Positions 1 through 64,000 of a stretch of DNA of 64,000 nucleotides are shown piece by piece (positions within the stretch are counted from its first letter, which is position 1; the number at the start of each line of letters is the position of its first letter). Position numbers and translations under genes: made by a program. The stretch is from Sinohyriopsis cumingii (lineage: Eukaryota > Mollusca > Bivalvia > Unionida > Unionidae): positions 67,245,982-67,309,981 of the forward strand of contig CM068831.1 of the NCBI GenBank assembly GCA_028554795.2, in the 5' to 3' direction. The notes beneath the pieces were generated by a model. It was not told the DNA's origin, did not search any database, and saw only the letters and a program-made list of their open reading frames with translations.

Positions 1-973
1 TCAATTGATTCGTTTGATTTTGAAAATCAATATTTTGGTAAACAAAAATCCAAATAGTACCAGTTTAATTTCATATCGAGAGTTTTTTGTGCAATGAAAT
101 CTTTGTAGTCTGAAGTCAACTCGATTTTAATCACTTTAGGGCAGGTTAGAGACAGACTTAGTAAAGATGGAGAAATGTATAGTAGGACGAGGCCTTTTGT
201 TAAATTTAAATAGTAAAAGCTGGTATATATCATTTATCGAACTACTGGTTGTAAAGGAAATAAACTTCAACAAGAACAACAATAAGAGACAACACTAACA
301 CGCTTCTACTAAGATTGAGCGACTTTGCGTACTAATGCAAAGAAAAGATAAACACGAACTCATTTTCCATTCAAACAGATGAAATGGCGGCCACTTTCAT
401 TTGTATTTCCATACGTATAAGGAAATTACGAGTTCACGTTCCATACAGCTTATCAATACCTCAACCAAACGTTAGAAGCGACACCCCAGAAAAGAAAATG
501 TTGGTCTACTTTCTTTATAACTTTGTGAAAAACAAAGAATACCACCACCATCGAGGAGAACATATCACATAAACACTTTCCATATATTTCAGTACAAAAT
601 TATCAAAATTTCACCATGTCCAATATATCACTACGTGACTACTTTACTTGCTGCTGTATTAATGAACTCCTTATAATAGTCATTTCCCTGTCATTTTTAG
701 TCCAATATATTACTTACTACTAATTAAATGAGAACAACATGAAAGACATCAGGACATGACTGGAACAAGTTGACAATACATTATTAATGTAAGAATTATT
801 GAACAGAATAAGAACTGAGAGACACCAGAATCACAGAGCTGTAGAAACATATTTACAAGAACAGAGAAATATTTTCTTATATGCTTAAGACGTTTTTAAC
901 AAACATCCAGCCTTCTATATACTGCTAATTACGTCATTCAATCAACTTGACAAAGCGACAACACTTCATATAA

Positions 974-1225
<252 letters not shown>

Positions 1226-4200
1226 ATGGAATTCAGGATAAACCGTGGGAAATATTATTGGAAAGCGACCAGCAGAAAGTAAAATTAAAAAAATAAAAAT
1301 AAAAACATCAAAAGGAAAAAGGTGTATCTTTTAATGTGAACTTCAATAGATGATTCAATACATGGAGGAAGATGAATGATTACAATACATTATTTAATGG
1401 CCTGGACAAACAACATCGTAGCGAACACTACACGTTGCAAAGTTTTCAAGCATCAGAAAATTATAAACGAAAATACATAGCCCTAAACCTGATGAAGATG
1501 AATGGATTCATGGCTAGATCTATAGAATCAACATTCAGTCTATCCATTCATTTTCAGACTGGATTGATGTAGTCAAAATGAAAAAGGATGCCACATTCAA
1601 ACAATTAACATCACATTAAAAGCCACCAAAGTAAAGCACAGATATCATGATTTGGTTATCTAGGTTAATTATCGAATTATCAATGATATAAGAGAGCGGC
1701 ACTATTTGGCATGACTTAATCTTTCGATGTAACTTAATTTTGTGACATTTGTAACTGTTTCGACATATCCAACAATCAAGCATGTCTGATTCAGCAAACT
1801 CATCACATCAGGTTAACACTTTTGTCAAGGATGTAAGCGAAAATAAATTCAAAGAGACGCCATCTGAAGTCAACTTTATTGTGCTTTAATAACAACTGCT
1901 GTCATTATTCCGGCCTTTTCCCTATTGCCACTGACCAGCAAATGGGACCGAGACTCGCATACATGGCCCTTTAAATACATTTACATAGGAGTACTACCTT
2001 TGGGTCGAAAACAACACTTGGAATAGGCCGCCATATCTTGGAGACATGCCAACCAGAACAGTGTCTTCTCAGTAACCATTCTATTTGTAGGTGGAACTCT
2101 AACAGATTTCTTTCCTTTACCATACCTCATGTGCATCCCAGTGGTACATCTTTCCACATTTATGTCCAGCTCAAGTAAAGTTTGCTGGGCGCATCAGGAT
2201 AATCTGTGAAAAGTTACAGAGCGTTTAATGAGCTGATATGTCAGCAGTCTTGATGTATCACAATGATATAATCTGGAATATCTTTGAATGAATTCACAAT
2301 AATCCAATATAATTATTTAGCCTAAAATGTCAGTGAGCACTTAGTAATTCCAATGAACAATATAATTAAATAATTCCTCTCAAAATTTATATCTCAGCAC
2401 AACTAAAAATAACCTTACTAGACTGATGATAAAACAGCAAAGACCAATTTGTTGACTTCAGATCCTTATATTAAAGTCTAAGACGCAATAAAATGTCCAG
2501 GATGATGATTATTTTCAATGGAAATTTCCATCAAATTCGTAAACATATTCAGGTTTATTCGCATAAGCTTAAACAACTATCGAGACCAAATAGAATTTCC
2601 AAGGCGAAATCAGAGTACTGAACTCAAATCTAACTAAACATTTTGTTTACAAATGAATATTATCTAAAAGTAAAATCTGCAATACTGGACATGCGCTAGC
2701 TATATAATGTGTTGCTTACAAATGTCAGTAGCAATATACAGTCATGGATAAAAGTTAAATACACAGTATAGATAATCATAATATGAACCCATATCTTACT
2801 TCCTAATCACAGTGTACGTGTAAACCCTTCATTTCACGTGCTGTTTGTTTCTCGGGTATTAGTGTATCGATTAAACCATAACAAGTATGATCACTATGAG
2901 TGGACTCTTATAAAGCAAAAGGACGTCCAGATTGTTCAATATAGTTAGCGACGAAATGTTGCTTTCTCAATCGATCACTCACTTACTGATGTTTTCCATT
3001 TATTTTAAAGTTCCTTCATGCCTAATTTATTTCTTCAGCATAACGATCAAATAACTTCAATATTAAATTGTTTTTATTTTACAATTCGAAATCTTTACTT
3101 ATTGATTTTCCTGTAATAATTGCTATTGAGGCTATAGGCTTCATTCAAGAGGAACAAACTTTGATACTGCTTCTAGCATTTATATAACATGCTGACTCAA
3201 GACGTTCTCTTTTGGTCTACTTTCAAAAGATTAAAACAGAGTTTTCTTCCATAATTTGTTCATTTGTTTCTTTTAAAGCTGTACATTTAAGGCAATGATT
3301 TTTGTCAAAGATCTGTGTTGAATGGTTCCCCCAATCGAAATGGTAAAATCAAAGCCCAAAGAGATAAGATTTTCAATACTCAGATTGACAGATATTGTGA
3401 ACGATCTTGCTTAATTGTTTTTAATGACGAATCTCCTTCATCTATAGCGTATAATATGTATTCACCACGTCATAGAGGAGCATAAATAGATCTATATAAT
3501 GCAGCTAATTAATTTATATATTTCTTGTTTAGTGTAGTCAGTTACAAAATTATCATTTAACGCATGTTTCAGATGAAATACATTATCTCGTCTACAAATT
3601 GCAAATTTACATTTTAAAAAATCAGTTAATAACATTTAGCTGGGATAATAATGGCAAAAGATACAATGAAAAAATAGTAGAGCGATTTCAAAATAGTGTT
3701 ATTTTCATTTTGCATAACACTCTTGCTTGCTTTTGACAACTAATTTTTCAAATTCACCCGTTTTAACATACAATGTAATACTTTTTCCGTCTTTGATTCT
3801 ATTTTCAATATCTCTTTTTCCTTTCTATCGCCTTTAATTGCATTAAAGCTAGCACTTAATGCATATTGTTAACCACTTGTGTCTTGAGTGCACCTGTATC
3901 TACTATAAACCTTTCCTTACAAATAATTGAAATGTTTCCTCTTTCGAAGCCTGCTGTTGTTTATTTCGTCAATACAATCATGCACCACGCTGATATTAAG
4001 GCACGACAACCCGATCATATGCACACGGCTTAGACTGCATAGTTTATGTTTTGTACTATTCTTTGAATCTAACATCTTATATCGTTTGGATTTCATCAAT
4101 ACAGTCTAAAACGAATGCACAGTTTGCATGTTAATTTCATAGATCTTAGCATGAATTCATTCACTTCCATTTCTATAACTGTTCTATTTTTTCAAAGTCT

Positions 4201-6959
4201 CTTCTTCTGCTGCCTGGGAATTGTGCTGTTGTTGGCGTTTGCTACGATATTGTTTTTTCCAGGCCAGTAATGTATATGCTGAAATCATTCATCTTTTTCC
4301 ATAACTTGATTCTTTTGTTCAAGTTGAGATTAAAAGGGTCAGCATTTTCCGATATTTTGGAATTCTTTTTTTTAAAATTATTTCTTCGACAAGAACATAA
4401 ATCTATGTTTATCTTCGATTCCATGGGTTATATGTCATCGAAGGTAAAGCGAATCTTCTGATGATTGTCTTGTCTATTCAACGACTTGAAAAGTAGAAGA
4501 TACAGTTCTGAATTTCTATCTAGACACATCCAAAGCTTCTAAAATTGTTCTGCTCTGGTGAATCTCTTTCTAAAGCCATGGAATTTTAGAGGAGTCTCTT
4601 GTCATTCTATTAAATAATAATTATTAGTAATTTATTGTCCACGTGTTCCCTTTATCTCTTGATGTCTTTTAAATCGTTCACTCTAAACTAGTAGTAAGTA
4701 CAGTAATGAAGTAGTAAATTCAAGGGCATGGTTTTTTGGGGGGGTGTTTTTTATTGCAGTTGAAAGTGAAGTAATCATGTAGTGAGGTAAAGGACGATCT
4801 GATTTGTTTCTTTATTTTACCCTAAGAAATACGGAATATGGTTCTGTTGTAAGGTATATTAAATTGTGGTGGCTTTGCTTTGTTTATGATACAGTAGTGA
4901 GGAAGGTAGTCAAATATTATTTGTGGGAGTTTGATGGGTAGAATGTGGCTGTATTGGGGAATTTTTTTTAAAAATCAAGTGACTCATTTGGATAATGTGT
5001 AGCAGAATTAAACAAATAAAAATAAAATAACAGGACTGTGTTTTCATGTTATCATTTATTATTCTAATAATTAAGTTGCTCCATGTTTATTTCTAGCACG
5101 TTGACCATCGTAGTTCGTTTAGAGTTAAAAAATTTATACCACTCAAACAATTGCTTCCAAATAAGTTTTAAAATCTAGATAACAGAAATAAAATAATCAT
5201 TTGCACACTCGTTTCTTCCAAAATCAACTGTAATTAAATCCTATGTAAATTCATATCCTACACTTATGCCTACAGTGACGAAACTATTGTCACTTTGACC
5301 TACGTTTGATCAGAAAACATCTTTCAACATAAAACTTATTTGATTACCTTACATAAAATTTCCATGACAACAGGGCCTGTAACGAGAACTCTCCATGAAA
5401 TAGATGTAGAGCAACGTTATATTCCCGATGACGACACTCGCACACGACCGAAGTGGCCTTAGTGTTTACTATTATTTCGACACTCACCCAATCAAGAAAA
5501 ATTTTAAGGTACGTCACATGCACTTGTGATATTCTTCACTGAGCGAGGAATTCAAAACCAACGAGGTTCCCAAAAGTTGACAATTTCTGCATATGCAGAT
5601 GATAAAATCCAATATAATACATGATTCATACACATTGATTCATACACAAATCTGAATAACAGAGCGAAACATAATTTTTTTATTTGGCGTGTGCAAAAGA
5701 GCACATAGCCAATATAATACATGATTCATACACAATGCACTGTTGCATGAATGCCTGAATATATGAATCAATAATGTCTATACAAATGTGCACATAAATC
5801 CTCGGAGATAGACAGACAGACAAGAATTGAACTCTTCAGCGAGAGAACATAATCTAAGTTGGAATGCATTATCAGCATATTTACCTAGGTCTTTTGGAGT
5901 TCTTAAATCTTCATTTTTGTGTAATTGAAGTAATTGGTACATACCTGGTTTCTGCCAGTAATAAGTATCAAAATAAAATAAAATGAAATATGTCTTTTCG
6001 TCTCTGGTTTCAAACCAAGATATATGGACTAAATTAGGATGATGTCAGACATCTCCAAGACCATAAAGTCAATAAAATAGTTCTCACACTGTAAACCCAG
6101 TTGTTACAATTCTTTCTTTTAAAATCTGTAAGCATTCTTTGTTATATTTTTAGCAATTTGAACCAATGGTAAACGATACTCACATATATATTTAAAAAAG
6201 AGCCTGTGGTCCCAACTATCCATTTTCAAGCATATTGTTGGCAGTATGTATAACATATATTATCTACATGCATTAGTTTCTATGTACCCGTCATATACTA
6301 TCTAGTTTCAAAAGCCCAAATAATCACAGCCATAAGACAATATCAATCAAATAAATGAACCATTATATTTATCAGACATTCTAGAATGTTAGTATTATTC
6401 AGAAGTAATGTGGCGCACACCTCTGCTCTGAGGAAAGTCTGCCTGTATGCCCTGAAGTCGGAGAGGAATTGATTATTATTCCAAATGTAATAACAAAACC
6501 AGTAGCTTCATGTTCGTAATTATTTCCTGTGATAATACTGTTGACATGTCACATATTCAAAAACCACTCACTTCGTATCAATCAAATCAGTTGCTACAAC
6601 TCTGTAAACTAAATCTACTTAAAATCATGTAATGATCTCATTTCCTTTACAATTTGTACAGTAACTTTGTATTGGGGACTTTTATTTAGCTCTAATCACC
6701 TAACGTTGCTTAATTGTCAAACAACCACATAGATACTGTTCGTGTCAGCAATGTATTCCATATCAGAGTAAGCCATAGATAAAATTATATTATTCTGGCT
6801 GTACAAGCAACAGCTAATTTTTAAGTAACCAATGAAATATGTAGAAAGTCTTTTACGCAGTCAGCTATGGGATCCTATGACAAATTTCGTTTGCCCAGAT
6901 AAATTCAACGTGATAGGTCGGTAATTCCATCATGGCATGAACTCTCATGTCATAGACGA

Positions 6960-7570
6960 GGGATAGTCATCTGAATCATACCATGTCACCATTGGAGTCA
7001 AGCAAGGTTGTGGGTTGGCCCCAGTCCTCTTGAGTATGACGTTCTCTGCTATGCTTACTTATGCTTCCTGTGACCATGACACTGGGATTGTATCCGATAC
7101 CACACTGATGGCATTAAGATAAAATGGCAGGACATGGTTTCAGACACTGAACTTCTCTCAAGGGCAAACATTCCAAGTATTCACATTCTTCTGATGACAT
7201 CACAGTGAAGACTGGCAGGACCCATCGCCGGGATCTTAGAATGTCAGATGGGCGACTACTTAAGAAGCATTTCTAAGTTGAGATAAAGGAGGGGAAGTGA
7301 TCTCAGCGTGGTCAAAAGAAACGCCTCATAGATGCCTTCAAGACATCCTTGAAGCACTTCAGATCTTAGGATGAGCCTTCCGATGATCTCGCACAGGATC
7401 CCTCGCCTGGCGTAGTTTCATCCTTATTTGTGCTAAGGACTTTGAACTGAGGAAAATCGAAGAGGCATGACAGAAGCGCGAGCAACGTAAATCTCGGAAC
7501 TGTAGTACGTCCTACGATCAATCTTTCCCAACCTGTACATGCATCCAAGTGTGACACAGTCTGTAAATAG
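6960..7570 (+). mobile_element. Non-LTR retrotransposon RT remnant in U1
   Basis: Plus-strand translation in shifting frames gives a recognisable piece of a non-LTR reverse transcriptase: a GVKQGCGLAPVLLSMTFSAM-like stretch at about 6990-7060 (RT palm region), followed at about 7130-7330 by the post-RT region (WQDMVSDTELLSRANIPSIH-like). Several stops and frameshifts break it and the FADD motif is lost. Paralogous remnants lie at about 15715-16700 and 38040-39110, so this LINE was inserted before the unit was duplicated. Only the family level is offered; the clade is not determined. Confidence 0.75.
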
Positions 7571-9104
7571 CACACACTGACCTGGTCTCATGTATTCACT
7601 ATTCACATACTTCTAACCAGTTACTGATATCGTAGTCATCTTCGAACTCAGAGGATGCACAAAAAGTAAACTTATAAAATGGGAAATGTATAACATACCA
7701 CTGCGCATAAAAACTGCGAACAAGGATAAATGACTCGTGATTACTAGTTTATAAGTTATAATTGGCCTCGCAACCATTTGTAAAAGCAACCTGAATTGAA
7801 AGAAATGAGGTTAATTGTTTATTTCACTATATTCAGCACAACGTACTCTTGGGATACTAAAGGAATTTTCCATTCAGTAATACACTTTGGTACAAATTAA
7901 TTTGGATCTAGGTTTGTCTTGGCATAGAGGTGTTTGTAGGCTAGTTCTATCATACAATTGCAATTTAATACACGTTGTTCAAAGTCTGGACGGTATCAAA
8001 TCATCACTATATCGTGCATTTCAAAAATGTGTTCATTCTTTATTTGTAGCTTCTTCTTGGAATCTTTTCTTTTTTCTTCCTCCTTAAATTTCAGGACAAG
8101 CCATCGATTTTGTTGTCTAACAAAACAACATCCCAGCAATAAAAAAAAATGCTTTTAAGTGAAGGTATACAGTCCATAGGCTCTCAATAAGATAAGACGT
8201 GAACGCCTAAGATACCGTATAAAATTTTCTTAATCTGACAAAGTAACATAATATTATTGTGTCATTCTGGAATGCATGTTAATTTAAATCAAACATTCTG
8301 AATGGTGTAGTTTTGAGGAATATGGAAAGGTAGTATTATACGGTAGACAAGTCCATATCATATATGGTTATAAATACATGGGACTAAACTTCTCTCGTAC
8401 ACTTATTTGGAAAAAAGTAAAGGAAGAATACCCATTACAAACATGGATTATTGTGTACAATACATTAGACATATTTGAACTGTTATTAATATGATCACAT
8501 TCGTATTAATAAATGCCGCTGATATTTGGCTACAATATTCATAAGCAATTGAAAACGTAAATGGTAAGAGTTTTACTAGATATGGAATCTTCCTAGAAAA
8601 CACGCATACTCCCTGCTGCCACAAGGAGAATACTAACCAAGTACGTCTGTATTTTACCTATTACTGTAAATTAATACTGGATTATGTTGGATGGTAATTT
8701 ATATCATGGCAATGATATGAACACTGAAAATAACTCTATGAACCAGTTAAGTCAACATGTGTTACAAATTTTAATAGCGTAAACTTATAATATGGTTTGG
8801 GTGATAATAGGCACGTATAGGATGTAGATGATGGCATAGTGTCCTATTGTACCTATTATTGTAAACATATTATTTACCATCTGAAAATATCATAAAAACA
8901 ATTTAATTCAGAAATGGAATTCAACCGTTAACAAAAAACATAAAGCATTCCACTATAGTCAGTTATATATTTTTCTGTAATATTTAACTATTGAGTAACT
9001 AACGCATCTATTAAGGGCTTTAGCCAGTAACCATTGATTAATTAACCAATCTTTAAATGGCTATAACCAGAACCAGATATTCAGGCAAAGTGGCGTCCAT
9101 CCCA

Positions 9105-9137
9105 GTCTCTCTCTCTCTCTCACTCTCTCTCTCTCTT
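9105..9137. repeat. (TC)n microsatellite
   Basis: CT dinucleotide run with one CA interruption, followed by a short TA/TG run. Equivalent (TC)n tracts occur in the related blocks at 19149, 20308 and 50641. Confidence 0.95.
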
Positions 9138-10489
9138 TATATATATGTGTGAGTGTGAGTGCGACAGAAGGCAAGTAGAACATCAATATCATGTTTCACT
9201 ATACCCATTTTATTCAGATCGTGAAAACAGATTCACCACAGGGATTTCTCATAAAGGAATACCCTTATGGGAAAATCTCTTTCTTTTAACAAGTATAAGA
9301 ATTCAGGCGAAATATCTGAACTTGCACCATATGTCTTTTCAGCATCCCAGAGAAGACCTTCAATGGAAATATAATTCACTAATTAGTATTTTTCAAACCA
9401 TATTTCTTTCACCCGTATGTGATATATATTTGATATTATTACAATGTCATCTTGAAAAGTATTTCTACTATGGATTCTTCACTTTTTCGTTTTTTTCATT
9501 TCACTGTTACAATTGCGATCGTTGAACTTTTGTTATGCAAGTGTAGGTTTATGCTCCACATTTCCAAAAATCCCATGTCATGAACGTTGAAATAGATAAC
9601 ATTTGCAGCAGTAGGTATATAATCAAAATATTAGCAGCCGGTACCATTGTCATTGATAACTTATTTTCACTTCAAGTGAATGGATAGCAAACTTACCATT
9701 ATTTTTCTTTGGTTTTAAATGATTGCACCTCAATCACAATGCATGTCAAAAATGATGTATACGAGGTAAGACTATGAAAGAGTTCACCAGCAGCGATTTT
9801 AACTATTCACGTTTCGTTTTGATTATATTATTAGCCCAAAGTTGCTGATACTACATGTCCAAATAAGGCATGAAAGAACGATGCGACATATTTTATTTCA
9901 AAACCTAGTCAATATCTTTCTTTTCCATCATTTATCTTATAACACTATAAAGCTGCCGCTTGTGAAATCCACAGTCTCTCTATAAGTTCCATATTTCACT
10001 CCAAATCTAATATATTTAAATACGAGTGATTTGGTACGGAACTTAAAATTATATAGCAAACACACTTTTGATACTAACTAGTTTAGGCAGGCCAAGAGAT
10101 AGTACAGATAGCTTTGTAGGTTTCGTTTCTACGAAAATATGAAATTATTAGTTCTGTTGTATATTTGACTAGTTTTTAGCTACAGTGTTTAGTTATGTTA
10201 TTTATGTATGCCAAAACCTAATTTCCTATTTGAGTATTACTATATTAAAGGTGAGGTTAATTTGTGTAGCTCCCTGTGTTAGTTGGACTGCAATTCGTCT
10301 CATTGGAAAAAATATACCTTCTCGTCTAGAAAAATAATTATAATTTATGCTGATAAAATCTATTCGGATGAATTTATAGTGGATTGTTTACATCCGTCTT
10401 AGCATTCTTACCCAATTAAATCAATGCGTCGAACTTGATAATTATTATTCACGTAACACCCCTTTTTGTGTATTGCCACTTATGTATCT

Positions 10490-10496
10490 TATAAAT
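10490..10496 (+). promoter_or_regulatory. TATA box of FReD copy 1
   Basis: TATAAAT, 93 bp upstream of the ATG at 10583, at the same spacing as TATAAAT 41738-41744 in front of the intact copy. A likely initiator region is about 30 bp downstream. The call rests on motif and conservation only. Confidence 0.5.
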
Positions 10497-10582
10497 ATGG
10501 ACAGCCCTCTTAAACATTTCCACATCCAGCTATGCGCTAGAAAAATCCTTAACTTAGAACGTTTTGTTCAGTGTTCTTTACC

Positions 10583-11347
10583 ATGACAATGGTTCGCTTA
10601 TTCTTCGCTTTCCTGACGTTCTCTGAATTGCTTACAAGAGGACATCTTCAAATTAATTGTGGCAACTTCACTTCATTTACCTGCCAAAATGTCTGTTTTG
10701 GAAAACCAATTGACTGCCAGGACATTTACCAAATGGGTTTTACAAAGACTGGAGGCTACATTATTTATCCCAAAGGACATACTAATGGTATTTACGTTCG
10801 ATGTGACATGCGTACAGCCGGTGGAAGATGGACTGTCATTCAGAGAAGAATCAGCGGAGATGTTGATTTCTTTCGTGAGTGGATTGATTATAAAGAGGGT
10901 TTTGGTGATCCAAATGGAAACATCTGGCTCGGAAATGACAATATACATGACCTCACGGCTCAGGCCGATTACCAGCTGCATATAAACTTGGCTGTTTCAA
11001 ATACAAATACCAGCTTTGCCATGTATGATACTTTCTCGGTTGGAGACGAAAGTAGTGGATATCGTCTCATCGTAAAAGGCTACAGTGGAACAGCAGGCGA
11101 CTCTTTCTCTTATCATTCTGATATGAAATTCACCACCAAGGATTGGGACAAGGACAAAGACAATTCGTCAGATTGTGCCAGTAAATACAAAGGCGGTTGG
11201 TGGTACAATGCTTGCCATTATTCAAACTTAAATGGAATCTAGGGATCCACCAATTATGGAGAAGGAATAAATTGGCATGCATATGCCGGATATCACACAT
11301 CCATGATAAATGCAGACATGAAAATAAGGAGAAAAGTTTCACAGTAA
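10583..11347 (+). pseudogene. Secreted fibrinogen-related domain protein, nonsense copy
   Basis: This single-exon gene encodes a short signal peptide (MTMVRLFFAFLTFSELL) followed directly by a fibrinogen C-terminal domain (FReD). FReD hallmarks are a VRCDMRTAGGRWTVIQRR stretch, GFGDPNGNIWLGNDNIHDLT, and the calcium-site region DWDKDKDNSSDCASKYKGGW followed by CHYSNLNG. FReD proteins are secreted carbohydrate- or acetyl-group-binding lectins used in innate immunity; this role is inferred from the family. A TAG at 11240-11242 replaces the TAC (Tyr) found in the intact paralogue and removes the last 34 residues, including the GINWHAYAGYH motif of the binding face. The frame stays open to the TAA at 11345-11347, so there is one lesion only. 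The conserved ATG is 10583; a GTG a few codons upstream is not a credible start. It could be a truncated functional protein, but a folded FReD needs this tail. Confidence 0.85.
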
Positions 11348-11378
11348 GAATGATAGAAAATTATTAAGATGTCGCAGG

Positions 11379-11384
11379 AATAAA
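11379..11384 (+). terminator. Poly(A) signal AATAAA of FReD copy 1
   Basis: AATAAA 32 bp after the TAA, conserved in the intact copy (42626-42631). No other element of the 3' end can be proven from sequence. Confidence 0.45.
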
Positions 11385-12943
11385 AAATATTTGTACAAAT
11401 AGGGTACTGCAAAATGAAGTAGGTCCATATTGATTCGTGTTAATTGCAACTTCTGCAATACACCGCTTTAGTTATTTCAATATTCCTTCTTCATAAAGAG
11501 ACGCAGTTATGATGAATTTAAAGAACCTTTTCATGTTCCTGTCCCTATTGCATTTGAAACGGATGCAGTTGTAATTCATTTGTTTGTCTGAATGGAGACA
11601 GTTTAAAATCAATATGTATATTTTATTGAAAGATTGATACTACATTTTTATTTTGTTTGTTTTGTTTTCGTATTATTATTCCCAAATTGTACTTTCACTA
11701 TTTTGATGCTAATTGCAATAAACAGAACATGCGTTACATATACGATTGCAAATAACATCCTAGTTCCCTCCCCTCCCATACCGACCTAACGGATTGATCA
11801 AATGTTATAGAACTTTTGTATATTTATATATCTATATCAATTATTATAGCAAGTTGAAACTCATTCTGAATGGAAACGAAATTCCCTGTTCTATTAATGG
11901 ATTTACACATGCATGAAAACGTACAATCGTGGGTCCACAATCCGAATAAGAATAATATCTGCACATATATATATATATTTCACCAAGCACCTTCCTTAGC
12001 ATCTCAGTTAACAATATTGTTTTGCATTACAAAATGTGGCAAAATATTACATTTTAAGGAATGATAAAAGATAATATTCATCCATATGTTCTGTGCTGCA
12101 TAAGTATGGGCGTAAAACATAGTTTCGTACAAGCAATGAAACATGAGCAGCTTATGTTCTTTTGTTGGGGAATGGTTGATAGTTTTAGACCCCTGAGAGT
12201 TTTTAAAGGAAAATTTGTTAATTTTACAACACTTTTTGTCTTCACTCTTTTCTGAATTTTACTTTAAGAGTATAGGTCCTAAAATAACAGAGAAAGCAAT
12301 ACCAAATGTGCCTACGTATCAATCGTGTTTATTGATCTGATATGTCAGCAGTCTTGATGTATCTCAGTGGTATAATCCATATATATAGCTTTGATATTAG
12401 TCACATGGATCCTTCTTTTCCATTGTTTAGGTTACTAATTAAAACAAATATTTATAACTTAACATAGCAGTAAAATGGAAATAATTAAAAGATGAAATGT
12501 ATTGATTACCCCAAATAATGATGGTAATAATCATAACTTCACAAACTTCTCAATTAATGACATCATGGACTTCATAAAAGTTTATAATGACTATGTCCTA
12601 TCCAAGGTTCCAATAATTATTCCTATGCATGAAATTATTAGATCCACAAGAACATATTAGCAAATTAAGACTAAAACAGAATGAAGTCAATATATCTTCA
12701 AGAGAGTGGTGTCATTTACACTTCTCCAAAAGCTTACAGATAGAATACTGGTACTAAATGTATATGAAGTCTGTATTAAATATGTGTCTACTGGTCTGAA
12801 TATTTTATTAAATTTACTCAATTTATCCCGATGACATTAACATGTTTAAGGGCAGATGGAAGACATGCAAATAATAATCAAAATAGCATCAATCAAGCCA
12901 GTGACCAAAGTGAGCCGATGCACAAATATAACCTTATGTTTGG

Positions 12944-12947
<4 letters not shown>

Positions 12948-13014
<67 letters not shown>

Positions 13015-13303
13015 ATCTGAATTTTTAACGTAGTTGTAACTATGTTGCAGTCATACTGCTACGATGTCTAGAGTGTGGTATTTTATAGTGATATCTAACA
13101 CTGGAGCATCATACTGAAGACATGTAGCATCATGTCTCACCCAGACAAATTGTCCTAACACTAACCTCTTAATGCTGATAACCAAGTGAGGCAGCTGCAA
13201 GTACCATTTTTATAAGTCTTTGGTATGACTTGGCCAGGGTTCGAAACTGCGACCTCCAGCATCCGAGTCAGATGTTATAACCACTTAGGCTACGAGAGTG
13301 GTA
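12948..13303 (-). mobile_element. tRNA-derived SINE with (CA)n tail
   Basis: On the minus strand, 13303-13231 resembles a tRNA: an A-box-like TAGCCTAAGTGG, an anticodon-arm region CTGACTCGGATGCTGGAGGT, and a B-box-like GTTTCGAACCC. A body of about 215 bp follows (to about 13013), and then a pure TG/CA tract at 12948-13012 that forms the tail. A second copy lacking the tRNA head is at about 14955-15140, which confirms a dispersed element. tRNA-derived SINEs are well known from cephalopods and other molluscs. Confidence 0.75.
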
Positions 13304-14161
13304 CCTTATGCATTCGTGTGACTCACTCACATCCTGGAAAGAGAAAACACGGACGACACTAAATTGTTCAATCCATTATACCTTCTGCTCTTGGATTTTC
13401 TCAATGAAATCTTGCTGAAGTCCTTAAGGTCTCTACCTTCTTCCATGGCGATCAACCATACATGAAATAAAAATATATCTTACATTCAGTGTTGTGAGTA
13501 AGTACCTTAATTACTAAGAAACTTCTTGTGAATTTATTGGTTCATGATAAAATACCAAACCTTCCTCTTATAATCATCATAGCTTCAAAAGCTGAAGTCC
13601 TTTTCATGACATTCTTCTTATCCAACCTTGATCATGGGATCATACGTGCTACAATGTACTGAACGTTTTCAGGATAGTCACTCTTTCTCTCTCTTATAAC
13701 GTAACCATATTAAAACCTGTATCAAATCCATCTCTGGCCGATGTTACATGTATATTTTCCTCTGACCCAGAATACAAAGTGTTAGACAATATATCTGGCC
13801 CACCAACACAGGTTTGAGCTTTATCCATTTAAGACCCTGGTACACCTGAGGAATTTATCAGGTAAAAAGAATCTGAATCTAATAATCAGTGATACACAAA
13901 ATTCACATTAATCCAGGTATCAAAGCCAAAGTAACTCATATATATAGTATTGACCTAGATAATAATCTCTCAAGCCACATCTACAACTAGCACATAACCT
14001 TTATCTAAAAACATAGTAATTTAACTGGATACAATACCGGCAGTCATACACATGTGCCAGTAAATCACAACCCATTATGAGTCCTCTAGGCCATGTTGGC
14101 ATCAATCAATGGATGCGTGGATGGTCAGACAGATGGATGAATAATGAATGCATACATAAGA

Positions 14162-14163
<2 letters not shown>
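13304..14163. other. AT-rich spacer with nothing recognised
   Basis: No ORF of note, no RNA gene and no repeat match to the other blocks could be recognised by eye. Confidence 0.5.

Positions 14164-14220
<57 letters not shown>
14164..14220. repeat. (AT)n microsatellite
   Basis: Pure AT dinucleotide run of about 57 bp. Confidence 0.97.
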
Positions 14221-14224
<4 letters not shown>

Positions 14225-14954
14225 TAAATAATCAAATAAAAATAAAAAACAATACATGGTTTGATTACATATTTTAAAGTGGACATGTAATGTACACATG
14301 TTGTTATTGCTGAGCTTGCGTGTTTTTTTTATAGTCTTATCATCAATTCGTCTACCTTAAAGTGTCTCTATCTTTACCTTTTCTCTTTTTATCCAGCCCG
14401 AACACGATATTTTTTTCCAGTCCAGTAATTTATAAGTTGAAATAATTCATCTTTTTCTATCTTTTGATTCTTATGTTCAAGTTGAGAATAAAAGTGTCAG
14501 AATTATCCTGATATGTTTTAATTCTTTTTTAATTTCTATTATTTCTTGGCCTAGAACATATATCTCTGTTTATCTTCGATTCCATGGGTTATATATATCA
14601 TGCATGGTGAAGCACATCATCTGCTCTTAGTGTTGTTCATTGAATGACCTGAATAGTAGTAGATAAAGTACTGAATTTCTATCTAGACTCGTCTTCAGCT
14701 TCTAAAACTGTTTTATGCTCTTGCAAATCAATTTCTACTGCACTGAGATTTTGGTGGATTTTATGGGCATTCTGTTCAATAAAGCTTATTAGTAACTTAT
14801 TGACCACTTGTACCTTCCATCTCTTGATGTCTTTCAATTGTTCTCACTTAACTATTAGTAAGTAAAGTGATGAAGTAGTAAGCCAAGGACACGGTTATTG
14901 TGGGGGAGTATTTAAGTAGTACATTCAAGGCCATGGTAATTTTGTGGGTGTTTA

Positions 14955-15140
14955 TTAATGTACTGTGTATGTGTGTGTGATTTGCATTTTTAACATAGCT
15001 TTAGCAATTTTGCAGTCATATCGCAACGATGTCTGCAGTTTGACAGTTTATTCTGGTGTCTAGAACTGAGACATCATGCCGCAGATATAAAGCATCATGT
15101 CCAACCCAGTCACATTATCCTGACACCAAACCGACTTTTT
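14955..15140 (-). mobile_element. Truncated SINE copy
   Basis: The stretch after a short TG run (ATTTTTAACATAGCTTTAGC to CACATTATCCTGACACCAAA) matches the body of the SINE at 12948-13230 but stops before the tRNA-like head. On the minus strand this is a 5'-truncated copy. Confidence 0.65.
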
Positions 15141-15714
15141 AGGGTTTACTATTATTTTGACACATTCACTACATCCCGAAGCATTAAATGTTATGTATTC
15201 TTCACTAAATGACGGATCACAACCAGCGAGGCTTAGAAAAGTTTACATTTTCTGGGTATGCAGATCATAAAGTCTGAATAACAACAAAACAAATTTTGGA
15301 TTTGATGTGTGCAAAAGAGCACATAGTCAGTAAAGTACATAATTCATTGCAAATGCTCTGTTTCCTAAATAAAGGAATACGTAAATTAATAATGGCAATA
15401 ATAAATGTGCAAATAAATGTTTCGGGGATAGACAGACAGACAAAGAGATAACTCGACAGCGAGATAAAATCATCTAAGTCGGAAAGCATTACCAACATAT
15501 TTACCTAAGTATTTTAGAGTTGTTAAAACTTCATTTTGGGGTAATTAAAGTAATTTGTACATGCTTGGTTTCTTCCAATAATAAGGACCAATATAAGATT
15601 CCATATGTGAGAGGAATGCAGGACAGCTTAAAACAAAATGATATTCATACATTCGTCGAAATTTACTTAGTCTTTTAAGCAGAGAGATGTGGGGTCGTAT
15701 ATCTATCACATCAT

Positions 15715-16700
15715 GGCATGTTTGCTTTAATCTACGGAGACTACAAGCGAATACGAAGCTGCAGAAAATTACTGTTCGTGGTCTTATATTTGCCAAAGAA
15801 TGTTCCCTGAATCTCAATTATAAGTTTGACATGTAAAATGGTATGAATCATTTCTTGTAGCTTGTTATTATTACGGTCTCAAAATCTATCAAAAAGACAA
15901 AGGGGATGCACCATCTTGCAGCAAGGAATCATTTCATATAACCATTCATCAGAGCAAATGGATAATCACTATTGTCAGAGACACGTTCTCGGCAGCACAC
16001 TGTCACCTACTGTCCACTTCGATGATGAAACGGCAGGATTGGCAAAGCAAGTGTGGCCTTTGGCAGAATACGCACAAACGTGTGGTAGCGAAGAGGTATC
16101 AGTCTACACGTAAAACTGAAGGCCTAAAAAGCCACCGTGTTGCCAAACTTGTTATATGTTAGCGTATGCCACGATGTTCAACGGTTTTCTCATTGGCTGT
16201 TGAGGAAACTCGTGAGGATAAGATGGCAGAACAGGGTCGCAGGATCTGAGTTTCTCAGACGCGCAAACATTCCAATTATACACACTGTGCTGATGAAATT
16301 ACAGTGGAGACAGGCAGGCCCCATCGCCAGGATATCAGGATCTCAGAGGGGCTACTAACAAGAAGATCGTCTATGCTGAGCTCAAGGAGGGAAAGTGATC
16401 TCACAGTGATTATAATTAACAATTCACATATTCCTTCAAGTCATCCTTAAAATACTTCAACACTGTTCCTGAGCATTTGGATGATCTCGCACAAGATCCC
16501 TCCCCTGGGGCAGTCTAATCCATGCTGGAGCTAAAGACTTTGAACTGATGAAAATTGAAAAGTCAGACAGAAAGGTGAACAAGGTAAATCTCGAAAATAC
16601 AGCACATCCTGCATTGATCAAGCAAACACATCCGGCATTTGCTGTCGAGTGTACAACAGACTGTTGGAGCACAACTTGACCTGATCTTACGTACCCACAC
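15715..16700 (+). mobile_element. Non-LTR retrotransposon RT remnant in U2
   Basis: Plus-strand frames encode FNLRRLQANTKLQKITVRGL then IFAKECSLN (the decayed FADDCALN catalytic region of a non-LTR RT) at about 15725-15813. A post-RT segment, IRWQNRVAGSEFLRRANIPI to LQWRQAGPIARISG, lies at about 16210-16340. Multiple frameshifts break it. The minus-strand ORFs here (15545-15817, 16457-16702) are shadows. It is paralogous to the remnants at 6960 and 38040. Confidence 0.75.
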
Positions 16701-18040
16701 AACTCAAAACAGTTATTGATATCCTAGTTAACAATAAGTCAACTAATAAATTGGAAAACGCCTACAAGTTAAGACTCCGCAGGAAAACTGCAAAAATAAT
16801 TAGTGTTTCGTGATTGATCTTTTGCAAGTAATAATTGATTTAGAAAACATTTGTAAATGCAAATTGCATTGAGAGCAATAAGGTTAATTATTTTCTTTCG
16901 TTATATTCAGCACAGCTTACTGATGTGATTAATGCGGGGATTTAAGTGAGTATAAAATGAGATGTGTCAGGTAAATACAAAATTAAATTTATCTTCGAGT
17001 ATATAAATAGGTAATCATTTATTATATTACAAGCTAGTCGAAGTCTTTGATGCAAAATTTGTTCTAATAATAAACCTAGATAGTACTCGATTGGTACTAT
17101 ATTCCTGTATCAATTAAAGTAATATAATCGTTGGTTGTTTCATGATCCAAAAGGAGAAGATTTCATTGAGTAATAGTCTTTTAAGTCTTTTGTACAAATA
17201 AATTTTAAACAAGTTCGTCTTGACTAAAAGCGTTTTGAGGCTAGTTCCATCACAAAGTTGTATCTTAACACCTGTTGCTCAAATTGTGGAATGTATCAAG
17301 TCGTCACACTACCATGCATTTGAAAAATATGTTAATCGCTATTTGTAGCTTCTTGTTGAAGCCTTATCCATTCAGTTATTCACAAAATTTTAGCATAAGT
17401 CATAGATTTTGTTTGTCCCACAAGCATATATTCCTGAACTAAATAGAAGGACTTTAATAGGGTTGTATGCACTCCATAAGTCCACCGTAGGAACGAAAGG
17501 TGAAAACTTAAGATATCGTTAATAATTTCCTTAAACAGATAAAATACAAAAAAAAAACATTATGCTGTGACCTTCTGGAAAGTGTTAATTTAGACAAAAA
17601 CTGAACTTAGTGTATTCTGAAATAGTGTAGTTTTGAGGAATAAGGAAAATTGGTATTATACGGTAAATAAGAGCAGGTGAAATCTAGTTATAAATACATG
17701 GTACTAAGCTTCACTTGGACACTTATTTGGAAGAAAGCAACGGAAGAATACCAAATGCTCGCAAAAGTCTGCACAAACATGCATTACAAGCTGTTGAATT
17801 GTTATTAATATGAACAGATTCGAACTAAAGAAGTCAAGTGTGTTACACAAGATAAGGGCATACAATTCCGACACGGTTTGGGTTATAACAGGTACGTACA
17901 GGTTGTTGGAGATGACAAAGTAGTTATATATATCTTCGGAAAATGATATCGTAAAGACAATTTAATTCAGAAATGGAATTAAAATGTAAAAAATGACAAA
18001 AAGCATTCCGATACAGTCAATTTTATATTTGTTCTGTTCT

Positions 18041-18880
18041 ATTAAACGTAAATAAATACATACATACATACAGTCATACATATATATGTGTGTGTACGTT
18101 TGTAAAATGTGCGAAATGGGGACATCTATGTGAATACACACCAACAGTGCGGTACACACCTCGAAACCGGGATGTACACACTTTAGTAATTTCGTTTTAA
18201 ATGGAATGCCAGTCCGGTACCTAATGATACAAACTTTGAAATAGGCGTATCTGAGCATGTCCCCGTTTTGTCGGTATTTTCTCAGATCATGTTATACACA
18301 ACAATATACATGTACCACTCGACTCAAAACCTTGCGTGTATCATTTTGCAAACTGTGTTCACGTGTACGCGGTAAAATTTCACACTGTTTTGCTGTCTGC
18401 TTGCTCACTTTGCTTCCGAAATACTCACCGAAGATGGCATCAAGAAGAGCTAACAGGATTGAAATTATTTATGTAAACATAGACAGATATACATGAAATA
18501 GTTTCTCTTTTAACATAGAGAACAATATCGATATACATGTTTATTAAAGGTAGTCTAATATTCATAACACATTTCGCCAAATTAGAACGGGAACACAAGA
18601 AAACTGAATGAAATGTTTCATGCATATATTATGCACGGTTTTTCGAAGGGCAAGAGATTCTAGCCGTTCATCTGTTCCTCGTATATTTACCTTATATATA
18701 ATTCTGAGCTATTGACATTTGGATAAGAAATACACGGGAAAATTTCAACATAGATTTTAGTTCATTCATATGTGGGTAGAAGAATAATAACGAACAGCCT
18801 ACGTGTTTAAAAAAAAAACAACATAATACCATTTCTTTCCTCCAATTAACCGCGTTAGAGTTAAATCCGACAAGTTAAGC
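18041..18880. other. Non-coding link between U2 parts
   Basis: This stretch begins with a short TACA/TATG microsatellite (18056-18100). The rest resembles the block at 19500-20050, including the shared stretch AGATGGCATCAAGAAGAGCT at about 18432 and a related one at 19675. No gene was recognised. Confidence 0.55.
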
Positions 18881-19144
18881 TTGAGCCAATAAGAAATTAA
18901 AACAAGTTTTGTAAAAACTTGTACATGACACCAGTCACGACGCTGAAAGTACAAGTGTTCATATTCACATTTAGTGTTTCTAGATGTATCTTAAATATGC
19001 ATTCTGGCTGAAGTACAAATAATGTGAAACAAATTGATAATATAAATTGTGTTTGACTCAGACGTAAATTATCAAACATTTCTCATTCTTACCACTGTTA
19101 GTCAGTACCTTTTAATATTCTATCTCTTTCCGTCTGTCTGTATG

Positions 19145-19148
<4 letters not shown>

Positions 19149-19182
<34 letters not shown>
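19149..19182. repeat. (TC)n microsatellite
   Basis: CT run with one CA interruption, inside the duplicated block. Confidence 0.95.
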
Positions 19183-20303
19183 GGCTCTGTTCCTTCTGTC
19201 TGTCTTTCTTCCGTCTTGCCAGTTTGATTTCTTTCTGGCTGTATGTCCCTTGTTTTGCCCTATTTCTAAGGACCCGATGACATTAGTTTATTAATTTGGA
19301 TGGGAACTGTGTTCATGAGGTGAGATTACTGCAATATTTAGATGTGTATATCAAATTCGTAGTAAAATAGATCTTTATGCACCAAATTTGTTAAGATAAA
19401 AATCTCCCCGTTTTGATGGTAAAAGTCATATGTTCCCGTTTTGTATGTTTGACAAGAGCGTGTGTGTGTGTGTGAGTGTGTGTGTGACAGAAGAGTCAGG
19501 TATAATATGTTTATCTCCTTTCACAATGCCCATTTTCATCAGGTCTTGAAAACAGATTCACACCAATAACTTTCTTGGAAAAAAAATACCCTTGTTGTAT
19601 CCACGTTTATGCGGTAAAAATTCACACAGTTTTGCTGTCGGCTTACACACTTTGCTTCAGAAATACTCACCAAAGATGGCATCAAGAGAAGCTAACAGGA
19701 TTGAAATCATTTATGTAAACATAGACAAATATGTATGAAATATTTTATTTTTAACACAGAGTGCAATATCGATATACATGTATGTAAATGGCTAGTTCAA
19801 CGTTCAGAACACATGTCGCCAAATTAGAACGGAATATTATACACGGTTTAAGATATTCTAGTCGTTCATCTATTATTGTATATTTAACTTATATTTAATT
19901 CTGAGCCATTCAAATCTGGACAAGAAATACAGAGGAAAAAATCAACATTGATTTTAATTCATTCGAATGTGGCTAGAAGCATAACAACGAATAGTATATA
20001 TGGTAAAATAATATAATAACATCCTCTCCTCCAATCATCCATGTTAAAGTTAAATCTAACAAGAAAAGCTTGAGCCAGTAGGAAATGAAAATAAGATTTG
20101 TAAGAACTTGTACATGACACCAGTTAAGCTGCTGAAAATACAATTGTTCATACCATTATTTACTGTTTATCGATGTATCGTAAATGTGCATGCTAGCTGA
20201 AGTACAAATAATGTGAAACAAAACAATAATATAAATTTCGTTTGACTCAAAGGTAAATTATTGAACACTTCTCATTCTTTCCTGGTTTAGTCAGTACCTT
20301 TTT

Positions 20304-20307
<4 letters not shown>

Positions 20308-20343
<36 letters not shown>
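20308..20343. repeat. (TC)n microsatellite
   Basis: Pure CT run at the equivalent position of the second tandem piece. Confidence 0.95.
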
Positions 20344-20344
<1 letters not shown>

Positions 20345-21680
20345 ACATTGTCCTCTCTCTGCCTTTCTTCCTTCTTGTTTGCTTGATTACTTTCTAGCTT
20401 TAAGTTCCTTATTTTGCCCTATCTCTAAGGACCCGATGACAACAGTCATTAGTTTCTTAATAGCGATGGGAACTGTGTGCATGAGGTGAGGTTACTGCAA
20501 TATTTAGATGTATATACCAAATGCGTAGCCCATTATTTGTTAAAATAAAAACGTCCCCGTTTTCATGTTCAAAATCATATGTCCCCATTTTGTAAGCTTT
20601 ACAAGAACGTGTGTCTGTGTGTTTGACAGAAGAGTCAGGTAGAATATGTTTGTCATCTTTCACAATGCCCATCTTATTCATATCTTGAAAACAGATTCAC
20701 ACCGATGACTTTCATGGAAACACATACTCTTATTAGGAAACCTTGTATTCTTTAACAACGTTTAATAATCTACTCGTAATATCTCCACTTACATCATATG
20801 TCTTGTTCGTATCCTTTAGAAGATTTTAAATGGACGCATAATTCTCTAATTATTATTGTTATTAACAACATATTTCTTTCATCTATATGTGATATGACAG
20901 CAATTCAATGTTATTTCCATATCATCTTGCCAGGTATTTCTGATATGGGTTCTTCACGCGTTTGCTTTTTTCATTTCACTGTTACAATTCGATTGTTGGA
21001 ACATTATTATGCAATTGTTGAAATATATGCTTACGTTCTTCATTTACAAACAACTCTAATCGTTATCATTCAAATAGATAGTATCTGCAGCAGTAGGTAG
21101 ATAAGGAAAACATTAGCAGCAGTTATTTTTGTCATGGACAATTTGTTTCATATTCTAGTGAATGGATGACAAAATGACCAAATTATCCTTTTCAAGTTTG
21201 CAATGCCTCAGTTACAATACATGACAAGAATGTTGTACAGGAGATAAAATCTATGAAAGATTTCACCACCAGCAAATATAGATGTTATCTATGCACATTT
21301 AGTTTTGATTATATTACTACCCCAACATTGTTGAAATTACATGTCCAAATAACGTAGAAAAGAACGAGGCGACATATTATATGTCCAACCCTAGTCAAAA
21401 TCCTCCTTTTCCTTTATTTATCATATAAAACTAAAAGAGATTTTCATACAAAGTATTCTAGGAAGACCAAGAGATAGTACCAGCAACTCTGGAGGTTTCG
21501 TTTCTATAAAAATATAAAATTATTAATTATAGTGCATATAATTTATGGACCCTTCACCTAGAGTGTTTCGTTATCTCATAATCAATGGCATGATGACAAA
21601 GCCGATTCAAATGAATTTATAATGAATTGTTCATATCGGTCTTAGCATCTCGTCGACATGGATAATTAGTATTTACATCC

Positions 21681-21806
21681 CACCCCTTTTTGTTTATTGC
21701 CACTTATACATCTTAAAAACATGGACACACTTGTTAAACATTTCCATATCCAGCTATACACTAGAACAATATCTTAATGATAATGTTTTGTTCAATGGTC
21801 TTTACG
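21681..21806 (+). pseudogene. FReD promoter remnant without coding sequence
   Basis: The upstream region of the FReD gene is present in order (CACCCCTTTTTGTTTATTGC, CATTTCCATATCCAGCTATA, TTTTGTTCAATGGTCTTTAC) and matches 10460-10580 and 41705-41828. The sequence then switches, at the base before the ATG, to a block that matches about 2990-3050 of U1. The TATA box has decayed (TTAAAAACATGG in place of TATAAATATGG). The whole coding region is therefore deleted in this copy. Confidence 0.8.
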
Positions 21807-24800
21807 TATTCTTTATTTCTTTTATGCTTAATTGTATTTTTTCAGCAGTAAGATTAAAGAACTTGAAAATAAAGTTATTTTTATTTTGAAATGCGAAATG
21901 GTTACTTATTGATTCTTCTCAAGTAATTGTTCAGGACGCTGTATGCTGCATTTCAGAGGAAGAAACGTTAATACTTCAAGTATTTATATCACACGCTGAC
22001 TGAAGGTGTCATCTTTCTATGTCAAGTTCAAATGGTTAAAACAGAGTTCTCTTCCATATAGTGTGCACATGTTTCTTTTACGCTATAAATTTAAGTTTTG
22101 TATAATGCCTGTTGAGGATGTAAGTGTTGAAAAGTTTAAATAGTCAATATTAAAACTGACTAATATTCTGAACGATCCTGCTTTACTGGTTTAATGACCA
22201 TCTCTTCCATCTATGGAGTGTAACTTGTATTTATCTCAACATACATGATCATAAATGTATCCGAAAATTGCAGCTCATTAAATTATATATATTGCTTTTC
22301 TTAGTGTTATTCACTTACACAATTATCTATTAATGCATTCATTACTTCAAATACAAATACATTATCAATTACAAGTTTACATTTAAAACATTCAGTTAAT
22401 ATGATTTAGACAGATACGCATGGCTACGTTCATTTTCCGTCTTTGATTCAATTTTGAATATCTCTTTTTCCTTTCTGTCGGTATTAATTTCATCAAGACT
22501 AACACTTAATGCATGTCTTTCTATCCATTTCTGTCTCGAGAGTACCTGTATCTAGTGTACACCTTTGTTCCAAATCATTTAAATGCTTCCTCGTTTGTTT
22601 AATTATGTTCTCTGTTTATTTAAAAACCACAATGCACCACACAGATATTAAGAGGACACTTCCCGATCTTCATAATTGTTTTGCATATGCCGCCTGCAAT
22701 GTGTTGTAGAATTCTTTGAACGAAATATATTATGTCGTTATGATTTTTATCAGTCCAATCTAACACGAATAGACAGAGTTCATGTTACTTTCATAGATCT
22801 TATCATCAACTCGTCTACCTCCAAGTTTCTCTATATTTTCGTATCCTTTATATCCAGCCCGAAAACTGTGCTGTTGTTACCTTTTTGATATTGTTTATCC
22901 AGACCAGTAATTTATATGTTGAAATCATTCATCTTTGTATATCTCTTGATTGCTCAAGTTCAAATTAAAAGTGTCAGAATTATCCTGATATTTTTTAATT
23001 CTTTTTTTACATTTATTATTTCGTGGCCGAAAACATATATCTCTGTTTATCCTCGATTCGTTGGGTTGTATTTATTATGCAAGGTGAAGAGAATCGTCTG
23101 CTCTTAGTCTTGTCGATTGTATGACCTGAATAGTATTCGTTAAAGTAATGAATTTCTATTTTGACACGTCTTCAGCTTCTAAAATTGTTCTTCTCTTCTA
23201 AATCAATTTCGACAGTTCTGCGTTGTAAGTAAGGTCGTCAAGTAGTGAGGAAAACGACGATCTTATTTTGTTTTTATTTCGCATATAGAAAAGTGGTTCT
23301 GTTCTACGATATAAGACATGGAGGCGGTTTTGGTTTAACACAGTATAAAGGATGGTAGACCAGCATTGTTTTTGAGGGGTGTGGGTAGGATGTGGCTTGG
23401 GTGGGGTATTTATCACAGAGTACGGAAGTCGTTTCGTGCTTTTTTATTTGTATGCAGTTGCAATGAAAGTGACCACAATTTTTTTTACGGAGCTAGGACT
23501 CATAATTATCGTATAGTTATAGTAGTAACGAAAGTGGTTATATCCTTATATAAGTGCAATAGTGATGTCTTGATGTTGTTCTTGACGTTGTTTGTTTATT
23601 TTTCACATACTAGTACGATAAATTAGGTGTGCCAGTCCTTACCATTTCAATATATCTAAAGGCCACGTTCTCTTATATTTTCCTCTACTTTTGCCAAGTT
23701 TTTCTCCAGCATGCGGTAAAGTGATTAAAAGCAGTGCTGCTTTCAGACCACACTACTATTTTAAAACAAAAACCTGTCGAAAATAAATAACTCTGGTGCG
23801 TTTTTATTTTGATTATTAAAATGGTTGATATTTTAAATCAAATGACTCATTTGGGTAAGGTTCACTATTAAACAAGTATAAAAATAACCGGTCTGTGTTT
23901 TCATTTCGTACGATATGGTGTCAATTATGATTCTGATAATTACTGTTGCTCCATGTTTATTTCAATCACGGTGACCTATGCTACCTCGCAAAAAATTGCT
24001 TCAAAATAGGTTTTAAAATCTAGATGGAGGAATAACCTAAAAGTGTGTACAATCGTTTCCTCCAGAATAAACTGTAATTCAATCCTATGTAAACCTATAT
24101 ACTATAATGATGCCAGCAGTGACGAAACTAGTTCTATTTGCCTCATCCTTATTACAGTGATTTACGTTTGATAATTATACATCTTTCAAAATGAATATCT
24201 TCCCGATGTAACTTATTTGACTTTCTTACATGATATTGCCATGACAATAACATCTGAAACGAGAACTCCACATGAAATAAATGTTGACCAACATTTTATT
24301 GTCAATAACGAAACACGAACGTGCCGAGGTGGCCTTAGTGTTTACTCTTATTTTGATACACTCACCACATCCAGAAAAAATTAAATGGTACGTCCCTTGC
24401 ACTTGTGATCTTCTTCACTAAATGAGGGATCACAACCAACGAGGCTCAGAAAATTTTACATTTTCTGCATATGCAGATAATAAAGTCTGAATAACAACAA
24501 AATAATTTTTGATATGATGTGTACAAAAGATGACATAGTAAATATAATCCATAATTCATAAAAAATGGTCTTTTGCATAAATGAATGAATACATAAATGA
24601 AAAAATGACTAAAATAACTGTGCACATAAATCATCGGGGACAGGCAAACAGAGAGACAGAAAACTCGACGGCAAGAGAAGATAATCTTATTTGGAATGCA
24701 TTATACACATATTGATCTAGGTAAATTTAAAGTTGGTAATTTTCATTTTTGGGTAATTCAAGTAATTTGTACATGCTTGGTTTCTGCCAATAATAAGGAC

Positions 24801-25470
24801 CAATATACGATGGTCTATGTGAGAGTTATAGAGGACAGATTACGACAAAACAATATCATATTTGCTCTCATTATTTACGCACAACTCAAACATTTGTTTA
24901 TGTTATTATTTTCCTAATTGTCTACCAGTGTCGATATTTAAAGGTTTGATGAAACGCTCAAGTTACTTAAATATTTTCTGTGACTAGCATTAACAATTAT
25001 GCCACGATACGAAGTGGTATTGAACACATCTTTTGAGGTTTCTACCTTGAGAAAGTTATTCTCGAAGCAGCTGCTCAACGAAAGTCAGAACGAAATATGA
25101 CATTTAGTCTCTAGTTACAAAGTACAATAATAGCAGACTTATCCAAAAACGCTGAAGACAATATAATAGTCCTTACAATGAAAATTCAGTTTTTTTAATT
25201 CTTTCTTTCAAATCTGTAAACATTAATTGTTATATATTTTTAGACTGGAACTATTTGAGTTTAGCAGTTTGATTCAGTGCTTAAGTATACGTACCTGTAG
25301 GCTTAAATAAAGTGCTTGTCGGTCCAACTCTCCATTGTCAAATATAATGTTCATAGAAAGTTTAACATCTAGTATTAACATGCATTATTTTATATGTACC
25401 CGTCCTCTACTGCTTTCAAAATCCCGAAATATCACAGCCACGAGACACATTGACTGTATGCCATATGCTC
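21807..25470. repeat. Partial duplication unit U3
   Basis: This block parallels 2990-6340 of U1 and 33830-37400 of U4. It holds the TTATTGATTCTTCTCAAGTA block, the CTTTTTCCTTTCTGTCGGTA block, the CCAGTAATTTATATGTTGAA block, and the TATGTACCCGTCC block near its end. At about 22720 it supplies the uninterrupted version of the sequence in which the viral element sits at 53106. No gene was recognised. Confidence 0.8.
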
Positions 25471-25599
25471 GATGTACTGATTGTATTTCAATAAAGATAT
25501 ATGTGTGATAAATATTCGGGGTCATGAAGCAATTTCGCTTTCAAAAAACGGCAAATATATAAATGTTTCCACATCAAGCTGAATGAAGAAATGAAGTTT

Positions 25600-28500
25600 G
25601 AGTGACACTGATCATTCTTGGCTTGTCCTTAAATAACACTGGGTTGGCGCTTGCAAACGTTCACGGTTGCGATACAAACTTTTGTTGTAAGTGCACTGAT
25701 AGAGTACATGTATTCGTTCATGTTTTATCATTTGCAGCAAACAAGAGTATTTGCATGGGTATTGACCCAATATCATGTAGTTCACACCAATTGCTTTCAA
25801 GGTAGCCATACAAACCTTTGTTGCACTGACACAGTAATCGTATTTATTGCTGTTTTATCTTCTGTTGCAAAGAACAGATTATCCACTATGATGTAGAACA
25901 AAACAATCGTAACAGGATCCGGACAAATTATTCAAATTCATCTTAACTCACGAGGTTTTCACTTATTTTCCTAATTTTTCGCCAAACACAGTGATATTTA
26001 ACGCAATATCTGCACGTGCTCATCACACTGAAAGTCAGTCTCAGGGTCATTGTCAACTAGTATAAGCTATGTTTCACCTTTTTCTTAATCAATGATTGTT
26101 CTCTCTACCACAATTTACCTTCTAAGTAGTTAGCATCTATATAAAAGATTTATATAAGTTATCAGATCGAGAACGACAGTCTCGATCAAAGCTATTCTTG
26201 TGAGAGTGAGAATATTCAAAGAGCATAGTTCACATATCAAGATCAGTCTTAGCTAAAGACGTTCTATATTTTCTACCTATTTTTTGAAGATACAAGGAAA
26301 ATAAAGCTAATTGTGAACTTCCTTAGGATATAAAAACTGACGTAACGTAAAGTGCATCTAAATTATATATTTGCTGCATAGGGGTTTTCAGGTTCAAAAA
26401 AGGGAACAGATGTATATCACTATTCATTGCACAATCTATTTTAATAGGATGTGTTACATGAGCCATTATAATACTATTACACCAGCTATTTCACTTGGAT
26501 TGGTGTTTCAAGCATGTTTATGTACGTCAGTTGGACATCACATTAGGACCCTTCATACTAAAAATACAGTTTGGCATTATTATATATTTACCCAATATGC
26601 GTAAGATACTGCTGGAGACCTGTAACAAAAGCCTTTATTTTAAACAAAATGCTTTATTACAGAATTGTTTTTGCTGAGGGCGATAACTACATTTCAGCAT
26701 TTTGTTTGGAAAACACAGCGAACTCTTTTAATTGTGGTAGTCGGTAGTTTCATGTCAATGACACAATCTTTTGCTTGTTTTAAATGAAAAAAGTACTTTC
26801 AAATACTCATAGAGCTCAGCGCTTAAAATGTGGGTCGGGCATTTCTCAGATTATGAATGAATATTTCGTTGGTCTTCACACCGAAAGAAATGTTATCTAA
26901 TTTGCCTGAAAGAACATCGAGACCGCCAACGAAATGTGGCAATTTAGTTTGAAGATCCTGAATGACACTTAAAATTAATACTTAGCAACCTGCAGGATCC
27001 CGCCTGTCAATCCCGGAACGTTATGAAGATCGTCTGCTTAGTTGTATCGAAGCTGATATCATTTTGAATGGGGAAACAGTACTATCTCTTTTAGATGTAT
27101 TTCATGTGCTTAGCACTTATATGAGCAGCCGCGAATAACAATATTATGTCTATCGCACACTCGAACTTGGTAATATATTGCTGGTTAAATATATAGAACA
27201 GTGCCCATGCGATTGTTAAAAAATCAAACTAAGTTTGGAGATAAGAAACGTTTAAATGCCTCAAGACAATGTTTTCTTTACACTAAGGGAGGTGAGGTTA
27301 TTACAAAAACCTCATTTTAGTTGGAATAGTTAGCAGCCGTTGATTTGGTTTAACCTAAGTTAGGGTTATATGTGTATCTGACACGTCTACATTACTATTA
27401 CAGGAACTAATTACGAACTTAAGGCTATGTTTTGTACTGATTGATTTTAAAAATGACTAATGAATATCCGACTTCGTTTCTTCTTTCAACTTTGTTCGAA
27501 AAATCATTATCTTTACGCAACATTCAGAAAGCTAAAATACTCAAAAGCCCACGAATACCTATCCCTACATAAATATCGCGATCAAATACAATCTTATATC
27601 AAACAGGAATATACTCAGAAATTGCAATAATATGGTCGTGTACCACCGTTATTCAGAATTTACCATCTGCGCATGTCCCATTTTGGAACCCTTGGTGGTT
27701 GTGAGCCCCCTTTTCAGTGTAAAGTTCAGTTCAGCCCCTTGTTAATTGATCAATATCACAAGTATAATGGACCTACCATTATTTTTCGTGGATGGGATGA
27801 GTGTGTCATAATAATAGATAAAGCTAAGGCCATCTCGTGCAAGGAGAGTTTATGTCACGGTAGGTAGTATTGTTAAAGGAGATTGCCCTGGGACGTGTGT
27901 GAATCACTATGTCAGCAATGAAGTTATTGGACAACGGTTATCATGAGGTCCTAGAGAAAAGCATGTCTTTAATGTAAAATATATTCTGAGGCGAGTGAGT
28001 CAACTGAATATGAATCTTGTTTACTCTTTTCATATTTAAATTACTGCAATTTCCAAGTTAGGTCCAGAAACTAGTGAAAAACAGGTCCGTTTTGGGCTCA
28101 ATTAATTGACGTCTGCACTAGCAGACTTGGAGAGAATGCTGTTGATTTTTTAACAGGCGCTTGCACTGGGCCCGTGACTGAATAAAAACAATATTTTCTT
28201 TGATCTTTGTTGTATGATAGAATTGAAATACATTTAGACATAACTATCTGTATTCTTTTATCTTCAAATATTAACTGTTCATCATCTATTTACTTCAAAG
28301 AGAACACATAACATCAGCTCCCGGCGTAAGATCCAACGAAAGGCCCTGATCTACGTCGTTCAAAAAAAATTACATCACAGTTTACGTAAAAATGTTTATC
28401 TAGAACGTGAAACGCCAGTACGTTTCTTTCCATGTAAAGATATACATGTACGCATAGATCAAAAATATATCAGTAAAGCTTTCGACAGCCCTGTGGTGGT

Positions 28501-28850
28501 GGTGGTGGTGGTGGTGTGTGAGTGTGTGTTTGTGTGTCATTATAGATGACAAAACGTTGGTCTCCACAAGTAGTTTCAAAACGAATACGTTCTTGTTGAA
28601 AGAAGTTTAAATATGGACAGTAAATCAAGATGAGAATGGCGAAGGTGAAAACATATTGATTTATTTCACATATCCTGATTTTTTTAAATAGTGTGATCAT
28701 ATATTTGGCATTATAACGCCTCTTGAAAAAGAAAGAAACTGCATAGGTCACCATTCTTGAAATGAACATAGAGCAAGCACAATTAGTAAAATGGTAAATG
28801 AAAGCATATCGAATGTAATCCAAAACACAAGTCGGTATTTTTTAAATTCT
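25600..28850. repeat. Duplicated block C, copy 1
   Basis: The two ends match block C copy 2 (43900-47330): GGGTTGGCGCTT at 25640 and 43911, CCTGCAGGATCCCGCCTGTC at about 26991 against its counterpart at 45472, and GGGACGTGTGTGAA at about 27890 and 46380. The centre (about 25670-26820) is replaced in copy 2 by a LINE. No gene was recognised; the minus ORF at 28470-28823 is a microsatellite-driven artefact. Confidence 0.75.
28493..28516. repeat. (GTG)n trinucleotide repeat
   Basis: About eight GTG units running into a short TG tract; absent at the equivalent place in block C copy 2 (about 46965). Confidence 0.9.
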
Positions 28851-30479
28851 GCTGCATATCATTGAATTAATTCGTTTCATTCTGAAAATCAATATTTTGG
28901 TAACAAAAATGCAAATAATACCAATTTAATTTCTTACTGACATCTTTTTGTGTAATGACGTCTTTGTAGTCTGAAGGAAACACTGTTTATTTTTAATCGC
29001 TTTAGGGCATATTAGAGACAGACTTAGTAAAGATCGAAAAATGTATAGAAGGACGAGGTCTTTTATAAATTTAAATAGTAAGAACTGACATAGACCATTT
29101 AAGGAACTACGGATTGAAAAGGAAATAAACTTCAACAAGAACAACAATAAGTCGACACTATCACGCTTCCATTAAGATTGAACCACTTTTCTTACTAATA
29201 CAAATAAAAGATAAACACTGACTCATCTTCAGTTCAAACAGATAACATGTGGCCACTTTAATTTTTGTTGTTGCATACGTATAGGAATATTACGAGTCCA
29301 CGTTCAAAACAGTATGTCCATACCTCAACCACAAGTCAGAAGCCACACCCCAAAAAAGAAAATGCTGGTCTACTTTCTGTATAACTTTGTAAAAAACAAA
29401 GAATACTACCACCATGGAGGAAGACATTCAGTACAAAATAATCAAAATATCACCATGTCCAATACGTCACTACGTGACTACTTTACTTGCTAGTGTATTA
29501 ATGAACTCCCTAAAATAACCATTTCCCTGACATTCTTTGTGCAACAATTTACTTATTGCTAATTAAATGAGAACAGTATGCAAGACATCAGGACATGATT
29601 ATAACAAGTTGACAATACATTACTAATGTAAGCATTATTGAACTGAATACGTACTGAGAGACACCAGAATCACAGAGCTGTAGAAACAGATTTACAAGAA
29701 CAGAAGAAAGATTTTTATAAGCTTAAGACGTGTTTAACAGAGATTCGATACTCTATCTACTACTAAGTCATTCAATCGACTTGACATTGAGACAGCTGAT
29801 TCGCATAATGTTCAATGATACGTATATATCCCATGGAATTCGGATAAACAGAGGAAAATATTATTGGAAAGCGACTAGCAGAAAATAAAAGCAAAATATA
29901 AAAAAATTAAAAATAACAACAAAAGGAAAAAGGTGTCTCTTTTAATGTTAACTTCAATACAAAATCAAAAGATGAAAGAAGATGAATAATTACAATACAT
30001 TATTTAATGGCCTGGACAAACAACATCTTAGCAAACATTACACTTTGCAAAGTTTTCAGCAGCAAATTAAAAACGAAAAAATATAGCCATAAACCTGACG
30101 AAGCTGAACGAATAAATGGCTAGATCTATAGAAACAACATTCGGTCTATCCATTCATTTTTAGACTGGATTCATGTAGTCAAAATGAAAAAGCTTGTCAC
30201 ATTCAAACAATTAACAGCACATTAAAAGCCACCAAAGTAAAACACACATATGATTTGGTTATCTACGTTAATTATCGAATTATCAGTGATATAAGAGAGA
30301 AAGACTTAATCTTTCGATGTAACTTACTTTTGTGACATTTGTAACTGTTTCGACATATCCGACCATCAAGCAAGTCTGATTCAGCAAATCATCACATCAG
30401 GTTAACACTTTTATCAAGGAAATAAGCGGAAATAACTTCAAAGAGACGCCATCTGTGATCAACTTTATTGTCTTTTCTT

Positions 30480-32170
30480 AACAACTGCTGTAATTATTCC
30501 GGCCTTGTCCCTATTGCCACTGACCAGCAAATGGGACCGAGACTCGCATACATCTCCCTTTACATACATATACATAGGAGTACTTACACGGTTGAATACA
30601 ACACTTGGAATAGGCAGCCATACTTTGGAGACATGCCAACCAGAACAGTGTTCTTAGTAACCATTCTATTTGCAGGTGGAACTCTAACAGATTTCTTTCT
30701 TGTTTTCATACCTCATGTGCATCCCAGTGATACATCTTTCCACATCTGTCTCCAGCTCAAGTAAAGTTTGCAGGGCGCATCAGGATATTCTTTGAAACGT
30801 TACAGAGCGTTGGATTGCTGACTATTTATGTGACAGTGTATGCCACACTCCAAAGCTGGAGCCTATAGTGTGTTAGAGGTGAATTTGGCCCAAGTCTTGA
30901 ACATTGAGCCAGTACAGGTAATCTAAGTGCTTGTTTACAAGATCAAAATAAAACTATTTATATGCCTGAATATTCTGATAGATCCTTCATTTCTGCGACG
31001 TTGTATGTTTCATGCACTGGCTAGGATTCATGTTTATGTGACACAAGAAAATGCGGATATGTTTTCAAACATACTTCTGGAAATTGCATGCATCTGCTGT
31101 ATATGCACATTTTTAAATACATTTAAGAAATGTATTGGTCACACCATATCTAGATAAACAGAGGCAATATATGTTAATGTCAGCTAATTCGTTTTTACCT
31201 AATGAAAGAAGCAAAGAAAAGAATAGTCATGGAGAAAATGGGACTTGCTAGGTTGATTGACAATCGGCAGAACTTTAAAGTGGATGTGAAAGCTAATATC
31301 ACATATAAGCATGTCCAGATAGAAATGAAACAGGGCCTTGGACCTATTGCCACTGACCAGCAAATGGGACCGAGACTCGCATGCATCTCCCTTCAAATAC
31401 ATGTACGTAGGAGTACTTCCTGTGGGCCGAATCCAACACATGCAATAGGCAGCCATACCTTGGAGACATGCCAACCAGAACAGTGTTCTCAGTAACCATT
31501 ATATTTGCAGGTGGAACTCTAACACATTTCTTTCTTGTTTTCATACCTCATGTGCATCCCAGTGATGCATCTTTCCGCATCTATGTCCAGATCAAGTAAA
31601 GTTTGCAGGGCGCATCAGGATACTCTTTGAAACGTTACAGAGCGTTGGATTGCTGGTTATGTATGTGACAGTGTATGCCACAGTCCAAAGCTGGAGCCTA
31701 CAGTGTGTTAGAGTTGAATTTGGGTCAAGTCTTGAACATTGAGCCAGTGCAGGTAATCTAAGTGCTTGTTTACAAACTAAAACTAAAACTATTTATATGC
31801 CAGAATATTCTGATATATCAAACATTTTTGCGACGTATATTTCATGCACTGGCTAAGATTCATGTTTATGTGACACAAGAAAATGAGGATATGTTTTCAA
31901 ATTTACTTCTGGAAATTGCATGCATTTGCTGTATATGCAAATAGTTTGAAATACATTTAAGAAACGTGCTGGTCACACCATATCTAGATAAACAGAGGAA
32001 ATATATGTTAATGTTGCTCAGCTAATTCGTTTTTGCCAAATCAAAGAAGCAAAGAAAAGAACAGTCAAGGAGAAAATGGGACTTGCTAGATTGATTGACA
32101 ATCTTCCGAACTATGAAGTGGAGGTGGAAGCTAATATCACATATAAGCATGTCCAAATAGAAATGAAACA
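30480..32170. repeat. Local tandem duplication of about 0.83 kb in U4
   Basis: A block starting TTGCCACTGACCAGCAAATG occurs at about 30510 and again at about 31345. The following landmarks (GTGGAACTCTAACA, TGTGCATCCCAGTGAT, TTACAGAGCGTTGGATTGCT, TCATGTTTATGTGACACAAG, AAGAAGCAAAGAAAAGAA) repeat at the same spacing. U1 has one copy of only the first part (about 1925-2230). Confidence 0.8.
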
Positions 32171-35100
32171 GGGAGAACCTGACCGCCACTCACTATTTTG
32201 ATGTGTGGCATGTTGCCATAGATGTGTTCATAGCACATTGTTTACTACACCTACTGATAATGGAAGAACCCTATTACTTTTACAGGGAAGAGACAAACAA
32301 AGAGCCCTACATCAAATCAGACAGAAGAATATGTCTTACTATGTTTAATTCCATGTGTAAAAAAATAAAAATTAGTTCATTGCCAGGGAACAATAATTTT
32401 AGGATCTGAGTAACCGAATTTACAGCATTTCAAAAAACGTCAATGGGTGTTTCCAACACTGATTTTAAAAAATTGTATAAGTACTTGAAATTCTTTTAAC
32501 TTATCAATAACATATCTGTGACAGATAAATATTTTTCTATCGGAGGAGAGCGAGAATACTGGGTTGAATACAGCTGTTACGTAAATGATGTAGTAGAGTT
32601 TGTGATTGACATATTTGATTCGGAGCAATGTCTCTTCCTCCTTGTTTGATTCAGAGCAATGTCTCTATTCTACGTTGATAAGATTTACGTATATTCAAAA
32701 TGTAAATATTTTAGGTATTTTTTCTGCAAAATAACCTACACAATATCTGGGGAAAATGCACACTAACAAAACATAATTATATGACTTTAAGAAACAGAGA
32801 AAGCAAGCTAAACCAATTTAGTAAATTTCAACAAATAATGTATTTCTCTAGAATACACAGGGAATTTAATGTTGTGAATTAAAATCCAAATAATTTTAAC
32901 CTTTCTATCATAAGTCCAATAGTATAGAGTGCTTTGAATGAATTCCAGGTTTTTAATGTGCTTAAGGATCAATGGTGTTTAATGATCTGATATGTCAGCA
33001 GTCTTGATGTATCACAATGATATAAACTAGAAAATCTTTGAATGAATTCACAGTAATCCAATATAATGGTTTAGCCTAAAATGTCAGTGAGCACTTAGCA
33101 ATTCCAATGAATAATATAATTAAATAATTCCTTTCAAATTATATCTCATACAAATAACAATAATCGTACAAGACTGAAGCTAAAATAGCAAAGACCAATT
33201 TGTTTACTTCAGAACCCTTTATAAAAGTATAAAACGCAATAAGATGTCAAGGATGATGATTATTTTCAATGGAAATTTCCATCAAATTCGTAAATATATT
33301 CATGTCTATTCGATTAAGCTTAAACAACTAACGAGACCAAATAAAATTTCCAACGAGAAAATCAGAGTACTGAACTCAAATCTAACTAAACATTTTGTTT
33401 TACAAATGAATATTATATAAAGGTAAAATCTACAATACTGGACATGTGCTATTTATATAATGTGTTGCATACAAATGACAGTAGCAATATACAGTCATGG
33501 ACAAAAATTAAATACACAGTATAGATATACATAATATGAACCCATATCTTACTTGCTAATCACAGTGTACGTGTAAACCCCTAATTTCACGTGCTCTTTG
33601 TTTCTCGGGCATTAGTGTATCGATTAAACCATAACAAGTATGATCACTGCCTTTTGTTTCTCGGGTATTAGTGTATCGATTAAACCATGACAAGTGTGAT
33701 CACTATGAGTAGACTCATACAAAGGAAAAGGACCGTCCAGATTGTTAAATATAGTTAGCGACGAAACGTTCCTTTTTCAATCGTTCACTCAAGTAGTCAA
33801 GTGTTTAGTTTTTACCGGTTTTCCATTTATTCTTTATTTCCTTCATGCCTTACTTATTTCTTCAGCATAATGATCAAATAACTTGAATCTAAGTTGTTTT
33901 TATTTTAAAATGCGAAATCTTTACTTATTGATTTTCCTGCAGTAATTGCTACTGAGGCTATATGCTTCATTCAACAGAAACAATCTTTGGTAATGCTCCT
34001 ATTATCACATGCTGATTCAAGACCTTCTCTTTTGTTTTACTCTCAAATGAATAAAACAGAGTTCTCTTACATAGTTTCTTCATTTGTTTCTTTTAACGCT
34101 GTAAATTTAAGGCAATGATCTCTGCCTAATGTCATTTTCGAGTGGCAGTGTTGTATGATTTCGACGGTCCAATTGATAAAATCAAAGCCAAAATTATTTA
34201 AATTGTCAATTCTCAAATTGACAAATATTGTGAACGATCTTTGCTTTATTTTTTTAATGACGATTCTCCTTCATCTATACGGTATAAGATGTATTCAGCA
34301 CATCATACAGGAGCATAAATAGATCCATAAAATGCAGCTAATTAATTTATATATTTCTTTGTTTAGTGTTATTCAGCTACAAAATTATCATTTAACGCAT
34401 GTTTCAGTTGAAATACATTATCTCGTCTACAAATTGGAAATGTACATTTAATTAAATCAGTTGATATAATTTAGCTGGTATACTAGTGGCAAAGAATGCA
34501 ATACAAAATTCGTAGAGCTATTTCAAAATAGTGTTATTTTCATTTTGCATAACATTCTTGTTTGATTTTGACAACTAAGTTTTCAAATTCACCCGTTTTT
34601 ATTTATAATGTAATACTTTTTCCGTCTTTTATTCTATTTTGAATATCTCTTTTTCCTTTCTGTTGCCTTTAATTGCATTAAAGCTAGCACTTAATGCATA
34701 CGTCTGTTAACCACTTGTGTCTTGAGTGAACCTGTATCTACAATAAACCTTCCTTACAAATAATTTAAATGTTTCCGAAAACACTGGCGAATTTTGGGTT
34801 TAAAAATGTTGGGTCCTAAAAATGATTTTTCTAAATCTGCATTTTCTAGATATTCCAGATTATTTGGTATCATTGTAGAGCTACATGTGTCTACCTTTCT
34901 ATAATACCATCCACTATAGTGTATCATTCTACTGTTGTTTATTTCGTCAATACTATCATGCACCACGCTGATTTCAAGACACAACATCCCAATCATTTGC
35001 ACACGGCTTTGACTGCATAGTTTTTGTTTTGTACTATTCTTTGAATCTAACATCTTATATCGTTCGGATTTCATCAATCCAGTCTAAAATGAATGGACAG

Positions 35101-38039
35101 TTTGCATGTCAATTTCTTAGATCGTAGCATGAATTCATTCACTTCTATTTCTTTAACTGCTGCCTGGAAATTGTCCTGTTGTTTGTGTTTGTTACGGTGT
35201 TGTTTGTAAAATGCCACTAACGCAAATGCTGAAATAATTCATATTTTTTCCATAACTTGATTCTTTTGTTCAAGTTGAGATTAAAAGGGTCAGAATTTTC
35301 TGATACTTTGGAATTCTTTTTTTTAAAAAATATTTCGTCGACAAGAACATATATATCTGTTAATCTTCGATTCCAAGGGTTATATATCAACGAAGGTAAA
35401 AAGAATCTTCTGAATTTATCTTGTCTATCCAGTGACTTGAAAAGTAGTCGATAAAGTTCTAAATTTCTATCTAGACACATCAACAGCTTCTAAAATTGTT
35501 CTGCTCTGGTGGATCTCTTTCTAAAGCCATGGAATTGTGGCGGCTTCTCTTGTCATTCTATTAAATAATGAATATTAGTAATTCATTGTCCACTTGTACC
35601 CTTCATCTATTGATGTCTTTTAAATCGTTTACTCTAAACTAGTAGTAAGTAAAGTAATCAAGTAGTAAATTCAAGGGCATGGTTTTTTGGGGTGTGTTTG
35701 TTATTGCAGTTGAAAGTGAGGTAATCATATTGTGAGGTAAAGGACGATCTGATTTGTTTCTTTATTTTACCCTAAGAAATACGCAATGTGGTTCTTTTGT
35801 ACGGTAAATTAAATTGTGGTGGCTTTGCTTTGTTTATGATACAGTAGTGAGGAAGGTAGTCAGCTATTATTTGTGGGGATTTGCTGGGTACGATGTGGAT
35901 GGATAGGGGTATTTTTTTAATATAAAAATCAAGTGACTCATTTGGGTAATGTGCAGTAGAATTAAACAAATTAAACTAAAATAACAGGACTGTGTTTTCA
36001 CGGTATCATTTATGATTCTAATAATTAAGTTGATCCATGTCTATTTCTAGCACGGTGACCATCGTAGCTCCTTTAGAATTATAAAATTTATGCCACTCGA
36101 ACAATTGCTTCCAAATAAGTTTTAAAATCTATATAGCAGAAATAAAATAATCATTTGCACACTCGTTTCCTCCAGAATCAGCTGTAATTTAATCCTATGT
36201 AAATTCATATGCTACACTTATGCCTACACTGAAGAAACTATTTCTGTCAGCAACATCATTGTCACTTTGACCTACGTTTCATTATAAAACATCTTTCAAC
36301 ATGTAACTTATCTGATTACCTTACATAAAATTTCCATGATAACAGGACCTGTAACGAGAACTCTACATGAAATACATGTAGACCAACGTTATATTCCCGA
36401 TAACGCCACACGCACACGACCTGAAGTGGCATTAGTGTTTAGTATTATTTCGACACTCACCCCATCAAGAAAAATTAAAAGGTACGCCCCATGCACTTGT
36501 GATATTCTCCACTGAGCGAGGAAGTCAAAATCAACGAGGTTCCCAAACGTTCACAATTTCTGCATATGCTGATGATAAAATCTGAATAACAGAGCGAAAC
36601 ATATTTTTTTATTTGGCATCTGCAAAAGAACACATAGCCAATACAATACATGATTCATACACAATGCACTGTTGCATAAATGCCTGAATATACGAATAAA
36701 TAATGGCTATACAAATGTGCGCATAAATCCTCGGAGATGGACAGACAGAAATAGAACTCTACAGCGAGAGACGATAATCTAAGTTGGAATGCATTATCAG
36801 CATATTTATCTAGGTGTTTTAGAGTTCTGAAATCTTCATTTTTGTGTAATTGAAGTAATTGGTACATACCTGGTTTCTGCCAGTAATAAGGATCAAAATA
36901 AATTAAAATGAAATATGTATTTTAGTCTCTGGTTACAAAACAATAAAAGGCAAGATATATGGACTGAATTAGGATATTACCAGATCTTCAAGACCGTGAA
37001 GTTAATAAAATAGTTCTCACACTGAAACCCCAATTTTTACAATTCTTTCTTTTAAAATCTTTAAGCATTAACTGCTATATTTTTTAACAATTTAATTATT
37101 TGTGTTTAGCAATCTGAATCGTTCTTAAAGATACGCACATATATAGTTGAATAAAGAGTATGTAGTCCAAACTATCCATTTTCAAGCATAACGTTGGCAG
37201 GATGTATAACATTTAGTATCTACATGCACTTTTTTTATGTACTTGTCCTACACTATATGCTTTCGAAACCTATACACCCATAAGACAATATTGGAGATTC
37301 AAATTAATCAAATAAATGAACCATTATATTCACCAAACATTCTAGAATGTTAGTATTATTCAGAAGTAATGTTTTCTATGTACCCGTCATATACTATCTG
37401 TTTTCAAAAAACCCTTATATCACAGTCATAAGACAATATTGGAGATGTGAATTTTCAAATAAATGAACTATATATTTACCAGACATTCTAGAATTTTAGC
37501 ATTATTCAGAAGTAATGTGGCGCACACCTCTGCTCTTGCAAAGTCTGATTGTATGCCCTGAAGTCGGAGAGGCATTGATCATTATTCAAAATGTAATAAC
37601 AAAACCAGTAGCTTCATGTTTGTAATTATTTCCTCTGATAGTACTGTTCACGTGTCACACATACAAAAACCACTCACATCGTATCGATCAAATCAGTTGC
37701 TACAACTCTGTAAACTAAATCAACTTAAAAATCATGTAATGATCTCATTTCCTTTCCAATTTGTACAGTAACTTTGTATTGGGGACTTTATTTATCTCTA
37801 ATCACCTACCGTTGCTTAATTGTCAAACAACCACAGAGATACTGTTCGTGTCAGCAGTGTATTCCATATCAGAGTGAGCCATATATCCAATTATACTATT
37901 CTTGCTGTACAAGCAATAGTTAATTTTAGGTAACCAAAGAAACATGCAGAAAGTCTTTTATGCACTCAGCTATGGGGGTCCTATGACAAATTTCGGTTGC
38001 CCAGATAAATTCATCGTGATAATTCGGTAATCCTATCAT

Positions 38040-39110
38040 GGCATGCACGCTCGTGTCATAGACGAGGAATAGTCATCTGAATCATTCCATGTCACCAATG
38101 TAGTCAAGGAAGGTTGTGAGTTGGCAACAATCTTCTTGAGTATGACGTTCTCTGCTATGCTTACTTATGCTTCCTGTGACCATGACAGTGGGATTGTATC
38201 CGATACCTCAATGATGGCAAGATCTTGAATCTATGGAGAGTGCAAGCGAAGGCTAAGACATAAAATTACTGTTCGTGGTCAACTCTTTGCCGACGACTGT
38301 TACCGGAATGCGTGATCTGAGTCTATGTATCGTTTGTTGTCAACTTGTAATTATTGCAATTATTATATTGTTTGGTTCGTGCTGTGAGTGATGCAGACCT
38401 AAACTGATAAGGAAAGGTGGTGGTTTTATGTTACAGTCCTAATCAATGATAAAACCAACACCAGAAATGCTAAAGCAAGTGTGGGCTTTTGCAGACTACG
38501 AGCAAACGTGTGGGAGAGAATTGTACAAAGAAGCTGAAGGTCTACAAAGCCGCTGTGTTGCCAATCCTGTTATATGTTTCCTACAACGCTATGTTAAGAA
38601 GCTTAATGATTTTCACATTGGCTGCTGTGGAAACTGATTAGGATACGATGGCAGGACATGGTTTCAGAAACTGAGCCTCTCACAAGGGCAAACATTCCAA
38701 GTATTCACATTCTACATTCTGCTGATGACATCACAGTGAAGACTGACAGGACCCATCGTCAGGATGGTAGAATGTCAGAAGAGCGACTACTTAAGAAGCA
38801 TTTTTACGTTGAGCTGAAGCAGGGGAAGTGATCTCAGGGTGGTCAAAAGAAACGCTTCATAGAAGCCGTAAAGACATCTTTGAAGCACTTCATCTCTGAC
38901 CACGAGCCTTGGGATGATCTCGCACAGGATCCCTCCCCTCGCGCAGTTTCATCCTTATTAGTGCTAAGGACGTTGAACAGATGACAATCGAAGAGGCATG
39001 AAAGTAGCGCCAGCAATGTAAATCTGGGAACTGCAGCACGTCCTGCATTGATCAATCTATCCGAACCTGCACATGCTTCCAAGTGTGACACAGTCTGTAA
39101 ATAGCACACA
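38040..39110 (+). mobile_element. Non-LTR retrotransposon RT remnant in U4
   Basis: Paralogue of the remnants at 6960 and 15715. It includes the decayed VKQG-like region at about 38100, an ILNLWRVQAKAK-like stretch at about 38224, and the post-RT region (about 38640-38790). It is broken throughout. Confidence 0.72.
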
Positions 39111-41737
39111 TTGACCTGATCTCACGTATTCACAGACTTCTAACCAGTTACTGATATCTTAGTCATCTTCGAAATCAGAGGATGCACAGCAAGTTAACTT
39201 ATCAAATGGGAAATGTATAACTTACCACTGCACATGAAAACTGCAAAAAGCATAAGTGACTCGTTATTGCTACTTTATAAGTAATAATTGGCCTCGCAAC
39301 CATTTGTAAAAGCAACCTGAATTGAAACCAATAAGGTTAATTGTTTCTTTCACTATATTCAGCACAACGTACTCTTGGGATAATACAGGAATTTTCCATT
39401 CAGTAATACACCTTGGTACAAATTAAATTTGACCTAGGTTTGTCTTCGCATAAAGGTGTTTGAAGGCTAGTTATATCACACAATCATTACTTATTACATG
39501 TTGTTCAAATTGTGGACGGTATCAAATCATCAATTTACCACACATTTGAAAAATGTGTTCATTCTTTATTTGTAGCTTCTTCTTGCAATCTTTTCTTTTT
39601 TGTTCCTCCTTAAATTTCAGAATAAGCCATAGATTTTGATGTCTAACAAATCAACATTCCTGCAATAAAAAGAAAGGCTTTTAAGGGAAGGTATGCAATC
39701 CATAGGCTCTCAGTAAGACATGAAGTGAACACTTAAGATAATGTAAAAAATTTCCTTAAACGGACAAAGTAACATAATATTATTGTGACGTTCTAGAATG
39801 GTGTAGTTTTGAGGAATATGGAAAAGTAATATTATACGGAAGATAAGTCCATATCATATTTGGTTATACATACATGGGACTAAACTTCTCTCGTACACTT
39901 ATTTGGAAAAAAGTAAAGGAAGAATCCCCATTACATGCAAAGTGTCCACAAACATGGATTAAGTTGTACAATACAGTAGGCATATTTGAACTGTTATTAA
40001 TATGATCACATTCGTATTAATGATGCCGCTGATATTTGGCTACAATATTCATAAGCAATTGAAAACGTAAATGGTAAGAGTTTTACTAGATATGGAATTT
40101 TCCTAGAAAACACGCATACTCCCTGCTGCCACAAGGAGAATACTGACCAAGTACGTCTTTATTTTACCTATTACTATAAATTAATACTGGGTTATCCTGG
40201 ATGGTAATTGTTATCCATGACAATGTTATAAACACTGAAAATAAATGGATGAACCAGGTAAGTCAAAATGTGTTACAAATTTTAACAGCATACACTTCCC
40301 ATATGGTTTGGGTTATAATAGGTACGTATAGGATGTAGGTGATGGCAAAGTTATCCTATTTTACCTATTACTGTAAATGTATTATTTACCATCTGAAACT
40401 ATCATAAAGACAATTTAATGCAGAAATGGAATTCAACCGTAATCAAATGACATAAAGCATCCCAATACAGTTGCATTACACGTAGCAATTGAGTAACCAA
40501 CGCATCTCTTAATAGCTTTAGAGTGGCGTATATATTGAGCATTGTGTGAGTGTGACACAAAGGCAAATATCATGTTTCACAATGTTCATTTTATTCAGAT
40601 CGTGAAAACGGATTCTCCACAGGGATTTTCTCAAACGAATTCAGGCGTAATATCTCAACTTGCACCATATGTCATTTCAGCATCCCAGAGAAGAGCTTCA
40701 ATGAAAATATCATTCACTAATTAGTACTTTTCACACCATATTTCTTTCACCCGTATGTGATATATATTTGATATTTTTCCAATGTCGTCTTGAAAAGTAT
40801 TTCTACTATGGATTCTTCATTTTTTCCCTTTTTTCATTTTACTGTTACAATTGTGATTGTTGAACCACTGTTATGCAAGTGTAGGTTTATGCTCCTCATT
40901 TCCAAATATCCCTTTTCATGGACATTGCAATAGATAGCATCTGCAGCAGTAGGTATACAAACGAAATATTAACAGCCGTTGTCATTGATAACTTATTTTC
41001 ACTTCTAGTGAATGGAGAGCAAAGTGACCATTATTTTTCTTTGGTTTTCAACGATTGCAATACCTCAGTAACAATGCATGTCAAAAATGATGTATACGAG
41101 ACAAAACTATAAGAGTGTTCACCAGCAGCAGAAGGAGCTTTTCACTATTCACGTTTCGTTTTGATTATATTATTAGCCCAAAGTTGATGATATTACGTGT
41201 CCAAATAAGGCAGAAAAGAATGAGGCGACAGGATGTATTTCAAAACCTAGTTAACATTTTTTAATCATTATTAGTGATTTAGTACGGAACTTAATATTAT
41301 ACAGCAAACAAAATGTCATCCAAAGTAGTTTATGAAGGCCAAGAGATAGTACAGATAGCTCTGTAGGTTTCGTTTCTACGAAAATATGAAATTATTAGTT
41401 CTGGTGTATATTGAACTAGCTTTTAGCTCCAGTGTTTAGTTATGTTATTTCTGTATGCCAGAACTTAATTTCCTATTTGAGTATCACTATATTCATAGTG
41501 AGGTTAATTTGTGCAACTCACTGTGTTAGTTGGGCTGCAATTCGCCTCATTGGAGAAAAAATACTTTCTCGTCTAGAAAAATAGTTATCTTTTATGCTGA
41601 CAAAGTCTATTCGGATGAATCTATAGTGGATTGTTTACATCCGTCTTATCATTCTTACCCAATGAAATCAATGCGTCGAACTGGATAATTATTATTCAAG
41701 CAACACCCCCTTTTTATGTATTCCCACTTATGTTTCT

Positions 41738-41744
41738 TATAAAT
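41738..41744 (+). promoter_or_regulatory. TATA box of intact FReD gene
   Basis: TATAAAT 92 bp before the ATG, conserved in copy 1 (10490) and destroyed in the two coding-less copies (21712 and 52112). Confidence 0.55.
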
Positions 41745-41829
41745 ATGGACAGCCCTCTTAAACATTTCCACATCCAGCTATACGCTAGAAAATCCTTAAC
41801 TGAAAATGTTTTGTTCAGTGTTCTTTACC

Positions 41830-42594
41830 ATGACAATGGTTCGCTTGTTCTTCGCTTTCCTGGCGTTCTCTAAATTGCTTACAAGCGGACATCCTCAAAT
41901 TAATTGTGGAAACGTCACTTCATCTACATGCCAAAATGTCTGTTTTGGAAAACCAATTGACTGCCAGGTCATTTACCAAATGGGTTTTACAAAGACTGGA
42001 GGCTACATTATTTATCCCAAAGGACATCCTAATGGTATCTACGTTCGATGTGACATGCGTACAGCCGGTGGAAGATGGACTGTCATTCAGAGAAGAATCA
42101 GCGGAGATGTTGATTTCTTTCGTGAGTGGATTGATTATAAAGAGGGTTTTGGTGATCCAAATGGAAACATGTGGCTCGGAAATGACAATATACATGACCT
42201 CACGGCTCAGGCCGATTACCAGCTGCATATAAACTTGGCTGTTTCAAATACAAATACCAGCTTTGCCATGTATGATACTTTCTCGGTTGGAGACGAAAGT
42301 AGTGGATATCGTCTCATCGTAAAAGGCTACAGTGGAACAGCAGGCGACTCTTTCTCTTATCATTCTGATATGAAATTCACCACCAAGGATTGGGACAAGG
42401 ACAAAGACAATTCGTCAAATTGTGCCAGTAAATACAAAGGCGGTTGGTGGTACAATGCTTGCCATTATTCAAACTTAAATGGAATCTACGGATCCACCAA
42501 TTATGGAGAAGGAATAAATTGGCATGCATATGCCGGATATCACACATCCATGATAAATGCAGACATGAAAATAAGGAGAAAAGTTTCACAGTAA
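41830..42594 (+). CDS. Secreted fibrinogen-related domain (FReD) protein
   Basis: This is an intact single-exon gene of 254 residues from the conserved ATG (MTMVRLFF); an in-frame ATG at 41806 would add eight residues but is absent from copy 1. Residues about 1-22 form a hydrophobic signal peptide. The remainder is one fibrinogen C-terminal domain with CDMRTAGGRWTVIQRR, GFGDPNGNMWLGNDNIHDLT, a calcium-site region DWDKDKDNSSNCASKYKGGW, the CHYSNLNGIYG turn and a GINWHAYAGYHTSM tail. There is no collagen, Ig or coiled-coil region, unlike ficolins or snail FREPs, so oligomerisation would have to use the extra N-terminal cysteines. The family binds acetylated or carbohydrate ligands in innate defence; that role is inferred. 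A TATA box precedes it and AATAAA follows. Its nonsense twin is at 10583. Confidence 0.9.
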   Translation: MTMVRLFFAFLAFSKLLTSGHPQINCGNVTSSTCQNVCFGKPIDCQVIYQMGFTKTGGYIIYPKGHPNGIYVRCDMRTAGGRWTVIQRRISGDVDFFREWIDYKEGFGDPNGNMWLGNDNIHDLTAQADYQLHINLAVSNTNTSFAMYDTFSVGDESSGYRLIVKGYSGTAGDSFSYHSDMKFTTKDWDKDKDNSSNCASKYKGGWWYNACHYSNLNGIYGSTNYGEGINWHAYAGYHTSMINADMKIRRKVSQ

Positions 42595-42625
42595 GAATGA
42601 TACAAAATTATTAAGATGTCTTAGG

Positions 42626-42631
42626 AATAAA
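42626..42631 (+). terminator. Poly(A) signal AATAAA of intact FReD gene
   Basis: AATAAA 32 bp downstream of the stop codon, conserved in copy 1; a second AATAAA lies at 42964. Confidence 0.5.
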
Positions 42632-43879
42632 ACATATTTGTACAAATAGGGTACTGCAAAATGAAGTAGGTCCATCTTGATTCGTGTTAATTGCAACTTC
42701 CGCATTACACCGCTTTAGTTATTTCAATATTTCTTCTTCATAAAGGGAAGCAGTTATGATCAATTTATAGAACCTTTTAATTTTGCTGTCCCTATTGCAT
42801 TTGAAACGGATGCAGTTGTAATTCATGTGTTTGTCTGAATGGAGATAGTTTAAAATTAATATGTATATTTTACTGAAAGTATGATACTACATTTTTATTT
42901 TCTTTGTTTTGTTTTTTTATTATTATTCCCAAATTTTAATTTCACTATTTTGATGCTAATTGCAATAAACAGAACATGCGTTACATATACGATTGCAAAT
43001 AACATCCTAGTTCCCTCCCCTCCCATACCGACCTAACGGATTGATCAAATGTTATAGAAACGTTTTGCATATTTATATATATATTTCAATTATTATCGCA
43101 AGTTGACACTCTTTCTGAATGGCAATGAAATTCCCTGTTCTATTAATGGATTTACACATGCATGAAAACGTACAATCGTGAGTCCACGATCCGAATAAGA
43201 ATAATATCTGCACATATATATATTTCAACAAGCACCTTCCTTAGCATCTCAGTTAACAATATTGTTATGTATTGCAAAATGTGGCAAAATATTACATTTT
43301 AAGGAATGATAAAATATAATATTCATCCATATGTTCAGTGCTGCATAAAACATAGTTTCGTACAAGCAATGAAACATGAGCAGCTTAGGTTCTTTTGTTG
43401 GGGAATGGTTGCTGTTTTTAGACTCCTGAGAGTTTGTAAAGGAAAATAAAGAAGACTTAGGAGACAATTGTTTTCTTAGAGTCGAACCTTTCCGTTCAGA
43501 TCCCGTGACCTTAATTGTGACGTCACGGAAAGTTACTATATTAGGTAAAATCAGACCCATATGACTCTTTGGCATACTCGAGTGCATTGCTAACTAGGAA
43601 AATCCACGAAGAATATGTAATACAATATACAAAAAATTCCATTTTCATCATTTATGAAAGAAGACAAATAAAATAAAAAAGGTACACAAAATCTGAAAGT
43701 ATCAAATCCAGAAATAACGTTAAGTACCGGAAAATTTACAACGATACTAAAATGCAGTCCAGTATACAACATTGATCGCCTTTCTCAGTTAATCAAGAAG
43801 TTCAAAGTTATTAGTTTCACACAAGAAAAAAATAAGTTATTATACCTTGCGCAGATTCCGTATTTAAATCTCCGAAATT

Positions 43880-43941
43880 TCTAAAGTGTCATGAACTTCA
43901 ATATCATTGGGTTGGCGCTTTCACAGTTGCTATATAATAAT

Positions 43942-43983
<42 letters not shown>

Positions 43984-46900
43984 GACTTTGAATAGCGCAT
44001 AATCTTTAGAAGCTCTAAGCGCTTTACAACTTTAGACAACACCTATAAGATAAAAACATATAATAATATTATTACAAAAACAAACAACATGAAATTAGAA
44101 AAACATTAAAAAATAAAAAACATGTTGAGAATATTTCAGGTAGGAAACATTATTAGGTCTTTAAGTTTGTTCTTGCAGTCGAAATAAGTGAGTTTTGAGA
44201 TCCCTCTTGAATCTGATCACTGTGTCTTTGTGTCTAAGTTCAGTTGGCAATTCATTCCACGTTGCTGGGCGCTGTTATGCAAACGAACGCTGGCCATATG
44301 ACTTTGTTTCATAGTGGGAATAATGAGTATACGATTGTCAGAAGAGGAGCGTAAGTATCTTGCTGGTATGTACACATTGGTGAGGTCAGATAGGTATGTT
44401 GGACTAGAGTCCGACAGTGAAACGTGGCAGAGAGAACAAATTTTGTGTTTGATTCTGGATCGAATGGATAGCCAGTGTAGGGTACAGAGCAGCGGGGAGG
44501 TGTGCTCTGATCGTGATACTCTTAATATGATTCGAGCAGCTGTGTTTTGAACTTTTTGAAGTTTCTGGAGTAGATATTGAGATGAACCAGACAAAACTGA
44601 CTGACAATAGTCCAGTCTTGGAAGTAGTAATGAATACACAAGTGTTTTAGTGGCATCAACTGAAAGATATTTGCGAATTGAGATGCTGCGTCTCAGCTCA
44701 AGACATGCAGCCTTGCATATGTTCATGACATGTTCGTGCAATGTGAGGGTACTGTCCAGAGTGACACCTAGGTTTCGTACTGATTGTGTGAATTTAATGT
44801 TGGCGTTGCTGATATTTATTGTTTGAGGTAAAGGATGTGAATGAGAAAGTCTTTGTTTTGTGATCAGAATGGCATCAGTTTTATCCTCATTCATCTGCAG
44901 CTTGTTACATGTCATCCATGATTTCACATCAGAAATGCACCTCTCTACAGCTTGGTTGGTAGCATCAACTTCAGTTGGGTGGCTAGATTTGTATATGTGG
45001 GTGTGATCAGCGTACAATTGGTGAGACACTGAATGATGATCTATGACACTTGAGAGCGACTGAGTGTACAGAATGAAGAGAACAGGTCCAATAACAGCCT
45101 GTTGGCCAAGTAGGACTTGAACCACAGTAAGGCTATATTATGAATGCCAAATACATGCTGGAGACGGTGGAGACGGTGAAGTAATATATCATGGTTATTG
45201 TGCCAAATGCTGCTGACAAATCAAGGAGGGTGAGGACTGTAATCATTCCTCTATCCAACACAGAGAAAATGTCATTAACTACTTTTACAAGAGTAGTTTC
45301 AGTATTGTGGCAAGGGCGACTCATGGGGTCGATTAAAATGAAGATCGGGTATCTCTCAGATTACGAATGATTATAATTTGTCTGAAAGGAACATTTGACC
45401 CCGCCACAGAAATGCTGCATTTTAGTTTGAAGGTCTTGAAAGACACTTAAAAGCATTAATACTTTAGCTCCCTGCAGGACCCCGTCGGTAAATCCCTCAA
45501 CGTTTAAAGATCGTCTGCTAAATTTTATCCACATCAAAATTCTTCATTGTGTACAAAATTGAAGCAGGTATCATTTGAATGGGGAAAGAGTATTATCTCT
45601 TTTAGACGTCTTTCATATGCTTAGCACTTACATGAACAGCCTCGAATAACAATATTCTGCCTATTACTCACTCGAACGTGGTAATATATTGCTGGTTAAA
45701 TATATACAGCAGTGCCCATGCGATTGTTTGACAATCAAACTAAGTTAGGAGATTAGAAACTTTTAAAATCCCACAAGACAATCTTTTTCTTTATTCTAAT
45801 GGTCCTGGGGTTATTACAAAAAATAATTTAGCTCGAAGACTTGGTAGCCGTTGATTTGATTGCTACTGAGTTAGTGTTGTCTTTATATCTGACACATTCC
45901 TATTACAGGAACTAATTACGAACTTAAAGCTACTTTTTCTAATGATTGATTTCAAAATTATTAATGAATATCCGACTTCGTTTCTTGTTTGAACTTTGAT
46001 CAAAAACTCGTTAGAAAGCGAAAATACTCAAAGGCTCCCGAATGCCTATCCCTACATAAATATCGTGATAAAATACAGTGTGTACATCAAACAGTGGATA
46101 TAGTCAGAAATTACAAGAGCATGGTTGTGTAGCTCAGTTATTCAGAATTTACTATCAGCGCATGTGAAATTTTGGAAACCTTCTTCGTTGTGGTCTAATA
46201 GTTCAGTGCCAGTTCAGTTCAGCGCCTTGTTCAGTGAGCAATATCACAAGTATAAGGGACATACGATTATTTTTGTGTGGATGGGATGAGTGTGTCAAAA
46301 TAACAGAAAAAGCTAAGGCCATCTCGGGCAAGAATATTTTAAGTCAGGGTAGGTAATATTGTTAAATGAAATTTGCACTGGGACGTGTGTGAAACACTAT
46401 GTCAGCAATGGAGCAATTGGACAGTGGTTATTATGAGGTCCTAGAGAAAAACATTCCTTTATGTAAAATATATTCTGAGGCGAGTGAGTCAATTTAATAT
46501 GAATCTTGTTTATTCTTTTCATATTTAAAGTACTGCCAATTTCAAGTTAGGTCCAAATACTAACGAAAAATAGGTCCGTTTGAGCTCAATGAATTGACGT
46601 CAGCACTAGTAGAATCGGAGACAGTGTTGGTGATTTCTACAGTCACTTGCACTGGGCAGGTGCCTGAATAAAACAAAATATTTTCTTTGAGCCTTATTAT
46701 AAGCTAGAATTGAAATACACTTAGTCTTAACTATCATCATTCTTTTTCTTTTAGATGCTAACTGTTCATCATGAATTTACTTCAAAGAGAACACAGACCC
46801 GGCCTAAGATCCGACGAAACGTCTTGATCTACGTTGCTCAGAATTGTATTAGTTTACGTAAATGTTATCTCCAACATAAAACGTCAGCAAGTCTTATTTC

Positions 46901-47330
46901 CTACTGCATGTAGATGTGTACGCATAGCTCAAAAATGAGAAAGTAATGATTTCGACAGCCCTGTAAAATATATATGTGTACGTGTGGATGTGTTAGTGTC
47001 ACTACTGAGAATAAAGCGTTGGTCTCCACAAGTAGTTTCATAATGAATATGTTTTTGTTCAAAGAAGTTTAAAGGTGAAAACTAAATCAAGCTGAGATAC
47101 ACGACTGTAACACATTTTGATTTCTTTCTCATATCCTGATATTTTGTTAATATTTTGAGGATATATTTGGACTGATATCACCTTCTGAAAACGAACGAAA
47201 CTGCGTAGGTCACCATTCTTGAAATGAACATAGGGCAGGCACATTTAGTACAATGGTAAATGATAGCTTATCGAACGAAAAACAAAACACAAGTCAGTAT
47301 TTGTTTTAAATTCTGCTGAGTATTATTCAA
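43880..47330. repeat. Duplicated block C, copy 2, interrupted by a LINE
   Basis: The flanks match 25600-25670 and 26820-28850, while the middle (43935-45335) is a LINE fragment. Non-coding otherwise. Confidence 0.75.
43935..45335 (-). mobile_element. 5'-truncated non-LTR retrotransposon (CR1/L2-like)
   Basis: On the minus strand a piece with LDLSAAFGTI (RT motif A region, 45324-45133) is followed after a frame change by 45125-44217. That second piece encodes GPVLFILYTQSLSSVIDHHS, the catalytic box as YADH in place of YADD, NKLQMNEDKTDAILI, and the downstream VKSWM and LPRLDYCQSVL regions. The 3' end carries AAGCGCTTAGAGCTTC and terminates in a (TTA)n tail (43935-43981 on the plus strand), as CR1/L2-type LINEs do. 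It is inactive because of the YADH change, the frameshift and the 5' truncation. Confidence 0.85.
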
Positions 47331-48650
47331 TTGATTCGTTTGATTTTGAAAATAGTACGAATTTAATTTCTTATTGACAGCTTTTTATGCAATGACATCT
47401 TTGTAGTCTGAAGGCAACACTGTTTATTTTTCATCGCTTTAGGGCATGTTATAGATAGACCTAGTAAATGTCGAGGTCTATTTTTTAAAATTTAAATAGT
47501 AAGAACTGGCATAGACCATTTATGGAACAACTCTGTGCAAAGCCAACAAACAACAACTAGATCAACAACAAGACAACACTAGCACGCTTCCACGAGGATT
47601 CAGCCAATTTCTTTGCTAATTCAAAGACATGATAGGCACAAAACCACGTTCCATACAGACAGATAAAATGGCTGTCATTTTCATTTGATTTTGCGTAAAG
47701 AAAAGGACATTACGAGTCCACGTTCCATACAGTGCATCAATATCCCACCACAAGCCACCTCCCAAACAAGAAAATGCTGGTCTACTTTCTTTACTACTTT
47801 GTGAAAAACAAAGAATACTACCACCAAGGAAGAGAACAGATCACTTAACCTATTGCCGTTTATTTCAGTGCAAAACAAAACAAAAAATGTCACCATGTCC
47901 AATATCTCACTACGTGACTACTTTACTTGCTACTGTATTAATGAACTTCCTGACATTATTACTTCAGCAATTTACTTATTACTAATTAAATGAGAACAAC
48001 ATGAAAGACATCAAGGCATGATTGAAACAAGTTGACAGTACATTACTAATGTAAGAATTATTGAACAGAATAATAACGGAGAAAGACCAAAATCACAGAG
48101 CTGTAGAAACATATTTACAAGAACAGAGAAAAGATTTTTATATGCTAAAGAAGTGTTTAACAAACATCCAGCTTTCTATATACTGCTAATTATATCATTT
48201 GATCGACTTGACAAAGAGACAGATGATTCGCTTAACGTTCATTGATATATACAACCATGGTATTAAGGATAAAGAGAGAGAAATATTATTGGAGAGCGAC
48301 AAGAAGAAAATAATATAAAAAAATAAAAATAGAAATTTAAAAATGGAAAAATGATCAGGAAAGTTGTGCCTCTATTAATATGAACTTGCAAAGAAGAACC
48401 AAAGATCGAAGAAGGTGAATGATTACAATAATGAATGGCCTGGATAAACAACATCGTAACAAGCCCTACCTCTTGCACAGTTTTCAGGCAGAGGAATGAT
48501 CTTGCCATTTAATTCATGGATAGGTCTATAGAAACAACACTCAGACTATCCATTCATTTTCAGATTCCAGTGATTTAATCAAAACGAAACAAAATGTTGT
48601 ATTCAAAGAATTTACAACGCATTACAAGCCACAATCTAAACCACATGCAA
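47330..48650. repeat. Partial duplication unit U5
   Basis: Matches 1-1620 of U1 and 28850-30230 of U4: it starts with TTCAATTGATTCGTTTGATT and holds AATGGCCTGGATAAACAACA near 48433. It lacks the TA expansion. No gene was recognised. Confidence 0.8.
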
Positions 48651-48789
48651 ACGATTATGAAGAAATTGGTATCTTAATATTGATGTTTTGCATGGTAGTA
48701 TTTGGGAAAAAGATAACATAACGATAGAATGAGAAAACATTTAAATGATTTCGAACAAAGTTCACAATGGATTTAGGTGGAATCAATAC

Positions 48790-48905
48790 GCAGTTGGATG
48801 AAAATATGTATGCATTAAGTGTTAGGCTTCATGCAATTAAAGCCGAAAGAAAGGAAATACAGATATTCAGACCGAATCAAACACGGAAAATGGGCATCAA
48901 GAATA
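48790..48905 (-). repeat. Inverted fragment of the duplication unit
   Basis: The sequence ATGCATTAAGTGTTAGGCTT to CACGGAAAATGGGC is the reverse complement, with substitutions, of the block ending TAACACTTAATGCATGT at about 52800-52895 (and 22440-22515, 3790-3860). All other unit pieces in the window are in direct orientation. Confidence 0.7.
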
Positions 48906-49229
48906 TTCCGTTTAACGTAAAATGGTGAATTGAAAAATCGATCAATAAAAACAAACAAGAGAGTTCTGCAAAATGAAACTAATACCAGTGTTATATTGTT
49001 TTACAATTTTCGCATTTGTTCCTGGTCATGACTATCCTGATTTTCAAAATATTATCCGATTTACTTAAATGTACACTTGTATTTAGTAGACAAGAAAATG
49101 TATTTCAAGTTATAAATGGGTTTTTTGGTACTATAACAAAACAATACAAAACAAAGAAATATATAAATTAATTAACTACAATTCACTGATCTAACTATAA
49201 TTTCACGTTTTGCTGAATACAAGTGTTAC
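48906..49229. other. Short spacer, nothing recognised
   Basis: AT-rich; no ORF, RNA gene or clear match to another block was seen. Confidence 0.45.
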
Positions 49230-50640
49230 GTTCAATAGATGAAGGATAGTTTTCATTAAAACCAAAGAACTTTTACAACTTTTATCAAGTTCAGTATTGA
49301 CCATGTAAAAGTACAAGTGTTCATACTCATAGTTAGTGTTTCTAGATGTATCTTAGATATGCTTTCTAGCTGAAGTACAATTAATGTGAAACAAAATAAT
49401 AGTATAAATTTTGTTTGACTCAGACGTAAATTATCAAACATTTCTCATTCTTACCACTTTTAGTCAGTACCTTTTAAATATTCTCTGTCTTTCTGTCTGT
49501 CTGTATGTCTCTCTCTCTACCTCTCTCTAGGCTATGTTCCTTCTGTCTGTCTTTCTTCCGTCTTGCTAGCTTGATTTCTTTCTGGCTGTATGTCCCTTGT
49601 TTTGCCCTATTTCCAAGGACCCGATGACATTAGTTTGTTAATTTGGATGGGATCTGTGTTCGTGAGGTGAGATTACTGCAATATTTAGATGTATATATCA
49701 AATGCATAGTAAAATAGATCTTTATGGACCATAATTTGTTAAGATAAAAATCTCCCCGTTTTGATGGTAAAAGTCATATGTACCCATTTTGTATGTTTTA
49801 CAAGAGTGTGTGTGTATGTGTGTGACAGAAGAGTCAGGTAGAAGATGTTTATCTCGTTTCACAATGCCCATTTTCATCAGATCTTCAAAACAGATTCCAA
49901 TAACTTTCTTGGAAAAAAAATACCCTTGTTTTATCCACGTTTATGCGGTAAAAATTCATACAGTTTTGCTGTCGGTATGCACACTTTGCTTCAGAAATAC
50001 TCACCGGAAATGGCATCAAGAAGAGCTAACAGGATTGAAATCATTTATGTAAACACAGGCAAATATGTATGAAATATTTTATTTTTAACAGAGAGCGCAA
50101 TATCGATATACATGTATGTAAATGGCTAGTCCAACGTTCAGAACACATTTCGCCAAATTAGAACGGAATATTATACACGGTTTAAGATATTCTAGTCGTT
50201 CATCTATTATTGTATATTTAACTTTTATTTAATTCTGAGCCATTCAAATTTGGACAAGAAATACAGAGGAAAAAATCAACATTGATTTTAATTTATTCGA
50301 ATGTGGCTAGAAGCATAATAACGAATAGTCTATATCGTAAAAATATATAATACCATCCTCTCCTCCAATCATCCACGTTAAAGTTAAATCCAACAAGACA
50401 AGCTTGAGCCAATAGGAAATGAAAATAAGATTTGTAAGAACTTGTACATGACACCAGCAAAGATGCTGAAAATACAATTGTTCATACTCTTATTTAGTAT
50501 TTATCGATGTATCTTAAATGTGCATGCTAGCTGAAGTACAAATAATGTGAAACAAAACAATAATATAAATTTCGTTTGACTCAAAGGTAAATTATTGAAC
50601 ACTTCTCATTCTTTCCTGGTTTAGTCAGTACATTTTTATA

Positions 50641-50643
50641 TTC

Positions 50644-50713
<70 letters not shown>
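50641..50713. repeat. (TC)n microsatellite
   Basis: About 73 bp of CT with CCC and GTCTGT interruptions, longer than the paralogous tract at 20308. Confidence 0.95.
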
Positions 50714-50716
<3 letters not shown>

Positions 50717-52080
50717 ATTGACCTCTCTCTGCCTTTCTTCCTTCTTGTTTGCTTGATTACTTTCTGCCTCTAAGTTCCTTGTTTTGCCCTATCTCTAAGG
50801 ACCCGATGACAACAGTCATTAGTTTCTTAATAGCGATGGGATATGTGTTTATGAGGTGAGATTACTGCAATATTTAGATGTATATATCAAATGCGCAGCC
50901 CATTATTTCTTAAAATAAGAACGTCCCCGTTTTCATGGTCACAATCATATGTCCCCATTTTGTAGGTTTTACAGGAACGTGTGCGTGTGTGTTTGACAGA
51001 AGAGTCAGGTAGAATATGCTTGTCATCTTTCACAATGCCCATCTTATTCAGATCTTGAAAACAGATTCACACCGATGACTTTCATAGAAAGACATCCTCT
51101 TACTAAGAAACCTTGTATTCTTTAACGTTTAATAATCTACTCGTAATATATCCACTTGTATCATATGTCTTGTTCGCATCCTTTAGAAAATTTTAAATGG
51201 ACGCATAATTCTCTAATTCTTATTGTTATTAACAACATAGTTCTTTCACCTATATGTGATATGACAGCAATTCAATGTTATTTCCATATCATCTTGCCAG
51301 GTATTTCTGATATGGGTTCTTCACGCGTTTGCTTTTTTCATTTCACTGTTACAATTCGATTGCTGGAACATTATTATGCAATTGTTGAAATATATGCTTA
51401 TATTCTTCATTTCCAAACAACTCTAATGATGATCATTCACATAGATAGTATCTGCAGCAGTAGATAGATAAGGAAAACATTAGCAGCAGTTATTTTTGTC
51501 ATGGACAATTTGTTTCATATTCTAGTAAATGGATGGCAACATGACTAAATTATCCTTTTAAAGTTTGCAATGCCTCAACTACAATACATGGCAAGAATGT
51601 TGTACAGGAGATAAAATCTATGAAAGATTTCACCACCAGGAAATATAGACATTATCCATGCACTTTTAGTTTTGATTATATTACTACCCCAACGTTGTTC
51701 AAATGACATGTCCAAATAACGTAGAAAAGAACGAGGCGACATTATATGTCCAAACCTAGCCATAATCCTCCTTTTCCTTTATTTATTATATAAAACTAAA
51801 AGTGATTTGGTATGCGACTTAATATTATACCGCTAACATAATTTTCATACAAAGTATTCTAGGAAGGCCAAGAGATAGTACCAACAACTCTGCAGGTTTC
51901 GTTTCTAGAAAAATATAAAATTATTAATTATAGTGCATATAATTTATCGACTTTTCACCTAGAGTGTTTCGTTATCTCATAATCAATGGCATGATGACAA
52001 GGCCGATTCAGATGAATTTGTAATGAATTGTTCATTCGGTCTTAGCATCGCGTCGACATGGATAATTAGTATTTAAATCC

Positions 52081-52208
52081 CACCCCTTTTTGTTTATTGC
52101 CACTTATGCATCCTAAAAACATGGACACACCTGTTAAACATTTCCATATCCAGCTATACACTAGAACAATTTACTTAATGATAATGTTTTGTTCAATGGT
52201 CTTTACGT
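52081..52208 (+). pseudogene. FReD promoter remnant without coding sequence, second copy
   Basis: Same structure as 21681-21806. The FReD upstream region runs to TTTTGTTCAATGGTCTTTAC and then switches, just before the start codon, to the block equivalent to about 2990 of U1. The TATA box is decayed in the same way. The identical breakpoint shows that one deletion was later duplicated. Confidence 0.8.
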
Positions 52209-53106
52209 ATTTTTCATTTCCTTTATGCTTGATTTTATTTTTTCAGCAGCAAGATTAAATAACTTGAAAATAAAGTAATTTTTATTTTGAAATGCGAAAT
52301 GGTTACTTATTGATTCTTCTCAAGTAATTGCTCATGACGCTGTATGCTGCATTTAAGAGGAAGAAACGTTAATACATCTAGTATTTATATCACACGCTGA
52401 CTTAAGATGTCATCTTTCTATGTCACGTCTTCCATATTGTGTGCATAGGTTTATTTTACGCAATAAATTTTAAGGCACTGAGTTTTGTACAATATCTGTT
52501 GAGGATGTAAGTATTGAAAGGTTTAAGTTGTCAATATTAAAACTGACTAATATTCTGAACGATCCTGCGTTACTGGTTTAATGACAATCTCTTCCATCTA
52601 TAGAGTGTAGCTTGTATTTATCTCAACATATATTAGCATAAATGTATCCGAAAATTGCAGCTAATTAAATTATATATATTGCTTTTCTCAACGTTATTCA
52701 CTTACACAATTATCTATTAATGCATTCATTACTTCAAATACATTATCAATTACAAGTTTACATTTAAAACATTCAGTTAATATGATTTAGACAGATACTC
52801 ATGGCTACGTTCATTTTCCGTCTTGGATTCAATTTTGAATATCTCTTTTTCCTTTCTATCGGTATTAATTTCATCAAGACTAACACTTAATGCATGTCTT
52901 TCTATCCATTTCTGTCTTGAGAGTACCTGTATCTATTGTACACCTTTGTTCCAAATCATTTAAATGTTTCCTCGTTTGTTTTATTATGTTGTCTGTTTAT
53001 TTAAAAACCACAATGCACAACATTGATATTAAGAGGACACTTCCCGATCTTCATAATTGTTTTGCATATGCCACCTGCAATGTGTTTTAGAATTCTTTGA
53101 ACGAAA
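52209..53106. repeat. Partial duplication unit up to the viral insertion
   Basis: Matches 21807-22725 and, more distantly, 2990-4065 and 34750-35045. The match stops at GAATTCTTTGAACGAAA (ending about 53106), where the virus-like element begins. Confidence 0.85.
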
Positions 53107-53356
53107 ATAAAGGCTCCTACAAGAAACTTTACGTAGAAAGGCCCCAATTTCAAAAATAAAGGCTGCCACGGGACGTTATTTTTGATAAAAACCTTGATGC
53201 GTGACATAGTGTGTCATAAAAATATACCCGTGCAGGCAAATTTTGTTTCGTTAATTAAGCCCCGTATTATGGTCTCAGCCTCTCTGCTGCTGTGCAATTG
53301 TTAAAATATTTGGTCAGTAATTTTTATCATTATTAAAGTAAATTATTTTGTATATC
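53107..53356. promoter_or_regulatory. Left terminal non-coding region of the element
   Basis: The element begins with an AATAAAGGCTCC motif (about 53106-53117), repeated as AATAAAGGCTGCC about 50 bp later. A TGACA/TGTCA inverted pair (53202-53206 and 53212-53216) follows, then AT-rich DNA up to the first gene. In Polintons this position holds the terminal inverted repeat and the first promoter; the other end is needed to prove it. Confidence 0.5.
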
Positions 53357-54593
53357 ATGAGCGTTGGAGAACCACATTCAGCCAGATTAGCACGAGAGCG
53401 ATTAGCAGCATTAAGAAAATTAATTCCTGTTAGAGAATCTGTCAAAAGAAAAATACGAGCATATGAAGATGAGAAACTCGGATTTAAGGATTTTTCAGCA
53501 GAGTTATTCGAGCCAGTAACTAAAACTATCGAGCGGGTTTTACTTGGAGATGTCGAAGATCCTGATGTGAAAAAAAAGAGGTATTCTTCCTGTATTAAAG
53601 AAAATTGAAGAACAAACTACTATACGTGTGCCTGCATCTGTAGTTGAACCTCAGGCTGATATTGAGGAGGATGAAGAAGAAGGAGCTGTTGGTGGGGTTT
53701 CCGGAGCTGAAAAATTTACCGATGATGCTATTAATGAAATAAAATCATTGAAAGTAGCTGATTTAGTTAAATTTACCAGCGATAATTTTGACATAGATAA
53801 ACGAAAATTTTTTATGAACGGTGAATATTATAAAAATATTTCTGCAGAAAAATGGGGAAGATGGATATTCTACGTGCATAAGGGTGTTAGCTCGGTCAAA
53901 TCTGATGATCTTGAATATAATCAGTTCATTACTTTGTTAAATTTGTATGAAACACAGAAAAAAAGACAATTATTGTTACCAAAACCGTTATCAGCTTCTT
54001 TTCCTGCACAGCCCAGAAAAAAATTGCCTCATGAAATATTTACCAAAGAAAGTTTAGATAAACTTGAAAATAGAGATGAACTGATTAATATCGCTATTAC
54101 TGGTTATAAAGATAGGGATAAATATCTAAGGGAAGATGCCGAAAAACTTGAACCTGGTGATTGGATTCCAGCGGTGTATTTTGCCAGCAAAAGAAAAAAA
54201 ATCAATATAAAAGATCCAGAATATACAAAATTTCTTAGTGAGTTATCCAAGGCAAAAAAATGTCAACAACAACCTCAGAAAAAACCTTTTGATTTATTAG
54301 GAGATATTTTTAAAGAACAACCTGAGGAGGATGAAGAAGAATTTTACTCACTATCACATTCACCTACCCCTGGCGCTACCGGTAGCGGTTATGGTACAAT
54401 TTGCCCTGACAGTGTTGTCAACGACGTGTCTCGATTAGAGGCTCTTATTGGGGGAAAACGAGCAGGAAATAACTCACGCGAAATAACCAACGAGGCTGCT
54501 GATATTTGTAAGCGATTATTTAGCGGTAAAATTATAAATATTCACGTTTACAGAAACCTCATTGATGAAATTATTGAAGGGTATAGCGATTAG
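53357..54593 (+). pseudogene. Element protein 1: unknown, with internally repeated domain
   Basis: The first element gene starts at ATG 53357 (MSVGEPHSARLARERL). The frame changes at an A8 run (53570-53577): one frame ends at 53608 and the next is open from upstream of 53628 to 54593. In the second part two segments resemble each other: KWGRWIFYVHKGVSSVKSDD followed by LEYNQFITLL, and DWIPAVYFASKRKKINIKDP followed by EYTKFLSEL. This suggests a duplicated small helical domain. An acidic linker (ADIEEDEEE), a basic proline-containing stretch and a C-terminal region of about 60 residues flank these. I do not recognise the family. Its place just inside the terminus, before the structural genes, fits a virion or DNA-packaging accessory role, which is conjecture. 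Confidence 0.7.
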
Positions 54594-54617
54594 TTGTTAG
54601 ATAAAGATATATAAGAT

Positions 54618-55046
54618 ATGATCGTGCACAAACATCATCGTAGACCCGCTCAGATTCGTGTTGTTAATTCCCGATTGCCCGTATTTAAACTTGTTCACAG
54701 CAACGGAATTACAAGCTTCGTTACAAGAATAGCACCTAAAGTCGGACCGATTGCTAAACAATTAGCGATGAAAGCGATCGGATTCGTTCGTGATAAAGCT
54801 ACTGCTGCTGTTGGTGATTTAGCTGGTAAGGCTTTTAGTGCCATTAAAGATAAAATCGCAAAATTAGTGCGTAAAAAGGCCAAATTACCTAGCACCGCTA
54901 TAATGCCTAGCGTTATTAGTAAAATTATTAATGGTGCTGCAAATCAGAAATTAACTGAGTTAACAAATAAATTAGTAAACCAAGAAATTACCCAACCGGT
55001 AAATACCAGCTTTATATCAGGCAGCGGTCTTCGTTTTAGAAGATAA
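54618..55046 (+). CDS. Element protein 2: small basic, virion-associated-like
   Basis: An intact 142-residue protein with its ATG 24 bp after the previous stop and its stop 13 bp before the capsid gene. It is strongly basic (HKHHRRPAQIRV at the N-terminus, VRKKAKLP in the middle) with an amphipathic central part (IAPKVGPIAKQLAMKAIGFV) and a C-terminus GSGLRFRR. The GxGLR ending recurs in the core-like protein at 56469. Position and composition resemble minor virion or membrane-active proteins encoded beside the capsid gene in adenovirus-like and Polinton genomes (protein VI or core type). This is an inference; no domain is certain. Confidence 0.6.
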   Translation: MIVHKHHRRPAQIRVVNSRLPVFKLVHSNGITSFVTRIAPKVGPIAKQLAMKAIGFVRDKATAAVGDLAGKAFSAIKDKIAKLVRKKAKLPSTAIMPSVISKIINGAANQKLTELTNKLVNQEITQPVNTSFISGSGLRFRR

Positions 55047-55059
55047 TAATTATAATAAA

Positions 55060-56454
55060 ATGTTTGCAAGAACATCAAACGAAGCGTTTGACATGGACGA
55101 ACCGGTAAGTAAAGACACGTCGTTGCGCGATTATCAATATTATTCGTATGACGCTGTAACGCCAAATAGCCAAAATCGTGTTGAAGTTCAGGTTCATGAC
55201 ACGACCAGATATTTTCTTCCATCCGAGGCGTTTATTGAAGTTATTGGTGAGATTTTAAAAGCGGATAACACTAATTATGGCGAGAATGATAAGATCGGAT
55301 TTGTAAATAATGGTATTATGGCGTTATTTAAGAGCGCCACATACATGGTTGATGGATGAGAAATTGAATCAATTACTAATGACGTTGATTTAGCTACGAC
55401 AATTATAGGCCTGGCGAGATATTCAGATGATTTTACTAGATCAGCTGGTCCTAGCATGATGTTTGCCAAAGATAATACTGATACAGCTGATCATGTGCAA
55501 TTTATTTCTGCTATACCAAGAAACGCAGCTAACAACGCTGATGCTACTAATGCAGCAGTACTTACAGATACTAACGCCAATTTTAACTTTGGTTTTGCCA
55601 CGCGAAGAGTAATGTTAAAAATACCAGCAGGAGGAGGTAGCATGAGATTTTCATGCGCGATTCCGTTATCGCATATATTTGGATTTTGCAGAAATTTCAG
55701 AAAAGTAATTTTCGGAGCAAAGCACACTTTAACTCTTATTCGAAACGGTAGTGATAATGCCATCTGGCGAGCTGATGCTGTTGCTGCTGGTAAAGTTCAT
55801 ATAACTAAATTTACCTTGTGGATGCCAGCGCTAGTTCCATCAGCAATTGAGGAAGAAAAATTATTATCTTTCATGGATCACGGTGGTAAATCAATAATGT
55901 CATGGCTAACAACAACTACTGACGCTACCACCGTTAATATTAATGGCGATTATACTTGGCGTATTGCAGCTCAACAAGGTGTTTCAGCACCTAGACATAT
56001 TTTTATTGCCTTTCAAAATAATAACAGATACGATCAAACTCACAGTCATATGATATTTGATCACGTTGGCGTTACTAATGTGTCGTTGAGAATAAACGGG
56101 CAACAACAACCATCTGAAGAAATATCGATAAATTTTGCAACTTATTCAACAGCTCGTGCATATCATCGATTGTTAAGTTATATGGGGCGAGATCAAAATA
56201 TTGATACGGGATTGCAAATATCGCAGTTAGATTTTAATACTCGTTATCCGATCTATTATTTTTCGCTAGAACATCTTGATCTGATAAAACAATCTGTCGT
56301 TGATATACATTTTAAGGCAAGAATTAATACAGGTGGAGCCTTCCACAAAGTAATCGCGGTGATACTTAGCGATAGAACAATGATTTTAGAAGGAATTAGC
56401 GGCAGAATGAGGGTTGTTGATGCGCCTGTAGAAAAAAATGTGAATTTAAATTGA
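55060..56454 (+). pseudogene. Major capsid protein-like, one in-frame TGA
   Basis: The reading frame has 464 codons, interrupted once by TGA at 55357-55359; the same frame continues to 56454 without further stops. Recognisable conserved segments are TRYFLPSEAFIEVIGEILKA, GFVNNGIMALFKSATYM, GLARYSDDF, LSHIFGFCRNFRKVIFGAKH and TLTLIRNGSDNAIWRADAVA, and a C-terminal VVDIHFKARINTGG then AVILSDRT. They match my general knowledge of Polinton-type capsid proteins, which fold as double jelly-rolls and trimerise into the icosahedral shell. The length fits. The gene lies between the small basic protein and the core protein, as expected for a late structural cluster. Alternative: a related minor capsid protein. 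Confidence 0.72.
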
Positions 56455-56468
56455 ATTTCATAAATATA

Positions 56469-56969
56469 ATGCCATACGATCACGTTAGTGTAACTCTGAC
56501 TCCGGGTCAGATAAAAAACTTCAATCAAAAAAAGCCAGCTCGGTGAAATTAACATTAAAAACTCACAAATTCACGGTGGGCCAAATAAATTAGCGTTAAC
56601 TAAAACTCAGCATAAGCGCTTTAACAAGGCCAAATCGGCAAATACTGGAGTTCACGTTAATCTTAGTCCGGGCGCTATCAAAGATATGGTTAAAGTTGGT
56701 GGATTTTTCCCATTACTAGGATTAATTCCTGGATTAGTTGCAAAAATTGCTGCTATTGCTGCTCCGTTAGCGGCGAAAGCTGCAGTGGCGGCTCCAATTA
56801 TAGCAGCAAAAGCGGCAAAAGCTGCTGCGTTAGGTGCGGCTGGAGTCGCAGGTAGTAAATTAGCAGAAAAAGTATCGGGAGGACGATACGGTAAAAAAAA
56901 GGTCACGGACTGAGATTGCCAGGAACTTACTACGGCCGCGGTCTAAGATTGCCAGGAACATTCCCGTAG
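56469..56969 (+). pseudogene. Virion core (pX-like) protein with two frame breaks
   Basis: ATG 56469 lies 14 bp after the capsid stop. The frame changes at A7 (56527-56533) and at A8 (56893-56900). The N-terminal part has two similar motifs, VSVTLTPGQIKNF (first frame) and VHVNLSPGAIKDM (second frame). After these come a hydrophobic GGFFPLLGLIPGLV and a long Ala-rich segment (about 56740-56870), probably helical and membrane-active. The last frame ends with a repeated GxGLRLPGT motif (56903-56969). Short proteins with LTxxQ-type repeats, a GGFLP-like hydrophobic core and GxGL motifs are usual beside the protease in Polintons/adintoviruses. The GxGL sites may be protease cleavage sites. The stop is 2 bp before the protease ATG. 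Confidence 0.68.
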
Positions 56970-56971
56970 CA

Positions 56972-57394
56972 ATGTCGAATTTAGACTTATTTAACGAAGT
57001 AAAAAACAAGAAAATTAAATTTTTTAGAGGTATATTTATGCGAGATCAACTACCAGCCAAACCAAACTTCACCGAGACAGGAATTATAAACCTCGATAAC
57101 AGTATTGGCCCAGGGACGCATTGGGTTGCTTACGGAATTAATCCACGTGAAATTGTTCATTTTGACTCGTACGGATTAGCTCCACTGATTGAATTTATCA
57201 ATTACGCAAAACAGTTAAAAACTCCGATTTGGTATTCGACGTTGCCAACACAAACTTTAACTGATCCACCAATCTGCGGCAGTGAGGTAATTAATGTTCT
57301 TGATGCGATATCAAAATCGTCGCTGCCGTATCACAAAATCGTGCTTAAATATGCGTCCGATAACTTAAATCAGTCACAAATTAATAATGGTTGA
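56972..57394 (+). CDS. Adenain-like cysteine protease (maturation protease)
   Basis: An intact 140-residue protein. The catalytic residues are visible: His in GPGTHWVAYG (about residue 50), Asp in VHFDSYGL (about 66) and Cys in DPPICGSEVI (about 101), with a Gln in LPTQTL a few residues before the Cys for the oxyanion hole. The N-terminal FRGIFMRDQLP is typical of the Polinton/adintovirus branch. Adenain (peptidase family C5, Ulp1-like fold) cleaves capsid and core precursors during virion maturation. The Cys motif is CGSEV where most relatives have CGH or CG followed by aromatic residues, and the protein is shorter than adenovirus adenain. The following gene overlaps its end by 8 bp (ATG 57387), indicating translational packing. 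Confidence 0.88.
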   Translation: MSNLDLFNEVKNKKIKFFRGIFMRDQLPAKPNFTETGIINLDNSIGPGTHWVAYGINPREIVHFDSYGLAPLIEFINYAKQLKTPIWYSTLPTQTLTDPPICGSEVINVLDAISKSSLPYHKIVLKYASDNLNQSQINNG

Positions 57395-58541
57395 CATTTA
57401 TGGAAGGTCCTTAATAAGAGAGAAAATATCTGATGCTGATTTATCAAAATACGCAACAAAAGATGACCTTAATAATTTATTATCAATATCAGGAATAGAT
57501 CCTGATGAGATTGTTATTTTTTCAACATCAACATGGGAAATTAAAAACTAGCAATGTCAAATTAGCTGACGTGATTCAGCGGCACGAACATCTCGCGCAT
57601 GTGAATGAATTTACTGGCTTGCAAGGAACTGTTGCAGAAGCTAACAAAAAAATTACAAAATTTCAGGGTGATTTTACTAGTCATGTAACTGAATTTATTG
57701 GCTTGCAAGAAACTATTAGAAAAGCCGACGAAGAAATTAAAAAATTTCATGCAGATGATTTTGGAATAACCCAGAGAGAAATTACCAAAATTAACGAGGT
57801 TAACAAAGAATCAGATAAAAATATCAAAAATATTAATGAATCAATCGGGCGGATTAATGAATCTATCGGGAGGATTAATCAGGCAACAAACGAAGCAAAA
57901 ACAAATATCGTAAATACTGCTACGAAAATTAATAATGGTATCGCCGAGGTAGATAAAAAATATCAGAAATTAAAACAAAAATAATTGATGATATCTCAAA
58001 AAATCAGAAGACATTTAATGAAATTGATACCAACGCCGCAGCTATTAAACGAATTGATAATGCTATCGCCGAGGTAAATAAAAAAATTGAACAAAATCTT
58101 GAGCAAGGTCTTAAAGATGTTCTTCAAAATTTATCATTAGCGATTGGAAAAAGATTTGATAAAATTCAGGCTGAAGTGGCAGCTATCGAAATTAAAATTC
58201 CACCTTCCATGAAATCGCATGTTAAAAATTTAACTTTTACGGCAGCATCAGGTTTAAGGACCTGGACACCAGAAAATAATAGTTTTTCTTACACGGCAAT
58301 GATTACTGGCGCGTATCAACTACATTTTTTCTCCAAAATAAGATTTAAGATATCAACTGACAAATATAAATGGCGACGTGAGAGCGACAGATATTTAAGT
58401 TTTTTAAGTATTTTGCTGAACAAAGACGTTGAAGAAACATTTACACTAGAACCACCAGATCGAACGACAACAACGCCAACTGAATATTTCTGGTGTTTAG
58501 AACTTATCACCGAAATATCATCATCATTTAATCAATTGTAA
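57387..58541 (+). pseudogene. Heptad-repeat fibre/spike-like protein, two frame changes
   Basis: The start is ATG 57387 (MVDIYGRSLIREKI), overlapping the protease. The first frame stops at 57549-57551. The next is open to 57984, and the third from about 57978 to 58541; the second change sits in an A5 run (57977-57981). The middle part is a coiled coil with exact-period repeats: an 84-nt (28-residue) unit around EFTGLQGTVAEANKKITKF and EFIGLQETIRKADEEIKKF (57607 and 57691), and a 21-nt heptad unit INESIGR (57832 and 57853). The C-terminal third (LTFTAASGLRTWTPENNSFS, then YQLHFFSK) is beta-rich. A trimeric coiled-coil stalk with a globular tip suggests an attachment fibre or spike; this is inferred from architecture only. 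Confidence 0.65.
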
Positions 58542-58550
58542 AATTAATAA

Positions 58551-59065
58551 TGACCGCATCCGAGTACAGATATAATCAAGTTTGATCGTGGCAGGACTCG
58601 CTAAAACTCACCATGGGCGTGTGCTTAGCAAAGATAAAAAAATATCAACGACGATTAGTCATCATTGATGTTGTTGTTTATTCAGTTAGTGCCGCTGTTG
58701 CTGGCGCCGGAATAATATTATCCGCGATAACGATGATGGCACCGATCGCTGTCACTATCGCAGTTTGAGCAACAACAACCGTCGCTGGTGTTCTTAATAT
58801 CATCGCAAAAAAAATATCATCATGCACGAGCGAAAAATTAACTTCATATATTAATAAACTTAACGCGGTAACAATCACGTATACAAAATTATCTTCGTTG
58901 CTGTCAGAAAGTCTCAACGTTGGGGTTTTATCTGATAACGAATTTACCGAGATGGTAAAAATTTACCATGTTGAAGTTATTGATAATAATAATGTCAGAG
59001 CTGGCACAGATCGTAACAAACACGAATCTACGCAGAACAACAATGATATCAGCAAGCTCAACTAG
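58551..59065 (+). pseudogene. Small two-helix membrane protein remnant
   Basis: The region starts with a possible ATG (58551) that meets TGA after 11 codons. A second open stretch includes LAKTHHGRVLSKDKKISTTI in one frame, and an overlapping frame starts at ATG 58613. The latter encodes two hydrophobic segments (VIIDVVVYSVSAAVAGAGII at about 58655, and MMAPIAVTIAV with ATTTVAGVLNII at about 58735-58800), cut by TGA at 58766-58768. After them a soluble tail (LSSLLSESLNVGVLSDNEF) follows. Double-helix membrane proteins with this layout are seen in Polinton-type genomes, but the name and function are unknown to me. The end is uncertain, because this frame runs 74 bp into the next gene. Confidence 0.5.
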
Positions 59066-60387
59066 GCCAGAATTTAGAATTAATTTTCCTATTCCGATCT
59101 TTGTTGACGAAATAGCGTTATCACAATTGCGTGTTTATCACAGCTGGCCCAATATTAGATCAAAATCATTTGGCAGCTTATTGTCAAATAATTCGTTTGT
59201 TATCGCTAATAAAAACCGCTCCGATGCTACTCCAGACTGGATTGTCATTGGATTACGAACAGGTAGTTATCAGATTGAGCAAATTAATGAAGAATTGCTG
59301 CATAAAATTACGAATATAACTGGCGATAAAGAACCTGGAGTAAAAATATCTGCACACGAACCAACATTAACCTCAATTATCGAGGTAAAATCACCATATA
59401 TCGTTGATATTTATCAATCCTCAATTAGAACCGTGCTAGGTTGGCCTGAAATTGCACCAGTTTATCCACCAGCGCCACCAGAACCAAAAAAAATCTGATT
59501 TTACCACCGATATACAAGGTTATCATAAGCTACAAGATTATGAACCTATACTGCGCCGCATGGTTTATCCAAAAAATACTGAGTTTAAATTTTTATCAAG
59601 AAACAATATAAGTTGGACTTTCACCTTCTCACCCTACGCCCCTGCAACATTTACTTTAGATCGTATTGATGAATTATCAAAAAAATATAATAATAAACAC
59701 AAGGAATTATTACAACAAATGCGATGTTATTTTCAGGAGTGTATCATTAATGTATCAAGCTCATGCAGAGAAGAAATTATCAGACAAGCCGAAATGATAA
59801 ATAAGATTACAAACGACATGAATTTTATGCACGAGAAAATTATTCAGATAATAATTAACGATAAAACTGACAATAAAAATAGATTTATGGCCGAATACGG
59901 ACTAACCGATGTGACGTTGGTAAATTTTAGATTTCCCAGCTACAATGTGCCTGAATTAAAAAAATCCGTCACTGATACCGTTGATGAGCTATTTTATCAA
60001 TTACACGCCGCATGGAAGGAGAAATTACCACCAACATCTGTACTTAAGCACAATAATAATCCAGAAGGCGGCGGTAGGCATATTTCACCAAATATCGTAA
60101 ATATAACTGACGTTATCGCGGTAAATCTTCACGCGGATATCGTTGATGGTAGTTATAGCGCAGATGCGTCAATATCAAGTCAGGTCCAACAAGGATCTGT
60201 TATTTATTCGTTTTCACCAACAACACCGCCAGGATCTTTAATCGTAAAAGAACCAATTAATCCTGTTTATGTCAGGTGCCATAATCAGTTATTGCCAAGA
60301 ATTAATTTCAAATTAACTAATCAGCGAGGGGTTTTACTTGATATTCGCGGAGAAACGTTAAATATTAATTTGTTGGTGAAGTATTAA
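58992..60387 (+). pseudogene. Penton/minor capsid-like protein, one frame change
   Basis: ATG 58992 (MSELAQIVTNTN) opens a frame to 59498. At an A8 run (59486-59493) the reading changes, and the second frame continues to 60387. N-terminal features such as DEIALSQLRVYHSWPNIRSK, WIVIGLRTGSYQIEQINEEL and VLGWPEI resemble the N-terminal part of Polinton/adintovirus penton proteins. The C-terminus (PRINFKLTNQRGVLLDIRGE, then TLNINLLVKY) resembles their final jelly-roll strand. About 460 residues in total. Between these lies a helical charged region (about 59660-59880) and a PEGGG linker (about 60060). Pentons occupy the icosahedral vertices and anchor fibres. The gene ends the rightward structural cluster and faces the minus-strand genes. 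Confidence 0.65.
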
Positions 60388-60389
60388 GT

Positions 60390-60425
60390 TTAAGGATCTT
60401 AAGATCCTGAGATCCTTAAGGATCT
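60390..60425. terminator. Nested CCTTAAGG/GATC palindromes between convergent genes
   Basis: Two perfect 16-bp palindromes, AGGATCTTAAGATCCT (60393-60408) and AGATCCTTAAGGATCT (60410-60425), overlap a 10-bp-stem hairpin (60390-60399 with 60410-60419). They start 2 bp after the penton stop. The place, between converging transcription units, suggests a transcription-end or insulating role; this is inference. Confidence 0.5.
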
Positions 60426-60514
60426 TTCCACTATGGAAAAAATGACAAAAAAATAAGATAAAAATCAGCAAAAGTTAATGTTTTTTTTTAATTTCCAGTT
60501 TTCAAATTTTAAAT

Positions 60515-60861
60515 TTAAATATCCTTAAGGATATCAGTTTCACTTACTAATTTTTTTAGTTGCCTCGCTCGGGTATTAATAATGTTTCTTGATTCGTATT
60601 CGTCCGATAATTCTGATCTGATTTTCTCAATAATGTTAGATAAATGAACAAAATCTTTAATTTGTTCCTCGCTGACAGATGCTAGTGATTGATACATCGC
60701 AGTTTGAAGTTTCTTGATAAATTTATATTCAGATGGCAATACGTATCTGCAATCTAGCTTATTCTGATCTTATCAGAATTTAACTCTGGTGATAATTTTA
60801 TATTTTTATTTTCCAATTTTTCGATAGCGTCAATGATACAATTGATATTATTCTTGTTCAT
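60515..60861 (-). pseudogene. Small unknown element protein, one frame change
   Basis: The minus-strand start is ATG at 60861 (MNKNNINCIIDAIEKLENKN). The first frame reaches a stop at about 60763, and an overlapping frame is open from there to 60515 (LPSEYKFIKKLQTAMYQSLA, then SDEYESRNIINTRARQLKKL). About 115 residues in all, predicted helical and charged. I do not recognise it. It is the last gene of the leftward transcribed group and ends on the palindrome cluster. Confidence 0.5.
60519..60534. repeat. Third 16-bp palindrome with CCTTAAGG core
   Basis: ATATCCTTAAGGATAT is perfectly self-complementary and shares its core with the palindrome at 60410. It overlaps the 3' end of the minus-strand gene. 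The 60426-60514 stretch between is A-rich then T-rich and non-coding. Confidence 0.6.
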
Positions 60862-60920
60862 GTTATAGTAATTATTTTATCTCTAAAAAAATATTATTGT
60901 AAAATTACTGCTGAAATTTA

Positions 60921-61427
60921 TTAATCTAAAATTAGCGGGATGTAGGAAAACTTAATCCACTCGTCAAATTTATAAGAAAATGCCGAGTTAATTATTTTAT
61001 CTGCAGCTCGCCTCACTGATGCGCGATGAATATTAAAGTATCTACCAGCAGATGTCATTGATTGAAATATCATTTCCTAGTTAGTTTCTAAATTTATTGA
61101 TTTAACCGCTTTGGCATGTTTTGAACCTCTACCAGCGTTACCTCGTGATGAATTTTCACTTGGAGTGACCACCTGAAGATTAGATAATTTATTATTGAGT
61201 TTATCCCCGTCGACGTGGTCAATTACAAAACCATCTTGGATTAATCCCTTATAGCATTCGTATACAAATCTATGACAGGAGTAATTTTTTTCTCCAGCAT
61301 TAAATCTGAGATAACCAGCATTATCAATAGTATCGACTGGGTTTTTCATTCTGCAATTTCTAACAACGCCGTCGCATGATGCTTCGTAGTTATCAATGAT
61401 TGGATGAGTCTTGAATATCTGGCTCAT
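60921..61427 (-). pseudogene. HNH endonuclease with NUMOD-type regions, in-frame TAG
   Basis: Start ATG 61427 (MSQIFKTHPIIDNYEASCDG); the nearby TTG is not used. The N-terminal part (YEASCDGVVRNCRMKNP) is NUMOD4-like. The HNH core reads FVIDHVDGDKLNNKLSNLQV followed by VTPSENSSRG, with the expected His and Asn residues. After KAVKSINLETN comes TAG (61077-61079). The same frame continues to TAA at 60921-60923 with MIFQSMTSAGRYFNIHRASV, a NUMOD1-like DNA-binding helix region. HNH/NUMOD proteins are homing endonucleases of phages, NCLDVs and some Polinton-like viruses that cleave DNA and spread themselves. Here it may be a hitchhiking gene or serve the element. The TAG would remove only the DNA-binding tail. 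Confidence 0.8.
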
Positions 61428-61437
61428 ATACAAAATA

Positions 61438-61737
61438 TCATTTGTCTAAATTATTGTTTGTTTGAAACCTATTAAGATAATCCTCCTCACATTTGATTAT
61501 CCGATCATCAACGTTAATATTTTTGTCATAGTGTCGCTTTAACTCTCGATAGCATTTACCGCCACAATTTAAGCACAATCTTGTTTTTCCTCGCAATCCA
61601 ACGCTACATTTTATACATCTCTGCGGTCTGTAATTGTTTTTACGAACACACTGTATATGCTCGCCACAATATTCACGTTTGCATGATTTATCGCAGCAAT
61701 TTAACGAGCCAACAACGTTCCATTTGCATTTATTCAT
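61438..61737 (-). CDS. Cys-rich zinc-binding-like small protein
   Basis: An intact 99-residue protein, 10 bp upstream of the HNH gene on the same strand. It has many Cys and some His in paired spacing: CCDKSCKREYCGEHIQC, then CIKCS, then CLNCGGKCY. This suggests two or three small zinc knuckles. The rest is basic and hydrophilic, with no signal peptide. The C-terminus (EEDYLNRFQTNNN) is helical. The family is not recognised; nucleic-acid binding is a reasonable inference. Its start lies 31 bp from the divergent plus-strand gene, so the two probably share a promoter region. Confidence 0.6.
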   Translation of the reverse strand: MNKCKWNVVGSLNCCDKSCKREYCGEHIQCVRKNNYRPQRCIKCSVGLRGKTRLCLNCGGKCYRELKRHYDKNINVDDRIIKCEEDYLNRFQTNNNLDK

Positions 61738-61768
61738 TTATAATTTAGATATTTGTCTAAAATATAAT
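61738..61768. promoter_or_regulatory. Divergent promoter region (31 bp)
   Basis: This AT-rich gap, containing AAAATATAATATG on the plus side and AATTATAAAT on the minus side, is the only space between the leftward HNH group and the rightward replication genes. Transcription of both must begin in or near it. Confidence 0.45.
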
Positions 61769-62188
61769 ATGAAATTATTTGACATTGATGAGATTGATTA
61801 CGTTATTCATGAAACTGATCAAGCGAAGAAAGAATTTTACGATGATGGAGCAATTCACACTTGGTCGACCTGGAAAACTAACTTAATCGATAACACAATG
61901 ACAGATAAACGAGCCAGTGAGATAATTAATTATATTCGAAATAATCACGGCGAAGAGCAATTTATATTTGGGATAAAATTTATTGCACAAATAAACGATG
62001 ATGTATGGATAATTCGCGATAAACGAGATCCTATAGTTAGAGAAAGAAAAAATGTGATTTTATCCGCGCGAAGTCGACCAGGATTATTAACAGGTATAGA
62101 CAAACCGTATTATGCCAGATCTTACCCTGTTAGTGCTGTTGTTTATGGAATTTATCGGCTAAATGATAAACCAGATGTTAAAAATTAA
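61769..62188 (+). CDS. Unknown element protein upstream of the polymerase
   Basis: An intact 139-residue protein from ATG 61769 (MKLFDIDEIDYVIHETDQAK); longer readings rely on a non-ATG start inside the divergent gene. It contains GAIHTWSTWKTNLIDNT, GEEQFIFGIKFIAQINDDVW and PYYARSYPVSAVVYG. No signal peptide or membrane helix is seen, and the composition is mixed and charged. I do not recognise it. Its stop is 5 bp before the polymerase ATG, so the two probably form one transcription unit and may work together in replication. Confidence 0.6.
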   Translation: MKLFDIDEIDYVIHETDQAKKEFYDDGAIHTWSTWKTNLIDNTMTDKRASEIINYIRNNHGEEQFIFGIKFIAQINDDVWIIRDKRDPIVRERKNVILSARSRPGLLTGIDKPYYARSYPVSAVVYGIYRLNDKPDVKN

Positions 62189-62193
62189 CTTTA

Positions 62194-64000
62194 ATGAAAG
62201 TTTCTTCGGTAATTAATTGTGTAGATGAGCGAGTAATGGAACACTTGAAAAATGCAAAGCGCGGATCAGGCTTAACCGAATTAAGATTAACAAAAATAAA
62301 CAATTGGGCCGAATCGGTTGTTAATGGCGCATCAATAACTGACGTGGCTGCGTTATCGTGTAAATTAAAATTTCCCATGGTAGTAAAAACTATCACAGGT
62401 GAGATTTTATACGAATCAGCGTATAAATCACGAGGTGCTCCTATAGAAATTATCGATCATAATTCCCATGCTTGGTCAAGCGCGGTAACGATATTTCCTC
62501 GAGATCGTGTTGTTAAATTCTATACCGCAGAATTATCTGCCGCAGATATTTCTGCGGAAGATTCTCTGTTGGATAATTCATTAAACATGTTTAAATTTAT
62601 TCACGATATAAGTAAATCCGATCCTGTTTCAGTTTGGTTATTTAGCAGCGAAGATAAATATGATCAGTTTGTGCGACCTAATGGTGATATTTATCGAATA
62701 AAATCATTACACGATTCAATGACAGAATTAATTGATAAATACTCGACAAGTTCTGAATTATTAACTAATTGTTTTACTGTTTCGTCTGTTGCTGCTCACG
62801 CCGCTAGGGAGCAAAACTCATGGAGACCAACGCGAAATGAATTTCTCAAGAATATTCAGATGAGTTGCGTTGAATACGGTCATGGCGGATTATGGAACAC
62901 CAAATACGATTACACAAATATGATATCTGTTGATATGGCAGCGTGTTATCCTGGAAGTTTTTTAGGATTAGGAGATTGCGGTAAATATTTTGCCAAATTC
63001 GGTCATCCAACAAACGAAATGACTCGTGTTGCGATTAACGGACCATTACCAGATTTTCCCTTAACGGGATTTGCTCGTGTTGTATCATTTAAATTTACTG
63101 AAAATCTGCATAAAATCTGCTACATTTGGTTTGGGAAGCATTTCTCGTGTCAACGCTGGGTTAACATAGCGCTGCTGCAATAAATGTTAGATTCAGCCAT
63201 GTTAACTTCGCTAACGGTTAGTGAGGCGATTATTTTGTATAAAAAACAAACAACAGTTTGGCTGCCAACACGCGACGAAAACGCAAAAGATTTAGGTAGA
63301 AAAATTATAGGTAAATTCACTCAAGGTGGCGCTTATGATCATAAACGACATCACTCTAGATTAATTATGGATGACGCTGAGTTAGATTTTATAATTGCCG
63401 ATACAACGTCGAAAGGTACATTCTGTAATCGCGAAAATATTTACGTCAATGATATGAAAATTGGTACCGTAGTTAACTATGTTGAGGGAGAATCACCGCA
63501 GTATACGCATTTAAGATCTTCAATGCTAGCTTATGTAAGTATAAATTTACTTTCAATGATAAATAAATTTCCTAAATACGCGGTTACAGTAGCAACAGAT
63601 TCATTTTATATCGACGAAAAACACGCATCATTGTTAGAAAATTTAACCGGAGATGGTAGTTGGGGTACTTGGAGAATAAAGAATGAAAATATTTTAAACT
63701 ATACGTTATCTGATGATGTTGCTGATGCTGATGAATATCATACAAATACAATGCCAGATATCTCTGTAGCGCCATCTGTTTATGATCCTATTTCTCGACA
63801 TAAATTCGTATACATAAACGGACCAGGTGGCAGCGGAAAAACAACACGAACTATCGAATTATTAAAAAACTCTGATTTAATCGTATTAACGCCGACACAC
63901 AGATTAGCAAAAGAAATGAAACAGCGCGGCGTTGCTTCTTGCACCTATCACAGCTTTTTCAAATATAGCGGAGGCGCATGGAATTGTTCGAGGATGGGAG
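62194..64000 (+). pseudogene. Family-B-like DNA polymerase fused to SF1 helicase, in-frame TAA, cut by window end
   Basis: One reading frame runs from ATG 62194 to the window end with a single TAA (63181-63183), immediately followed by ATG. Polymerase motif A is YDYTNMISVDMAACYPG (Asp 247). Motif C is VTVATDSFYI (Asp at about 469), in which the usual first Asp of DTD is Ala. A KIIGKFTQGG segment lies where motif B is expected. No 3'-5' exonuclease motif is evident in the N-terminal 240 residues. From about residue 535 the same frame has a Walker A GPGGSGKTT (63820-63846), IVLTPTHRLAKEM (motif Ia) and TYHSFF (motif Ib), which identify an SF1 helicase of Pif1/RecD type. The protein would copy and unwind the element DNA. 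Similar fused proteins occur, as far as I recall, as uncharacterised entries in invertebrates and some fungi. Confidence 0.78.

Follow-up and report, generated by a model that had tools for sequence, protein, structure and literature searches.

A probable endogenous polinton-like virus copy with a putative Tlr1-like replicase in a duplicated fibrinogen region of a freshwater mussel

The 64,000-nucleotide window analysed here comes from the nuclear genome of a unionid freshwater mussel, from a region where fibrinogen genes are duplicated in tandem, and its right-hand part is occupied by an integrated element oriented on the plus strand (53104–64000). These 10,897 bp form the left portion of an element of 14,287 bp (~14.3 kb) whose right end lies outside the window, at window coordinate 67390 (C8:67313371). 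A bacterial origin was rejected, given that the element lies next to fibrinogen genes on a contig of 127.6 Mb; a replicase scan of prokaryotic genomes returned 36 pattern matches, of which 0 were confirmed as relatives.

On the plus strand, the leftmost genes are two ORFs (53357–53608 and 53628–54593; together 53357–54593) that are broken here and correspond to a single 456-aa frame in copy L069, followed by a 142-aa basic ORF (54618–55046) that is core-like by look only and has no Pfam match. The major capsid protein (MCP) gene (55060–56454), a single frame of ~465 aa in other copies, is split by an in-frame stop into two same-frame pieces, the second of which matches the DJR capsid profile PF21738 (E = 9.9e-23), bearing out the capsid-like gene named in the first-pass annotation; searches of the capsid against PHROGs and the PDB gave no useful match. 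A hydrophobic ORF (56686–56913), minor-capsid-like by look only, lies upstream of an open adenain-like cysteine protease candidate (56972–57394), for which the profile matches are weak (Peptidase_C5 at E = 0.096, below cut-off; ASFV S273R at E = 0.0046 with profile A5), and the protease proposed earlier is kept as a candidate. The fibre-like gene (57505–58541) is broken into a coiled-coil piece (57505–57984) and a head piece (58176–58541), both matching single frames of ~513–570 aa in other copies, with no convincing domain match in Pfam. The candidate (58968–60387) for the single-jelly-roll penton expected of a pPolB-S1H polinton-like virus consists of two overlapping frames that both match one 518–533-aa frame in copies L073 and L075–L078; the earlier penton-like call found no homologue in Pfam or the PDB (best PDB E = 0.28, unrelated). 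Two genes lie on the minus strand: an HNH endonuclease gene (61080–61433; PF13392, E = 5.9e-14), with matches in 12/12 other copies, and a Cys-rich, zinc-ribbon-like ORF (61438–61737), with matches in 10 of the 12 and a weak DZR_2 match (E = 0.015). Past 64000 the element carries Pox_A32 ATPase and PLA2 genes together with an rve integrase gene, whose profile (PF00665) scores above cut-off in one copy and below cut-off in the window copy.

The polymerase–helicase (pPolB-S1H-like) gene occupies 61769–64000 on the plus strand and is in three pieces (to 62188; 62194–63183; 63184 on to 64710). In 6/12 fetched other copies it is a single natural frame of 988–998 aa, in which polymerase-like motifs are followed by a C-terminal PIF1-like SF1 helicase. 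The helicase half matches AAA_19 (E = 1.1e-12) and further helicase profiles, and the polymerase half has no match in Pfam, the PDB or PHROGs; its palm motifs, with the first Asp of motif C replaced, and a candidate vOTU (NC and HNxHAW motifs) were read by eye only. Outside the helicase, no exonuclease profile was matched in Pfam or PHROGs, and the ~144 residues from HNxHAW to motif A (again by eye) leave little room for one. Of nine database relatives, three end in an HNH-like stretch (by eye), a feature that PMC11071308 (section 10) describes for Tlr1-like helicases.

The left terminal inverted repeat (TIR; 53104–53316) lacks its outer 37–40 nt and is identical to the inverted right copy at 208/213 positions, a divergence of 5/213 sites (2.3%). 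The second inverted terminus, whose absence would by its own terms have refuted the earlier reading, was found beyond 64000; a repeat scan of 52900–64000 detected no long inverted repeat because the right end lies beyond the window. Host sequence at 53071–53106 agrees with 22690–22725 at 34/36 bases, after which the paralogue (22690–22860) continues uninterrupted and the occupied copy passes into the gene-dense block, as first described. This natural empty site is joined by two more distant paralogues that are likewise without the element, at 4046–4177 (76% over 135 positions) and 35025–35136 (75% over 113 positions), making three in the window, all on the plus strand. However, position 53106, at which the left end had been mapped, is a secondary deletion junction, where ~37 nt of the TIR and 59 nt of host DNA have been lost. 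Although the junction is sharp in the window, which is what a true left end with extra host bases gained by the paralogue would give, the termini of other copies, like this copy's own right end, begin 37 nt further out, and the host stretch absent at the occupied junction (22726–22784) is retained in the paralogues at 4.05 and 35.0 kb, which places the deletion in the occupied copy. On this terminus comparison and the paralogue host stretch, 53106 was rejected as the native terminus, and we regard the reading as highly improbable; the native target corresponds to 22785–22791 in paralogue coordinates. The proposal that the insertion is younger than the local duplication is supported by the TIR difference (5/213) set against K between flanking paralogues (0.057 and 0.064), a dating that assumes absence of gene conversion.

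The element has many relatives in the mussel genome, with about 222 loci listed as a lower bound for the family, a point that the first-pass annotation missed. Termini are AG...CT, and target duplications are exactly 7 bp in 10/13 usable pairs, the remaining three comprising two that are 6 flush or 7 shifted and one without duplication. Open frames were found for 42/125 replicases and, counting an MCP frame as open when it is stop-free over at least 440 aa, for 97/121 scored MCP genes. Purifying selection is seen on capsid genes as well as on replication genes, with dN/dS of ~0.15 for the capsid, 0.22 for the penton candidate and 0.11 for the protease. Synonymous distances between copies, within groups, are about 0.17–0.46, and TIR differences inside single copies are 0.8–2.2% (n = 6 copies). 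Trees, which were built without labelled polinton-like virus (PLV) or Polinton references, group this genome's copies together, as expected of spread inside one genome. Scans of IMG/VR with a few short peptide patterns gave no match for the MCP pattern, 13 matches (0 confirmed) for the replicase alignment and 14 (0 confirmed) for the MCP alignment, and so yielded no relative and no free-virus contig.

The element had initially been filed with Polintons and adintoviruses, an assignment that holds at the level of the polinton supergroup and departs from the data in replicase order and duplication length. In a canonical Polinton/adintovirus (Eupolintoviridae) the polymerase would be of the TP-vOTU-EXO-PALM type, and a helicase-like gene would stand apart from it. 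Such an element would share the rve integrase, A32 ATPase, DJR capsid and AG-starting TIRs found here, and PMC10294476 reports Mavericks as a repeat class across molluscs. Set against this, the polymerase motifs lie in the same frame as the helicase in 6/12 copies, where a Polinton-type polymerase would have an exonuclease and no fused helicase; the interval from HNxHAW to motif A is short; and among the 13 usable pairs the duplications are chiefly 7 bp, whereas Polinton/Maverick duplications are usually 6 bp (PMC8097293). This reading is already weakened, and we consider it improbable. Somewhat less improbable, though still unlikely, is that the same element spreads only as an intragenomic transposon whose capsid genes serve no present-day virion. 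The many copies, their own-genome clades and the lack of viral contigs from the IMG/VR pattern scans would suit such a history, but the capsid genes are neither absent nor decaying, as those of a capsid-less transposon would be; dN/dS is low in the capsid, penton-candidate and protease genes, and synonymous distances between copies far exceed TIR differences within them.

In all, the window element is probably a degraded endogenous copy, in the unionid nuclear genome, of a PLV whose replicase is of the Tlr1-like pPolB-S1H type. The DJR capsid (PF21738) and packaging ATPase (Pox_A32) are PLV traits, and a single protein in which polymerase motifs precede an SF1 helicase, with the palm recognised by motif reading only, is a trait of pPolB-S1H PLVs; the class call is one suggested by replicase order and gene content, with Tlr1-type and Polinton systems compared by description and not by tree. 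In such an element, protein-primed synthesis starting at the ends would copy a linear genome, with the fused helicase opening the strands, and the ATPase would package this genome into a DJR capsid that the candidate cysteine protease would mature; the PLA2 domain may help membrane passage, and the integrase would join the AG...CT ends to target cuts staggered by 7 bp. The window copy would have inserted after the local duplication and then lost its outer left end and adjoining host DNA, besides acquiring stops and frame changes. More tentatively, and with rather less confidence than in the assignment itself, we suggest that a still-active, capsid-selected pPolB-S1H PLV lineage might infect bilaterians (freshwater mussels), with repeated germline entry, a 7-bp integrase and a fibre-like protein for attachment, with a coiled coil that differs in length from copy to copy.

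Tlr1 and other pPolB-S1H PLVs (class Aquintoviricetes; Tetraselmis viridis virus S1), as characterised in PMC11071308, PMC4028283 and PMC4642659, resemble the mussel element in their polymerase motifs–SF1 helicase protein, replaced first Asp of motif C, rve integrase (Tlr1), ATPase and DJR capsid. The mussel element differs in its animal host, PLA2 gene, separate opposite-strand HNH gene and 7-bp duplications, and in its adenain-like protease candidate, such an enzyme being stated as absent in Tlr. Polintons/Mavericks and adintoviruses (Eupolintoviridae, Polintoviricetes) are alike in AG-starting TIRs, rve integrase, A32-type ATPase, DJR capsid and animal hosts, and differ in replicase domain order and in their 6-bp duplications. 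Transpovirons share the Tlr1-like pPolB-S1H replicase (PMC11071308) but, unlike the mussel element, have no structural module (section 11 of that paper) and are linked to giant viruses. The endogenised Oxyrrhis marina PLV also has a polymerase–SF1 helicase fusion, but its helicase is N-terminal, it retains the exonuclease and it has a tyrosine recombinase in place of rve (PMC12721341).

PMC11071308 and PMC12721341 describe pPolB-S1H replicases in transpovirons and in PLVs whose hosts are single-celled, and according to a survey (PMC10120064) the capsid genes of cnidarians are the only animal ones to fall outside the main Maverick-Polinton group. A large bilaterian family with open, selected genes would extend this replicase type to animals, would allow the question of virion formation by polinton-like elements to be studied in an animal, and would add a variant of rve integration with a 7-bp duplication.

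Analysis of the element's replicase and termini points most likely to an endogenous polinton-like virus (PLV) family of the pPolB-S1H type (polymerase motifs followed by an SF1 helicase in one protein) in this freshwater mussel, and the window copy is most likely a broken fossil of that family. The Polinton/adintovirus-like integrated element called by the first-pass annotation is real, and its name was partly wrong given the pPolB-S1H-type order in the replicase. This protein forms a single frame of 988–998 aa in 6/12 copies and has at least nine relatives among 7997 scored candidates. Its helicase half matches AAA_19 (Pfam, E 1.1e-12) and Dda-like helicases among PHROG profiles; its PDB matches are PIF1 helicases (E 6e-5) and 5fhd (E 1e-6), an ATP-dependent DNA helicase. 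The polymerase half, for which searches of Pfam, PDB and PHROG profiles gave no match (the main weakness), was assigned from motifs read by eye: palm-type motifs A (SVDMxACYPGS), B (GKFTQG) and C (RVATDS), then Walker A (GGSGKTT). The first Asp of the motif C DTD is reported to be replaced in Tlr1-like proteins, and the mussel replicase, read by eye, is alike (RVATDS). By eye, candidate vOTU motifs (NC and HNxHAW) precede motif A. According to PMC11071308, PLVs and transpovirons carry polymerase motifs followed by a helicase, with a C-terminal GIY-YIG or HNH. An HNH-like stretch (by eye) ends 3/9 replicase relatives, these three being from metagenomes; the mussel's separate HNH gene (window 61080–61433) is the most divergent between copies (mean dN 0.29).

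In the window copy, profile matches identified the DJR capsid (PF21738), HNH (PF13392), PLA2 (PF08398) and ATPase (Pox_A32), with YCGPGT, HD and Walker motifs present. The protease candidate weakly resembles C5 (E 0.096, short of the cut-off) and also shows similarity to ASFV S273R (E 0.0046). The rve integrase match of the window copy (E 2.8e-6) misses its cut-off and that of another copy (5.3e-8) passes it; in the former, acidic residues picked by eye are spaced D-62-D-34-E. The disrupted genes of the window copy are the first one, the capsid, the fibre-like gene, the penton candidate and the replicase; open frames remain for protease, integrase, PLA2 and ATPase. Twelve further copies, fetched around the replicase in stretches several of which stop short of later genes, contained replicase pieces (12/12), HNH (12/12), a zinc-ribbon ORF (10), integrase (8), PLA2 (6) and ATPase (1). 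The coiled coil of the fibre-like gene comprises several repeated frames in copies L074 and L079 and one frame of ~513–570 aa in L073 and L075–L078.

Comparison with the empty paralogous site confirmed the switch from host to element previously noted at 53106, and a DNA search with 53100–53340 found, beyond 64000 where the right terminus was sought, an inverted partner (98%) at C8:67313122–67313334. For the window (G000:C8:67245982–67309981; assembly 2.90 Gb), alignment extended the element's right end to C8:67313371, which is 67390 in window coordinates, giving a length of 14,287 bp, 10,897 bp of these inside the window. The right flank starts with paralogue bases 22785–22791. Position 53106 does not hold as the mapped element end, as the outer 37–40 nt of the terminal inverted repeat (TIR) are absent there, together with paralogue positions ~22726–22784. 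This host stretch is still present in paralogues 4046–4177 and 35025–35136; the loss therefore happened in the occupied copy. TIRs of the window copy differ at 5/213 positions (3 of the 5 clustered) versus K of 0.057 (1255 bp) and 0.064 (1131 bp) between flank paralogues, which supports the earlier proposal that insertion followed local duplication, provided that no gene conversion occurred. In the stretch holding the right TIR of the window copy (L009), the terminal motif is repeated inverted at the inner edge (3444–3462 and 3658–3676; 19 nt, 95%; fold z −4.8); copy L061 has no such pair, and copy L069 has a different, weaker pair.

The host part carries tandem fibrinogen-related genes (PF00147; 41830–42588, paralogue 10565–11239). 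For the fibrinogen-C gene at 41830–42588, the top 17 among 103 listed matches (E ≤ 1e-50) fall in Potamilus streckersoni and Sinanodonta woodiana, with identity up to 76%, which makes the host an animal and most likely a unionid mussel. Potamilus is placed in Unionidae. Sinanodonta belongs to the same family. PMC12048480 terms Sinanodonta a freshwater bivalve. A 246-bp TA repeat (978–1223) and a minus-strand reverse-transcriptase ORF (44220–45137) also lie in the window.

The usual terminal sequence of the copies is 5′-AGCAGCAG, from which some differ slightly. Among 15 fetched end pairs, two on C1 with matching flanks are without one terminus, leaving 13 usable, and 10 of these showed an exact 7-bp direct repeat flush with the termini (8–9-bp repeats too in 5 of the 10 when shifts of ≤2 bp were allowed). 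In the C82 and C16 pairs the repeat is 6 bp long when flush and 7 bp long when shifted by 1 bp; the C3 pair (1/13) had no direct repeat at its termini. Intact vertebrate Mavericks have target-site duplications of 6 bp (PMC8097293), and for rve elements in PLVs PMC12220804 gives 6 bp as typical and mentions one imperfect 7-bp case. The two C1 copies (G000:C1:44.77–44.79 and 45.13–45.15 Mb), in opposite orientation with matching flanks, are both missing the same TIR tip, as would be expected had an inverted segmental duplication copied a single insertion.

MCP (major capsid protein) was found at ≥121 places and helicase at ≥125, 24 of them paired, which makes at least 222 loci provided that each unpaired place is a separate one; these counts are lower bounds because the best candidates alone were scored. 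Frames without a stop reached ≥440 aa in 97/121 MCPs and ≥980 aa in 42/125 replicases, fractions from top-scoring lists that may favour well-kept copies. Ten capsid matches at G000:C10:116.0–117.0 Mb lie on one strand, spaced ~87–91 kb (with two gaps of ~166 kb and one of 107 kb), a pattern that tandem amplification of a large unit containing one element would produce. Mean dN over mean dS between copies was 0.15 for MCP (15 pairs), 0.22 for the penton candidate (6; L077 excluded, as its penton frame ends differently), 0.11 for protease (10), 0.06 (15) and 0.09 (3) for replicase, 0.10 for integrase (21; dN<dS in 20/21), 0.08 for PLA2 (6/10 usable) and 0.21 for HNH (27/28 usable). Rows had been selected for having open frames; the one exception is the window capsid, which is broken and was represented by its open piece. 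This selection excludes stops, not missense changes.

Copies of the mussel genome formed supported clades in the replicase tree (12 own rows) and the MCP tree (6 own rows, group 1 alone), with Sinanodonta sequences outside these clades; neither tree carries a labelled PLV or Polinton reference. A Hydra MCP sits far off, in a long-branched group. The Tlr1 figure of PMC3671162 has Hydra magnipapillata among its species abbreviations, and a cnidarian relative may therefore have been noticed before. Among the titles and abstract starts listed by literature searches, none described such elements in molluscs; taxon names follow PMC12451622. Within-group mean synonymous distances (0.17–0.46) are far above the TIR differences of six group-2 copies (0.8–2.2%) and of the window copy (2.3%), a comparison of sequence divergence which suggests that recent insertions were drawn from several long-separated lineages.
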